Shown here piece after piece: positions 1-64,000 of a DNA stretch of 64,000 bases; position 1 is the first letter of the stretch, and every line of letters begins with the position of its first letter. A program made the position numbers and the translations under genes. The stretch comes from Atriophallophorus winterbourni (lineage: Eukaryota > Platyhelminthes > Trematoda > Plagiorchiida > Microphallidae). Where the stretch lies: positions 1 to 64,000 of the forward strand of contig JACCGJ010001780.1 in NCBI GenBank assembly GCA_013407085.1, in the 5' to 3' direction. The notes under the pieces were generated by a model, which did no database searches, had not been told where the DNA came from, and saw only the letters and a program-made list of their open reading frames with translations.

Positions 1-188
1 ATATATCCACATATTTTGTTTGCGATAATCTGTTTTAACTGCATCGACAGGACAGAAACGATCGAGAAAATCAAAAGCATTTCGGCAATCGGAAAGCAAA
101 TTGACAAAACAGTGATGTTGTAAAATGGAAATTAAGAGAGAGACGCACAGTCGTTGATTGTGCGCATGAGCTGATTTTACCCCAGGGG

Positions 189-395
189 GCGAAAGCATGT
201 TTTATCTGTACGAATCAACATGCCCGATCAAGGCAAAGCGCCACACACTCATAGACTGCACATGGCCTAAGGTATTATCAGGTTGCCTCAAAGTCAATAG
301 TTATAAAATAAAAAAACGAAATTGGCAGTCAGACTTTGACGTGTTTCTGCATGCGGTTCAGTACCGTTGGCAAACTAAGTTAACATTGCTACCCG
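189..395 (-). repeat. SINE-like repeat R1, old divergent copy
   Basis: This matches the body of the R1 family in order (GATCAAGGCAAAGCGCCAC, then a CAGGTTGCC box, then GCATGC.GTTCAGTACCG) but with many substitutions and no terminal palindrome. Confidence 0.5.
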
Positions 396-654
396 CATAG
401 TACAATATATTGCATAAATGCACAACCGTGCCAAGCACTAAGAGTTTTTAACATTTCTGCCAGATTATCACGTGATTTGTGCGGAGGCCACCCAGACGTA
501 CCGCGCATTGTTTCGTACGTCAAATGTGCTTTCAAATGTACCTTAAGCGAAAAAGTCGGCTCTAACCGATTCATTGAAAACGTTCTTTTCACGACAATGG
601 ATTCCAGATCAGTATGAAATATATCAAAATATCTACGCGCCTTAATTTTTACAG

Positions 655-710
655 ACTTCCCGAACCGGTGCAATTCAGCCAACTGGTCCCGAACTCGACA
701 ACCTCTCCGA
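655..710 (+). CDS. SH2B: Possible small internal exon of the SH2B-like gene
   Basis: A 56-nt segment lies between a pyrimidine-rich acceptor (ends TTTTTACAG) and a perfect donor (GTAAGT). Read with one leading base it is open and leaves one base, which is exactly the phase needed by the exon at 2677, so the two join without a stop. The encoded piece is proline/serine/threonine-rich, as expected for the linker between the PH and SH2 domains of SH2B proteins. There is no domain match, so this is an inference from splice signals and phase only. Confidence 0.4.
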
Positions 711-1004
711 GTAAGTTTCCATTTCACGTTTGACCCATCATTATCAGTCACGTTCTCTGTTTATTTAATGCAGCTTGACTCGCCACACCGACGGAAACCA
801 TATTTTTCGTTTCATTATCAGCCATGCATAATGTATTTCAGATATACGTGTTATTCTTGGGTGAACAAAACAGCGAAACACGTTATCAAAATGTTACGCA
901 TCATGATGTTGCCGTGGTGAATATTGCGAAACATTAGGACGTACTATGGTGAGCGAGTGAATAGCACTAATAAAAAGTACGAGTCAATGCTGCAAGTGTG
1001 TATG

Positions 1005-1205
1005 CATGAAATCGCAAGCCTGATCCAGGCAAAGTGGCGCACAGTCAAGGACTGCACGTGGGCTAAGATACTGTCAGGTTGCCCAGGCCTAGACAGATAT
1101 TGAAAAGGAAAATAGCAATGGCGGTGAGACTCCATCGTATATTCGCATGCAACTCACTACCGGTGGCAAATCTTTTTAGCACGGTGTTAGGTGTACAGCA
1201 CTGTA
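1005..1205 (-). repeat. SINE-like repeat R1
   Basis: This is a near-consensus copy: GCCTGATCCAGGCAAAGTG, CCCAGGCCTAGACAGATAT, then the block ending TAGCACGGTGTTAG. The copy runs directly into a LINE 3' end at 1205. Confidence 0.75.
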
Positions 1206-1640
1206 AGTAGGACCAAGAGGCTATGGACTAAGAGAAATACTGATGCTTGCTCTTTGGCGATGGTTGGGACATGTTTTAAGAAAGGCTCGTCACCGTTTAC
1301 CATACCGCGTCTTATTCGCAATTCCTGGTAGAAGCTGGGATAAAAGACCGGGTGGCCAGTCCATGACGTGACGCGTTGGGATGAAGAAATTCACCGTAAC
1401 GCTAGGCTCAGTGGGGCGTATTCGTTTGCCTATGTGTAGTCCAAACGATCCAACTAATAGTTAATTGGACGCCGTACGAGATATGGCTGTAAACCAAAGT
1501 CAGTGGCGCCATTGTATTTTTATGTATTTTGATTTTGCATATTCCGCTTGCCTGCTTTCTTTTCTCACGCATTTGCTTATCTTCTTTGCTTGCTTCAAGT
1601 TGCTTGATTCTTAATGCAATGGATGGCGTAATTAACATTG
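1205..1640 (+). mobile_element. RTE-type LINE, 3'-end fragment
   Basis: A broken reading frame encodes the C-terminal RTE motif WLGHVLRKARHRLPYR followed by a GGQSMT-like segment and an R.RLP block, then a 3' untranslated tail that is clearly related to the tail at 10930-11130 (both contain TTTTGCATATTCCGCT). Only the last part of ORF2 is present, with stops, so this is a dead 5'-truncated copy. Confidence 0.65.
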
Positions 1641-2676
1641 GGTTAAATGTTCAGATATAATCACCAAAACTATTATCATGATGGCAGGTTTGTACGTACT
1701 TCGTTCACAGGCCCGGAGTCAAGCAACGTGTCGCATGAGCAGCTAGGCTGCTCAATGTCTCAAATAATGTTAGACCGTCTAATCTTCGATAAAAAGTAAT
1801 AAATGGTGACATGTTGATTGCGACCAATTCTCGGCTGCAGCTCAGTAGCATTGTTAACTGTGCATTTCAGAAAACGGCGTGTTTAAATGCTTCACAATAT
1901 CATAAGTCACTTCAGGTACTTCGTCGACCGGGTAGGATCTGAGTCAAATCCCTCCGCTATTCAACGAGAGCAGAAATCTACATATGTTGTGCAGTCCCTG
2001 GACCTACTTCTTGATGATACTCACAGACCGCCAAAGTGCATTTTCTCATCATGTACCCTCTTCATGATATACTTGTTGGCACCTCGTCTGTACTTGTGTA
2101 ATAATAATAATAATTTCCTCAACATCTTTGCCTTTGGCGTTTGATCGGTTACATTACGACTATCCTTTCGTGCCTCTGGTTCAGATCATCTTACTATCCC
2201 CGATTTCGCGTTGATTTTACAATGTTTTCTCCTCAGCCAAAGCGGTCTGGAAGTGTTACAGTTTGCGTCCGATTAACCCTTTGCGAAGCATTTTAACTGC
2301 CATCAAATACCAAAGTAGTAGTTGACAGGTTTTTTAAGCGCCTCATTGGATTAAGGTACATTTCCGTCAATCTGTCGGGAATTTTTGACGCCCAAACTAC
2401 ACAACGTTGGGCTGCTCGCTGTACTGCGATCAGTGGCTATCCGGTTGCACTGTAACAATCGCAGTACAAAACAAACAAGCTTCGGTGCTCACTTTATATT
2501 GATGTAACCAACATTCAACATTGACCAAAATCCCGATATTTGCACTTTATTTTGGTGTACCATCAAAGAATTTTCAAGACTAATTTGCGGTTAAATAAAA
2601 CGTAGATTATAAAGTCAATGCAACTCTAAATCACATTCAATGTCTCATCTTATCTGCTTTGATTTTAATTTTGTAG

Positions 2677-3197
2677 AAATTCTACATCCCATTCCATCCC
2701 GTCCCTGTGGTGTGCTCTCCAATGACGGTTCTTTACCGCAGCTCACTTGTGTGTCTCCTTCGGATATTCACGACAACAAGATCCTTACTCTCCCGACCAA
2801 CGTGACAATATCAACTTTTCGTCCAACTAACGCAGGCACGATGCTTGAACTTCCGGGACCAGAATCTACGAATCTTCCATTGAATATGATTTGTGAGCAC
2901 CTATCCGTCTATCCATGGTATCACGGAACTCTGAGCCGATTGAATGCAGCGAATTACGTTTTGGGACACGTGACTGATTTGGGCAACTCACAGACGCTCG
3001 TGAATCCCCCCGTCTCCGTTGGTGCGACGAAAACCGAGTCAGCCATATCCGCCTTCTCTTATCCAATGCCAGATGCCACCTCGCAAACAAGCAGTATTTC
3101 GCTAATTAGTGGACTGGATGGTACTTTTCTAGTGCGAGAAAGTGAAACAAAACAAGGAGAGTTCGTGCTGACGTTTGGATGTCATGGTAGAGCCAAG
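2677..3197 (+). CDS. SH2B: SH2B-family adaptor protein, exon with first half of SH2 domain
   Basis: This exon follows an acceptor ending TTTTGTAG and ends at AAG|GTGAAT, phase 0. After a Ser/Pro/Thr-rich linker it encodes the start of an SH2 domain: WYHGTLSR (alpha A), then the FLVRES phosphotyrosine-binding strand as GTFLVRESE, then GEFVLTF. The order and wording match the SH2 domain of SH2B1/SH2B2/SH2B3 (Lnk), adaptors that bind phosphotyrosines on JAK kinases and receptor tyrosine kinases at the membrane. The binding arginine of FLVRES is present. Unusually, about 45 Ser/Thr-rich residues separate alpha A from the FLVRES strand, where vertebrate SH2B proteins have only a few. The N-terminal dimerisation and PH regions are not in the window and probably lie upstream. 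Family assignment is firm; the exact paralogue is not meaningful in an invertebrate. Confidence 0.85.
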
Positions 3198-3513
3198 GTG
3201 AATAGGTTCTTCTATCAAGCACGATCTCTGATACCTCTTATCATTGTCATTATCAAAGACAGCTCTACCTTCAATTGATGATAAACTAAATAGGAAAGTC
3301 AGCTGCGACAGGAATGTGTCTCAAACCGCTTCTTGTTTTCGAATCCGATGTTCCTCATGTGGGTTTTGATACAAGCGAATTAACGATCAGAACCTTATTT
3401 TCCACTGATTGAAAACTAAATTTCTATATCCATCTTGGATTTTTCACAAATCCAAGGGAACACCTATAGAGTGGAATAAGACTCAAATGCTCTTCCTAAT
3501 TAAAACCGGTTTG

Positions 3514-3582
3514 CACGGATGTGCAATCGTGAAGTACTTTGTGCTGTGCGGCTAACACCGTGCTAAATTGATTGGCCAGAGG
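3514..3582 (+). repeat. SINE-like repeat R1, 5' part only
   Basis: It begins with the R1 5' terminal palindrome (GCACGGATGTGCAATCGTG) and runs to GATTGGCCAGAGG, where another R1 copy in the opposite direction starts. Confidence 0.65.
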
Positions 3583-3721
3583 TATGGTATAGTATGGTAT
3601 GAAAGCACAAGCCTGATCCAGGCAAAGTGCCGTACAGTCAGAGACAGCACGTGGGCTAAAATACTGACAGGTTGCCCAGGCCTAGACAGCTATGAGGGGG
3701 GAAATAGAAATGGTAGTGAGC
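3583..3721 (-). repeat. SINE-like repeat R1, with GGTAT microsatellite tail
   Basis: GGTATGGTATAGTATGGTAT at the left edge is the reverse complement of the (ATACC)n tail, followed by the GCCTGATCCAGGCAAAGTG block and the CCCAGGCCTAGACAG block. Confidence 0.7.
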
Positions 3722-3870
3722 TGCATGCTGAAACACGCTGGAGTTTCACAACTATTTCCTGTTCTTTTTTTCCTCATATCTGTCTAGGCCTGGGCATCCT
3801 GACAGTATCTTAGCCCACGTGCAGTCTCCGACTGCGGCACTTTGCCTGGATCAGGCTTGTACTTTTATAC
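3722..3870 (+). repeat. SINE-like repeat R1, 3' part
   Basis: It reads CTGTCTAGGCCTGGGC, CAGTATCTTAGCCCACGTGC and TTTGCCTGGATCAGGCTTGT, the mirror image of the preceding copy. The pair can fold into a long hairpin. Confidence 0.7.
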
Positions 3871-3989
3871 CATCAGAATTCACAGGATAAGGTCGAGATT
3901 ATTTATTCAATGATAGAACAGTACATCGAAAAATTACGCAGTTACCAAGAAATTTACTTAGAGACACACGGAATCTGCAAAACGTTATC

Positions 3990-4335
3990 ATCATAGACAG
4001 CATTACACCGGTAACAAGTACCAAGTGCTTAGCTGCCATACAACCCTGACAAAAAAATTCTGAAAGAAACGGGGCTGAGGCCTAAAAAGCTACTGAACCT
4101 ATAGAAGATTAGACACGGACACAGTGAGATGAGGTGCCTACAACTCGAATCAAACGTACATTCAAGCAAGTGTTGTAAACGAGTAGAGCATTATCAGAAT
4201 GACAGCTTCCTTGAGGCTTTCACTGTCACGCATCTTAACAAGCTTTCCTCACAACTTCACTTGATGACAGACAAGATTAATCAAACACTCCTAGAAGATC
4301 TCTACAACAAGACCGCCACTGAACACGACAAAACG
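3990..4335 (+). repeat. Interspersed repeat R2
   Basis: Blocks shared with 48060-48430 and 50755-51120: GCATTACACCGGTAACA, CTGCCATACAACC, CACCTCGAATGGAAC-like, then CATTATCAGAATGACAGCTTCCTTG-like. It lies in the SH2B intron. It may be the 3' part of a LINE, because the same blocks follow the LINE remnant ending at 7009. Confidence 0.55.
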
Positions 4336-4745
4336 TAAGATAATCAGGAACTCTAATCCAATAAAATTTGTGTGCTTATATTCAATGTCTGAGCACAGTA
4401 TTCCAAATGGCCCCGCGTCAAATTACCAGCAAAAAGCATCACAAATGTTCCAAAAGGACCTAAATCAACTATCTTAATGGCTGTATGTAAAGGGTTCTGT
4501 GACCGGTTTGAAAATAAATTATTTTATTGCTACCTTTTTCGAGGTTACATAAATGTAGTATGATCATTTGTATCTGGAAAAAAGGACCGACATCAAGTCA
4601 CTCGGAACTAAACTATTCCATCTCGTACGCTTGTACGTAAAACTCTCAGCAATAAAGCGAAATATATCACTGTTCATAATAATAATAATAAAATTTAACG
4701 CCCCCACTGTATTCATCGATGCCAAACATGTTTCTCACACACTAG

Positions 4746-5105
4746 CATCTGCGCATGTCAGTGGATGGCAACGGACAGTGTCGAGTGCAACATTTACCGT
4801 TCGGTTCAATTGTTGAAATGCTTGAATATTTTCGCCAAGAGCCCATACCTCTCGAGCCATTTCACCCTGCCACTTGCGGCCCCACCACACAATCACTAGT
4901 GGCTAGCGAATCCATCGATACACCCGCGATCACTTTATCGGCCTACGTTGTGAATACCAAACTCACCGGGAGCAAACGGCATTTGGTTGTTTGCCGGGGA
5001 TCTGTTCGCATGCATAATAACGCCATTAGAAGAACCGCTGCTGCCGCGATCGCCACGGCGCTGGTTGGAAATGATGTTCAGCCGAATCAATACATAGTGA
5101 TTTGA
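4746..5105 (+). CDS. SH2B: SH2B-family adaptor protein, terminal exon (second half of SH2 domain, stop)
   Basis: This exon starts after an acceptor ending CACACTAG and reads in phase 0 straight on from 3197, so the junction is [17 protein letters not shown]. This continues with [17 protein letters not shown], the diagnostic C-terminal half of SH2B-type SH2 domains (GQCRVQHL then a MLE.FR..PIPLE run), and a YVV segment like the final strand of the domain. The frame closes with TGA at 5103-5105 after about 60 further residues that are alanine-rich and not recognisable. The 1.55-kb intron before it holds two SINE-like repeats and one longer repeat, so the exon pair would be missed by a single-ORF search. 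Confidence 0.85.
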
Positions 5106-5490
5106 AACGATTTTCGAACTTGTTTTCTTGAGCTTATATTGAATGTTGTCAGAATACTTATGTATACTCGTACTCCTCATTCTTTCAGATAAACTGTTTG
5201 TGCAATATGCTTTGCCGATTGGCTGTGTAAACTGTTTGCCTTTGAATGATATTACGCTTTTATATAAATTGTCAAATATGATAAACATGAAGGAACAGTC
5301 TTGTGGATTTTTGTCATATTGGGCCATTAATGAGAGAGACAGCATCACACAGTTATCACATCGTCATCATGAAGCAGTTCATGCATTACAAGCATTCGAT
5401 GCCCCCCCCGAAAAAAAACTTGAAAATGCTGCTGTCGAAACAATCGACTTTAGAACACTTCGGATGGTGGCGACAGGTAGGCCGGAATTA
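5106..5490 (+). other. Probable 3' untranslated region of the SH2B-like gene
   Basis: There is no convincing gene after the stop at 5105. A 156-codon open frame (5143-5613) exists but shows no domain, has an A-rich run (GAAAAAAAC) and overlaps a decayed retroelement piece. I see no clear poly(A) signal, so the 3' end is not placed. Confidence 0.3.
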
Positions 5491-5725
5491 TCCGAATTTC
5501 ATTATGATGTTGCGCATCGACCTGATAGGCCTAGCCAGGCGGCTCTCACCTTGTCGAAGGCTACGTGCGCCTTGACAAGTTCCTTAGATTACCATTTAGT
5601 ATATTTTCGCTGAACATATTTGCACAGCAATTTATCAATAATACATTTCGATCTACACGGTCAACCGCACCCGTGAAACCCAAAAAGATGCAGATGTGTG
5701 TGGCGCTGTTCTGACATGGTGATTT
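5490..5725 (-). mobile_element. Decayed reverse transcriptase fragment
   Basis: The reverse strand contains ICIFLGFTGAVDRVDR, which resembles RT motif A of LINEs (an F.DF.AFD.VDR run) with the first aspartate changed. There is no long frame around it, so the assignment rests on one motif. Confidence 0.35.
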
Positions 5726-5974
5726 TGTCAAGACCTGTCAGTGTACAAAAAACCGTAGTGTGTAACGTATTAGTGCATAACGATTTTCCAATAGTTATTG
5801 AAAACAGCCAGCTCACGTAAAAACGAGTTCGAAAACGTGCAAAGCGAAATTAAGACTAAAAAACTGATGCATAGATTCTGACCAGACCTTTACGAAAACG
5901 ATACCGGTAAGTAGAACTAAAATTTGAGTCGTATTTGATAGATACACGGGACTCATCACGCTTAGTGGAGCTTA

Positions 5975-6600
5975 ATTTACTTTAGTGCGACTATCTCCTC
6001 CTGGAGAATGAGTCGGCTTCATTGACGTCACGGATTGCAGCCGTCCACGCTCGGCGGTTAGAAGCGAGATCCGCGCAGATTGTAAGCCAGGTCCGGTCCC
6101 ACGTGCGCCATCCGTAAACCGATCGTAGACCAAGCAGCTCCACGTCCGATCTCACGGTGGCGAGCCAAGTCTTCACTTGTCCTCCGCTACGACAACGCCA
6201 TTCTGCGCAGGGTGTCGGCGATAGTGTCATCCTGGTTAGTTCAGCGTCCGAGCGTCTCAGGATGTGGCCAAACCATCTCAGTCGGTGTTGCCGCAATATC
6301 GAACTCAGGCGAGGGATATCAAAACAACGGTGGCGAACCTCGTCATTCGTTACCCGCTCATCCCATCGAACATTGAGGATGCGTCGGAGACACCAGTGGT
6401 CGAAAACCCCTAGTTTCCGCATATCTTCCACCCGCACAGGCCACGTCACGCATCCATAAGTGAGAACTGGGCGAATCGCCGCTCTGTAGACGCGCAGCTT
6501 TGTACGTCGGCTGATTTCTCTACGGCTAAATAGAACCCAACGTAGTCGCGAAAACGCCGTGCGCGCAGCTTGTACATTAGTGGACCTTGACCTAATGTTA
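5975..6600 (-). mobile_element. RTE-type LINE, ORF2 C-terminal fragment and 3' end
   Basis: An open frame on the reverse strand (6446 to 5991) carries TWPVRVEDMRKLGVFDHWCL, an RILNV.WDERVTN.EVR run, RLRWFGHILRR and a GGQVKTW block. These are the standard C-terminal landmarks of trematode RTE-type endonuclease-reverse transcriptases. It ends in SFSRRR; the 3' end past it (GGAGGAGATAGTCGCACTAA on the reverse strand) recurs at 46360-46390. The reverse transcriptase core is missing. Confidence 0.75.
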
Positions 6601-6712
6601 GCATCATCAGAGACAGCATTACACCGGTAGCATGTACCGAATGCTTAATTGTCATTCAACCATGAAAAAGTAAAACTGTAAAAGATGGGGAATCGTGGGA
6701 ATTAAATAGCTA
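6600..6712 (+). repeat. Interspersed repeat R2, first part
   Basis: CATTACACCGGTAGCATGTA followed by an AACCATGAAAAAGTAAAA run, as in the copies at 48060 and 50755. Confidence 0.5.
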
Positions 6713-6714
6713 CC

Positions 6715-6942
6715 GTTGCACGGATGTGCAATCGTGCAGCATTTCTGTGCTGTGCGGCTAACATCGTGCTAAATTGATTGGCCAACGGTAGTGAGCTGCG
6801 TGGTGAAACACGCTGGAGTCTCACTTCTATTTCCCCCTAATATCTGTCTAGGCCTGGGCAACCTGACAGTATCTTAGCCCACGTACAGTCTCTGACTGTG
6901 CGGCACTTTGCCTGAACTAGGCTTGTGCTTGTACATACCGAT
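6715..6942 (+). repeat. SINE-like repeat R1, full-length
   Basis: It starts with the terminal palindrome GCACGGATGTGCAATCGTGC, continues GCTAACATCGTGCTAAATTG, TCTGTCTAGGCCTGGGCAAC and ends TAGGCTTGTGCTTGTACATACC. Confidence 0.75.
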
Positions 6943-7501
6943 TCTATAGAAGTGTAAGCAGAAAAAACTAAGATGAATCCCTACACCTCGAATGGAACAT
7001 GCATTCAATCAAGTTTCGTGAGCGACACGAGATTTATGCCAATCGGGATGTGACGTCGCAACATTACTACCGAACAACTTATTTCGGAGAGCATCGTTGC
7101 GTATGCGATTGTAACAGCTAAATCCTAGAATGTTGCGGAGATATCGGTTGTCAAATACTCGGAGAGGCTGAATATGTTCTTTACGTAAAGTCCAAGTTTC
7201 CCACCCATACAGTAATACAGTCTGAACTGTTGCTTTGTAAACTTTACTTTTGAGTAACAGAGAGTCCTTTCTGACGCCATGTGACATAGGTTGCGGAATG
7301 CTACGGTAGCTTTAGAAATGCGAGCCGAGGCCTATTTGTCTAACAATGCAGAATTATTGATACAACTACCGAGATACGTAAAACGATCTACAATCTCAAG
7401 CGCCTGATAGTCAAGTGATAAAGTAGATTGTTAAGTCGATTTACTGCAGCAGGAGACTGCACTTAGAAGGTGCAAAACGCATTCCATATGAGGGGGCACA
7501 A

Positions 7502-7729
7502 TGGTATGGTATGATGATATGAAAGCACAAGCCTGATCCAGGCAAAGTGCCGCACAGTCAGAGACTGGACAGACTGTCAGGTTGCCCAGGCCTAGACAGA
7601 TATGAACAATAGAGAATAAAGATGGTAGTGAGACTACAGCGTGTTTCAGCATGCAGCTCACTACCCGTGAGCAATCAATTTAGGACTGTGTTAACCGCAC
7701 AACACAGAAGTGCTATACGATTGCACATC
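7502..7729 (-). repeat. SINE-like repeat R1 inserted in a LINE
   Basis: The copy carries a GGTATGGTAT tail at its left edge and the terminal palindrome at its right edge (ACGATTGCACATCC). The LINE reading resumes on both sides. GCACAAT appears at both flanks and is a candidate target-site duplication. Confidence 0.75.
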
Positions 7730-7983
7730 CATGGGATGCACAATACTAGCTAGCTTGATCAGTATCGCTTGTGCATCTGTGTACGAGTAGAAGAGCAGAA
7801 CTATATCATCAGCATAGTCCAGGTAGAAAAGCTTGCCACCTGGCATTAAGTGAACTCCGAAAGGTCGGGCTCCTTCGTTGCATAATTCCATGATGGTACC
7901 AGTCAAAAACTGGCAAAGAAACGAAGAAATCGGAGATCATTTTCGGATGCCACTTGTGGTAGGGAATTTGGATGAGAGGTCGT

Positions 7984-8207
7984 GGCACGGATGTGCAATC
8001 GTACGGCACTTTTGTGCTGTGTGGCTAACACCGTGCTAAATTGATTGGCCACCGGTAGTGAGCTGCATGCTGAAACGCGCTGGAGTCTCACAACCATTTC
8101 TATTTTGTATCTTATATCTGCCTAGGTCTGGGCAACCTGACAGTATCTCAGCCCACGTACAGTCCCTGACTGTGGCACTTTGCCTGGACCAGGCTCGTGC
8201 TTTCATG
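7984..8207 (+). repeat. SINE-like repeat R1 inserted in a LINE
   Basis: It runs from GGCACGGATGTGCAATCGTA through TCTGCCTAGGTCTGGGCAAC to GGCTCGTGCTTTCATGCATG. It separates RT motif A from motif C of the LINE on the other strand. Confidence 0.75.
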
Positions 8208-8504
8208 CATGCAAACCCTAACGCATCCGGATGCACGCAGTATGTTGACATAAGCTTTTGCACAACAAGGTGTTAAACATGACATTTCGACGACTGAATC
8301 AAATGCTCCTTTGAAGTCAAAATAGATGGATATCCTCGGCTGTCGATAAGTGTGCCGCAGTTCTAAGATCTGTCGAAGAGCACAAATGTGGTCGACAGAC
8401 TCTGCCGAGCCGGAAGACAGCTTGCTGCTCTCGGATCTGTTATTCCCTATGTGATGTTAATCTTTTAAGTTATATGGACTAATAATCTAGTGATGATGCG
8501 AGTG

Positions 8505-8645
8505 AAACCTTAACGTGGTGCGATTGTTTTGCATATACCCATGATCCGTTGACCTATACTGTTGTATTCTCTGGGCGCCAACAGAACTACTATTACTAGG
8601 AAGTTCGATGGATAGAGGTCAAATAAAATAAGTCTGGACCCACTG
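8505..8645 (+). repeat. Interspersed repeat R3, left part
   Basis: CCTTAACGTGGTGCGATTGT, GCGCCAACAGAAC and TCGATGGATAGAGGTCA match, in order, the reverse strand of 55405-55280. R3 may be the 5' region of a LINE. Confidence 0.45.
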
Positions 8646-8854
8646 CTGCGCTTCAGGTATTTTAGTCAAGGGCTCTAGGTTATGTACATTTTAGACAACC
8701 ACCTACTACAAAACTGAGCAGCATCGCGCCTACAAATAACAATGAAAATACAGACAAAATGACAGATCTCGGGATCACATGCTCTCTGCTCACATTGCGT
8801 TCAAAAATCTCACATTGCATGCGAATTTTTATAATCCCCGTTTTCAATCATGTC

Positions 8855-8945
8855 GTCATCATCACCAAGGACTGCATTACAATGGTAGCATGCACCGGAT
8901 ACTAAAATGCCAAACTAAAAAACATCGATTTTTAGTTTTCCACTA
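8855..8945 (+). repeat. Interspersed repeat R2, short piece
   Basis: GACTGCATTACAATGGTAGC and the following sequence match the beginning of R2. Confidence 0.4.
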
Positions 8946-9700
8946 GTGAATGTTTCCAGACTTAATGATCTCCCGGTTCTCAAGAAGTTTTGGGCCAAGT
9001 TGTCTTTGCATCTTTCTGTAATTCCCAAAAATAGTATAAATGAACAATGCAGTTGGATACAAACCTCCTTAGAAACCGCATTGGATAGTTGTGGGCTGAT
9101 TTCCCGGGTAGCTCAACAATGGGTTTCAGCGAATCCTCAAACTAATGGACCAATGTTGGTTGCTTTCTGCTGATAGCACGAATACTTATTAAACGTAAAC
9201 TGATTGCAAGTTTGAGAACTGACAGGAAAAGTTCGTGGAGTTCTAGGACTAAGGAAATGGAATCTGCAATAGTTGTAGGCAATTTTAGAAAATTGTTCCA
9301 ACTCATCAGAACTACTGGTTGCAGGCGACCAGGCAACAGTGAGCTGATACGTGAAGCAGATGGTTCGCCAGTTTTTAACATGCACAGGCGCATGAAGCGA
9401 TGAGCAGAACAGTTTGAGGCAGTTTAACTGGCCATCTGCACCCAATGATTTCGAGGATACGGAACACTGTATCCATAGTCGATCTCTCTCAAGGCTCCAC
9501 CGTAAAGCATTATATTGCCAAACTTCGAGCAGGGTTCGAACGTACGGATAATTGTCGTCCTCATTCAATATCTCCACCGGGGTACGGCAGGGCCACAAAA
9601 ATCCAATGATGACATCACGACGCGGCGGATGTGACTCGCCGCTCCAAAAGTCACTGCCCCTTGTCCTATCCAAGGACATTGTATGGTGCACAGGCATAAA
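8945..9700 (+). mobile_element. LINE fragment: linker between endonuclease and reverse transcriptase
   Basis: An interrupted frame reads SLRTDRKSSWSSRTKEMESA, then GNFRKLFQLIRTTG and a SELIREADGSPV..MHRRMKR run. This is the well-conserved stretch before the RT domain of trematode RTE-type elements. The upstream part (FWAKLSLHLS, then TSLETALDSC) fits the end of the endonuclease. Stops separate the pieces; everything past 9405 is badly decayed. Confidence 0.65.
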
Positions 9701-9739
9701 CTGAAGTCACCAACCTATCAACGGGGTTATCGGGCTCCG

Positions 9740-10025
9740 AACTGGAAATTCCCAGAAAAGGGCGTATAAACCGCTTCGTCGGTCACCGGCCACCGATAGG
9801 TGCGAACCTCTCTCGCTCCACTGCCTTGTGGGTAAAGGCTCGGGGTGGGACCCCTAAACGAAATCTCCCCTACTTCGGTGTAGGCAACCGGGTAGTATCA
9901 TGCCTACGTTCAACGATGCCGATGACAACGCTTTGTACCCCCCTTCTCGCTTTGTACATCTCATTGTTTATGTTGAACGGCACTATATCTGTATCAGATT
10001 GTGCAAATATAATAATATAATAATA
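9740..10025 (+). repeat. Interspersed repeat R3, right part
   Basis: CACTGCCTTGTGGGTAAAGG, CCCCTACTTCGGTGTAGGCA and CCGGGTAGTATCATGCCTAC recur on the reverse strand at 38475-38640 and 55160-55270. The copy ends in an AATAATATAATAAT tail, which then meets a reverse transcriptase fragment. Confidence 0.55.
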
Positions 10026-11135
10026 CGGCAGGGCTGCCCTATTGCGCCGTTACCTTGTCACTTCGCGATCGACGAAGTCCTAGGTAAAGCTTTAGCTCGT
10101 CTGGTTGGCGCATGTTGAACTTCTGCTGAATGAGAGAGCTACCGTTATAGAGTACGTGGATGACATCGCACTTCTGGGAGATGACCTTCATATAACGCAA
10201 CAAGCCCTGGACCGCCTGGCACTGGAAGCTTCGCGCCTAACAAGTGTAAAACACGTACCCAGGACTGGAGCGGCTCTCTTGTAATCTAACTGTTTGCGAT
10301 GTCGATCATGAATTGATCGACAGCTTTGTTTACCTTGGCAGTTGTATCTCTGCTGACGGTTTTGTCGAGGACGAGATCTCGTGTTCACAAATCGGGTGTA
10401 GCGTTGGCTAAACTTCGCCACGTGTGGCGTTGACGCAATGTTTCACTCCATGCTAAAGGCCGATTGTACAACGCAGTGGTGTGCTGCACTACTCTATTAC
10501 TGCGAAAACTGGTCTATCCGAGCGGAAGATGTCCGTGGGTTTTCTGATTTTTAAACCCGTTGCATGCGTAAAATTGCTCGGATTCGGTGGCAGCACCGCG
10601 TTACAAATATAGATGTCTGCAAGCAGGTGTTAGGAACAAGTTGCCACTGACTGACAGAAATGCTTGTGCCTGCCCATTTGCAATGTCTGGGACATGTATT
10701 AAGAATGCCTCCTCATCGCTTACCATGCCGTGCCTTGTTGGCAGAGCCTCGCAGAGCCTGGCAGAAGTCAGGAGAAACGATCATGTGGCCAGTCCATGTC
10801 GTGGCGCGTTGGAATGAAGAAACTCACCGTAGCGCCAGGCTTAGTTGAGCCTATTCATTTGTCTTGGTGGGGTCCTAAAGCTCCACATACTAGTTGGCTG
10901 AAAGCCCTACGATATATAGCTGCAAATCCAAGTCAGTGTATTTTATTGTCTCAATTTTTTATCGTGCATATTATTATATCAAATTTTATGAACAAAAAAC
11001 TACAACATGCTGCTTTTGTGCATTTGCTTTTGCATATTCCGCTGGCCTTCTTTCTCTTATTCACACGTGTTTATCTGTTTTTCCTGCTTTATATTGCTTG
11101 GCAGTTAATCTGGCTTCAGATTTGTGCACAATGAT
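10025..11135 (+). mobile_element. RTE-type LINE, 3' half of ORF2 and 3' tail (decayed)
   Basis: Pieces in order, in shifting frames: IRQGCPIAPLPCHFAIDEVL (RT motif B), EYVDDIALLGDD (motif C with YVDD), SFVYLGSCISADGFVEDEIS, LAKLRHVWR, LYNAVVCCTTLLY, ENWSIRAEDVRGFSDF, HLQCLGHVLRMPPHRLPCRA. Many stops. The 3' tail resembles 1505-1640. Confidence 0.75.
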
Positions 11136-11189
11136 TATGATCGTTTTTTTAAAAAAAGCAGCGAAAAACCGTACGGAACGAGATTAGAA

Positions 11190-11636
11190 GCAAGCTGCAC
11201 ATACATGCATCTTTATGTTTCACTTTTCCGCTTTCTTTGTACGCCTCACTTTACTCGTAGTTTATGATGAAGACTAAGAAATCTAACAGACGATCGAACG
11301 ATGGTTTGAACTGATATTACTCATGTGGATAAGTATCAAGTACAAAAACGCGAGTTGTGAGTAAATCAGCTCGGTAATAGTCCAAAACCTCATTCGTGTC
11401 TTTAATAGCCTGCATCAGATGCACTGCCACCTGCGGGAATATCGTAGTACATGAAGTCAAAACACTTTCTTAGTGCTCTTAATTGGTTTATCACTTTAGT
11501 TTAACAGCAGGCGTTTTTAAGGCAAAACCGTATTAAATCATCAAGGATGTTCATATTTCGTCCTAATAAATTGGTCTGACCAAAGTTAAAGAAAACGCGG
11601 GCCAAAATGGAGCAATAAAATGTATTAAATTCAAAG
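11190..11636. other. Gene-free AT-rich stretch
   Basis: There is no frame or repeat that I can recognise between the LINE tail and the Sm protein F gene. Confidence 0.5.
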
Positions 11637-11888
11637 CTATGACATAGTGTAGTCTTCGTCACACTCTCTTATATACAGAACATTATTACACCGAATAAGA
11701 ACTTCACCGAGACTGCCAGTGTGGCAATTGTCAATGTATTCATCCGTGCTGTGTAATTGAAGATTCATATAGCGATCGACAGAAACGAGAAAACCCTTAT
11801 ATTCCATTCCCCATTTCAATTTGACAATGACTTGTTTTCCAGTAATTGCACTCAGGAAAGGCTTCGGAGTAGTCAACGTAACTTCCAT
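11637..11888 (-). CDS. SNRPF: Small nuclear ribonucleoprotein F (Sm-F), intronless
   Basis: The reverse strand encodes 83 residues, very close in length to the usual Sm-F. It contains the Sm1 motif ([34 protein letters not shown]) and the Sm2 motif ([14 protein letters not shown]), both in the Sm-F form. Sm-F is one of the seven Sm proteins that form the ring around the U-rich site of spliceosomal snRNAs. The ATG at 11888 was chosen because the protein then starts like known Sm-F; an in-frame ATG at 11921 would add 11 unusual residues. The frame is complete and unbroken with no intron. It may be the functional gene or an intact retrocopy; no long poly(A) run follows the stop. The C-terminal acidic tail is short (ECDEDYTMS). 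Confidence 0.88.
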
Positions 11889-11889
11889 T

Positions 11890-13770
11890 GTCGAAAATAC
11901 GCCAAATTTGAAGATGCGCAAAAAGCAGAATAAATTAAAACAAAAAAACTTAAATTGGAAATGATTCTAGCTACTCATTCGCTTGCATGAAGGCGATAGA
12001 ATCATGGAAAATTACTCATGTTTCTTCATTCGGATATCGATTATATAATTACACAATTCTAGTATAGTTCACATTCCATATGAATTTAAGTGGCTGTCGA
12101 GACACGTAAGTTTTCAGACTTTCTTTCCATAACATGCTTTAAAAAAACATTAACACTTCAAAAACGTATTTTCAGTTTTGCCCCTTTTCTAATCTTCGAC
12201 AATCGCTTTCTTATAATGGATGCTTGGAAAATAAACCCGGTTTCTTTTCACCAGCATCATGACATGTCCGATAAAGGATGTTATTCGGAAGGATAAACGC
12301 CAGGTAATATTAGAAAGCCATCTTACTCCTGTTAGTACTTATATATTTGTTCAACGACGGGAGAACTCTAATGCCTTTCTATTTGTGCATAGCAATCATG
12401 GTGAATATTCGGGAAATGATTTACCACAAAACAGTATCCATATTCAAAAGAGCAATGAATATCATTTCTTTTCTTTTGGCCGAAAAATACTGTTTCAGTG
12501 TCAAACAAATGAATCTTGCACATCTCTTATCCGCAATGTTGTAATTTTGTTAAACAATGTGGTGTCATGCATTAAACATTCAATTCTGTGCGTTTACTAT
12601 ATTTCTTTATATATTTTCTTCCTGAACAATGCTTATGTTTTTGTTTGACTAATACTATATCAAGATCATAGTAATATAATATGAATTTCCTGTGCTTCGT
12701 CTTCCCCGTGCATGGTATAACTTTTTGATCGTGAGAGCATTCATCGGTGAGAGGAAATACAGAAGCCAATCAATCAATCGCATTCATTTGATTGTACAAA
12801 ATCGTCTTTTGCAATACGATGAATGAAAAGAAGATAGTCGTTTAATGTGTGATGTGTTGAATTAATTACCATTCTTTAGTTATTGTGTAGTTTACCATTA
12901 TATGACCAGTTCAGCAGTATGTGTTGGATTAACGAATGTGTGCTCCTCGATTTGAGACACAACGAAATGATAATTTGTTCAGATACTGACCATGGTAAGA
13001 TAAATTTGCTCAAGTAAATAGAATATTTAGTTTCCAGGATACCATTCAGTGTCGTAACGAATTGAGCTAGTGATGATTTTCAATTGATATTTGTTGGTAT
13101 AGTTAAATTGAAGTCGTCGACAGGACAGTTATGCTGGTGTACGGAGATTGATTACTATTTTCATATTCACATATTATTTAGTGCTCAAATTCAACTGTTG
13201 TAATAAAAATTGATGCATAAAATTCTGTAGCTAAATGAATCAATCAAACGTTTTGTGAGATTGTTTAAACTTGCAATCGCTAATTGTTTCTATGAGCTAA
13301 ATCGTTTTTTAACAATTTCTTACTTTAATTCGCAAAGCTACACATTCTACGACAAAATATTCATTAACTTATTTCATCTTTCATTTCATTTTGTAATATC
13401 TGATCATCAAAATTATTGTAATGGACTGGAAAGGAATAAGTACGATGTCAGAAAGAATACAATGAGAATAATGGAATTTAAAAGGGTAAAATATGCGCAA
13501 ATGTCACGCAGATCAAAACGTATATTAAGATTTCGGTCAATTGTATTGCGATAAAATATATGATAAAAACACATGAATTTTAATTTTTTTCCAAAAATAT
13601 TTATTAAAATGAACCGATGAAAAGTTTGAGAACATTAGTTTGTTAAACGTTCGCGATCACGAGAATCCGGAGAAAATATTGAGCTACAGCGGATCTTGTC
13701 AGGTGTAGAACATCAGATAAAATAAAACTAGTTTGCTAACGTGGTTACATTGATGAACTCGGCAAGAAAA
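11890..13770. other. AT-rich intergenic DNA
   Basis: The sequence is strongly AT-rich with short homopolymers. Open frames here (for example 12259-12648) have biased composition and no domain. No feature recognised. Confidence 0.5.
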
Positions 13771-13880
13771 ATTAAAAGTATAGATAAATAAATAAATAAA
13801 TTTTATTCTTGGAAATCCAAGGCATGTTGACCATGATCAATAAAAGATGCATAACTTATTCTTGGATATCCAATACATTC
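13770..13880 (-). repeat. CR1-like LINE 3' tail fragment
   Basis: An AAATAAATAAATAAAT run is followed by TTCTTGGAAATCCAAGGCAT, the reverse complement of the tail at 33675-33705 (ATGCCTTGGATATCCAAGAA then TATTATTATT). Confidence 0.45.
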
Positions 13881-14229
13881 TAAATAATAATTACTAAAAC
13901 GGTTGTACAATCAAATGACAAAATGTACAATCACGATTACATTTTCACGGTCATTTTAGTTTAGTTCAGTTCAGTTTGTAGAGGACAGTAAGTGGCTACG
14001 AGCAAATCAAGCGTCCGGATTTCTTTCGGTGGTGTGTCACAGAAGAGCGTCCAACACTTCATACAATATCTTTACAAATTTATTCTGGTATGAAGGTAAT
14101 CTGGAATGCAAAAGAAAATCTCCCCTCACCAACAGCTGAATTTTACGTTTAATAAAATTCTAAAGGTAAACGGCATTTATTCAATGCTACCAGAGACTCA
14201 GTATGTCATCTACTAGTAAATAATAATTA

Positions 14230-16258
14230 CACTCAAATCTGCGTACTATGCCACCTCATTACACTGGCACTCTCGCTATTGTACCACTTTTGCTCGGTCT
14301 GCACGAAATTCAATACAAAATAAATTTACTATGCCACTCCCTGCTCTCGCTACTATGCCACTATTCTGTGACTATTTAAAAGTGCATTTTTGCGCACTTA
14401 ACGTATATAGTCAGCCAGTTTCAAGGTCAAAGACGCTATGTTTCTCCCTGGCGCCAGCTACAACAAGCTAATCACCTCACGCACAACGACAAGCCACTTT
14501 TCTACTCTTGCTTTAAGTATTGATATATAGACCCAAGAAAGCGCGCGCACAATCAGACACTCACAAGAGTAACATCATTATTTTTCAAACTATTCAGCTC
14601 ATAATGTCAGCTCAGAAACGCAAGCGAATTGACTTTACGCTGAAGGAGAAGCTCGAAATCACCGATGCTGCGAAGAATGAGTCTAATCAGTCCAATTTGG
14701 CGAGATAGATTAGAAAAAAATGGGGTGTCGAAGTTAAGAGAACCACCATCAAGGGCATTTTCAGCAAGACGGGTGCAATTGAAGCTGCAATCAAAGCTGT
14801 AGTTCTATCGAAGCGCATGAAGCTGACGCAGTCTCACGACCCGACGATTCAGGAGGGAGTGCTGATGTGGCTGAATCAAGCAAGAGGACTGAATATGCCT
14901 GTCAGCGTCGATTTGATCAAGGAGAAGGCGATGAAACTGGCCGAGCTGATGCACATCCCAGACTTCATGGCGAGCGACGGTTGAATAGACAGTTTCAAAA
15001 AGCGCAATCGCGTCACGTTGCAGACAGTGCAGGGCGGAGCTGGATGGTGGATTCCCAATCCATTATTGATTGGCAGCATCAGGTTCTCCGGCCTTACTCA
15101 GGCAGTTGTCTGCAGATGATGTCTTCAACCTGGACGAGACTGGACTCTTCTGACAAGTGCTTCCGAACAAGACCATGGCTTTTAGTGGAGAGCGGTGTAC
15201 TGGAGGTAAGAAGCAAGCAAAGGATTACTCTTCTGGTTGGGGCAAACATGAGCGGCAGCAAGCAATTTCCCCTTTTAGTGATCGCCAATTCCAAGAGACC
15301 CGTTTCTTCAAGAAGAACGAGATCCAGGTCACGTACAAGCCGAACTCGAAGGCTTGGATGACGGCGGAGATTTTGATGTAGATGTTGCGTACGTGGGACG
15401 GACGACTCGACTAGCGGGAACGCAAATTTCTGGTCTGTCTCAATAACTTTTCTGGCCACCCTTCCGAGCTCCAGCTGAACAACATCCAACAGGTCTTCTT
15501 TTCAACCAACACGACAGCCAATTCGCAACCAATGGATCAGGGAATCATAGAGAACTTCAAGCGTTACTATATGAAGCTGCTTCTATGCCGCCGGCTAGAG
15601 ACCATAGACGATCGCGGAAAGGAGTACAAGTTCACGTTGCTCGACGCTCTACACGTCTCCCGGTATGCTTGAGAGCAGGTCAGCAATTCGACAATCAGGA
15701 ACTGTTTCGCGAAAGCCAAGTTTATTAAAGAAGAAATCCGAACTGAGCCTCACGATGCGGAGCTGCTCCAGATCTGAAAAGCTCTGCCTGTCGAGAAAAA
15801 GATGTACGAGAACGAGGAGATCGAGCTTCCTGACTTTCTCGAAGCCGACGAACGCCTCGCGACTGGCAGGTCATTCACGCCGGAGGAGATTATGGAGGAG
15901 ATGCTGTGCAATGAGAAGCCGGTGGAAAGCGAAGACGAAGTGAACGTCGAGGAGAAGATCGTTCTTTTCGAGGGACCCCAGCGTGCTTGGATCACTGTTC
16001 GAAAGTTCATGCAGCAGACAAGCGAGAAGCCCAGTGTGATGCAACCGTGTGATCGGTTAGACAACTAGGTGAACGAGATCCGACGAAAAAAGATGCGTCA
16101 GCCGACGATTTTTGAGAGCTTTTGACTGATCGATTGAGCAAATAAATAATGGACTTGAGAAAATGAAGCCGCTTTTACAAACCCTCGTTACTATGCCACT
16201 CTCCACTATGCCACTCTTGCTCGGTCCCGACGGGTGGCATAGTACTTAGATTTGAGTT
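14230..16258 (+). mobile_element. pogo/Tigger-type DNA transposon with terminal inverted repeats and TA duplication
   Basis: The two ends are inverted repeats of about 26 bp: ACTCAAATCTGCGTACTATG at the left and, on the reverse strand, ACTCAAATCTAAGTACTATG at the right, each continuing CCACC. Both are flanked by TA (14228-14229 and 16259-16260), the target duplication of the Tc1/mariner-pogo superfamily. TACTATGCCACT-like submotifs recur inside both ends and may be transposase sites. The decayed transposase lies between. The element is richer in G+C than its surroundings. Confidence 0.85.
14604..15680 (+). pseudogene. pogo/Tigger-type (CENP-B-like) transposase, broken
   Basis: The frame begins with MSAQKRKRIDFTLKEKLEIT, a CENP-B-type helix-turn-helix, runs on through KKWGVEVKRTTIKGIFSKTG and a second DNA-binding region (VLMWLNQARGLNMPVSVDLI, MASDG, IDSFKKRN). 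The DDE nuclease shows FNLDETGLFWQVLPNKTMAF (first aspartate) and, near 15525-15570, SQPMDQGIIENFKRYYMKLL (second aspartate). In-frame stops at about 14706 and 14982 and at least two frameshifts break it. It cannot make a full transposase, so it is a fossil. An acidic C-terminal frame remains at 15802-16068. Confidence 0.8.
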
Positions 16259-16260
16259 TA

Positions 16261-18137
16261 TATTGGTATTACAAAATAACTCAATCTGTGTTCCAGAGAA
16301 CTTTCAATTTCACTGGATCATGTTCATTGGTAATGTGATGTTTCTTTATTGTGAAAATTACAACAATTTTCTTTCAGATTGTTCAAAATAGATCCACCTT
16401 TCTTGAATATAAATATTTTTCTTGAACAACAAATCAGTTCACTTGAGAATATATTGAATAACTTAAAGAAAAATAATTACTATTGGAAAAGCAGGTGAGA
16501 TTTTTCGTTAAAGTTATTTTGGATCCTATCGTTAAATAAAATCTGTAAACACTGCTATCCTGATTTTCTCAATCCAGATTTCTATCGTGAACAACTTAAG
16601 ATGGAAAACTTCTTGAAATATGTAAAAATTAATTCATATGATTTTCTAATTATAACTCTGAATTAGTGTCAGGCTGCCTAGCGTCTTGACATGTCTCATT
16701 ATAGCCTAAGACTTGTACCACATCTTCATATACTTACCGTACCTCAAATAGTATATTATTGCCTCTCTTCCTCTTGAATTCATACAGAACGACCAAAATT
16801 CACAATATACATAAACAACTTTCGCTTGTTGTTCTCAGACAATCAGTACTTGATCCGTTATTTAACGAACGATAATAGAACGAAGAAAAAAGCTTTATTT
16901 GATAAAACGAATTTTCAGTGAATCAAATTAATTTAACCACAAAAGTTTTTAATGCGAATAATGAATATGACAGAAGAGTTGAAGTTGAATTGGATAATTT
17001 GAGATTGCCAGTCACATTCTATTTCAAAAAAGCTTCGTTTTCGTCTACACCGGCATTAAGCGTTTTGATGGAAGTTGACGAATTGTAAGGGTGCTCGATT
17101 TTGAAAATCCACATGCACAAATTTTCTTATGCATTTTTCTGACCGGCGCAGCAAATCCCCCATTTTTTAAAAATTGCACAGCATTTAAAGCGTGCGGGGC
17201 ATCTAACATCCTTCGATTACATAGAAATATGTTAAAAAGTTTAAAAAAGAGTTCCATGTTGATTTAAAAAATAAAAATGCGTAGAAAAATTTATTTGATC
17301 ACGGCCGATTCAAAGGCTCCGCTCAACTCATTTACAGTATTGATATATAATAAAATATCAATGAATTTCCTAACAGCATCGAACATGAAAAAGATTTTCC
17401 TCATCGAATGAACTGAGAGTTCGCGTTGTGATATAATGTAACAATGAATTTTGCAGATATAACAGACGTATTTCAATTAAAAATATTTATTGTCAAGTAA
17501 TTCTAACTAAATCGTTTAGGCACGGTGAATTATTCTGAAAGTCAGTATTCGTACCTTGGCGTTTGATATTCTAAAGTGTCACCAGTATGTGGAAGTCACC
17601 CGTGAAGCTGCATACTATATATCATGTGTTAGGGTTATTTAAGAAGATATAATATTGACAAGTAAAAAAGTTCATTTTTTATAGAATCATGTGAAACAAT
17701 TGACATACAGATCATCAGCAGAGAAGTTCGGATCACGTGTTTCGCTATCTTCTCAATTTTTAAATACTGATGCCACGTGTGGATTAAATTCTTTTATAGA
17801 ACGACTTTATCTTGTATATTATGAAGGAGATTGCAAAGTTTGACATGAATATTTAGGTAGAGATTGTTTCTTACTTATGTACGAAATCTTGGGAATTTGA
17901 TTTTTACCCGCTGTTTCTCAAACTAAACTTGAAATCTTGCCGGACTTAAAGAGTCAAACTTATTCTTATATAAACGCATGACAGTTTCTCCAGAAATAAA
18001 ATGAGCTTTTACTTGATTCTCCGAAACGAAAACAAATCGGGGACGTGATTTCCAAATATCGCATAATCGACAAAACTTTAATTTCATCTCAAAATCTCTC
18101 GATTAATATTCTATCAATTGCTGTTACAGTTGCTCTA
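16261..18137. other. AT-rich intergenic DNA
   Basis: No gene or repeat recognised between the transposon and the tandem array; open frames are short and composition-driven. Confidence 0.5.
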
Positions 18138-18433
18138 TTTGAAATAGAATACCATTCCGAAACGCTAAAATCTCAACGAAAGCACAGGACCGGTTTCGTG
18201 GTTTTTGCCTCTCAGCAGCTATGCGTATCCGCTAGACGCTTCGCGTTTCGAACTAGTATTTGTGTAGACGGATGGCGCAATGCGAATCGAAGTTCTCGTC
18301 TACTTGCTACTTTATAAGTAGCTGGATGGACTAAACTAAGCCCCAACTGATCGGACAGCGTATTGCCGCGAGGGTTATTACAACCCCAGGACAGTTTGGA
18401 GTAGAATACCATTCCGAAACGCTAAAATCTCAC

Positions 18434-18488
18434 CGGAAGCACAGGACCGGTTTCGAGGTTTTTGCCTCTCATCAGCTATGCGTATCCG
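18434..18488 (-). ncRNA. Hammerhead ribozyme (type I), intact core, reverse-strand unit
   Basis: Reverse strand reads CTGATGA, stem II GAGG/CCTC, GAAA, then ACC/GGT as a minimal stem III, cleavage C, and CTGTGC pairing with GCATAG (one G-U). Same structure as the copy at 29456 but on the other strand, in the inverted part of the array. Confidence 0.75.
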
Positions 18489-19433
18489 CTGGAATCTTCG
18501 CGTTTCGAACTAGTATTTGTGTAGACGAATGGCGCAGAGCGAATCGAAGTTCTCGTCTACTAGCAACTTCAGCTACTTATAAAGTAGCAAGTAGACGAGA
18601 ACTTCGCTTCGCATTGCGCCATCCGTCTACACAAATACTAGTTCAAAACGCGGAGAGTCCAGCGGATACGCATAGCTGATGGGAGGCAAAAACCTCGAAA
18701 CCGGTCCTGTGCTTCCGGTGAGATTCTAGCGTTTCGAAATGGTATTCTATTTCAAACTATCCCGGGGTTGTAATAACCCTCGCGGCAATACGCCTTTTGA
18801 TCAGTTAGGGCTTAGTTTAGTCCATTCAGCTACTTATAAAGTAGCAAGTAGACGAGAACTTTGATTCGAATTGCGCCATTCGTCTACACAAATACTAGTT
18901 CGAAACGCGAAGCGTCTAGCGGATACGCATAGCTGCTGAGAGGCAAAAACCTTGAAACCGGACCTGTGCTTCCAGTGAGATTTTAGCGTTTCGGAATGGT
19001 ATTCTACTTCAAACTATTCTGGGGTTGCAATAACCATCGTGGCAATACGCCGTCCGATCAGTTGGGGCTCAGTTAAGTCCCTTCAGCTACTTATAAAGTA
19101 GCATGTAGAAGAAAAATTCGATTCGCATTGCGCCATCCGTCTGCACAAATACTAGTTCGAAACGCGAAGAGTCCAGCGGATGCGCATAGCTGATGGGAGG
19201 CAAAAACCTCGAAACCGGTCCTGTGCTTCCGGTGAGATTTTGGCGTTTCGGAATGGTATTCTACTTCAAACTTTCCCGAGGTTGTAATAACCCTTGCGGC
19301 AATACGCCTCTTGATCAGTTAGGGCTTAGTTAAGTCCCTTCAGCTACTTATAAAGTAGCAAGTAGACAAGAACTTCGATTCGCATTGCGCCATCCGTCTA
19401 CACAAATACTAGTTCGAAACGCGAAGAGTCCAG

Positions 19434-19488
19434 CGGATACGAATAGCTGATGAGAGGCAAAAACCTTGAAACCGATCCTGTGCTTCCG
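19434..19488 (+). ncRNA. Hammerhead ribozyme-like segment, core intact, stem III weakened
   Basis: CTGATGA and GAAA are present, but stem II ends CCTT (one G-U pair) and the site reads GATC in place of GGTC, costing a stem III pair. Confidence 0.5.
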
Positions 19489-20203
19489 GTGAGATTTTAG
19501 CATATCAAAATCGTATTCTACTTCAAACTATCCTGGAATTGTAAAAATCCTCGCGGCAATACGCCGTCCGATTAGTTGGAGCTTAGTTAAAACCCTTCAG
19601 CTACTTTTTAAGTAGCAAGTAGATGAGAACTTCGATTCGCATTGTGCCATCTGTCTACACAAATACTAGTTCGAAACGCGAAGAGTCCAGCGGATACGCA
19701 TAGATGATGGGAGGAAAAACGTCGAAATCGGTCCTGTGCTTCCGGTGAGATTCTAGCGTTTCGGAATGGTATTTTACTTCAAACTATCCTGGAGTTGTAA
19801 TAACCCTCTCGGCAATACGCCGTCTGATCAGTTGGGGCTTAGTTAAGTCCCTTCAGCTACTTATAAAGTAGCAAGTAGACAAGAAATTCGATTCGCATTG
19901 CGCCATCCGTCTACACAAATACTAGTTCGAAACGCAAAGAATCGAGCGGATACGCATAGCTGCTGAGAGGCAGAAACCTCGAAACCGGTCCTGTGCTTCC
20001 GGTGAGATTTAAGCGTTTCGGAATGGTATTTTACTTCAAACTATCCCGGAGTTGTGATAAACCTCTCGGCAATACGCCGTCTGATCAGTTGGGGCTTAGT
20101 TAAGTCCCTTCAGCTACTTATAAAATAGCAAGTAGACGAAAACTTCGATTCGCATTGCGCCATCCGTCTTCACAAATACTAGTTTGAAACGCGGAAAATC
20201 CAG

Positions 20204-20258
20204 CAGATACGCATAGCTGATGAGAGGCAAAAACCTCGAAACCGGTCCTGTGCTTCCG
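20204..20258 (+). ncRNA. Hammerhead ribozyme (type I), intact core
   Basis: CTGATGA at 20217, GAGG/CCTC stem II, GAAACCGGTC, and a full six-pair inner stem I. One mismatch in the outer part of stem I. Confidence 0.7.
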
Positions 20259-20932
20259 GTGAGATTCTAGCGTTTCGGAATGGTATTTTACTTCAAACTA
20301 TCCTGGAGTTGTAATAACCCTCTCGGCAATACGCCGTCTGATCAGTTGGGGCTTAGTTAAGTCCCTTCAGCTACTTATAAAGTAGCAAGTAGACAAGAAA
20401 TTCGATTCGCATTGCGCCATTCGTCTACACAAATACTAGTTCGAAACGCAAAGCGTCTAGCGGATACGCATAGCTTATGGGAGGCAGAAACCTCGAAACC
20501 AGTCGTGTGCTTCCGGTGAGATTTTATCGTTTCGGAATGGTATTCTACTTCAAACTATCCTGAGGTTGTAATAACCCTCGCGGCAATACGCCTTCCGATC
20601 AGTTGGAGCTTAGTTAAGTCCCTTTAGCTACTTATAAAGTAGCAAGTAGACGAGAACTCCGATTCGCATTGCGCCATCCGTCTACACAAATACTAGTTCG
20701 AAACGCGAAGCGTCTAGCGAATACGCATAGCTGCTGAGAGGCAGAAACCTTGAAACCGGTCCCGTGCTTCCCGTGAGATTTTAGCGTTTCGGAATGGTAT
20801 TTTACTTCAAACTATCCTGGGGTTGTAATAACTCTCGCGGCAATACGCCGTCCGATCAGTTGGGGCTTAGTTAAGTCCCTCCAGCTACTCATAAAGTAGT
20901 AAGTAGACGAGAACTCCGATTCGCATTGCGCC

Positions 20933-21932
20933 NNNNNNNNNNNNNNNNNNNNNNNNNNNNNNNNNNNNNNNNNNNNNNNNNNNNNNNNNNNNNNNNNNNN
21001 NNNNNNNNNNNNNNNNNNNNNNNNNNNNNNNNNNNNNNNNNNNNNNNNNNNNNNNNNNNNNNNNNNNNNNNNNNNNNNNNNNNNNNNNNNNNNNNNNNNN
21101 NNNNNNNNNNNNNNNNNNNNNNNNNNNNNNNNNNNNNNNNNNNNNNNNNNNNNNNNNNNNNNNNNNNNNNNNNNNNNNNNNNNNNNNNNNNNNNNNNNNN
21201 NNNNNNNNNNNNNNNNNNNNNNNNNNNNNNNNNNNNNNNNNNNNNNNNNNNNNNNNNNNNNNNNNNNNNNNNNNNNNNNNNNNNNNNNNNNNNNNNNNNN
21301 NNNNNNNNNNNNNNNNNNNNNNNNNNNNNNNNNNNNNNNNNNNNNNNNNNNNNNNNNNNNNNNNNNNNNNNNNNNNNNNNNNNNNNNNNNNNNNNNNNNN
21401 NNNNNNNNNNNNNNNNNNNNNNNNNNNNNNNNNNNNNNNNNNNNNNNNNNNNNNNNNNNNNNNNNNNNNNNNNNNNNNNNNNNNNNNNNNNNNNNNNNNN
21501 NNNNNNNNNNNNNNNNNNNNNNNNNNNNNNNNNNNNNNNNNNNNNNNNNNNNNNNNNNNNNNNNNNNNNNNNNNNNNNNNNNNNNNNNNNNNNNNNNNNN
21601 NNNNNNNNNNNNNNNNNNNNNNNNNNNNNNNNNNNNNNNNNNNNNNNNNNNNNNNNNNNNNNNNNNNNNNNNNNNNNNNNNNNNNNNNNNNNNNNNNNNN
21701 NNNNNNNNNNNNNNNNNNNNNNNNNNNNNNNNNNNNNNNNNNNNNNNNNNNNNNNNNNNNNNNNNNNNNNNNNNNNNNNNNNNNNNNNNNNNNNNNNNNN
21801 NNNNNNNNNNNNNNNNNNNNNNNNNNNNNNNNNNNNNNNNNNNNNNNNNNNNNNNNNNNNNNNNNNNNNNNNNNNNNNNNNNNNNNNNNNNNNNNNNNNN
21901 NNNNNNNNNNNNNNNNNNNNNNNNNNNNNNNN
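20933..21932. other. Assembly gap of exactly 1000 N inside the satellite
   Basis: The gap starts just after GCATTGCGCC of one unit and ends just before CGATTAGCATTGCGCC of another. The round number suggests a placeholder. Long frames of X here are artefacts. Confidence 0.99.
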
Positions 21933-23018
21933 CGATTAGCATTGCGCCATCCGTCTACACAAATACTAGTTCGAAACGCGAAGCGTCTAGCGGATATGCA
22001 TAGCTGCTGAGAGTCGGAAACCTGGAAACCGGTCCTGTGCTTGCGGTGAAATTTTAGCGTTTCGGAATGGTATTCTACTTCAAACTATCCTGGGGTTGTA
22101 GAAACCCTCGCGGCAATACGCCGTCCGATTAGTTGGGGCTTAGTTTGGTCCCTCCAGATTCTCATGATGTAGCAAGTGGACGAGAACTTCGATTCGCATT
22201 GCGCCATCCGTTTACACAAATACTAGTTCAAAACGCAAAGAGTCCAGCGGATACGCATAGCTTATGGGAGGCAGAAACCTCGAAACCAGTCGTGTGCTTC
22301 CGGTGAGATTTTATCGTTTCGGAATGGTATTCTACTTCAAACTATCCTGGGGTTTTGATAATCTTCGTGGCAATACGCCGTCCGATCAGTTGGGGCTTAG
22401 TTTAGTCCCTTTAGCTACTTATAAAGTAGCAAGTAGACGAGAACTTCGATTCGCATTGCGCCATCCGTCATCACAAATACTAGTTCGAAACGCGAAGAGT
22501 CCAGCAGATACGCATAGCTGCTGAGAGGCAGAAACCTGGAAACCGGTCCTGTGCTTCCGGTGAGATTTAAGCGTTTCGGAATGGTATTCTACTTCAAAGT
22601 ATCCTGAGGTTGTAATAACCCTCGCGGCAATACGCCGTCCGATCAGTTGGGGCTTAGTTAAGTCCCTTCAGCTACTTATAAAGTAGCAAGTAGACGAGAA
22701 CTTCGATTCGCATTGCGCCATCCGTCTACACAAATACTAGTTCGAAACGCGAAGCGTCTAGCGGATACGCATAACTGCTGAGAGGCAAAAACCTCGAAAC
22801 CGGTCCTGGGCTTCCGGTGAGATTTTAGCATATCGAAATCGTATTCTACTTCAAACTATCCTGGGATTGTAAAAACCCTCGCGGCAGTACGCCGTCCGAT
22901 CAGTTGGGGCTTAGTTAAGTCTCTTCAGCTACTTATAGAGTAGCAAGTAGACGAAAACTTCGATTCGCATTGCGCCATCCGTCTTCACAAATACTAGTTC
23001 GAAACGCGAAGAGTCCAG

Positions 23019-23073
23019 CAGATACGCATAACTGATGAGAGGCAAAAACCTCGAAACCGGTCTTGTGCTTCCA
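23019..23073 (+). ncRNA. Hammerhead ribozyme (type I), intact core, stem I variant
   Basis: CTGATGA at 23032 with perfect stem II. The nucleotide before the core is A (usually G) and the first base after the cleavage C is T (usually C), so the closing pair of stem I is A-U instead of G-C. Confidence 0.65.
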
Positions 23074-23531
23074 GTGAGAGTTTAGCGTTTCGGAACGATA
23101 TTCTACTTCAAACTATCCTGGGATTGTAAAAACCCTCGGGGCAATACGCCGTCTGATCAGTTGGGGCTTAGTTAAGTCCCTCCAGCTACTTATAAATTAG
23201 CTAGTAGACAAGAACTTTGGTAAGCATCGCGCCATCCGTCTACACAAATACTAGTTCGAAACGCGAAGCGTCTAGCGGATACGCATAGCTGCTGAGAGGC
23301 AGAAACCTCGAAACCGGTCCTGTGCTTCCGGTGAGATTTTAGCGTTTCCGAATGGTATTCTACTTCAAACTATCCTGGGATTGTAAAACCCTCGCGGCAA
23401 TAAGCCGTCCGATAAGTTGGAGTTTAGTTTAGTCCCTTCAGCTACTTATAAAGTAGCAAGTAGACGAAAACTTCGATTCGCTTTGCGCCATCCGTCTTCA
23501 CAAACACTAGTTCGAAACGCGAAGTGTCCAG

Positions 23532-23586
23532 CAGATACGCATAGCTGATGAGAGGCAAAAACTCCGAAACCGGTCCTGTGCTTCCG
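23532..23586 (+). ncRNA. Hammerhead ribozyme-like segment with weakened stem II
   Basis: CTGATGA at 23545 and GAAACCGGTC are intact, but the 3' arm of stem II is CTCC where CCTC is expected. Confidence 0.5.
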
Positions 23587-25075
23587 GTGAGATTTTAACG
23601 TTTTAAAATGGTATTCTACTTCAAACTATCATCAGGTTGTAATAATCCTCGCGGCAATACGCCGTCCGATCAGTTGGGGCTTAGTTAAGTCCCTTTAGCT
23701 ACTTATAAAGTAGCAAGTAGACGAGGAATTCGATTCGCATTGCGCCATCTGTCTACACAAATACTAGTTCGAAACGCGAAGTGTCCAGCGGATACGCATA
23801 GCTGATGGGAAGCAAAAACCTCGAAACCGGTCTTGTGCTCCCGGTGAGAATTTAGCGTTTCGAAATGGTATTCTACTTCAAACTATTCTGGGGTTGTAAT
23901 AACCCTCGCGGCAATACGCTGTCCGATCAGTTGGGGCTTAGTTAAGTCCCTCCAGCTACTTATAAAGTAGCTAGTAGACGAGAAACAATCGATTCGCATT
24001 GCGCCATCCGTCATCACAAATACTAGTTCGAAACGCGAAGAGTCCAGCAGATACGCATAGCTGCTGAGAGGCAGAAACCTGGAAACCGGTCCTGTGCTTC
24101 CGGTGAGATTTAAGCGTTTCGGAATGGTATTCTACTTCAAAGTATCCTGAGGTTGTAATAAACCTCGCGGCAATACGCCGTCCGATCAGTTGGGGCTTAG
24201 TTAAGTCCCTTCAGCTTCTCATGAAGTAGCAAGTAGACGAGAACTTCGATTCGCATTGCGCCATCCGTCTACACAAATACTAGTTCAAAACGCAAAGAGT
24301 CCAGCGGATACGCATAGCTTATGGGAGGCAGAAACCTCGAAACCAGTCGTGTGCTTCCGGTGAGATTTTATCGTTTCGGAATGGTATTCTACTTCAAACT
24401 ATCCTGGGGTTTTGATAATCTTCGTGGCAATACGCCGTCCGATCAGTTGGGGCTTAGTTTAGTCCCTTTAGCTACTTATAAAGTAGCAAGTAGACGAAAA
24501 CTTCGATTCGCATTGCGCCATCCGTCTTCACAAATACTAGTTCGAAACGCGAAGCGTCTAGCGGATACGCATAGCTTATGGTAGGCAGAAACCTCGAAAC
24601 CAGTCGTGTGCTTCCGGTGAGATTTTATCGTTTCGGAATGGTATTCTACTTCAAACTATCCTGAGGTTGTAATAACCCTCGCGGCAATACGCCTTCCGAT
24701 CAGTTGGAGCTTAGTTAAGTCCCTTTAGCTACTTATAAAGTAGCAAGTAGACGAGAACTCCGATTCGCATTGCGCCATCCGTCTACACAAATACTAGTTC
24801 GAAACGCGAAGCGTCTAGCGAATACGCATAGCTGCTGAGAGGCAGAAACCTTGAAACCGGTCCCGTGCTTCCCGTGAGATTTTAGCGTTTCGGAATGGTA
24901 TTTTACTTCAAACTATCCTGGGGTTGTAATAACTCTCGCGGCAATACGCCGTCCGATCAGTTGGGGCTTAGTTAAGTCCCTCCAGCTACTCATAAAGTAG
25001 TAAGTAGACGAGAACTCCGATTCGCATTGCGCCATCCGTCTACACAAATACTAGTTCAAAACGAAAAGAGTCCAG

Positions 25076-25130
25076 CGGATAGGCATAGCTGATGAGCGGC
25101 AAAAACCTCGAAACCGGTCCTGTGCTTCCA
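25076..25130 (+). ncRNA. Hammerhead ribozyme-like segment with one stem II mismatch
   Basis: CTGATGA at 25089 followed by GCGG where GAGG is expected; GAAACCGGTC and stem I are intact. Confidence 0.5.
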
Positions 25131-26616
25131 GTGAGATTTTAGCGTTTCGGAATGGTATTCTATTTCAAACTATCCGAGGTTGTAATAACCCTCGCGGTTA
25201 TACTCCTTTTGATCAGTTGGGGCTTAGTTTAGTCCATTCAGCTACTTATAAATTAGCAAGTAGACGAGAACTTCGATTAGCATTGCGCCATCCGTCTACA
25301 CAAATACTAGTTCGAAACGCGAAGCGTCTAGCGGATATGCATAGCTGCTGAGAGTCGGAAACCTGGAAACCGGTCCTGTGCTTGCGGTGAAATTTTAGCG
25401 TTTCGGAATGGTATTCTACTTCAAACTATCCTGGGGTTGTAGAAACCCTCGCGGCAATACGCCGTCCGATTAGTTGGGGCTTAGTTTGGTCCCTCCAGAT
25501 TCTCATGATGTAGCAAGTGGACGAGAACTTCGATTCGCATTGCGCCATCCGTTTACACAAATACTAGTTCAAAACGCAAAGAGTCCAGCGGATACGCATA
25601 GCTTATGGGAGGCAGAAACCTCGAAACCAGTCGTGTGCTTCCGGTGAGATTTTATCGTTTCGGAATGGTATTCTACTTCAAACTATCCTGGGGTTTTGAT
25701 AATCTTCGTGGCAATACGCCGTCCGATCAGTTGGGGCTTAGTTTAGTCCCTTTAGCTACTTATAAAGTAGCAAGTAGACGAGAACTTCGATTCGCATTGC
25801 GCCATCCGTCATCACAAATACTAGTTCGAAACGCGAAGAGTCCAGCAGATACGCATAGCTGCTGAGAGGCAGAAACCTGGAAACCGGTCCTGTGCTTCCG
25901 GTGAGATTTAAGCGTTTCGGAATGGTATTCTACTTCAAAGTATCCTGAGGTTGTAATAAACCTCGCGGCAATACGCCGTCCGATCAGTTGGGGCTTAGTT
26001 AAGTCCCTTCAGCTTCTCATGAAGTAGCAAGTAGACGAGAACTTCGATTCGCATTGCGCCATCCGTCTACACAAATACTAGTTCAAAACGCAAAGAGTCC
26101 AGCGGATACGCATAGCTTATGGGAGGCAGAAACCTCGAAACCAGTCGTGTGCTTCCGGTGAGATTTTATCGTTTAGGAATGGTATTCTACTTCAAACTAT
26201 CCTGGGGTTTTGATAATCTTCGTGGCAATACGCCGTCCGATCAGTTGGGGCTTAGTTTAGTCCCTTCAGCTACTTATAAAGTAGCAAGTAGACGAGAACT
26301 CCGATTCGCATTGCGCCATCCGTCTACACAAATACTAGTTCGAAACGCGAAGCGTCTAGCGGATACGCATAGCTGCTGAGAGGCAGAAACCTTGAAACCG
26401 GTCCTGTGCTTCCCGTGAGATTTTCGCGTTTCGGAATGGTATTTTACTTCAAACTATCCTGGGGTTGTAATAACTCTCGCGGCAATACGCCGTCCGATCA
26501 GTTGGGGCTTAGTTAAGTCCCTCCAGCTACTCATAAAGTAGTAAGTAGACGAGAACTCCGATTCGCATTGCGCCATCCGTCTACACAAATACTAGTTCAA
26601 AACGAAAAGAGTCCAG

Positions 26617-26671
26617 CGGATAGGCATAGCTGATGAGAGGCAAAAACCTCGAAACCGGTCCTGTGCTTCCA
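26617..26671 (+). ncRNA. Hammerhead ribozyme (type I), intact core
   Basis: CTGATGA at 26630, GAGG/CCTC, GAAACCGGTC and the six-pair inner stem I all present. Confidence 0.7.
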
Positions 26672-28941
26672 GTGAGATTTTAGCGTTTCGGAATGGTATT
26701 CTATTTCAAACTATCCGAGGTTGTAATAACCCTCGCGGTTATACTCCTTTTGATCAGTTGGGGCTTAGTTTAGTCCATTCAGCTACTGATAAAGTAGCAG
26801 TAGACGAGAAACTTCGATTAGCATTGCCGCCATCCGTCTACACCAAATACTAGTCGAAACGCGAAGCGTCTAGCGGATATGCAAGCGGCTGAGAGTCGGA
26901 AACCTGGAAAAACGGTCTCCTGTGATTGCGGTGGTGGATTTGTGAGATTTTAGCGTTTCGGAATGGTATTCTACTTTAAACTATCCTGGGATTGTAAAAA
27001 CCCTCGCGTCAATACGCCGTCCGATCAGTTGGGGCTTAGTTTAGTCCCTCCAGCTTCTCATGAAGTAGCAAGTAGACGAGAACATCGATTCGCATTGCGC
27101 CATCCGTCTACACAAATACTAGTTCAAAACGCAAAGAGTCCAGCGGATACGCATAGCTTATGGGAGGCAGAAACCTCGAAACCAGTCGTGTGCTTCCGGT
27201 GAGATTTTATCGTTTAGGAATGGTATTCTACTTCAAACTATCCTGGGGTTTTGATAATCTTCGTGGCAATACGCCGTCCGATCAGTTGAGGCTTAGTTTA
27301 GTCCCTTCAGCTACTTATAAAGTAGCAAGTAGACGAGAACTTCGATTCGCATTGCGCCATCCGTCTTCACAAATACTAGTTCGAAACGCGAAGAGTCCAG
27401 CAGATACGCATAGCTGCTGAGAGGCAGAAACCTGGAAACCGGTCCTGTGCTTCCAGGGAGATTTAAGCGTTTCGGAATGGTATTCTACTTCAAAGTATCC
27501 TGAGGTTGTAATAACCCTCGCGGCAATACGTCGTCCAATCAGTTGGGGCTTAGTTAAGTCCCTTCAGCTACTTATAAAGTAGCAAGTAGACGAGAACTTC
27601 GATTAGCATTGCGCCATCCGTCTACACAAATACTAGTTCGAAACGCGAAGCGTCTAGCGGATACGCATAGCTGCTGAGAGGCAGAAACCTCGAAACCGGT
27701 CCTGTGCTTCCGGTGAGATTTTAGCGTTTCCGAATGGTATTCTACTTCAAACTATCCTGGGATTGTAAAACCCTCGCGGCAATAAGCCGTCCGATAAGTT
27801 GGAGTTTAGTTTAGTCCCTTCAGCTACTTATAAAGTAGCAAGTAGACGAAAACTTCGATTCGCATTGCGCCATCCGTCTTCACAAACACTAGTTCGAAAC
27901 GCGAAGTGTCCAGCAGATACGCATAGCTAAAGAGAGGCAAAAACTCCGAAACCGGTCCTGTGCTTCCGGTGAGATTTAAGCGTTTTAAAATGGTATTCTA
28001 CTTCAAACTATCATCAGGTTGTAATAACCCTCGCGGCAATACGCCGTCCGATCAGTTGGGGCTTAGTTAAGTCCCTTTAGCTACTTATAAAGTAGCAAGT
28101 AGACAAGAAATTCGATTCGCATTGCGCCATCTGTCTACACAAATACTAGTTCGAAACGCGAAGAGTCCAGCAGATACGCATAGCTGATGAGAGGCAAAAA
28201 CCTCCAAACCGGTCTTGTGCTCTCAGTGAGATTTTAGCGTTTCGGAATGGTATTTTACTTCAAACTATCCTGAAGTTGTAATAACCCTCTCGGCAATACG
28301 CCGTCTGATCAGTTGGGTCTTAGTTAAGTCCCTCCAGCTGCTTAAAAAGTAGCAAGTAGAGGAAAACTTCGATTCGCATTGCGCCATCCGTCTTCACAAA
28401 TACTAGTTCGAAACGCGGAGTGTCAAGCGGATACGCATAGCTGCTGAGAGGCAGAAACCTCGAAACCGGTCCTGTGCTTCCGGTGAGATTTTAGCGTTTC
28501 GGAATGGTATTCTACTTTAAACTATCCTGGGATTGTAAAAACCCTCGCGTCAATACGCCGTCCGATCAGTTGGGGCTTAGTTTAGTCCCTCCAGCTTCTC
28601 ATGAAGTAGCAAGTAGACGAGAACATCGATTCGCATTGCGCCATCCGTCTACACAAATACTAGTTCAAAACGCAAAGAGTCCAGCGGATACGCATAGCTT
28701 ATGGGAGGCAGAAACCTCGAAACCAGTCGTGTGCTTCCGGTGAGATTTTATTGTTTAGGAATGGTATTCTACTTCAAACTATCCTGGGGTTTTGATAATC
28801 TTCGTGGCAATACGCCGTCCGATCAGTTGGGGCTTAGTTTAGTCCCTTCAGCTACTTATAAAGTAGCAAGTAGACGAGAACTTCGATTCGCATTGCGCCA
28901 TCCGTCTTCCCAAATACTAGTTCTAAAGGCGAAGAGTCCAA

Positions 28942-28996
28942 GAGATACGCATAGCTGATGAGAGGCAAAAACCTCGAAACCGGTCCTGTGCTTCCG
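28942..28996 (+). ncRNA. Hammerhead ribozyme (type I), intact core
   Basis: CTGATGA at 28955, GAGG/CCTC, GAAACCGGTC and the inner stem I are intact; the outer stem I is weaker. Confidence 0.68.
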
Positions 28997-29455
28997 TTGA
29001 GATTTAAGCGTTTCAAAATGGTATTCTACTTCAAAGTATCCTGAGGTTGTAATAACCCTCGCGGCAATACGCCGTCCAATCAGTTGGGGCTTAGTTAAGT
29101 CCCTTCAGCTACTTATAAAGTAGCAAGTAGACGAGAAATTCGATTTGCATTGCGCCATCTGTCTACACAAATACTAGTTCGAAACGCGAAGTGTCCAGCG
29201 GATACGCATAGCTGATGGGAAGCAAAAACCTTGAAACCGGTCTTGTGCTCCCGGTGAGAATTTAGCGTTTCGGAATGGTATTCTACTTCAAACTATTCTG
29301 GGGTTGTTATAACCCTCGCGGCAATACGCCGTTCGATCAGTTGGGGCTAAGTTTATTCCCTTCAGCTTCTTATAAAGTAGCAAGTAGACGATAACTTCGA
29401 TTCACATTGCGCCATCCGTCTACACAAATACTAGTTCGGAACGCTAAGAGTCCAG

Positions 29456-29510
29456 CGGATACGCATAGCTGATGAGAGGCGAAAACCTCGAAACCGGTCC
29501 TGTGCTTCCG
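29456..29510 (+). ncRNA. Hammerhead ribozyme (type I), best copy
   Basis: Core CTGATGA at 29469-29475; stem II GAGG (29476-29479) with CCTC (29486-29489) and a six-base loop; GAAA at 29490-29493; very short stem III ACC/GGT (29493-29498); cleavage expected after C29499. Stem I pairs 29500-29505 with 29463-29468 (five Watson-Crick and one G-U), then a small internal loop, then 29507-29510 with 29456-29459. All conserved core positions of the hammerhead family are present. A stem III this short usually needs dimers to act, as tandem units would provide. Confidence 0.8.
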
Positions 29511-29655
29511 GTGAGATTTTAGCGTTTCGGAATGGTATTCTACTTCAAACTATCTTGGGGTTGTAATAACTCTTGCGGCAATACGCTTTTCGATCAGTTG
29601 GGACTTAGTTTAGTCCCTTCAGCTTCTCATAAAGTAGCAAGTAGACGAAAACTTA

Positions 29656-30590
29656 TGTTCGCATATATTATTAATATTACGTCATTAAGTTTATTGTTTT
29701 TCTTATTCGCTTTCATTTCATGAACAAATTTGCTACTTGGTATCTAAAACAAAAATATAGGTTTTCTTCAAATATTCATCTCTCCACCGCAGTGCAAGCT
29801 GAAGCTTTACAAGTTACATACACTACCTCTATCAGATTACGGCAATATTATACCTGGCAACATTACTTGGTCTGATAGTTATGATTTAGAAGGCATCCAA
29901 CGTGCTTTCACACCACTTCTTTCACATCTAGTACCACCTATTCGGATAAACATTCATATAAAAAAAGATTGTATTGGAACCAATATGGTTTTAAAGACAT
30001 CGACATTTTTATTTACAATTAGATTTGAAGTAGTCTGAAGCATATAATCCCCGCCATAAAAACAAAATAAGTATACCGAAAATTCACAATGGGTAACGAA
30101 AATATTTCTTTATTTCTGAATATTCTGAACATTATAGATAATTTATAATTATACGGCATTAAAAGCTTCTGCTTCATTTAGTTTAAATTTTTTAAGAGCC
30201 ATATAACTTTTTTCTTCAGAATTTACTTTTCAAAATTATTGGAATGCAACAAAATACACTTTCGAAATTCTTGAAATGATGATACCAGTCAAATCTCCGG
30301 GAGTCGATGAAGTGAATTCCTAATTCGCATATGTCTTTTCGAAATTGTATGCTGAACATTATTCATGAATAAACAGTGCGGTTTAGAAGCTGCCAAAACT
30401 GTAATTAACCCATTTCCTATATTTTACAAATTTACTGTTATTTTGAGAAAAAATATGAATTTTCATTAATTATTGTTTCAATAATATATCCATTCTTATG
30501 TTTTATGCAAGCTACCATGTGTACCAATGTTACACAACTATTCTGGTTGCTAAGGCCAAAAATGTAATTATGCTTGACCTAACCATTTGT
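29656..30590. other. AT-rich intergenic DNA
   Basis: No gene or repeat recognised between the satellite and the LINE tail at 30600. Confidence 0.5.
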
Positions 30591-30599
30591 AAAATCACT

Positions 30600-30715
30600 A
30601 TTTTATTTGATGCCTTGTTCAAAAAAAATGATCATACATTGCATGAATAGATTTTTCCAAGAATATACATTATTATTATTATTAATATTATTATTATTAT
30701 CATCATTATTATGAG
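30600..30715 (+). repeat. CR1-like LINE 3' tail with ATT microsatellite
   Basis: GATCATACATTGCATGAATA, CCAAGAATATACATTATTAT and a long ATT run match the 3' end of the element that ends near 33712. Only the last ~60 bp of a copy is present. Confidence 0.55.
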
Positions 30716-31129
30716 TTTAGAATCAGAGTATTCATCTCGAGTCCAGGATTCAGTTTTAAGAATAATGCTCATAGGTTTAGAAGTAAGGTAAGATTTTAGT
30801 ATACAGATTAGAGGTATAATTGATCTAGCATTGATGACAAGAAAAAGATCAACACAGTGGTCGAAAGTTAAAGGATTTGGAATTCGTGCATCAAACCATT
30901 TTCTAGGCTTGAAATTCAATTCATTTTTTTTGAAAAAAATGACGTATTAGGAATAAAGTATGTTCATAAGTGGAGTGAGATACTTATGGATTATAAAATA
31001 AAGGTTGGGGTATGCAATTATCATAAAAGGGGAGATATTGTGTAATGGGTGCTGAATTATAGTAAGGTTGAATATTACAAAATATATAGGTGGAGCTGGT
31101 GAATGGTGATACTTTTGCTTATATGGTAG

Positions 31130-32461
31130 GTGGTTATTTATTTAGAGACGAGAAGAAGTTTTAATATGGTAACTCTATGTAATAAATTGTGTTGTATTGA
31201 ATTGAATAACCAAACCAAGAATGTAAGTGAGAACAAAAAATCTTGTGCAACCTGCCAGTTAGAATATTTAGATCACATAACCAGTTCACTAGACCAAGGA
31301 CTATCAGTGATTATTGTATTCCCAGACATAAGCAAGGCTTTCGATCGGGTTCCACATACGCTACTCCTATTGGAGTTATCATATTTAGGTATTCATGGGC
31401 CTTCATTAAGCTGGTTTCATTCATTTCTGTCTGATCGCACCTTTTCAGTTAGCGTTAACGGTGTTAGTTCACCTAATCAGCCGATTCCAAGTGGCGTAAT
31501 TCAGGGCAGTGTTCTAGGCCCCCTTCTTTTTCTCATCTATGCTAATGATCTGCAAAGTGTTGTGAACCACTCTAAACTCTTTATTTTCGCTGATGACATA
31601 AAAGTCGTCCTATCATTTCCACCTAATGAAATGTCACAAACTCTGATATCCCTTAACACTGATCTTGCATCTCTATCAAGCTGGGGCGCACAATGGGGAT
31701 TAGAATTTTCGGCTCCTAAGACACACTATATGGGATTACGCTGCTTAATCCCCTGTGACACACTTACATTAAATGGCTCAACCATAACTCCTTCTGCAGA
31801 AGTTAGGGATCTCGGATTTAGGTATTCCTCTTCTCTGAACTTTAATGAGCAAGCAAGACATCTCCTCACGAGAGCACGACAAAACTTTGGTTTAATTAAC
31901 CATAAAATCCTCTTACGTGAAAGTAAAATTGCACTATATAAAATGAAGGTCCTGCCAATTCTTGATTATTGTAATATCATATATTCCCACATGGGGAGGC
32001 GTGATTCTTTTCTCTTAGAGAGACTTCAACGTAATTTCACCAAAATAACTTTGGGTTATTCTAACCCTTTGCCTTATCATGAAAGGTGTAATTTGCTGAG
32101 TGTCGAACCACTATGGCTACGCAGAATTCGTCTGAATCTGCTTCTTTTCTTCCGAATCATTACTCAACAGCGAGTTAAGCTTCAGTCTGGCATGCGCTTT
32201 CGCGATTATATTCAATATGATCTGCGTAATCGAACAAGGCTATTGAATATCCCTTTGTCTCGCGCTAAAGTTAGACGTAACTTCTTCTTAATTAGATATG
32301 CACAACTTTGGAATTCCCTTCCTCTTCTTTTCCGTATATGCACATCTACAGGAAAATTTAAAACTCTTGTAGAAACTCTTACCGTTCACTCACTATCCCA
32401 AATCCTTAAGATAAACTCTTCTCTAGATATTCTATACTCTCATGGGATCCCAGGTTTCTAA
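31130..32461 (+). pseudogene. CR1-like reverse transcriptase, C-terminal 443 codons without a stop
   Basis: RT motif A is VFPDISKAFDRVPH, motif B IPSGVIQGSVLGPLLFLIYA, motif C FADDIK (FADD, as in CR1/Jockey relatives). The thumb and C-terminal domains run on to a TAA after HGIPGF. The catalytic aspartates are kept and the frame is unbroken, which points to a fairly young insertion. The fingers domain and the endonuclease are missing, so it cannot act alone. Usual ORF2 length is about twice this. Confidence 0.85.
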
Positions 32462-33712
32462 TTTCACATCTTTCTCCACATATTAGTATATCATGATGTC
32501 TTATGATATTCTCTGGATAACTGGCCATTCAAGTGTCAGGTTACCGGACCCTTAGATATCTTGTTACACATCTTCATCGTAACCGTGCGTTTTATAATCA
32601 TTTTTACCATATAACCATATCCTTAACCATTATCTGCTTATATATCTGCATATATTAGTATATCATGAGGTCAGATAGTATTCTCTGGATAACTGGCCAT
32701 TCAAGTGTCAGGTTACCAGACCCTAGAAATGCTTTTACACAAATTAATCTCAACATTGCCTTCGATAACATTTTCTATACACCATTATGTATATAACTGT
32801 CTTTTATTCCTCATGAGGCCTAGAAATGTCTCATTTTTTTTATCTTAACGTGCAAAATATTAAAAAAAATCTACCAAAAACATGAAAAAAACGTAAAAAA
32901 AACTATAAAAAAAACTTTATTTTTTAAATGTACATTCTTATTTCTTAAATGATGTACTATTTTACTTTGATGACCTCTCACCGTGCTGGTGAAGAGAAAA
33001 TCTTTCATTATATTCCAGTGTCTTCGAATAACGAACCATCACTGTAATTGGCTCGAAATCTATCCGCCCGAGATTTGTTCCGTATGCGATTCATTCTCCT
33101 GCAGATAACGAAAATCCGGCTGGTGAACACGTTTTGGTTCGATTGGTCGACAATTCTTCAAGTGTATTGGAGCACAGCACCCTACTGCCTCCTCCCCGCT
33201 ATTAGCCACACCCTCTCTCATCCCCCACAATTTCTTAGATTTTCTCATTCCGATGGATTCACGTTCCCTTTTCAATCTTCTTATTCAAACTTCCCGTAAA
33301 AACATGAACTTATTCATATATAATTTATTTATCAATTTTTCATGGCAACATCATTACAATTCGCACCACTTTTTCCATAATTACCTTCCATTTGTATTGT
33401 TGTGCTCACATCTTCATCCCTTACCTTCCATTTGTGTTCTCCATTTGTTTCTTCCATCCTTGCCATTCGTAAATCTTGACATAATTTGAATGAATTTTTA
33501 TTTCTATTAGACATTGATAAAAATTTTTTTCTTCTTACCTACTGTATATTAATTTCCCTTATTGAACGGAAAAAATGTTAAAAAATCCCGCTCACTTCGG
33601 TAACTTGCACTGTACTATTTTTTTTTGCTGTTCAAATGTGATAAACTGATCATGTATTGCATGCCTTGGATATCCAAGAATATATATTATTATTATTATT
33701 AACAAACCAGGC
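31130..33712 (+). mobile_element. CR1/Jockey-type LINE, 5'-truncated
   Basis: The element comprises the ORF2 remnant (31130-32461), a 3' region with a ~75-bp block present twice about 170 bp apart, and a 3' end reading CCTTGGATATCCAAGAATAT followed by an ATT microsatellite. The left edge is not sharply defined because the copy is 5'-truncated. Confidence 0.8.
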
Positions 33713-33834
33713 TCACTCTAATCATCGTATGTATTGAATAATGTAGGTTCTACAACGAGAACTTGAATAACAGTATTATTCATTATTGTTGAATGAATGA
33801 TGATGAATTATTAAGTATTATTGATCGTTAATCG

Positions 33835-34538
33835 AACAATCACCACAATCGACTGATTCTCCTTAACTTGAACTGTTTATTTGATGAATTGCAACTTTCT
33901 CTATGAACTTGAGCTGAATGTTGAATAATTCTCGTAAGAGATCCAGCGGCACTGAAATTCTTTGCAGTCGATTCTCGATTGATTGTCCCGAAATTGGACT
34001 GTTGATTGTCTGAAATGCCATTCATTGCATTAAATCTTCAAACATCTGCTTCTGTTGATTAGGCAATTCTTGTACGAATTCTGTTGGCACTGACATCCTT
34101 CGCTAAGTGAAAAAATTGTTCCGCACCCCATCGCCAATTGTTATATCTGTGAAGTGCAAATATTGGCCCAGCCGTGGGTTCGTCGGAACACAACGGTAAC
34201 CGAACTCGTGTATTGACCGAATGAATGAATATCACAAAGTTTGTACAGTGAACGAAAAAGTGAAAGGAAAAAGTTTTATTCATTTATGACTGTTGAGCAA
34301 TTGGTGTTGAAGGCGAGCAAACGGCGAGTTCATGTACGTTCGGTGTATCATCGTTATTAATACCATTTCGTAAACAGTATGTATTTGAGGAAAGAATCGC
34401 ACGAAAGCCTGTTCCACAGATAGGTGGTGTTTGTCCCCATCCGAGGTTGAGTCACTATATATGTCTCCTTCCTCGAGTTATTTAGCGGTTTTAGCAGACG
34501 CAGCTACGACTTTATTCTGACTAACTCCGTGCGTAACA
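33835..34538 (-). mobile_element. LTR retrotransposon fragment (one LTR plus leader)
   Basis: On the reverse strand a 400-bp LTR (34538 to 34139) begins TGTTACGCACGG and ends ATATAACA, so it has TGTTA...TAACA edges, a TATATA box and an AATAAA signal. It is followed by ATTGGCGATGGGGTGCGG, a plausible primer-binding region, then short gag-like frames (for example a QSIENRLQRISVPLDLLRE run) that decay by 33835. No second LTR or pol is visible; the superfamily is unclear. Confidence 0.6.
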
Positions 34539-34539
34539 T

Positions 34540-35230
34540 TTGATGGTGGAAGACATATATCACATACCTTGCGAATAATATCACATGATGTCTTCTGAAG
34601 CCATCGGTATGTATCTGACTTTATTCCTCTGCATCGAATACGAATCCATTTGAAACATATTTCACTTTGTAAAGCTCTGCGTTATCCATAACCAGCTTAG
34701 AGAATACAAGACAAGAGTCCTCATAGCGAGCAGCTGGACACCGATTCCCTTGGCTCTTCCTTGCAGTAGATACTGTACTTTCTATTTTTGCAGGTTTTCT
34801 AATCATAACCATGTTGAAATCAGTTGATAATCAAATAAATACAATATCATAGGATTCATGAAAAGCAAAATTCCACGTTGACTATCGCCCTGTGATACTG
34901 ATACTGACATTACCAATATCTGAAAAGAAGAGCGTGTGAAACATACGACCTGTATAATCAATATGGAAGTGCCGGTTGCTCGACGTTTACCGTCGAGCGT
35001 GATAGGCTATTAGCAATCTTAAGCCATGTGCAACTTGTACGTGTACTTTAATCTCATATTGTTTACTTAGTGCAGGTTACTATATTATTTGAACCAATAC
35101 CGGAAATATCTTTAGGGCAATCTCAAAACATTGAATAAACTTAGACACTTGTACAAAAACGGTAAAACAACGTTTTGTGCTATTGAAAAAATATTGTTTG
35201 TTCTAATCATCTCATAATCTGAAGGGGTAT
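34540..35230. other. Intergenic DNA upstream of MED13
   Basis: AT-rich, with no gene. It should contain the MED13 promoter but I cannot point to one. Confidence 0.4.
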
Positions 35231-35236
35231 TTTTTC

Positions 35237-35305
35237 AGGTTGGCGGTACATTTATCCATCCTTTGGTATTCAATATGCCCTGAGATAATGTGATATTTTC
35301 ACGCA
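35237..35305 (+). promoter_or_regulatory. MED13 5' leader: possible acceptor site and two tiny uORFs
   Basis: ATTTTTTCAG at 35229-35238 looks like a 3' splice site and could join an untranslated exon or a trans-spliced leader. Between it and the start at 35306 lie ATG CCC TGA (35275-35283) and ATG TGA (35288-35293), both closed before the real start. They may lower or regulate translation. Confidence 0.4.
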
Positions 35306-35388
35306 ATGTCTAATGCCGCGACACATGGGCGCTCCAGTGAATCCTCACTGGAGCATTCTTTCACCAATATTTTTGCTATTGTACGTTC
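35306..35388 (+). CDS. MED13: MED13 exon 1 (start codon)
   Basis: It starts at ATG 35306 and reads MSNAATHGRSSESSLEHSFT, then NIFAIVRS. The LE.....N.F run aligns with the start of the animal Med13 N-terminal domain. Donor GTGCTT leaves two bases and the next exon supplies the third. Weak donor; a GTACGT at 35381 would be stronger but is out of phase. Confidence 0.65.
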
Positions 35389-38300
35389 GTGCTTATATTC
35401 ATAACTTTTCCTAGACCGATTGTAGCGGTATTCATTATAAGAAATATACCTTGAAAGTTGAAAAAGAATACAAGGATGTGTTGGATGATCCGATTGTTAA
35501 ATCATTCGTTTTGTGTCAAAAGAATAGCGTCATGTCAGCATGGGTCCGTTCGAAAAAAGATTCACTTGAACAAGTTGATCCATGCATGGTCACGAAACAC
35601 AGCAGGGAATTATGGGTGTTTTGGTATGGGAACGGCGACTTTCCGAATTCGGAAAGTTGCATTCTTCCGGATTTGCGGGAAAGCGACAGAGGAAATTGGC
35701 GTCAAGGTCTATCCTACGAGACTCGAACGGTTCTTTTCCGGGCTTTGCATAATGTCTTAGAAAGGTAAACATGGTTTTCTTTTATATTTCGTAGATGCCT
35801 TGTATCCAAAGGATTCATCCGACTTGGAAAATGGTTTATTCAACCATATAAATCTAATTGCAGTGAAGATTAGTAGGTTTTTTCTTTTTTTAATTTTCTC
35901 CAGTGCGCAATACAGTGTTAGCTTTTCATTCTTTCTACACGGTGAGAGTACGGTATGCGCTAGCCTTGATTTGCGTCGACATCCATTGCTTCGACGTGTA
36001 GGCTCCAAGCACATCTTTCGTTGTTCTAGGATGCAAAAACCTATCCCAGGTATTTCTATGATAAATCTGCTGAATGCTTTTGAATTTTATTTATCTTCTG
36101 ACACCACTTCGTTGGTTGCCATGAAACCGGTGAAATATTCATTGATTTCGAACTCCTTGCCTGTTTATTCTTAGCATGCAATTTCTTAATATTTCTTACC
36201 GACAGTTGGTGTAGTACTGTTTATTTTGAATCTGTGGGAAGTGTTTTTCGAGTTCACCTTTATTTTTTAATGATTAGTGTCATTATCATCATTGCTTACT
36301 CTACTAAATTCAAGCAAGAAAATATGGAACTCACATTAGAAATACGTAGACTTTATTTTTGTTTTCTGCGTTGTACTTCATGACGTCTGTGTTCCTCGCC
36401 TTTTATTTAACAGTGGTTTTAGCACCTTATGGAATTTCCGCGGAACTTATTGGTCCCAGTTCTCATGTGGGCACCGATGGCTATGCAGATGAATTGGAAA
36501 CATGGTGTGGCTTTTATCCCTTGCGCTCTACTGCAAATTTTACCAACGGCGATGACGAATCAATGGGTGTGCCGAATTTTGCAACCTCATGCCAGACTCC
36601 TCAGAATTCTCGCACGCATAATCAACAACGATTTAGTGTACCTCATGACAAACGTCCCCTGTTCAAGGGCTCTACAATTAATTCTGATGCAACACCTTCT
36701 TTTGTCGACGTCATTATTGGTAAGGTTTTTTTATTTCTGCTCCTTTTACTGTCAAACGTTTGTTAAAATTGAAATCATACTTTTTATCCCCAGGGCGGTT
36801 CCGGATGCGCTATCCTTCTTGTTTTGTGTTGATTACGGACAAGCAAGTTGCTGCACGAAATCAGACTACTGACGTCTCGCCTACTGGTCATCAACCTAAA
36901 GCTATCGTGTCTAATTCTAGTCACCATATATCTCGATTCATGTGCAACTTTTCGGTAGAATCCAGTAATAGAATTACAATGGATGATCAGAAATTGCACT
37001 CATTTTGGCGAATTCCGTCCACCAAGCGAACGATATCTGCAGATAATTCAATCGAACTATTATCCACCGGGCTGCCCTGTTGCAACCTTTTATTTGACGT
37101 TCATCGAATTGGTCTAGCAGATCAATCTTTGCTATTGAGTTGTTTGCATTATGGCCTATCTATTAAGCGTCCTCGCTTGGAGCTGAACAACACAAATGAA
37201 ATCAACAGAGATGAGAGCAATGGATGTGTTCAAAACGCGGAGCATTTCAATCTCTCCGGTTCCCGAACAAAAATTTGCGACTGTCCACGGTAGTTCATTA
37301 TTCTTGCACAATCACTTTTTTATTTCATCCTCACATGTGTCGCTGAAAATTAGTCATATATTAATACTTCAAGATATTTGTCAAGCTTTTGTTACACTTC
37401 TAAAAAAATTATCTATGCTGCTCCGGAAATAGCATCTTGGGTTTTCAATAGCATTTTGGATACTTTATTGCAGAGAAGTAATGTTAGAACCCATGGTCCT
37501 TGTGTGCGACAGTTTGCAGTTTTGTCATAAGCTGTACGCAGGCAGATTGTTCTTTGTAAAAACACTCCCATAGTTTAATTAGGATTAGAATGTAGTACTT
37601 GTCTGATAGACTTGCAGATAGAGAAAGTGTGATTCGAACATTAGTTATAGCGTTGAACTCATCTCGCTGTAAACCATGCAGGGATTCTGTCTCCTACTCC
37701 GTCCGATCTACCGTAACGCGTTCTAATAACAAAATTGCTAATGTAAAAATAATTCGTGAAGATGAAGATGAGTTGTATGACTCCATTCTTAAATATATTT
37801 TGGGTGCACTATTCACTTTCCATTGTTTATGTTTATGGTAATCAGTTATGCTGCCTTATCCCTCGCTGTAGTTTTCAATATAGGGGCAGTTACCGAGGTT
37901 AAGCTTTGTTTATATGTAAAACATCACATATTCTCAAATATTCCGTTTCATTCTTTTTTGTCTCAACGGAGCCACAAGAGTTAAACCTATGTACCACAAA
38001 ACCATTGGTATTACCGTTCTAAGATACTTTCTGGTTCATAACGCTCGATCGTATGCATGAAAGAATTTGAATTGTACGGCTCCATCTAGTATGTGCTTTC
38101 ATTAAAAGCTGATTACTGAACGTGACTTTCTGTGAATACGCATTTCCATCAATATCACCACATTCTTATGTAATAATGAGCTGTCCGTATATTTAATTAA
38201 GCTACTTTTCAAGGGCTAGTTTGGATCGCTTCTCTTGAGCTCGGCTTTATGTGGTTTTGCCCTTATGCAATAATAACAACTTCTACAACGTATTTGACAT

Positions 38301-41300
38301 GGAATATTATTAGCACCACTCGTGTGGGTTCTTTTAGTAATGGCTAAACTTTGAGTTGTAGGTATGTTCATCATGCCGTTGATCTGTTCTCGTTGAGAAA
38401 CACGCGGTACCATGTTTCTCTATTGATTGGAAATGTCTCACATTGCTGTCATTTCGAAATGTATCGCTCTTAGTGTCTTATATTATTATTATATTTGCAC
38501 AATCTGATACAGATATAGTGCCGTTCAACATAAACAATGAGATGTACAAAGCGAGAAGGGGGGTACAAAGCGTTGTCATCGGCATCGTTGAACGTAGGCA
38601 TGATACTACCCGGTTGCCTACACCGAAGTAGGGCTTAGTGTCTTCCACCTTTGCTCCATTGTGTGTGTCATCACAGTAAATTATGTTTCGTGTTGAACCA
38701 CTTGTTTATCAACCCATATTTAAAATAATATTATTCATTCTCCAGTTTATCAGCGCAACAACAGACCAGTGCATATACAACGGCTCATCTTAGTGATTGC
38801 GGACTTCGCCATGCGCTTCGTAAATTTATCAATCAGAATGATCGCTTACGTAGCAATAAGCGAAATCATGCGGCGTCCCTCTCGTCTTTCATTGTCTCTC
38901 ACGATCCTTTGATGCCCACCCTGAGTCCCCAGCCGGCTTGTCTGCTAGCTACATGTTCTGCTTCATGTGGCAGTATTTGTAAGCGTAACAACGAAATATT
39001 GTCAGACTACAAGGTAGAACACAACGCAGATCCTGCTCCCTTAAAGTCGTTCACCCCGCCTTCACTTTCAACCCGGCCTGCGCCCGAACTCGCGGCAAAT
39101 CCGCAGAAAAATATGATCACCGTACGTTCACGTTTTATTTCATACAAGTGCTTTTATAATTCACCCAATTACACCGACACATTTCTCATCTATCGATCAT
39201 TAGCAGTGTCGTTGATTGGCTGTCACGCGTCGTACAAGAATAATACATGCAACGAAAAGAGGGAAGCGAGCTTAACATACTATGTCGTACATACTGTATT
39301 TAAGCGCCCATGTTGTTGCTAAGCAATCGTTATGGAACCCTAATGAATAAAGCAAGATCATTTAGAGAGATTCTTTTTGGCTGTTAGTGCCATGCATCAT
39401 ATCAATTTATCCTGAATCTTTCACCTGACGAACTTAATCGGAGGTTGAAAATCAGGGTTTTCCTTCCCTTAGATGAAATGCTCTCCTAGGCTAACGAGCT
39501 CCATCTGCCCGAAGCAAACTGGTTTTCAGTCACTCGTCCTCGCCCCTTCTCCTGTTGGTAGAAGCAGTTCCGTCGGGCTCGGGGAGCCACTCGTGCAGGC
39601 CAGAAGCTGGACGTTTCACAGCGTCATAACGTGCACAATACGGACTCAACACATTCAGCAATACCTTAGTCTATGACCGACCCGCTGCATGACTGTGCAA
39701 TCCTGCAGTACTTCCGTGCTGATTAGCTATCACCATGCTATTTTTCCACGGTATGGTATGGACTGAAAACACGAGCGTGATCCAGGCAAATTACCACACA
39801 GTCGGACACTGCATGTCGTAGAAGATACTGTCAGGTTGCCCAGGCCTAGACAGATATGGAAAAGAAAAATAGCAATGACAGTGAGACTCCAGCGTATTTT
39901 CGCGTGCAGCTCGCTACCGGTGACAAATTAATTTAGCACGGTGTTGACTGCGCAGCACAAAAATGCTACACGATTGCACATCCGTGCAACACCGGTACTG
40001 TGCTGCATGCTGAACACACTGGAATATCACTGCCTTCTCTATTTTCCGTTGTTATATCTGTCTAGATCTGGGCAACCTGACAGTATAATAGCCCATGCAG
40101 CCCGGACACCTTAGCTCGTGCGGTGTACGACTGTGTGGCGCTATGTCTGGATCCAGGCTTTTGATTTCATGCATAATAGCCCTCTCTAGTCTATGACTGT
40201 GCATCGCTTTGTTTGGATTAGTCTGGTGATTTCATACTTAATACACACATGGACCCAAACCGCATGGGTGTAACACGTTGTCAACAGCGAATTTCTGTTA
40301 TACTTGATTCTCTCACATTTCTTCAGATACCCAATGGACTTATCGCCTCTGATCGTTCGCGGACATCCTGCAACTTGAATTCCTACCAGCTTGCGAAACC
40401 TCCGTTACTGATATCCGTGCCTAAAGAGTTGCAGGAAAACCATTGGTTATGGGGACAGTCTAATACTCACAACCAGGGTGATATTCAAAAACCGGATCTT
40501 CAGTTGGATGTTCCCGATCTGATCGAATTGGAGGATTATTACGCTCTACGGACGGCTTCCGCTAATTGTGTTCGCTCAGAATATTTGGCGACCGATGAAA
40601 TGTGAGCCTTTATTTCCGTTAATTTTCTCGGTTAAATTGTGACTTGTGCTTTCCCACAAACAGTTTGATTAATTTGGCTTATCAGCTTTAATCTTCGTTT
40701 TTTTGTTTTTATGTTTTTCATGCCTTTCAACGGAGCCTCGTGTTTTATATTTTACTGAAATGAATACATCAACACAGCCAAACGCTCAAGCGCAGCATGA
40801 AAAACATGACTTTGTAAAATTATTGTATCGCCAACATCTGACACCTTGATGAGGGTTCACTGTGTTTTTCTATTTGAACCTCGTAGATCAGTATACGAAT
40901 ATTTATGAATATGTTATGTGAATATTTCCTTCGAAGTCCAACCTGGTCTCAATTTATCGTCCGTTGTTGAAGCTATTTTCCTATGCTATAATAATATCTC
41001 AGGTCATCGTAAAAGCCATCTTTCCTTCTATCCGGTATCATTCAACGTATTATTGTATTATTAGTATTGTAATGTGAAATTAAGTTGTCATCTACTAGCA
41101 CGCAGGAGTAATAGGATCGAGTTTTGTGACATTCGCGGGTCTGTTAATTGGAAATCATCGTTTTACTAACGTGGTTTTGTTTGCCACTCTGATTGGCCTC
41201 ATTGTAAGTGTGGCCAGACTGACTTGGCTCATGCAGATGAAGGCTTTGACTGTTAAACTAGCTGTATTTGGGGCCCAAGAGATCAGAATTTGCAGGGACT

Positions 41301-44300
41301 TCTTACCCTCAAAATGGTGTCCAATGGCGGTATTGTAGATATGTTGGCGTGTTTGATTAATCTGTCAAGTGAACTGGCGAGAAAAGCTGGTTATGATGTG
41401 TGACATTGAAAGCCGCAAGGAAGCTGTCATGCTGATGTCGCTCTACTGGTTCACAACACGTGTATGCATGTTTGATTTGAGGTGTAGGCAACTCATCCCA
41501 GTGCCTAATCTTCGATATGTTCAGTAGCTTTTTAAGTCCCACCATTCCCCGTCTTTTTTGAATTTTACTTTTACTTAAATTGAGGCTTAAATCTACCATT
41601 CTGAAGAAACGTTTGACCCATATATGTATAAAATCTTGCGCATGGAACCAAGCAAAGTGCCACACTCGCATAGCCTGTACATGGGTTTTGATAATGTCAG
41701 GCTGTTCATTTCTAGGTAGATGGAAGAAAGGGATAGAAGCAAAAAAACTCGAGTGCGTTTCTGTTTGCAGCTCGTTATCGGTGGTCAATCAGTTATCAGG
41801 TTTTTCTCTAAACAGTTAGCAAGTACTGCACGATCGCATATCTTTGCTACTCAGCTCATTATCCGAACGTTTTTTGCTTTATGATTTGCGATGGCGATAG
41901 TGCAACAGTTCAATGTCCTGTCGTATCCTTGCCAACTTTTCGACCTCCTGCAGCGATTTCTCTTGTATACATGGCTGTAAAATTATGTATCATCTCCATC
42001 CTGTTCACGTAACACCGTGGTACATTGCATGTCTCCGTAGTTTCGCTTGGTGTTTTGGTTTAACCAATTTTCATATTGGGTTTATCTTTTGAACAATCAA
42101 TTCTGTCACTGTTCTTGCATTGTTGTTTAATCGGTCTCTTATAATTGTTCTACGAATAGCAGCACAAGCGTTCACAATCAGAATTACAACACGATGGACC
42201 CCTTTCGTGTTGTGGAACACACGACAGACGGAGATCGGAACAACCTTTCACTTCATCGAGAGAAAGGTTAGTACGACCATTGATGCTTCCACTTCAATGG
42301 ATTGACCCTTCAATTTGAAGAAGAAAAATTTATTAAGGACATCTTCATTCGAAAATACTCAAAATTTCAGCTTAAGGCTTATGTTAATACCAAAATCTTA
42401 ACAAAATGTGCGTGAAAATATTTGCTGAAAATATACGAGATAAATTCGACTTTAATTGTATCAACTCATCTAAAAACTCCGTAGCAGTCGCTCGCGCTTG
42501 TCTCTCACACGAGCCAGAGTGCGCTTTGTATCTTTCCTTCTTTAACATGGTATTTGAAAATATTCGAGACCGATCCGGAGTCCATACTCATGAAAATAAA
42601 GTTTGCAATGAATCGGTTATAGCAAGTTTTCGGTAACGTTTCGCTTCTGAACTCAAAAGCTTCGTCAGACCAAGAGTGTCGGTACGAACAGTGTTCAGGT
42701 TAAAGTAATGTGTTGCTCACATCCCCATCCTGTTCAGGTTAAATGGCATTTTATTGACCAATCTTATGTTCTCTAAGATAGACAGACGAGATCAAGACAA
42801 TTGATCACACCCCCTAAATGCCGTGTTAATCCCTAAATTGTTTATTTAGTGTGCAGGTGCGAACAGCGTCCGCTGACGCACTGGTTACGTAATCAATGTG
42901 CACATTAGGCGTTATGCACGTTAATCGTTATCCGCTGCAAAACCGAACGCCAGATTGTTGAGATATCCACCACATCCACCTTGTTCACCGCATTCGCCCC
43001 AGCCTTTGTTATTTCAACTGCCTCGGCGTGAAGTCTTTCCTTATAAGATTTCACACCCCGTCTTATCGCTTCCACGTTATCAAGATCTACGCTGTGTCCA
43101 GCGTCTAGCACGTGTTCAGCTAGAGCAGAATCCCGAATCAGTGATTGCTATTCACAGGGATTGCGGGGTTGTTTTCATGCTCGTTTCCTATGTTCGTTTA
43201 CCCTGGTGAAAAGTTCTCTAGACGTTTGCCTAATGTAAACACCCGCGCAACCCTTGCATTCGATTTTGTAGATGCAGTTTGTCGCACAACCTAAAGGAGT
43301 CTTATATTTGAGATGCATTAATACGGAGCGGAGATTTCTACCTGCCTTATATATTACTCTAATACCTGCGTTATTCAAGATTCGACTTATTCCTTTGGAG
43401 GCGCTTTCGACATACGGTAGAGATACCGTAGCTCGCCAAACTTTTTCCGTTTTCGGTTGCGGAGGTTTAACTCGGTTCAATTGGCGCTCAATTAAGCTCT
43501 TGGGGTAACCATGATTTGCAAGTCGACGACTGACTTCTTGATGAGCTCGTCTCTTATCGGCATCATCGCTGCAGAGGCGGTCAACCTTGTAGAATAGCGA
43601 TTTTGCTACGGACTAAAATACCCTTCCAGGATGCGCAGATGTGAATCTCAAAATGACATCTGTGTCGATTGGCTTACGATGTACCGTGGTTCTTATCTTT
43701 TGCGCGAGACAGTCCAAGAACGGAAGTGTCCCTGGTTGCGATTAGTTGTTAAGAATCCCCCTCTTGACCAGGTAAACAATCGCGTTCGATCGATAACGAG
43801 AAAAATCAACAATGAAAGTAGTGTCAATGAAAACTAACATATCATCCATAGCGTTTTATTTTAGATAAATCGATTTTGTATATCTGGCATCGCCTTCAGT
43901 TTTTTCATCCAGACAAATTGCGCTTCTTTTCCTTTATCTTATCCCGCGGTGTTTCTCTTCGTCTAGTTACAATAGCCCCAGAGATCTCGGTCGATCGCTG
44001 TGATCTCGAGCCTCCCGTCGAACACTCGAACAATTCACATTCCATCGAAACGGTTCCCGCTTCCCAGCCTCCGTTGTCTGGCTCTACCACGTCGATTCTC
44101 AGTCGCACTTTGGGTTTCCTCCCACGTGTAAGTTGAAAGTCGTTCTGCAACGAAAGCTTTTCATGCATTCTTTTGATTCGCGAAATCCTTGTGTATTCCT
44201 TTTCCTGTAATCAATTTGCTGAAGCGTTACGGAATGCTGTTTTGCTCAACCCTTTACGCATCCCCTCGTTTATAGTGTAACCAAAATCTCTTTCTTGGAC

Positions 44301-47300
44301 CAAAAGTGTTTTGTCGAACTGACTTTAGCATTTCTATGCTACTAATCCTAGATTATTCTCGACTTGAAGTTACCTTAATGTAAAATTCATACCTGCTATC
44401 AAGTAGTCGGGCTTAAAACTGTTATTGATTTAGTTTTGTTTTGCGTTTTGTTTGGCATGTTGCGAGTAGCAATGCTGATTTCGGGAGTGGTTGCATCAGG
44501 ATTCATCACGCACTTCCTGATTTTTCGATTCTTGCGTAACCAGACCCCCGTATCTATGATATCACTGTTCGTAACTGGAAAACAACCGTTTCAATCCAAA
44601 TCATTAGTCTTAGTTGAAATTTCCCTAGCATCAATGCTTTCATATTGAACGCTTGTTCAACCTGACAAGAAAACATCTCGCTATCTTGTTGTGAGTTTTA
44701 TCTTTAAAATAGTTTGCGGTAGATGTGACGACTATCTAATTAATCACACCGATAAGACGCGTTATCAGCCCAGTAACCGTCCAACGTTTACACCGTCACA
44801 ATTCCCTTTTGAATTTCAGATGGGCATGAGTTTGGCGAGTAGCAGTGGGTCAGGATCCATCGGACCAGCTGAATTGGCGCTCATGCTACCTACCCCTCCA
44901 TCGCACGATGCCCCACAACCCAGTCCAGTTGACGGAGTGACCTCGAGTTCCTCCACCTTGAACGCTTCCAATACGATTGTGTCACGCTCGAATCATTCTC
45001 TAACTTCGTCGGCCAATTCTCCTATTCCCACTTCATTGCATGACGCAGCCGAGGCGTACAATGCTGGTACTTCAAATCTAAGCCTCCCGTTGGCCCATCT
45101 TCGACACGTTGCCAAGCAGTCGTGCATTCAAGATTATCATTACCTCAACCTGGATCCACATCAGGCGAGTAGCATTCGCATCCGAACCTTGTTTCCTTAT
45201 ATATGTTTGAAAGAGAGAGGGGGGGCTGTCAAGACGATTATTTCGTTCAATTTGATAGTTTATATTTTGACTAAAATATTATGTGATTAAACAGGCGTGG
45301 TCATACCAATATTTGTGGAATCCATCAGATCTCAAGCCCGAAGACCGTGCGAATAGTCGTCGTCATGAGGCAAAGTACGAAAAAATATGGGGTATGATAC
45401 ACGGGTAATCAAAGACGATATCCAAATAGTAAGCCATCACCGTTTGAGTGTGGTTCAATTATCCATGAACAAATCCGTACTCGTCAAATTAGAAAGCTGG
45501 GTTGAGCACATCTTTTCTATTTTCTTTCTATTTCTTTTGTCATATCTGTCTAGGCCTGGGCAGTCTGACAGCCCACTTGCAGTCTCTGGCTATGCGGCGC
45601 TTTGTCTGGATCAGGCTTGTGCTTTCACATCACATTTAACAATCGTCATTGATCCGGGCGACTGTTTGAAATTTTCAGTTCTAATTCATGCAAATCGCCT
45701 CAAAGTCATAAACTGCACGTGTGTTAATATGCATTCAGATTGCCCAGGTCTGCACAGACATAAGAAAGTGAAATTGGCGGTGAGATTCTAGCATGCAGCT
45801 CAGTCTCGGTGGCAAATTAATTTTTCTTTATTCATAATTTCACCCACTAGCATTCATATATTGATTCCAAAGGTTGTCATAGCCTGGGGTGGCAGTGGGG
45901 ATAAGCTCCCACTGTTTATAAAATGTTCCCACATGGAACGCGTCTCAAATAGCCTCTGACAACCAAGTCCAGCTTATAGCCTGCACTGCTTCTACCAACA
46001 GCAGAAGGGGCGAAGGCGAGTGACTGGCGCCTGAAAACCAGTTTGCTTCGCGCAGATGGAGCTCGTTAGCCTGGGAGGGCATTTTGTCTAGCGGAAAGAA
46101 AACCCTGATTTTAAACCTCCGCTGCCTTGCGGGATATCCAATCGCGGGAAAAGCTTCGGGAGTAAACCCTGAGGGAAAATCTGGAGCAGAGTCTGGTAGA
46201 CGGTTAGTTAGTGCACACCACGTCTTTCTGGCAACTCCCTGCTGCCTTGCAGGTCGCACTTGGTTGTGCAAGGGCTAGAGAAGTTTACTCGAACAAACGC
46301 CGAGTGGTGCTGGGGACGCCGCTTTGTACCCAAAATCCCAAAAATATTTATTGAAGCCGACTCATCCTCCAGGAGGAGATAGTCGCACAAAAGTAAAACT
46401 ATATATTGATTAGCACGTTTTTTTCGATAAATTCTGTTCTAATAAGATTTTCGAAACTTTTTAGTTGTAATTTTTTTCTTCAATCTCAAACAGGATTGGT
46501 CTTTCACAAAACCTTGTGCCGCTTACTACGGTGTGTCCAGCAATTACCAATTATCACGTAGCAGCTTTTTATCTCCCCTGAAATGCCTGCCGCTTGTTCA
46601 CTGGGCCTACGATCATCGAGCGCAACGTCAAAAATTACCGCTTAATGCAAGTTTCTCCGATTTCTCTTGGACGAATGCAATTTCATCCCGCCCCAGTCCT
46701 TACGCCACCTCACTCTCTCGCGGTCCGTACGAATCGGTTTCTCCTCGCCGGCCGATCAGCCCTTCCGCACACCGTGATCCTGGTTCCGACAGAGTTAAAC
46801 ATTCCTTACCTCAACCCCTGACGTGTGCTTCGGCGTTTTGTGGTGATTCTACACCACACGGCCTTCCAGCTGGTCTCGTTTTCAACGATCCTCACGATGA
46901 TCTTTGCGAACGACTGAGTAACTCTGTGGAAACCAATTCTATCCTCTTCAACGTTCTACTCTCAGACTCCATGTTAAACTTGTTCAAAGATCACAACTTT
47001 GATTCTTGTAACATTTGTGAATGCACCTCGTCTGTGCTTGGTTCGGAAGTGGATTTGTACTTATCCAATTGTGCTCCCAATCTCACTACTTCCGGAACCA
47101 GAACCAACCGGTCTTCTCTTGGCAGTGTTGCCAGTGGTGGGGCAGGGTTCGTAGCCACGGACTTGGTGGGAGGTTCTGCGTTTGCCGGATCGAGTGATTG
47201 CAAATGCGGTTTTAGTGCTGTGAGAAACCAACGCTACGTGGTTAATGGTAACTTGTTCTTCGAGGATGAAGTGGAGGTTACCAATTTGCGGCTGTGTCTC

Positions 47301-50300
47301 GGTTCTAATCATCGCCCGAGATCGTATTCACGTTCACCGGTCTATCGAAAGCAGCCCCGTTGGTGGAACGCATCAATGTCCTCCGTTGGTGGTCGACTAA
47401 CTTTGTTGAAACACCTTGCCCAGTGTTCGTACAATGAGTTTTTCGTTCGACAGCTTACCGGTTTTCTCACGAGAACAAATGCTGCTTCACCGTTAAAGAA
47501 TTTGAAGGAAAACTTCTTCGAGTTTGATGGTATGTTGTTTGTAAAGTTTGTAAATTCTTTTGATTACCTACGGTATTTGTATCGTTGGTCAACTACAAGA
47601 TTACTGGAAAATCACGAAAGATTCTGAACCAACATTTTTAATTTGACATTTAACCTGACGGTGATGATGATGGCGTCGTTTCAGATATTTGTACATTGGT
47701 TACCGCATCCTTGTACGAAGCATCTGGCTACGCAAATGATGGCTACCCAGACATCGTCGAGCAATTCGCCTCCGTCCATCCATCGTTTGTACTCGAGGAA
47801 TTCTCGAAAATCCCTGAAAATGACAATGATCAGATTCGGCTTTTATCGGTAAGTCAGCCAGGTTCAGGTATCATTGTTTCGCATTCGTTTGGTTGATAAT
47901 AAGTTCCTATACCGGTGAGCTACTGACAGAACCTTTGCTCAGTGCTCATTTCACATTTCTCAAGTTGGTCGAAACGATACTGGTGAACACTTCCCAGGCG
48001 CCACTTGTAGAATGAAACGAAAGCATCATCACTATCGGTGGCAGGCATATAACTATACCGGAATCATCATCACAGACAGCGTTACACCGGTAGCACGTAG
48101 CGAATGCTTAACTGCCATACAACCATGAAAAAGTAAAATCCTAAAAGATGGCGAAGGGTGGGACTTAAATTGCTACGGATTTGATAGAAGAGTAAGTACA
48201 AACAAACTGGAAGAGGTGCGTACACCTCGAATGGAACATGCATTCAAACAAGTTTTGTGAACGAGTAAAGCGACATCAGCATGGCAGCTTCCTTGTGGCT
48301 TTCACTGTCATGCATCATAACAAGTTTTTCTCGTCACTCCGCTTGATAACATGCCATGTGACGGTTTGGCCACCCCGAGATTTACGCCAATCAGGAATCA
48401 TACAGTGTATCTGTAGGCCGATAAATGTATTGTAGCCAACTATTTGATCTATAATTGTAAATGCTTAAATCCTGAGGTGGTCACGATGTGCCGTTGCAAA
48501 TGATTTCTTTAGTCGCACGCGAGGACAAAATGTTTTGAATGGTTTTCAGGTTAGCACCAAGTATGACTGACCCGTGCAATGATTTGGACACCACATATCC
48601 AACCATTTCATTGATTCGATTGTTGAGCGTATGACCTTTTATCAAATATGTGCTCCAAGCCTATTGGGGGGAGTCGTCAAATATTTTCCGCATTTTTGCT
48701 AATCAGTGTGATGAATTCATGCGTAATATTTATGATTATTATGTAAATACCAGACGGTTGAACAGGTCTTAGTCGATTGTCTACTTTAGTTTACTTGCGT
48801 AGTCTCAATCAAGAAAAGTTGAACGACGTTATTTCCAGCCTTATCTAACAGTGTCATGCAAGCACAACTTGTTTGCCATTCTTCCACTGTTTCAAACGCA
48901 TGTGGATCCTGATCCTACTATCCCTGCCGGATGAGTGAAAACAGCACGAAACCAGTCGTGGGGTGTGTGATGGAAATGTATGCTAATGAGCTTTGACGTT
49001 ATTTCCCGTTTTCATGTGATTTCTTTTAATAAAGACAACACGCAGACCATTTTAGCTCTTTTATAATTTGTGGTCTTGTGATCACTCAATTTATCGGTGG
49101 CCTGTTATTTCGCCGAGTTTGACCACCTTGAAGCATCTTGTTTTCGCTGATTTCCATAGACCCTCCGGCCATGGCTGCAAGAAGCGATATCTTCTACACG
49201 ACTGTTGGAATCGAACTACACCGTCGATGGCCCCTTATCCTGGAAGGCGTTTCATCAGCTTGCTGGTCGTGGATCTGATGAAACGTCTGAACCTCAGCCT
49301 ATTCCTCTTTTACGCATCGGTGGTGTTGATAAGGAGCATACGCTAATATCACCTTTCGCAATTCGCGACTGGGTTAGTGTCTTTTTCGCACCATATTTCA
49401 CTTTTTCTATTGACACTCGTTATACGACAACCTCGCTCATTTTGGCCAGTCACTATACTATAAGAAGTGAGACATCCCTAGTCAAGCCACGAATAATGGT
49501 TTCTTTGGCCAATTTTGCCCTGTATCCTAGCAAGCTTTTTCTCCCATTGACAACTACTAATTGATGAATAAAGCCGTCTAAGATGAATAGTGATTGGCCT
49601 CATCAGGATAACTTCGGTTTATACGCAGCACTTCTCCGAAGAAAGTTCACGACTAAGGCTTTCGCGACATTACTCGTTTAACGAAACCAGTCAACATTCA
49701 TATTGCTCCAGGGGCAATGTTTTAACTTAACAAATCGCACTGGATCAGAACCTTTTCGGTTGCTTTGCAAACTTTATCGTTGGGTCTCGTCTCGGCCAAC
49801 ATCGTGCTAAATTGATGGCCACCGGTAGTGAGCTGCATACTGAAATAGGCGGTTGTCTCACTCTTATCTCAATTTATATTTTGTTTCTCATATCTGTCTA
49901 GGCCTGGACAACCTGGCAGTATCTTAGCCCATGTGCAGTCTCTGACTGTGCGGCACTTTGCTTGGATCAGGCTTGTGCTTTCATACATACAATCTCGCTT
50001 ACTTCTTTGTATTTCGGTATCATATTCCTCACCAAACACAATTCAATGGATTACGCATACCGTGTTTGAAAAGTGTTGATTAACTCGCTTTTTATTTGTA
50101 GGATCGACTGTCGCTGTCCCCATTGTCATGTCAAAAACAAATTGCCTATGCTGTGGTCGTACCTGGGTTAGTTCAACCTGCCTCGAGTTCGACCGATTCC
50201 GGGAATCACATATCTCAGAGCCCACTTCCCCCACACAAAGACCGTCATGTTTCTGATGAGGAAAACCTTTTAGAGCGCTCGTTAGCCGCGTTTTTCAACG

Positions 50301-53300
50301 AATTGTCCATCACATACGAAAACTGTCGTTTGGGCCAGCACCTACCGTATTATCAACCTGAACTGAATCAGCCACAGACCGCGTTTATTTTGGTTGATCC
50401 TGTGGAAGGTGCGTTGTTTCATTCTCATTCAAAGTGTGAAAGCGATATGCTTTTCAGCCAGTTTTGTCGTTGCCCTTATTATTAATATTAATCTCATCCG
50501 CAAATATCATTTTATCGATATCGCTGTTATGTACTTATGAACTCACACGCCTAGCAAACTGCCATCATCGACGAGGGCTAATGTGTTTCCAGATTGCCCA
50601 AACATGGATGACATCACAAGTCAAGATCCCTGCAAAGTGCCACACTCGCATAGACTGTACGTGGGCTGAGATATTGTCAGATTGCCAATGCCTAACCAGA
50701 TAAAATAGAAATAAAATTGTAGTGAGAGTCCAGTATGCTTTCGCATGCACGGTGTTATTTGCGCAGTCGTCGTCATCATGGACAGGTAACAAGCATCAAG
50801 TCCTTAAGTGCCACACAACCATGTCAACGTAGAAAATTCTAACAAAATATGGGGAAGTGTGGGACCTGAAGTGCTACTGAACATAGGAAAGATTAAGCAC
50901 AAACAAACTGGGAAGAGCTGCCTACACCTCGAATGGAACATGCATTCAAACAAGTTTCGTGAACGAGTAGAGCGACATCAGCACGGCAGCTTCCTTGCGG
51001 CTTTCACTGTCATATGGAGCTTTCCTCCACCACTTGACAGATACAAGATTAATCAAACACTCCAAGAAGATGTCTACATTAAGAATGCGATGCTTGGCCT
51101 AACCAGCGAAGTTTATGCACGTTAACATTGTTTTGATATCCACGTCGCTACTAAAGGTTCCATTACGGATAGTTGCGTTACGTATCCGGTGATTACAAGC
51201 ACCTCTAGTGGTTGTGGAACACCTGAAGACGTCTGTGCGCTGTACGAATGCACATGCCAAAGCATAAGCAGGAATCAGCTTCTGAAAGTGGACTGGAGCG
51301 TCGATCGCGCTTAATGTATGTATGAAATCACAAGCCTGATCCGGCAAAGTGCCACACAGTCAGAGACTGCATGTGGGCTAGATACTGTCAGGTTTTGCCC
51401 AAGCCTAGACACGATAGGAGAAAATAAACAAAAATGGTAGTGAGTCTCTAGCCTGTTTCAGCATGCAGTTCACTACCTGTGGCCCATCAATTTAGCACGG
51501 TGTTAGCTACACAGCACAAAGTACTCGATCGCGCTAGTACGTCTATATTTCCTTCACAGTGATAAAGAGTATGTACGACTCAAAGAAATCACCAATCTTT
51601 GAATATTGATCGAGTGTGTGATGCGCACGAGTGATTGTTTCACAAGTAAGCGTCGATGCTAGCTATTGGTGTGTTACTTGACACATTTTCGACCTCATTT
51701 ACATTGCACAAATTCGTACTGCTGGAAACATGAAAATATCCGATTTGCTGGAAATTTCTAACCGTTGGATCGTTCACTGGCCTATTAGTTAATCAACCAA
51801 AGTTGTGCCATCTGTCGTGGGTGATAGTTTTATCTCGAATCGCCTGCTGCTCTAATTGACCATCTCGATGCTTGTGCAGTCACGTGATCCGATAAGACAA
51901 TAGTTAGTTACAATCAAGCATGTCTTATAATCTCATCAGGTAGCAGTCTTAAACATCTTGTTTTGCTTCAGTTAGGGCTTATTACGTGAAGTGATGAACG
52001 AAATTTTTTACACCATATGGCATTGACGACCCCACGAAACTATCATGATAATGTTACTGGATTTATTGATTGTGCAGGTTCATCGTTAGTAACAGTGATT
52101 TCTGTCCATTGGAAAATTCCCTGGGCGTTAACACCGGATGTTCCAGTCCGCGACAAGTTTATTTGGACATATTCTGAAGCTCGCAACGGTTTCTGAAGTA
52201 TTGAATATATAGTGTGTTTTGTCAGGTTGATATTGCTTATCAGCCTAACAGGTTCCCCCATCAAGTTACAATTTGTCGATGAATGATGTTTCTTGTCCGT
52301 CTTGATTGATAATTTCCACATATGATCCCGTTTTTAGCAAATGCCGTAACCAAAAGTTTCACAGCAATTCCCGGCATCTCGTAATTCGTTCAAAATTGAA
52401 TCAGTTGATACGAAAAAATGATGCATTTGGCCGCAGATAGCGTTAACATGTAACGAAAAAGCGGGAATAATGTGTGGAGAAATTAATGTTTTATACAGCC
52501 GATTTGAATGCCCCGCGTCATGATGCATGCAGAAATATGCTGTTTCGATTTTTCTCACATATCTCTTCAGGTCTGAGTAACCTGACAATATCTTTGCACA
52601 TGCACAGTTTGACTGTGCTGCACTTTGTCTGGCTCAGGCTTGTGATTTTATACATACATGCATACGGTATGGTGCTTTGTTACTGTTGACCTGCTTTGGT
52701 CGATGTCGAACATGAATGTGTGTCACAAGCGCAAGATTCTCTTATTTTTCACCGTTTCGTGTGACTGTACAGTCCGATTCGTAACGATGATCATTAACAG
52801 TGTTTGCGTGGTATTGGTATCGTTACTACCCCTTTATTGGTCTAAGGCCGTGTCATCCTGCGTTATCCACTCGCTTTCCTTGGATTTGAGTATCACTATT
52901 TAAAGAATAATTTGTTTGCTTCAAGTGACAATCGTCTCATGTTATATTATTATCTTACCTCTTTCTATACGTCGTATAATGCATTTTCATTTGCTCGTAG
53001 ACGCTCCGTCAACCGGGGATCAGCGGTCTGTGCTAAAGCGTCTGTATGAAGCGCTTTTTGAATGTTTACAAGACCCCGAGCACGTCTCGGAAGCGTTTAT
53101 CAATAGCCTCAGATCCTATCTCCTCTCCGCGTGTTCGACCGTGCTAACTGCGTTGCACGATCGTGGCGTATCCGTCAACCGTCGTTCCGCACGGGGATCC
53201 GGTAAATGCCCCGATGTGACAAATCCCTTTCCACCGTTCTCTCAATCCAACGCGGATGTCCACAAGTTCGATCGGAGCATAAAAGATGCTCCGAAGGGGA

Positions 53301-56300
53301 CTAAAATTGTAGGCCATTCGTCAAAAAATCCGCAGAACGGTCAAGGCCCTTTGACCACTTCATTGGACACGTCTGCCTGGAACTCATCGGAAGATACTTA
53401 TCTGATCATTTACCTTCTCAATCCGTTTTCTCAGGTACATTGTTCTTCCATCACTTGTTTTTTCCTCCGTGTCTGATGCATAAACTGTGTTTCCTGATAT
53501 TAGTGCGGAATCTATGAGTCAGCGATCTTGCTCCTCAAGTTTTCTTGATATAGACGTATGTGATTTACAGATGTGCAATCGTGCTGTACTGTGCGGCTAA
53601 CTCCGTGCGAAATTGATTGGCCAGAGGTAGCGAGCTGTATGCTGAAACAGGCTGGAGTCTCACTATTATCTCCTATTATTTCTTCTTCCTCATATCTGTC
53701 TAGGCCTGGGCAAACCGGGCAGTATCTTAGCCTACGTGCAGGCTTGTGCTTTCATAATAATAATATTAATATGTGATTTACAACAGCTTTGCAACGTATT
53801 CAACTATGTTTGATGGATTCATTGATACTTTTATAAAGTCCCTGGTGCTCAGTACTACATCTTGTGTTGCTGGTGATTAGCAATTTCGCATTTATGTTCG
53901 ATTTTAGTCTTCTCGGGTTCTACGTGAAGCACAATTGGATCGTATGTTTGGGCAACGTGTCGTGCCATCTTATAGACCAGGCTTTTGCAATTACTACTGC
54001 AATGGTTTCATTTAATGGTGAAAATTGCGATTTCCATAATTTAAATTTGGTGTATAAATTAGAAATCTAGCACCATGTCCTCTGTAAGAAACAATACGGA
54101 TCTTCAATGCTAAAAATGGCTTAAGAAAGCCATAGTGCCTTTTGAGTTTGAAAACCCTATCCTATCTGTGTTTTTTTGAAAATTAGACTCGTCAAAGGCG
54201 TTTTTAGATTGGGTAACATAATAATAATAATAGGTCCTGATATCTTACAATGTTCGCGTTTATCTTACTGCCAGCTCTGCGACACCAGTCCGGAATTAAC
54301 CCGAGCGGTGACACAAGGTTTCTTGGAATGTGGGCATCTAATTCTGACGGCGCTTCCCACCTCTTGGCAGCCTCGTGCCAACATTCAACTGCTTCCGATG
54401 GAGCAAATCACGTCGGACTATTTGTGGCGCTTGCGTTCCATTTCGTTAGCAGTTTACTCATCGGTTAATCGATACATTGAACCTACTCTGATCAATGCGA
54501 ATCGCACTTTGACCGGGCTAGGTCCAGCGGCGGAGAAAGAAACCATTTCCAACGAAAAAGAGGTAAGTCGAACGGAAGTTGAAATCTTAGTATTGTATTA
54601 AATATTTCATTTGAAAGCCGCCGCTGCCCCAAAGCACCGCTCCCACGGTAAAATTTGTTTTCCCCGAATTACGAGATTTTATTTGATTCCATAACCGGTT
54701 ACAATTTAATCGGTCGCTATCCATCAAGTAGTCTTTTGCACGTTTAGATCCAAGGGGTGTTGATTTACCTGTCACATAATATGTACTAGAGCACCTTCGC
54801 TGAGAGAGCCATCGACTCCTGCAGAGATGATCATTAAATTGTAATCAAAGTTACCACCCCATCTGATTTGTAACGTCAGGTCACGTCGTGATTTGTTACG
54901 TAGCATCAGTACTGAATTGTTGTTGTTGGCCTCCTTCGACGATGGTTGTACCTCACATACGCATGTTGGTTTCATCCTCCTCAACGTTTGGAATAATTCA
55001 ACAGTCTTATTCGGAAGGAACAATCTCTCCGATAGCGCTCACACTGATATTCAGCACTCGGTGTCAGTAATGAATTACACTTAAGAATTTGTTGTAATCC
55101 TCTTGATATCGTTATTTCAATGACTAGAATATATTTTACCTTTATTTTTATATTTATAATTGCTTGTGGGCGTGATACTACCCGGTTGCCCATACCGAAG
55201 TAGGGGGTTGGCTTAGGGGGCCGCACCCGGAGCCTTTGGCCAGAAAGCCTGAACCACAAGGCAGTGGGTGGAGACTGAGTTCGTCTGACCTCTATCCATC
55301 GACCTTCCTGTTATATGTAGCTCTGCTGGCACCAAAAGACACCACTCAGTATAGCTTAATGAGTCATGAAGGTACACAAACCATCGCACCACGTTAAGGT
55401 CCAGTCTCAGCGCGACGTACTAGAATATATAGCAATTCACGTGCAGTTTCATAGGTTTTCAGTCACGCACATTGTGTATGGACGTATATACTCACAAGCC
55501 TAATCCAGGTAAAGTGCCGCACAGTCAAAGTTATAACATCTTTAGTATGTATCTCGCCAGGCGGCCAGCTTTAGGGAGTGATAAGGAAGTGATGTGGGCT
55601 TGTTTATTAAGCGTGCTTGGTCGAATTTTTTGAATGATAGAAATGATTTGATTTTAATCATCTCACACCAAAGCAAAATAACGCTACGCTTGATTCCAAC
55701 ATATGCAAAAGGTTTCGTTCACTGACTTACTGACTCGGGTCGGTTTAAAAAAACATATTTTAGGTATCCATATTTTTGCAACTCGATTCAATGCTTCAGA
55801 CCTCTCGTACGATTGTTGATGCAAATGATTGTACAAAGAGTTGACTATCTTCAATGTTTTCTTAAACTTACCAATGTCTCACTCGTGGGTATTAACATCC
55901 GGCTAAACTACTCCCGGAGCCCGTCGCACAAATTTAAGTTTTCTCAAAGCGTTCGGTATTAGATGCAGTTCTTCTGTGTTTTTACGGAAACACTGGCTAC
56001 GTTTTTTTCAATGCAGCACACCCGAATACTGGCATTAAACCTTTCATTCTGCACGTAACCACTCCGTTTTTTCATCTCTACCATCTCCCTTTTCAGTTCT
56101 CTTTTTTTATCTTTCATTCAAGGTTTTCCACCGAAGAGCAGTGCATGCTCCTCCGTTCGTTCTGGCTGGCGATCAGAATTCCGCTCGGTGGGACCTGCCT
56201 CCGGCCGACCCGTTTTGTCGTTCATCGGTCTTGTTTGTAGCCTATTGTCTATCTCAAGATCAGCAATGGTTGCTTGCCAGTTTCACGGACGAATGTGGCA

Positions 56301-59300
56301 GCTTGCTTGACCAGACCATGATCAACGTTAGCGTGCCGTCGATGTTCTTCAACGAGATCGAAAAGCGCCGAACGCAATTGTCCACGGCCAATGGACAACA
56401 TTCCGATACGGTGCCCACGCACTTGATCAGCCCACGTCGTATTGGTCTTGCTCGTTTGTGGGATTACATCATCAACTTGCTGAGTCGTACTTCTAACCCG
56501 TGGCGTCTAGTGATTGGTCGAATCGGTCGGTTGGGCCACGGAGAATTGAAAGGTAAGGTTGCTCGCGAATATTCGTCATCCTGTGTTTGATCTCATCACA
56601 TCGCTAGCGATTTTGTTTTTTAAAGCATTATGGTTACTGAACGCGTGTAGATCGAAGAGCTAATTGTTCGGACGTCGGGATTCCGTTGCCCCAGTATTTT
56701 TGCGCTAGCTTCTTGATCAGCTCACTGTTGACGAACAATTCATGTGATAGAACGGTGGTTGAATGCACTCAGGTTGGCCGCTGTTGTTTCATTCGCTTGC
56801 CCACTGCTCGGGAACGATGGCCTTAGCTCGTCTAATGCTTCCATCTAGAATTGTAGAATGTGGACGTATATACCACAACGCGCGCCAGACTGACTCTTCG
56901 TTGGATCGCTATATCAAGTCCTCGTCTAGCCACTAGTCAGAATGGCCTTCCGCTTGTTAATATGTATTGCTGAATTCACTTGTGGACTGTGTATGAGGCC
57001 ATATGAACGATGCGCATTCTCGCAGTATTTCTGTGCTGAGTGCTAAATTGATTGGCCACCGGAAGTGAGCTGCATGCTGAAACCGGCTGGAGTCTTACCA
57101 TCATTTCCATTTCTGTCTTTTTTCTCATATCTGTCTAGGCTTGGGCAACCTGATAGTATCTTAGTCCACGTGCAATCTATCACTATGCGGCACTTGGCCT
57201 GGATCAGGCTTGTGCTTTGATACAGGTGCACATGAAGGTCTACTATCAGAACGGGCTTTAAACGTTGAGAGTATTTTCGCGTATGTGAGAGGAATTTATG
57301 TGACTACCTTTGACAATTGCAACTAAAAATGCAGTCTACAGTCCCATGACGACAAAACTTCTTGACCTTGGCGAATCAATACTTAGCAGAACGCTCGTTA
57401 AACACAGCCGTTTAAGTTATCATTACAACCATAATGTGCTCTTGATATAAGATTAAGATTACTTTGAAGCGACTGTATATTAGGCTTCGTACAAGAAACC
57501 AAGTTTGTCAAATACGCGATTACAGAGTGATTCCCGATAAAGCGCTCAAGTCGTTAATAAATACATTATGTTGCTCACGTAGATATGGAAGATGTTTTTA
57601 ACGTAATCTCGGTTGAACCAGCCAAGTATCTTTCATTCGCGATTTAGCAGAATACCCTTAATTTCCATAATGCAAAGAAATTTGAGTGCAGTCGGTTAGA
57701 GCAGTTCTTTAGGTAACGTTTCACTTCTGACACCGAAGCTTCGTCAGACCAAGGGTGATAGTCAGGACAGGGAACATGATTAAGTAGTAGTCAACCCACC
57801 ACCACTTATTTGACCTTACCGCTAAACAGCCTACAGTACGCCTAAGCTGTGCCACGTCTCGTGGGAATAACCAGAATCAGTGGTCGATTTTCCTCACAGT
57901 GTGTATCCACGTCAATCTGATACAAGTGAACACGGTCAAGGTCAGTTGACACAGCTGCGCACATACGTAAATGTACATAACTAACGGGGTTAAGCCCTGT
58001 ATGCTGTACACTTCACATGGCATCATTAGATTATATACGTATTTCTAGTTAGTTCCATCTTTATGTGATGCCTTGACGAGGTCTTCAGAAATAATGGCTA
58101 CACTAATTGAAAAGCTTCGGAAAGCAACGTATCTTTCTCGGACGCGATGAGTATTTTGAATCGACGACTGTCTCGATTGCGCTTTCACAATTTTTCTGCC
58201 TACACTTTTTGGCTTGGTATCGCCTGTTTCCATCCTTCGTTTTGCTTCCCAATCGTTGTTTCAAACACGTATTTTGTAATTTTTTCTCACACCTGTGCCA
58301 AAACTAACCGGACGGATTCTGCGGTCAATCAAGCAGATATGCTCTTGTCAGCTTTTGTGGCCTTTTTTAACTATCTAACCTGTGCTTAAACCGGGAATAA
58401 GCAAGCCATGCGACCAATTCGATCATGTAGATTAACATCTTTATTCCACCAAAAGTGTTTCATTTTGCGTGCTGTTTCGTAAAACGTTTATCGTCGCTGA
58501 ACGCACGCACTAGACCTCTGCAAACGGCCAGCGCTCGTTGTTCCGTGCCTATCCTACAAGTATGCCTGCTTCTTGATCAAACCCTGAATGGCTGTATGTC
58601 CGTTTGTTCGTACCACCAAGAACATGAGCATGCGATGTGTCACCAGTCCTGGTACCCCACCCAGCATTTCTGTGCTGTACGGCTAACATCGTGCTAAATT
58701 GATTGGCCAACGGTAGTGAGCTGCATGCTGAAACACGCTGGAGTCTCACTACCATTTCTATTTCTCCCCTCATATCTGTCTAGGCCTGGGCAACCCTGAC
58801 AGTATCTTCGCCCACGTGCAGTCTCTGACTGTGTGCAACTTTGCCTGGATCAGGCTTGTGCTTTCACACCATACCATACCTCACCCATCACCTCAACGGT
58901 CATTTAAAAAAATTTGTAGTTGTGTGAGTGGGAGAAAATTAGCCCTTCCTAGCTGTGGTGCTGTCATACTGAAACGCTCGGATATGTGGCCTGCGACTAC
59001 TGAATAACCCAAAGCAGACATACAACGAAAGATCACGACAGTCGAACGTGAATGGCAACAAATCTGCATCAGGTGCACGCGCACTTTATGTTATTCTCAT
59101 CCTACTGAATTGCATTCGTGTCCTTTTCTATTGATCTGACGGCGTATAATCACTGGGGTTTTACTCGTTTCGTTAAACCATTAATGACGTCATCTCTCTC
59201 TCTCTCTCTCTCGGTTTTCGCTTGTCCTACCTGTTATCAGTCGGTATGTTTCGGATTTGTGGCAAACAATTGATTGCATCGTTTGTTGTTTATTATCGAT

Positions 59301-62300
59301 GTCTGCCACTTATCTCGGTTCGTGTCATATACCTAGGCAAAAGCCCAGAGTCAGGCAGTGGGTGGGCTGGTCCTTGTTCGATAGGGATACGCATTATCTG
59401 TATTTGTTGGCCTCCTTCGGTCGATATGATGTTTAATCTTTTTTTCACCGTCTGGGATTTTTGTCTTTGCTGCCGCCTCAAATTGTTAAAAGCTAACCCA
59501 ATCGACATGGTTGCCTATTAAATGCAATGTGATACAAATAGTACCAGGTCGTCAATGTTTGCACATGCTATTTTTCTAGCTTTCTTTCTATCGTCACGCA
59601 TTTCAATACTGTACGTGAAAGAGCTAACTGCAACCTTTTTCAAGATTTTTTGTGAGAGTCAGCTAAAAGAAATATGCCCGTCAACGTGTTCTTTCAGAAA
59701 AGAGTTAGGAAAGTTTTGTTTGTCATGACTAATGCTTTCGTATTCCTCAACATTAATTCAAAAAATCTTGAACTTATCGGTTTCCCTCCGAGACAGCTTC
59801 AACTCTTTAAGTTCTCCGACTGCTATTAATTGTTCACTCAAGTTCACCAAGGCATCAAGCAAGGTTGTGTTCTTGCCCTTGGGTAGCTTGGCACTTACTC
59901 ATTTACAGGATGCAAGTTGTTCTCGTTTGGAAGCACGAATCATGATGCCGTCAAATTACGCTTACTTACAATGCAATCATTCTTTCTCATTCTGGAAAAC
60001 AACATCAATCGCTTTTTGCCTTATTTTTTATCGGCATTAGTAAAATTGAGTTTCATAGTCTGGACCAAGCCACCTCCTATTGTCATTATTGTGTGCTGTG
60101 AGCTTCGGCAGGTGCATCGCCTTACATCTCTATCTAAGAATTATCAATAACCTCTCACAAGAGGTATTTTGTATGTGTGAAATCACATACATGATCCAGA
60201 CAAATTACCTTGAAGTCATCGACCATACGTTGGCTATGATACTCGCAGACCGAGGCAGATATGCGAATGAAAATAGAAATAGCCATGAGACTCCAGCATG
60301 TGTTCGCATGCAGCTCACTACCGGTGGTAAATCAATTTAGCTCGGTGTTAGCTGCACAGAACTGAAGTACTTCACGGTAGTAAGTCCACAAGATACTCAG
60401 ATCAAAAGGCAAATCAGTATAACATCAATCCTGTTGTCATGTTTACTCTCCCGCGAAATGATTGATAAAACGCAGCTATTTGCAAGTGGTACTTGCGTCT
60501 TAATGCATGACAGTTAAATTTGCTTAATTCACTACCGATACTCATGCAAGGGGAACGATTTCCATTTAGTGAACATTCGTCGTGCCTTGAACATAACTTG
60601 AATGTACAGGGTCACGATTCCTAGCCTATGGTTGTTACCGGTGATATACTACATGGATTATCATCTGATCGAGTTTGAACTGTCATCGTTGTCATGTGTT
60701 TGAACGAACTCAACGTTTGGTTTTGCGAGATTTTCGTTTCCGCAAATGATGATACCGCGACAAGATCGTGAATACCCTTTCTTCTTTGATTCGATGTATT
60801 CATTTTCTGCGACATTAAATCGGAATTACCTGGTAATTATGGTCGTTTCATGTGTGAGACAGTTTCTCTCGGTGGGTCCTCCGTATGTTCTTTAGAAGAT
60901 GAGCGTTTGTTTATCAACTGGTATTTCTTCCGGTTTTACCGTAAAATAACATCTGTTCGAGCCGAACTGGACACGGCCTTTACCACTTCCCATCGCCACG
61001 GCAACGTGACAGTAACATCGCCCACGTGCAGTCTCTGACTGTGCGGCACTTTGCCTGGATCAGGCTTGTGCTTTCATACCATACCATACCACGGTTAAAA
61101 TCTGTCCGCTTGAATAAGTACGTCGTCTCACATATCTTAGTTGAAATATTGCGTAACATTCTCGCTAGAGACGGTAGAGACAAAAATTATGGTATGGTGC
61201 AATCTGGATTATAACAGTGGCCATGGGGATGACGGATCCAGCCTTATTGCAGATATAACAAATGCAACAGCAGATTGAACAAAATGGACGAAATACAGCT
61301 AAACTTTTCCAAGCACGAACAAAACACGATAGCACTCAACCTCAGACTTGATTAACATTTTCGGATTATGCGATTGTGCGCACTAAATGCCTTACTGTAT
61401 GGCAGCGAAACCTGGACAATCCATGCAAGTCACGAAAGGATGTGTTTTGCGATTTTCGGAGTATCCTTCACATGTATCGCAGATGGGCAGAGTAAAAATG
61501 TTGAAGTGCTTTTTAATGAAGATCCATACTACATGCTCACTATACTGTGACAACGTCGCCTACGCTGGCTGTGTCATATCTACTGAATCGAAAACGGTGG
61601 TATTCCGAAATATATGCTCATTGAGAAGCTGAAATCAAATAACTGGCCTTCAGATATACCGTACTCGTTTGTGAACGAGATATGAAGATCCCTTGATGTA
61701 GACCCTAGTAGTTTGGAAGAGCGTGCTCTTGACTCTGTTACTTTGGAGGCATAGTGTGAAGCGCTGGGTAAGATCAGTTGCTGCTTCCGCCTGGTGAGCG
61801 TAGATCACGCCGAAACGTTGCTGACTCCGCCATTCGCTTTGAACACTGTACGAGGTATATTTACTCCCGAATTGAACTATCTTGTCATGAAACAGTATGA
61901 TTTATGTGGTCACCATACGTTTGTGATGTTAATTAACGGTTGATATCTTCCACTGGAGGTCAACAACAACAATATATATACCAATGTATTGTGGTGTCCA
62001 CATCCCCATCCCTTACACACCACTACTGGTTACTGGCTGTTTGCCGTCATCAGGTGGAGACAGTAAGATCAGGTTCCGTGAGCAATATATATATATATAT
62101 ATATATGGAAATGTTTGGCTTCAACTTTTTTCGATCTACAACCTATTGTCATCGTTCCTCTTGTATCACTATTGTTCAACAATTTTTTCTTTCTGTTAAC
62201 TGTAATGAAAGCTGTGAAACAATAATCGAGTTCAATCAATAAACCTCAGATGAACTGCCCAATACGAGTGCATCCGTCTCTCCCACGTGACTGGATAGTC

Positions 62301-64000
62301 TGCAAATTAGTTGGCCATCCGAACGATCACGTGATTTGTTATGCGCTCGAATAGACACTTAAAAATCGACTGGCACAGTCGTGCATGAACTGCCGTCGTT
62401 TTTACGCTTGTATTCTTGTTAACATGTGGAACTCGTTTATCACAGTTTGCATTCCCCTATTAAGTTGCATCGCTTTTGTGTTGTTTAACTAAATTCTCAT
62501 TAACTTTTTAGTTGTCAACAATATCACGCGAACTCACCCAATTGTTCAACTTTTGCCATATTTAGTAGCTTGCCTACATTGTCTTCAACATGATAAAACA
62601 GCGGTATTTCTGAAGATTTACTTTAAGGAGTTGAAACCAATGTTGGTCTTTGGGTTGGCCGTGCTTGTGGTACAAATACGGCTGTTACTTGGAAGAGCTT
62701 TCTCTTGACAGCTTACTTTCCAGACAGTATTTCTGTGCTGTGCGGCTAACATCGTGCTAAATTGATTGGTTACCTGTAGTGAGCTTCATGCTGAAACACA
62801 CTGGAGTCTCACTACCGTTTCTATTTTTCTATTTCTTGTGTCATATCTGTCTATGCCTGGGCAACCTGACAGTATTTCAGCCCACGTGCAGTCTCTCACT
62901 GTGCGGCACTTTGACTGGATCAGGCTTGTTCTTTCACATCACACACACATCGCTTTCGAGACACTATGTAGAGTGTTGTCTTCAAGCTGAAGAAGCTCAG
63001 ATGTTGCTCTCGGCTGCTGTAAGCGTGCCATTTCCTCCCATTGACCGAGTACCGCCTATCGCTGTGAGCGCTGCCTGAGAGATTGTTCCTCTCGAAATGA
63101 ACTGTGTATTCGTAGTGTAGTATGTATGTATGATGTATGAAATCACAAGCCTGATCCAGGCAATGTGCCGAGTAGTCAACGACTGCACTTGGGCTAACGT
63201 ACTGGCAGGTTGCCCAGGCCTAGACATATATGGGGAAGGAAAACTGAAATGGCAGTGCGACTCCAGCGTGTGTTCACACACAGCTCACTACTGGTGGCCA
63301 ATCAATTTAGCACGGTGTTAGCTGCACAGCATAGAACTGCTGGACGATTGAACATCCGTGCAGTTTCATCGTGTAGTATTGCGTCATGGGCATGGAATGT
63401 CCATCCACGATGAACATTGTCCTTATAGCAATATCTATACAAAATTAATCACTGTTTTATATATCAACTACGAACTGAGCAATACGTCGTCCTTTTATTT
63501 GATTAATCGGATGTGATTAGTTGCGCTGTACGGGTAACCTAATCTTTTTTACCATAGTCGTCTTAATCCAGTGTCAGTAGAAATATATTGATTTAGAAAT
63601 GCACACATTTTAACAACGTTTTTCTCCGTGGTCATGCTTTCTGCTACATTATTTTTTACTTCTATGTAGCAAAACCTTCACACACATAAGTTACTTTCGT
63701 TTCGATGCGTTTTTTTAATTAGCATTCAACACCTTGATCTGTTGTATTTTCCAGGGTGGAACAGTCTCCTTGGTCGAAAGAGCCTTCAAGAAGTCAATCG
63801 TTTTTTTCGCGACCACTGCTCGGTTTGCAATGCCTCCGCGTCCATCCCTTCTCACACTGGCGCAAGTACCGGTTCCAAGGCTACTTTGAACTTGATCAAC
63901 AATACCAATGGTCCCAACAGCTGCACGCACGAATTGCCGAGCTTGATCAGCGCTTGTCTAACGTCGTTAGAACCGCAAAGCACGTTCCGTGTCTATCCTG
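35306..64000 (+). CDS. MED13: Mediator complex subunit 13 (MED13), multi-exon gene, 3' end outside window
   Basis: MED13 is the largest part of the CDK8 kinase module, which docks on core Mediator in the nucleus and regulates RNA polymerase II transcription. Twenty exons can be joined in frame: 35306-35388, 35426-35764, 35795-35872, 35904-36049, 36414-36719, 36794-37289, 38746-39121, 40327-40601, 42163-42266, 43976-44127, 44820-45164, 45295-45369, 46494-47529, 47685-47848, 49160-49372, 50102-50408, 53001-53434, 54275-54562, 56123-56552, 63755-beyond 64000. About 1,960 codons precede the edge; human MED13 has about 2,170. The Med13 N-terminal domain, the cysteine-rich FDSC..C region, the MID (Argonaute-like) domain and most of the PIWI-like C-terminal domain appear in the expected order. 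All junctions agree in phase except that after 45295, where a GC donor must be assumed. Confidence 0.92.
35426..35764 (+). CDS. MED13: MED13 exon 2 (Med13 N-terminal domain)
   Basis: It contains GIHYKKYTL, a DPIVKSF run, SRELWVFWYGNGDF, GLSYETRTVLFRALHNVLER. The ELW.FW and GLSYE.RTLLF-type motifs are hallmarks of the Med13 N-terminal domain. Donor AG|GTAAAC. Confidence 0.9.
35795..35872 (+). CDS. MED13: MED13 exon 3
   Basis: CLVSKGFIRLGKWFIQPYKS matches the family segment after the LLER helix (R.GKWF..PY). It is flanked by introns of only 30 and 31 bp. Confidence 0.88.
35904..36049 (+). CDS. MED13: MED13 exon 4
   Basis: YAQYSVSFSFFLHGESTVCA is the conserved S.SF.FFLHG.S.VC strand of the Med13 N-terminal domain. 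Acceptor TTTTCTCCAG, donor CAG|GTATTT. Confidence 0.9.
36414..36719 (+). CDS. MED13: MED13 exon 5
   Basis: VVLAPYGISAELIG matches the family (V.L.P.G....L.G), followed by a W..FYPL segment and a Ser/Thr-rich tail. Phase fits both neighbours. Confidence 0.85.
36794..37289 (+). CDS. MED13: MED13 exon 6 (end of N-terminal domain)
   Basis: GRFRMRYPSCFVLITD is the R..YP.CFVLV end of the Med13 N-terminal domain; a divergent region with IKRPRLELNN and Asn/Ser-rich stretches follows. The donor G|GTAGTT is weak but keeps the phase. Confidence 0.82.
37290..38745 (+). other. MED13 intron 6
   Basis: Mostly unique AT-rich sequence; the right part holds repeat R3 on the reverse strand. Confidence 0.6.
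38475..38640 (-). repeat. Interspersed repeat R3
   Basis: The reverse strand reads CCCTACTTCGGTGTAGGCAA and ends with a TTGCACAAATATAATAATAA-like tail, the same as the copy at 9875-10025. Confidence 0.55.
38746..39121 (+). CDS. MED13: MED13 exon 7 (linker region)
   Basis: Acceptor TTCTCCAG; LSAQQQTSAYTTAHL and a low-complexity Ser/Pro-rich run follow. The part is poorly conserved, but it is open for 125 codons and in phase with both neighbours. Confidence 0.7.
39430..39610 (-). repeat. Interspersed repeat R4, fragment
   Basis: The reverse strand (CAGATGGAGCTCGTTAGCCT, GAAAACCCTGATTTTCAACC) matches the forward copy at 45950-46130. Confidence 0.55.
39753..39992 (-). repeat. SINE-like repeat R1, full-length
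   Basis: Starts with GGTATGGTATGG tail sequence, then GATCCAGGCAAATTACC, CCCAGGCCTAGACAGATATG, and ends at the palindrome ACGATTGCACATCCGTGC. Confidence 0.75.
40000..40175 (+). repeat. SINE-like repeat R1, partial
   Basis: CTGTCTAGATCTGGGCAACC and GGATCCAGGC blocks in the opposite direction to the copy immediately to the left. Confidence 0.6.
40327..40601 (+). CDS. MED13: MED13 exon 8
   Basis: Acceptor CATTTCTTCAG, donor AT|GTGAGC. It contains PKELQENHWLWGQ and an ELEDYYALRTASANC run. Similarity to other MED13 proteins is loose here, but phase fits exactly on both sides. Confidence 0.72.
41340..41540 (-). repeat. Interspersed repeat R2
   Basis: GCCGCAAGGAAGCTGTCATG and a GAGGTGTAGG block on the forward strand are the reverse complement of the R2 copies at 48225 and 50930. 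Confidence 0.5.
41600..41840 (-). repeat. SINE-like repeat R1, divergent copy
   Basis: AAGCAAAGTGCCACACTCGC, a GTCAGGCTG.TC box and CAGCTCGTTATCGGTGGTCA follow R1 order with many substitutions. Confidence 0.5.
42163..42266 (+). CDS. MED13: MED13 exon 9
   Basis: Short exon after GAATAGCAG; it carries NTMDPFRVVEHTTDGD, matching the family's KIDPYAFVEGDEE-type segment. Two leading bases from exon 8 and one trailing base into exon 10 keep phase. Confidence 0.75.
42610..43830 (-). mobile_element. Penelope-like element, 3' part, inside a MED13 intron
   Basis: On the reverse strand: LPFLDCLAQ and TTVHRKPIDTDVIL (C-terminal RT), LANHGYPKSLIERQLNRVK, then the GIY-YIG endonuclease as NCIYKIECKGCAGVYIRQTS, RELFTRVNEHRKRA, then LAEHVLDAGHSVDLDNVEAI. 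RT linked to a C-terminal GIY-YIG domain is the signature of Penelope-like elements. In the YIRQTS part the usual G after I is R. There are several stops and frameshifts. A hammerhead-like motif follows at 42630-42673. It is antisense to MED13. Confidence 0.82.
42630..42673 (-). ncRNA. Hammerhead-like ribozyme motif of a Penelope-like element
   Basis: Reverse strand: CTGACGA (42668-42662), a GCTT/AAGC stem II, GAAACGTT (42642-42635), with stem I UUGGU pairing ACCGA. Minimal stem III (ACGU) and cleavage after GUU fit the short hammerheads known from the terminal repeats of Penelope-like elements. One extra A sits between the core and stem II, so activity is uncertain. Confidence 0.6.
43976..44127 (+). 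CDS. MED13: MED13 exon 10
   Basis: Acceptor TTACAATAG, donor CGT|GTAAGT. Encodes APEISVDRCDLEPPVEHSNN and ends LSRTLGFLPR. Low conservation, but open and in phase directly with exon 9 and exon 11. Confidence 0.68.
44820..45164 (+). CDS. MED13: MED13 exon 11 (PTPPS motif)
   Basis: Acceptor TTGAATTTCAG. GPAELALMLPTPPSHDAPQP is the conserved ADL..M.PTPPS..QHP-type motif of MED13. The best end is CAG|GCGAGT, a GC donor; a GT alternative (GCT|GTCAAG, about 45228) is also in phase and would add 21 codons. Confidence 0.82.
45295..45369 (+). CDS. MED13: MED13 exon 12 (3' boundary uncertain)
   Basis: Acceptor TTAAACAG; AWSYQYLWNPSDLKPEDRAN follows in the expected frame. To join exon 13 in frame the exon must end at GAG|GCAAAG (45369), a GC donor. 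The obvious GT donor at 45392 would leave one base and run into a stop in exon 13. Confidence 0.6.
45525..45640 (+). repeat. SINE-like repeat R1, 3' part
   Basis: CATATCTGTCTAGGCCTGGG and TGGATCAGGCTTGTGCTTTC. Confidence 0.65.
45684..45825 (-). repeat. SINE-like repeat R1, partial
   Basis: AAATCGCCTCAAAGTCATAA, a CAGATTGCCCAGGTCT box and GCATGCAGCTCAGTCTCGGT. Confidence 0.55.
45945..46400 (+). repeat. Interspersed repeat R4, full copy with an RTE-type 3' end
   Basis: The left part matches 39430-39610; the right end (CCGACTCATCCTCCAGGAGG then AGATAGTCGCAC) matches the 3' end of the RTE copy at 5975-6020. No ORF2 lies between. It looks like a non-autonomous, internally deleted relative of an RTE element. 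Confidence 0.55.
46494..47529 (+). CDS. MED13: MED13 exon 13 (large central exon, cysteine-rich segment)
   Basis: Acceptor CTCAAACAG. Starts DWSFTKPCAAYYGVSSNYQL and LSPLKCLP (family: the DFSYV.KP..... and APLK.LPS block). Later NVLLSDSMLNLFKDHNFDSC, NICEC, then CKCGFSAVRNQRY and GNLFFEDEVEV, all diagnostic of MED13, with the FDSC.IC and C.CGFSA cysteines in place. Donor GATG|GTATGT. Confidence 0.93.
47685..47848 (+). CDS. MED13: MED13 exon 14
   Basis: DDICTLVTASLYEASGYAND, then NDNDQIRLLS, which joins TLRPWLQEAIS of exon 15 to give the family's R.L.SLQP.LQDAI helix. Donor TCG|GTAAGT. Confidence 0.85.
47849..49159 (+). other. MED13 intron 14
   Basis: Contains one R2 copy (48060-48430); the rest is unique. 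Confidence 0.6.
48060..48430 (+). repeat. Interspersed repeat R2, long copy
   Basis: GCGTTACACCGGTAGCACGT, ACACCTCGAATGGAACATGC, GCGACATCAGCATGGCAGCT. Best reference copy of R2 in the window. Confidence 0.6.
49160..49372 (+). CDS. MED13: MED13 exon 15 (start of MID domain)
   Basis: DGPLSWKAFHQLAGRG is the highly conserved GPLTW..FH..AGRG motif; then PQPIPLLRIGG and LISPFAIRDW, matching EPLPIP.L..GYD....SPF...W. Donor TGG|GTTAGT. Confidence 0.93.
49795..49988 (+). repeat. SINE-like repeat R1, lacking the 5' end
   Basis: ATCGTGCTAAATTGATGGCC, TCTGTCTAGGCCTGGACAAC, GGATCAGGCTTGTGCTTTCA. Confidence 0.7.
50102..50408 (+). CDS. MED13: MED13 exon 16 (MID domain)
   Basis: IAYAVVVPG and LAAFFNELSITYENCRLGQH correspond to the family's DVAYIV..PE and FFRDLSA.YE.CRLGQH. 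Acceptor TTTTTATTTGTAG, donor GAAG|GTGCGT. Confidence 0.92.
50620..50760 (-). repeat. SINE-like repeat R1, divergent
   Basis: GCAAAGTGCCACACTCGCAT, TGTACGTGGGCTGAGATATT and CAGATTGCCAATGCCTA. Confidence 0.5.
50765..51120 (+). repeat. Interspersed repeat R2
   Basis: CACACAACCATGTCAACGTA, CACCTCGAATGGAACATGCA, GCGACATCAGCACGGCAGCT. Confidence 0.55.
51322..51527 (-). repeat. SINE-like repeat R1
   Basis: GAAATCACAAGCCTGATCCG, AAGCCTAGACACGATAG, TTTAGCACGGTGTTAGCTAC. Confidence 0.7.
52489..52655 (+). repeat. SINE-like repeat R1, divergent
   Basis: ATCTCTTCAGGTCTGAGTAA, TTTGCACATGCACAG and TGGCTCAGGCTTGTGATTTT. Confidence 0.5.
53001..53434 (+). CDS. MED13: MED13 exon 17
   Basis: Acceptor GCTCGTAG. 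LKRLYEALFECLQDPEHVSE and INSLRSYLLSAC fit the L..KL...VCR..L.PYL region, a long Ser/Pro/Asn-rich insert follows, and DTYLIIYLLNPFSQ matches the family's VVIY.VDPF. start of the PIWI-like part. Confidence 0.9.
53567..53755 (+). repeat. SINE-like repeat R1
   Basis: ATGTGCAATCGTGCTGTACT, TAACTCCGTGCGAAATTGAT, CTGTCTAGGCCTGGGCAAAC; tail replaced by ATAATAATAATATTAAT. Confidence 0.7.
54275..54562 (+). CDS. MED13: MED13 exon 18 (PIWI-like domain)
   Basis: LTRAVTQGFLECGHLILTAL, then NIQLLPMEQI, LRSISLAVYSSVNRYIEPT and TLTGLGPAAEKE. The last piece is the conserved SLTGFGPA.. motif of the MED13 C-terminal domain. Acceptor CTTACTGCCAG, donor GAG|GTAAGT, phase 0 on both sides. Confidence 0.93.
55160..55405 (-). 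repeat. Interspersed repeat R3, longest copy
   Basis: Reverse strand: CCTTAACGTGGTGCGATGGT, GGTCGATGGATAGAGGTCAG, CCACTGCCTTGTGGTTCAGG, CCCCTACTTCGGTATGGGCA, CCGGGTAGTATCACGCCCAC. It joins the left (8505) and right (9740) parts seen elsewhere. Confidence 0.6.
55490..55535 (-). repeat. SINE-like repeat R1, short piece
   Basis: ACTCACAAGCCTAATCCAGG followed by TAAAGTGCCGCACAGTC. Confidence 0.5.
56123..56552 (+). CDS. MED13: MED13 exon 19 (PIWI-like domain core)
   Basis: VHAPPFVLAGD, VLFVAYCLSQDQQWLLASFT, GSLLDQTMINVSVP, IGLARLWDYI, NPWRLVIGRIGRLGHGELKG. These are the best-conserved MED13 motifs (YSPPFILAP, VLFVGYCLSHDQRW, LPWR.VIGRLGR.GHGELKDW). Acceptor CATTCAAG, donor AAAG|GTAAGG. Confidence 0.95.
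57005..57224 (+). repeat. SINE-like repeat R1
   Basis: TGCTAAATTGATTGGCCACC, TCTGTCTAGGCTTGGGCAAC, TGGATCAGGCTTGTGCTTTG. Confidence 0.72.
57711..57752 (-). ncRNA. Second Penelope-type hammerhead-like motif
   Basis: Reverse strand: GGTCTGACGAAGCTTC, then GAAGTGAAACGTTACC, the same core and stem I as 42630-42673 with changed loop bases. Probably the remnant of a Penelope terminal repeat; no coding part is seen next to it. Confidence 0.5.
58666..58881 (+). repeat. SINE-like repeat R1 with ATACC tail
   Basis: CTAACATCGTGCTAAATTGA, TCTGTCTAGGCCTGGGCAAC, TGGATCAGGCTTGTGCTTTC, tail CACCATACCATACC. Confidence 0.78.
59187..59214. repeat. TC microsatellite
   Basis: ATCTCTCTCTCTCTCTCTCT run within the MED13 intron. 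Confidence 0.9.
60175..60378 (-). repeat. SINE-like repeat R1, divergent
   Basis: GTGAAATCACATACATGATC, GACCGAGGCAGATATG, CAGCTCACTACCGGTGGTAA, TAGCTCGGTGTTAGCTGCAC. Confidence 0.6.
61018..61091 (+). repeat. SINE-like repeat R1, 3' end with ATACC tail
   Basis: CCCACGTGCAGTCTCTGACT, TGGATCAGGCTTGTGCTTTC, ATACCATACCATACC. Confidence 0.7.
61340..61800 (+). mobile_element. LINE reverse transcriptase C-terminal remnant
   Basis: LCALNALLYGSETWTIHASH is the YG.ETW.. motif after the RT core of RTE-like LINEs, followed by HMYRRW and LAVSYLLNRKRW pieces in other frames and a WPSDIPYSF segment. Stops and shifts throughout. Confidence 0.55.
62086..62106. repeat. TA microsatellite
   Basis: A run of TA dinucleotides of about 20 bp. 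Confidence 0.9.
62724..62942 (+). repeat. SINE-like repeat R1
   Basis: CTAACATCGTGCTAAATTGA, TCTGTCTATGCCTGGGCAAC, TGGATCAGGCTTGTTCTTTC; tail ACATCACACACACAT. Confidence 0.75.
63135..63363 (-). repeat. SINE-like repeat R1, full-length
   Basis: GAAATCACAAGCCTGATCCA, TTGCCCAGGCCTAGACATAT, TTTAGCACGGTGTTAGCTGC, ending GAACATCCGTGC. Confidence 0.77.
63755..64000 (+). CDS. MED13: MED13 exon 20 (continues beyond window)
   Basis: Acceptor TGTATTTTCCAG. With the base left by exon 19 it reads GWNSLLGRKSLQEVNRFFRD, HCSVCN, a 35-residue Ser/Asn-rich insert, then LPSLISACLTSLEPQSTFRV. It matches the family's DWS.LL....LQ........C..C and SPSILSACLVAMEPQGSF run, except for the insert. Open to the window end. 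Confidence 0.93.

What the first reader, a model, noticed from the sequence alone, without database searches (positions are those of the whole stretch)
18138..29655. An 11.5-kb satellite whose 257-bp unit encodes a type I hammerhead ribozyme
Seen: roughly 40 tandem units, several with CTGATGA, a GAGG/CCTC stem, GAAA, a minimal ACC/GGT stem III, a GUC cleavage site and a stem I with an internal loop (best copy 29456-29510). Known: schistosome Sm-alpha satellites carry such ribozymes, with short stem III and loop contacts. Inferred: transcripts of the array could cut themselves into ~257-nt monomers. The sequence is not one I recognise, so this may be a new family in another fluke lineage.
Basis: partly seen in the sequence, partly recalled or inferred. 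Interest (0 to 1): 0.88.

Follow-up and report, generated by a model that had tools for sequence, protein, structure and literature searches.

The report
Hammerhead-ribozyme retroelement array in flatworm
This repeat array carries a self-cutting RNA motif (a hammerhead ribozyme) of a known kind, and the way its copies are inserted across the genome looks like the work of Penelope-like retroelements, which had been suspected of moving such repeats.

Summary
The array is real: about 41 units of 257 bp at window 18138-29664, the first 432 bp inverted, with a 1,000-N gap inside. The units encode a type I hammerhead; Rfam's best model is RF02275 (E 1e-8 in the window), below its gathering score. 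Stem III is a loop-less palindrome (ACCGGU), so dimer action is expected. Only 9 of 39 cores are intact here, 164 of 191 at other loci: the window holds a decayed copy of a dispersed family.

The new part is how copies end. Of 39 de-duplicated 3' ends, 35 fall at two fixed unit positions (about +51 and +165 after the cut), none at the cut; 5' ends look random; flanking direct repeats are frequent. A second hammerhead family and an abundant Penelope-like element (PLE) in the same genome also end mainly at two fixed distances past their hammerheads. Head-to-head copies mostly end at the fixed sites on both sides.

Best reading: a metazoan retrozyme, a new member of a known kind, moved by a PLE that primes on both target strands. 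The mitochondrial code is of the flatworm/echinoderm type; fluke is not proven. No RNA was tested.

The parts
18138..18569 (-). Inverted part of the array: about 1.7 units on the minus strand; outer (3') end at unit position 50
18567..20932 (+). 9.2 tandem units on the plus strand, head-to-head with the inverted part
20933..21932 (.). 1,000-N assembly gap inside the array
21933..29664 (+). 30 tandem units; 3' end at unit position 165, followed by unique AT-rich DNA
20199..20270 (+). Best-scoring hammerhead copy of the window (43.9 bits to RF02275)
18422..18493 (-). Intact hammerhead copy in the inverted part (42.5 bits)
29451..29522 (+).
   Evidence: the cut position follows from the hammerhead rule, not from an assay
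42550..43733 (-). 5'-truncated copy of the Penelope-like element, ending 85 nt after the PLE hammerhead cut; holds the 144-aa C-terminal frame 43175-43609
560..631 (+). Short Penelope-like fragment ending 84 nt after the PLE hammerhead cut

Best explanation
The 257-bp unit is the genomic form of a non-autonomous hammerhead retroelement (a metazoan, non-LTR retrozyme), and the window array is an old, large, mostly ribozyme-dead copy of it. Multi-unit RNA, uncut at some or all of its hammerheads, is used as template by the reverse transcriptase of a Penelope-like element abundant in the same genome. Synthesis does not begin at an RNA end. It begins inside the RNA at one of two fixed places downstream of the hammerhead, about 51 or 165 nt after the cut. 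Either target strand can be primed; when both are, the two cDNAs meet head-to-head, as at the left edge of the window array. Synthesis stops at random, giving random 5' ends and variable unit numbers. Shown: the motif, the clustered 3' ends, scattered 5' ends, flanking direct repeats, inverted configuration, and a PLE with its own hammerhead and clustered ends. Inferred: RNA cleavage, dimer action, PLE agency, template form. The confidence given is for a retrozyme moved by a PLE; the multi-unit template alone I hold at about 0.5.
For: Hammerhead: RF02275 matches down to E 1e-8 in the window and 5e-10 outside; core and stem II (3 of 4 pairs or more) intact in 173 of 230 sampled units. Ends: 39 de-duplicated 3' ends, 20 at unit positions 44-56 and 15 at 154-172 (uniform expectation 2.0 and 2.9; P 3e-16 and 5e-8), none within 6 nt of the cut; 37 5' ends, 20 of them at inversion junctions, fit a uniform spread (KS p 0.86). 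Matching repeats of 7 nt or more, allowing 8 nt of slack into the element, flank 10 of 25 elements against 1.7% of shuffled flank pairs. In 6 of 8 head-to-head loci with both outer ends visible, one end is the +51 type and the other the +165 type. PLE: 9,149 candidate places, 150 scored; 2,753-bp tandem units; RVT_1 E 6e-9; minimal hammerhead near its frame start. PLE copies end +83..+96 after their cut in 11 of 20 fetched loci and +43..+51 in 5 of 20, plus +84 and +85 in the window. A second, tRNA-headed hammerhead family ends at +80..+87 in 14 of 27 copies and +96..+107 in 9 of 27. In print: a purified PLE cuts and extends both strands, starts internally at two sites, and used unprocessed RNA in vitro (PMC11167929, parts 1-2 read).
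Against: No RNA data or assay. The unconstrained minimum-energy fold of the hammerhead segment (-26.5) is not the hammerhead; forced into it the energy is -17.1, and the program's own best two-strand fold is another duplex. Only one of the two end sites (+51) agrees with a PLE site (+43..+51); +165 has no PLE counterpart, and one agreement could be chance. 4 of 20 PLE loci ended elsewhere (+2, +18, +22, +28), one of the five at +43..+51 (L086) lies at the edge of the fetched stretch, and two short PLE-like matches (window 57692-57770, L037) end at +22 and +24. The unit and the PLE share no alignable sequence. 15 of 25 elements, the window array among them, showed no repeat of 7 nt; two of the ten that did (L029, L036) are one locus. 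One head-to-head locus has an outer end at 200 (L035). The published PLE's sites are adjacent (30-40 nt), not 115 nt apart. Loci were best matches to one window unit, not a random sample.
Confidence: 0.7

Rival explanations
1. Canonical retrozyme cycle: the RNA cuts itself to monomers, a ligase closes 257-nt circles, and reverse transcription around one circle gives the tandem copies.
For: This is the model proposed for animal retrozymes (PMC7229834). Internal 3' ends and inserts of any unit number fit a circle. Cores are mostly intact outside the window.
Against: Units inside one short insertion should be identical at birth. None of 42 comparisons in 15 short insertions was identical, and in 26 of 42 the two units differ more from each other than either does from its nearest unit at another locus; full units differ as much within as between loci (0.075 v 0.077) and only 63 of 218 have their nearest neighbour at the same locus. 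The minimum over many other units is biased low and age blurs this, so it is not a disproof.
Confidence: 0.3
2. Ordinary satellite: head-to-tail units spread by unequal crossing-over, the ribozyme being a relic.
For: The window array re-uses a few unit types: of eight CTTATGG units, three share one identical hammerhead region and two another. Its core sites are less conserved than the rest: 21% of 38 units all-consensus against 52% for random site sets.
Against: Clustered 3' ends, scattered 5' ends, flanking repeats and 1.4-unit dispersed copies do not follow from crossing-over. It may explain later growth of the window array.
Confidence: 0.1
3. Mobilised by a LINE, as SINEs usually are, the head-to-head copies being twin-priming products.
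For: A non-LTR-like reverse transcriptase frame lies just right of the array (31130-32458, RVT_1 E 1.6e-18). LINE twin priming makes inversions (recalled).
Against: No poly(A) tail at the ends listed; one locus (L056) has a GTTT run starting about 13 nt beyond its end. The inverted segment also ends outwardly at a fixed site, which twin priming does not require (inference). No LINE 3' end was compared.
Confidence: 0.12
4. Template jumping: the enzyme copies cut linear monomers end to end, joining different monomers at the cut site.
For: Would explain unlike neighbours within one insertion; collinearity with other arrays is weak, 13 of 180 pairs against 7.1 of 173 for random partners.
Against: No excess of insertions or deletions at the 257|1 junction (6 events in a 7-nt window, mean over the unit 6.6); clean jumps would leave none.
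Confidence: 0.15

Closest known systems
Metazoan non-LTR retrozymes with type I hammerheads (PMC7229834: abstract, passages and discussion section seen)
   Same: 170-400-nt tandem unit, type I hammerhead, GC below 50%, flanking repeats at insertions, no coding capacity seen
   Different: No RNA or circle shown here; the clustered internal 3' ends and two-sided priming are added here
Schistosome alpha elements (Sm-alpha, Sj-alpha)
   Same: Type I hammerhead, SINE-like and satellite-like (PMC8490949 passages); family B here has the tRNA-like head that I recall for these elements
   Different: Sequences not compared (none fetched); family A keeps only a B-box-like motif
Amphibian hammerhead repeats (newt, axolotl Amex1; PMC7229834 and PMC6155905 passages)
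   Same: Single closing pair with a palindromic tetraloop (A-U and CCGG here) in stem III, hence dimer action expected
   Different: Unit 257 bp against 330-350 bp; different phylum
Rfam RF02275 Hammerhead_HH9 (an amniote intronic hammerhead; recalled)
   Same: Best-scoring model; same CAAAAA loop II in the best copy and UAC in the stem I internal loop (alignment)
   Different: Stem III shorter by five model positions; below gathering score; a repeat instead of a single intronic copy
Penelope-like elements with minimal hammerheads (Poseidon of Anolis, PMC11167929: main text parts 1-2 of 4 read)
   Same: Fixed internal 3' ends past the hammerhead, tandem units, both target strands used
   Different: The unit encodes no protein; its sites are 115 nt apart, not 30-40

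Membership tests
Type I hammerhead ribozyme | Conserved core CUGANGA...GAAA...NUH with stems I and II, open at stem I | tested here: met
   173 of 230 units intact in core and stem II; stems I and II drawn on the consensus
Type I hammerhead ribozyme | Rfam gathering score | tested here: not met
   Window best 43.9 against 52; best in five other loci 49.7. E-values 1e-8 and 5e-10; the alignment lacks the stem III loop
Type I hammerhead ribozyme | Hammerhead as predicted fold | tested here: inconclusive
   Free folding prefers another structure, -26.5 against -17.1 forced; the forced dimer core gives -30.5. Tertiary contacts are not modelled
Type I hammerhead ribozyme | Self-cleavage at the predicted site | not testable with these tools
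   needs RNA
Metazoan non-LTR retrozyme | Small non-coding tandem unit of about 170-400 bp with type I hammerhead | tested here: met
   257 bp
Metazoan non-LTR retrozyme | Dispersed insertions with target-site duplications | tested here: met
   10 of 25 elements with matching repeats of 7 nt or more (L029 and L036 are one locus), shuffled 1.7%
Metazoan non-LTR retrozyme | Expressed as linear and circular RNA | not testable with these tools
   no reads held
Metazoan non-LTR retrozyme | Units of one insertion descend from one circle | tested here: inconclusive
   leans against: 0 of 42 comparisons identical, 26 of 42 less alike than to other loci
Schistosome alpha element | tRNA-like RNA polymerase III promoter before the hammerhead (recalled) | tested here: inconclusive
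   B-box-like GTTCGAAAC 23 nt before the stem I GGATAC (24 nt in the family B copy L069); no A box by pattern
Penelope-like element | Reverse transcriptase and GIY-YIG in one frame | tested here: not met
   The 257-bp unit has no such frame. The partner L070 has RVT_1 (E 6e-9) and a GIY-YIG match under its curated cut-off (E 0.012, 16.4 v 22.6 bits). The array is not a PLE; it only ends like one

The most novel reading that the evidence does not exclude
Hammerhead repeats of animals are parasites of Penelope-like elements: the hammerhead fold marks where the enzyme docks, synthesis starts at set distances downstream on uncut multi-unit RNA, and both target strands are primed, so the ribozyme's role in spreading is landmark or length control more than monomer production.
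Probability: 0.3. Interest if true: 0.82.

Novelty: new member of a known kind. Interest (0 to 1): 0.6.

Why it matters
Which enzyme moves animal hammerhead repeats is not settled in the papers whose passages I saw: LINEs or PLEs are named, with PLEs a strong candidate because they share hammerheads and tandem form and co-occur (PMC7229834 discussion; PMC7761336; PMC11722881). This genome holds a PLE and two hammerhead families whose insertion ends can be read and compared. The clustered end positions turn the question into a direct in vitro test: give the PLE protein the unit RNA and see whether it starts at +51 and +165. It also bears on why such ribozymes are kept, and on how a mobile element turns into a satellite once its ribozyme decays.

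Tried and rejected
Rfam gathering search of the window gave nothing. The four miRNA-model hits at 18521-18629 are the head-to-head junction of the array, not miRNAs. Pfam, PDB and protein-database searches with the window's PLE fragment alone were empty; the longer frame of L070 was needed. ARAGORN, run with the bacterial code, found no tRNA in 12 loci. A DNA search for PLE ends returned 40 scored of 3,577 candidates, nearly all full-length, and was no use for ends. A pseudoknot between the two end sites (46-49 with 155-158) looked compensatory at two pairs, but unrelated positions covary as strongly and the pair 48-156 holds in only 68 of 106 units, so it is not claimed. A whole-unit consensus fold shows double changes at only 7 pairs and is not claimed as evidence. 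Families A and B: the full alignment scores 52 against a shuffled mean of 28 and maximum of 58 in 300; outside the hammerhead and B box nothing is significant (p 0.28 upstream, 0.92 downstream). Core conservation outside the window is only suggestive: 0.849 of 172 units all-consensus against 0.63 for random sites, 7% of random sets and 17 of 178 shifted patterns as high. A paper search with badly chosen terms was swamped. Viral contigs hold no exact match to one hammerhead pattern.

Rows left out: L032, L036, L062, L063 and L064 were treated as duplicates of other loci; duplicate 3' ends were removed by flank similarity, but its 25 elements still hold L029 and L036. In the Fisher test I grouped ends by hand: 33, 39 and 40 were counted as the +51 type and the end at 200 was left out. 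The family B ends include near-duplicate loci (L016 and L017, L067 and L068).
Full report
OBSERVATION. A 257-bp tandem repeat occupies 18138-29664. TRF reports 9.2 copies at 18567-20932 and 30.0 at 21933-29654. BLAST adds 1.7 units in the opposite orientation at 18138-18569. A run of 1,000 N (20933-21932) interrupts it. I numbered the unit from the first base after the predicted hammerhead cut, GGTC|CTGTGC; the hammerhead then spans about 206-257 and 1-22.

THE RIBOZYME. No Rfam family reaches its gathering score in the window. With E-values, 27 of 31 listed matches are RF02275 Hammerhead_HH9, best 43.9 bits, E 1.1e-8. Among five other loci of the family the best copy reaches 49.7 bits, still under the cut-off of 52. 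The part of the model that the unit lacks is the stem III loop: GAA-ACCGGU-C leaves a palindrome with no loop. Closing a single A-U pair over CCGG is unfavourable (-5.1 kcal/mol against -11.0 without it), while two copies paired through ACCGGU/ACCGGU give -30.5. Against this, free folding of the segment prefers a structure that is not the hammerhead (-26.5; -17.1 when forced), and free two-strand folding gives another duplex; these programs do not model tertiary contacts. A single closing pair with a palindromic tetraloop is described for amphibian repeats that act as dimers (PMC7229834, passages). In one window copy (23032) the pair at the base of stem I has changed from G-C to A-U, a single compensatory case.

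STATE OF THE WINDOW ARRAY. 9 of 39 window units have an intact core and stem II (at least 3 of 4 pairs), against 164 of 191 in the other loci sampled. In the window the 11 core sites are all-consensus in 21% of 38 units, while random sets of 11 other sites average 52%, and 175 of 178 shifted copies of the same spacing do at least as well. Few original mutations seem to lie behind this, since types such as CTGCTGA and CTTATGG recur.

DISPERSAL. The genome search scored 40 of 645 first-look candidates and counts 221 matches; the printed part of the list names 38 contigs of the 537-Mb genome. I fetched a stretch from each of the 37 other than the window's (L028-L064). They are best matches to one window unit, not a random sample. 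After removing duplicates, 39 3' ends were available: 20 at unit positions 44-56, 15 at 154-172, and 33, 39, 40 and 200 outside; none within 6 nt of the cut. The end at 33 (L030) seems to carry an internal deletion before the usual end (my reading). The 37 5' ends, 20 of them at inversion junctions, fit a uniform spread (KS p 0.86) and show no excess near the cut (3 within 10 nt, 2.9 expected). Matching repeats of 7 nt or more, up to 17, flank 10 of 25 elements, against 1.7% in shuffled pairs; the match was allowed to reach 8 nt into the element, and L029 and L036 are one locus. The window array has none.

HEAD-TO-HEAD COPIES. Ten loci including the window have divergent units. In eight both outer ends are visible: six have one end near 50 (33 in L030) and the other near 165, one has 165 and 170, one has 51 and 200. 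The +165 site is used more in such loci (10 of 17 ends, the end at 200 left out) than in single-orientation ones (5 of 21), Fisher p 0.046; the grouping was by hand.

THE PARTNER. A 144-aa frame at 43175-43609 (minus) looked to me, from memory, like the end of a Penelope-like protein; no database search with it alone found anything. In this genome it has 9,149 candidate places (150 scored, frames up to 878 aa), three on contig C7100 spaced 2,753 bp apart. [quoted passage not shown] telomerase only at E 0.35), and a minimal hammerhead, CUGACGA-stem-GAAACGUU|ACCAA, near the frame start, which I read by eye and Rfam does not report. PLE 3' ends: in 20 loci, 11 at +83..+96 after that cut, 5 at +43..+51 (one, L086, at the edge of its stretch), 4 elsewhere; in the window +84 and +85, while two short PLE-like matches end at +22 and +24.

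A SECOND HAMMERHEAD FAMILY. Searching the genome with RF02275 and RF00163 listed 29 matches (58 of 42,357 candidates scored) and 32 (74 of 96,317); 27 of the 32 exceed the Hammerhead_1 cut-off, and 14 control genomes gave none in either search. I read 12 RF02275 loci and five RF00163 loci. The 12 show no BLAST match to the 257-bp unit at E 1e-3. All 17 hold hammerheads of one family (27 copies), most with a tRNA-like head before the hammerhead and stem III ACUCGAGU, again palindromic. By homology between loci, 14 of 27 copies end at +80..+87 after the cut, 9 at +96..+107, four elsewhere (+19, +74, +75, +115); near-duplicate loci are included. Seven of the 17 loci hold copies in both orientations.

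READING. Clustered internal 3' ends, two alternatives, both strands primed and tandem units are what a purified PLE from the anole shows: it cuts and extends both strands and starts at two internal sites, which match the ends of genomic copies, and unprocessed RNA was the dominant substrate (PMC11167929, main text parts 1 and 2). From the distances printed there I infer a start about 85-92 nt past its hammerhead cut. The passages I saw name PLEs as a candidate for moving retrozymes on grounds of shared hammerheads, tandem form and co-occurrence (PMC7229834 discussion; PMC7761336 and PMC11722881 passages). My searches for a paper showing PLE-type ends in retrozymes showed none in their listings; the library lacks most subscription journals, and the 2014 paper on PLE hammerheads is not held.

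TEMPLATE FORM. Apart from a 51-nt fragment in L057, each insertion has a segment longer than one unit and so runs through the cut site; a cut linear monomer was not the template by itself. Neighbouring units within an insertion are unlike: 0 of 42 comparisons in 15 short insertions are identical, and in 26 of 42 the two differ more from each other than either does from its nearest unit elsewhere; within- and between-locus divergence of full units are 0.075 and 0.077. This favours multi-unit RNA or template jumping over one circle, but age and choice-of-minimum bias weaken it.

ORGANISM. In cox1 of contig C6618, by my reading of one alignment, AAA faces asparagine at 4 of 7 places (lysine at one), AGA/AGG faces serine at 4 of 7, and TGA faces tryptophan. 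Reading AAA as asparagine and AGR as serine is the echinoderm/flatworm type (NCBI tables 9, 14 or 21, not told apart here). A flatworm is likely on this and on the schistosome-like families; a fluke is not shown.

VERDICT. An animal retrozyme: a new member of a known kind, with the window copy largely dead. The value lies in the end map, which makes the PLE hypothesis testable.

Noticed in passing
window 18138-29664: Ribozyme core sites are less conserved than nearly all other site sets in this one array (21% all-consensus against 52% for random sites), while other large arrays keep theirs mostly intact. Whether dead ribozymes help arrays grow is unexplained.
   Followed up: partly
L016-L027, L065-L069: Second hammerhead family: tRNA-like head, stem III ACUCGAGU, partly above the Rfam Hammerhead_1 cut-off, in 7 of 17 loci in both orientations.
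   Followed up: partly
window 31130-32458: Reverse transcriptase frame (RVT_1, E 1.6e-18) just right of the array.
   Followed up: no
window 2613-3275 and 56039-56587: Host gene exons flank the region: an SH2-domain exon (E 8e-9; SH2B-like from memory) and a Mediator subunit 13 C-terminal domain (E 1e-23).
   Followed up: no
unit positions 46-54 and 157-169: Many of the most variable positions of the unit lie at the two 3' end sites; subtypes differ at both patches together.
   Followed up: partly
window 14783-15358: Frame with a sub-threshold match to a DDE transposase (E 5e-4, 20.1 v 22 bits).
   Followed up: no
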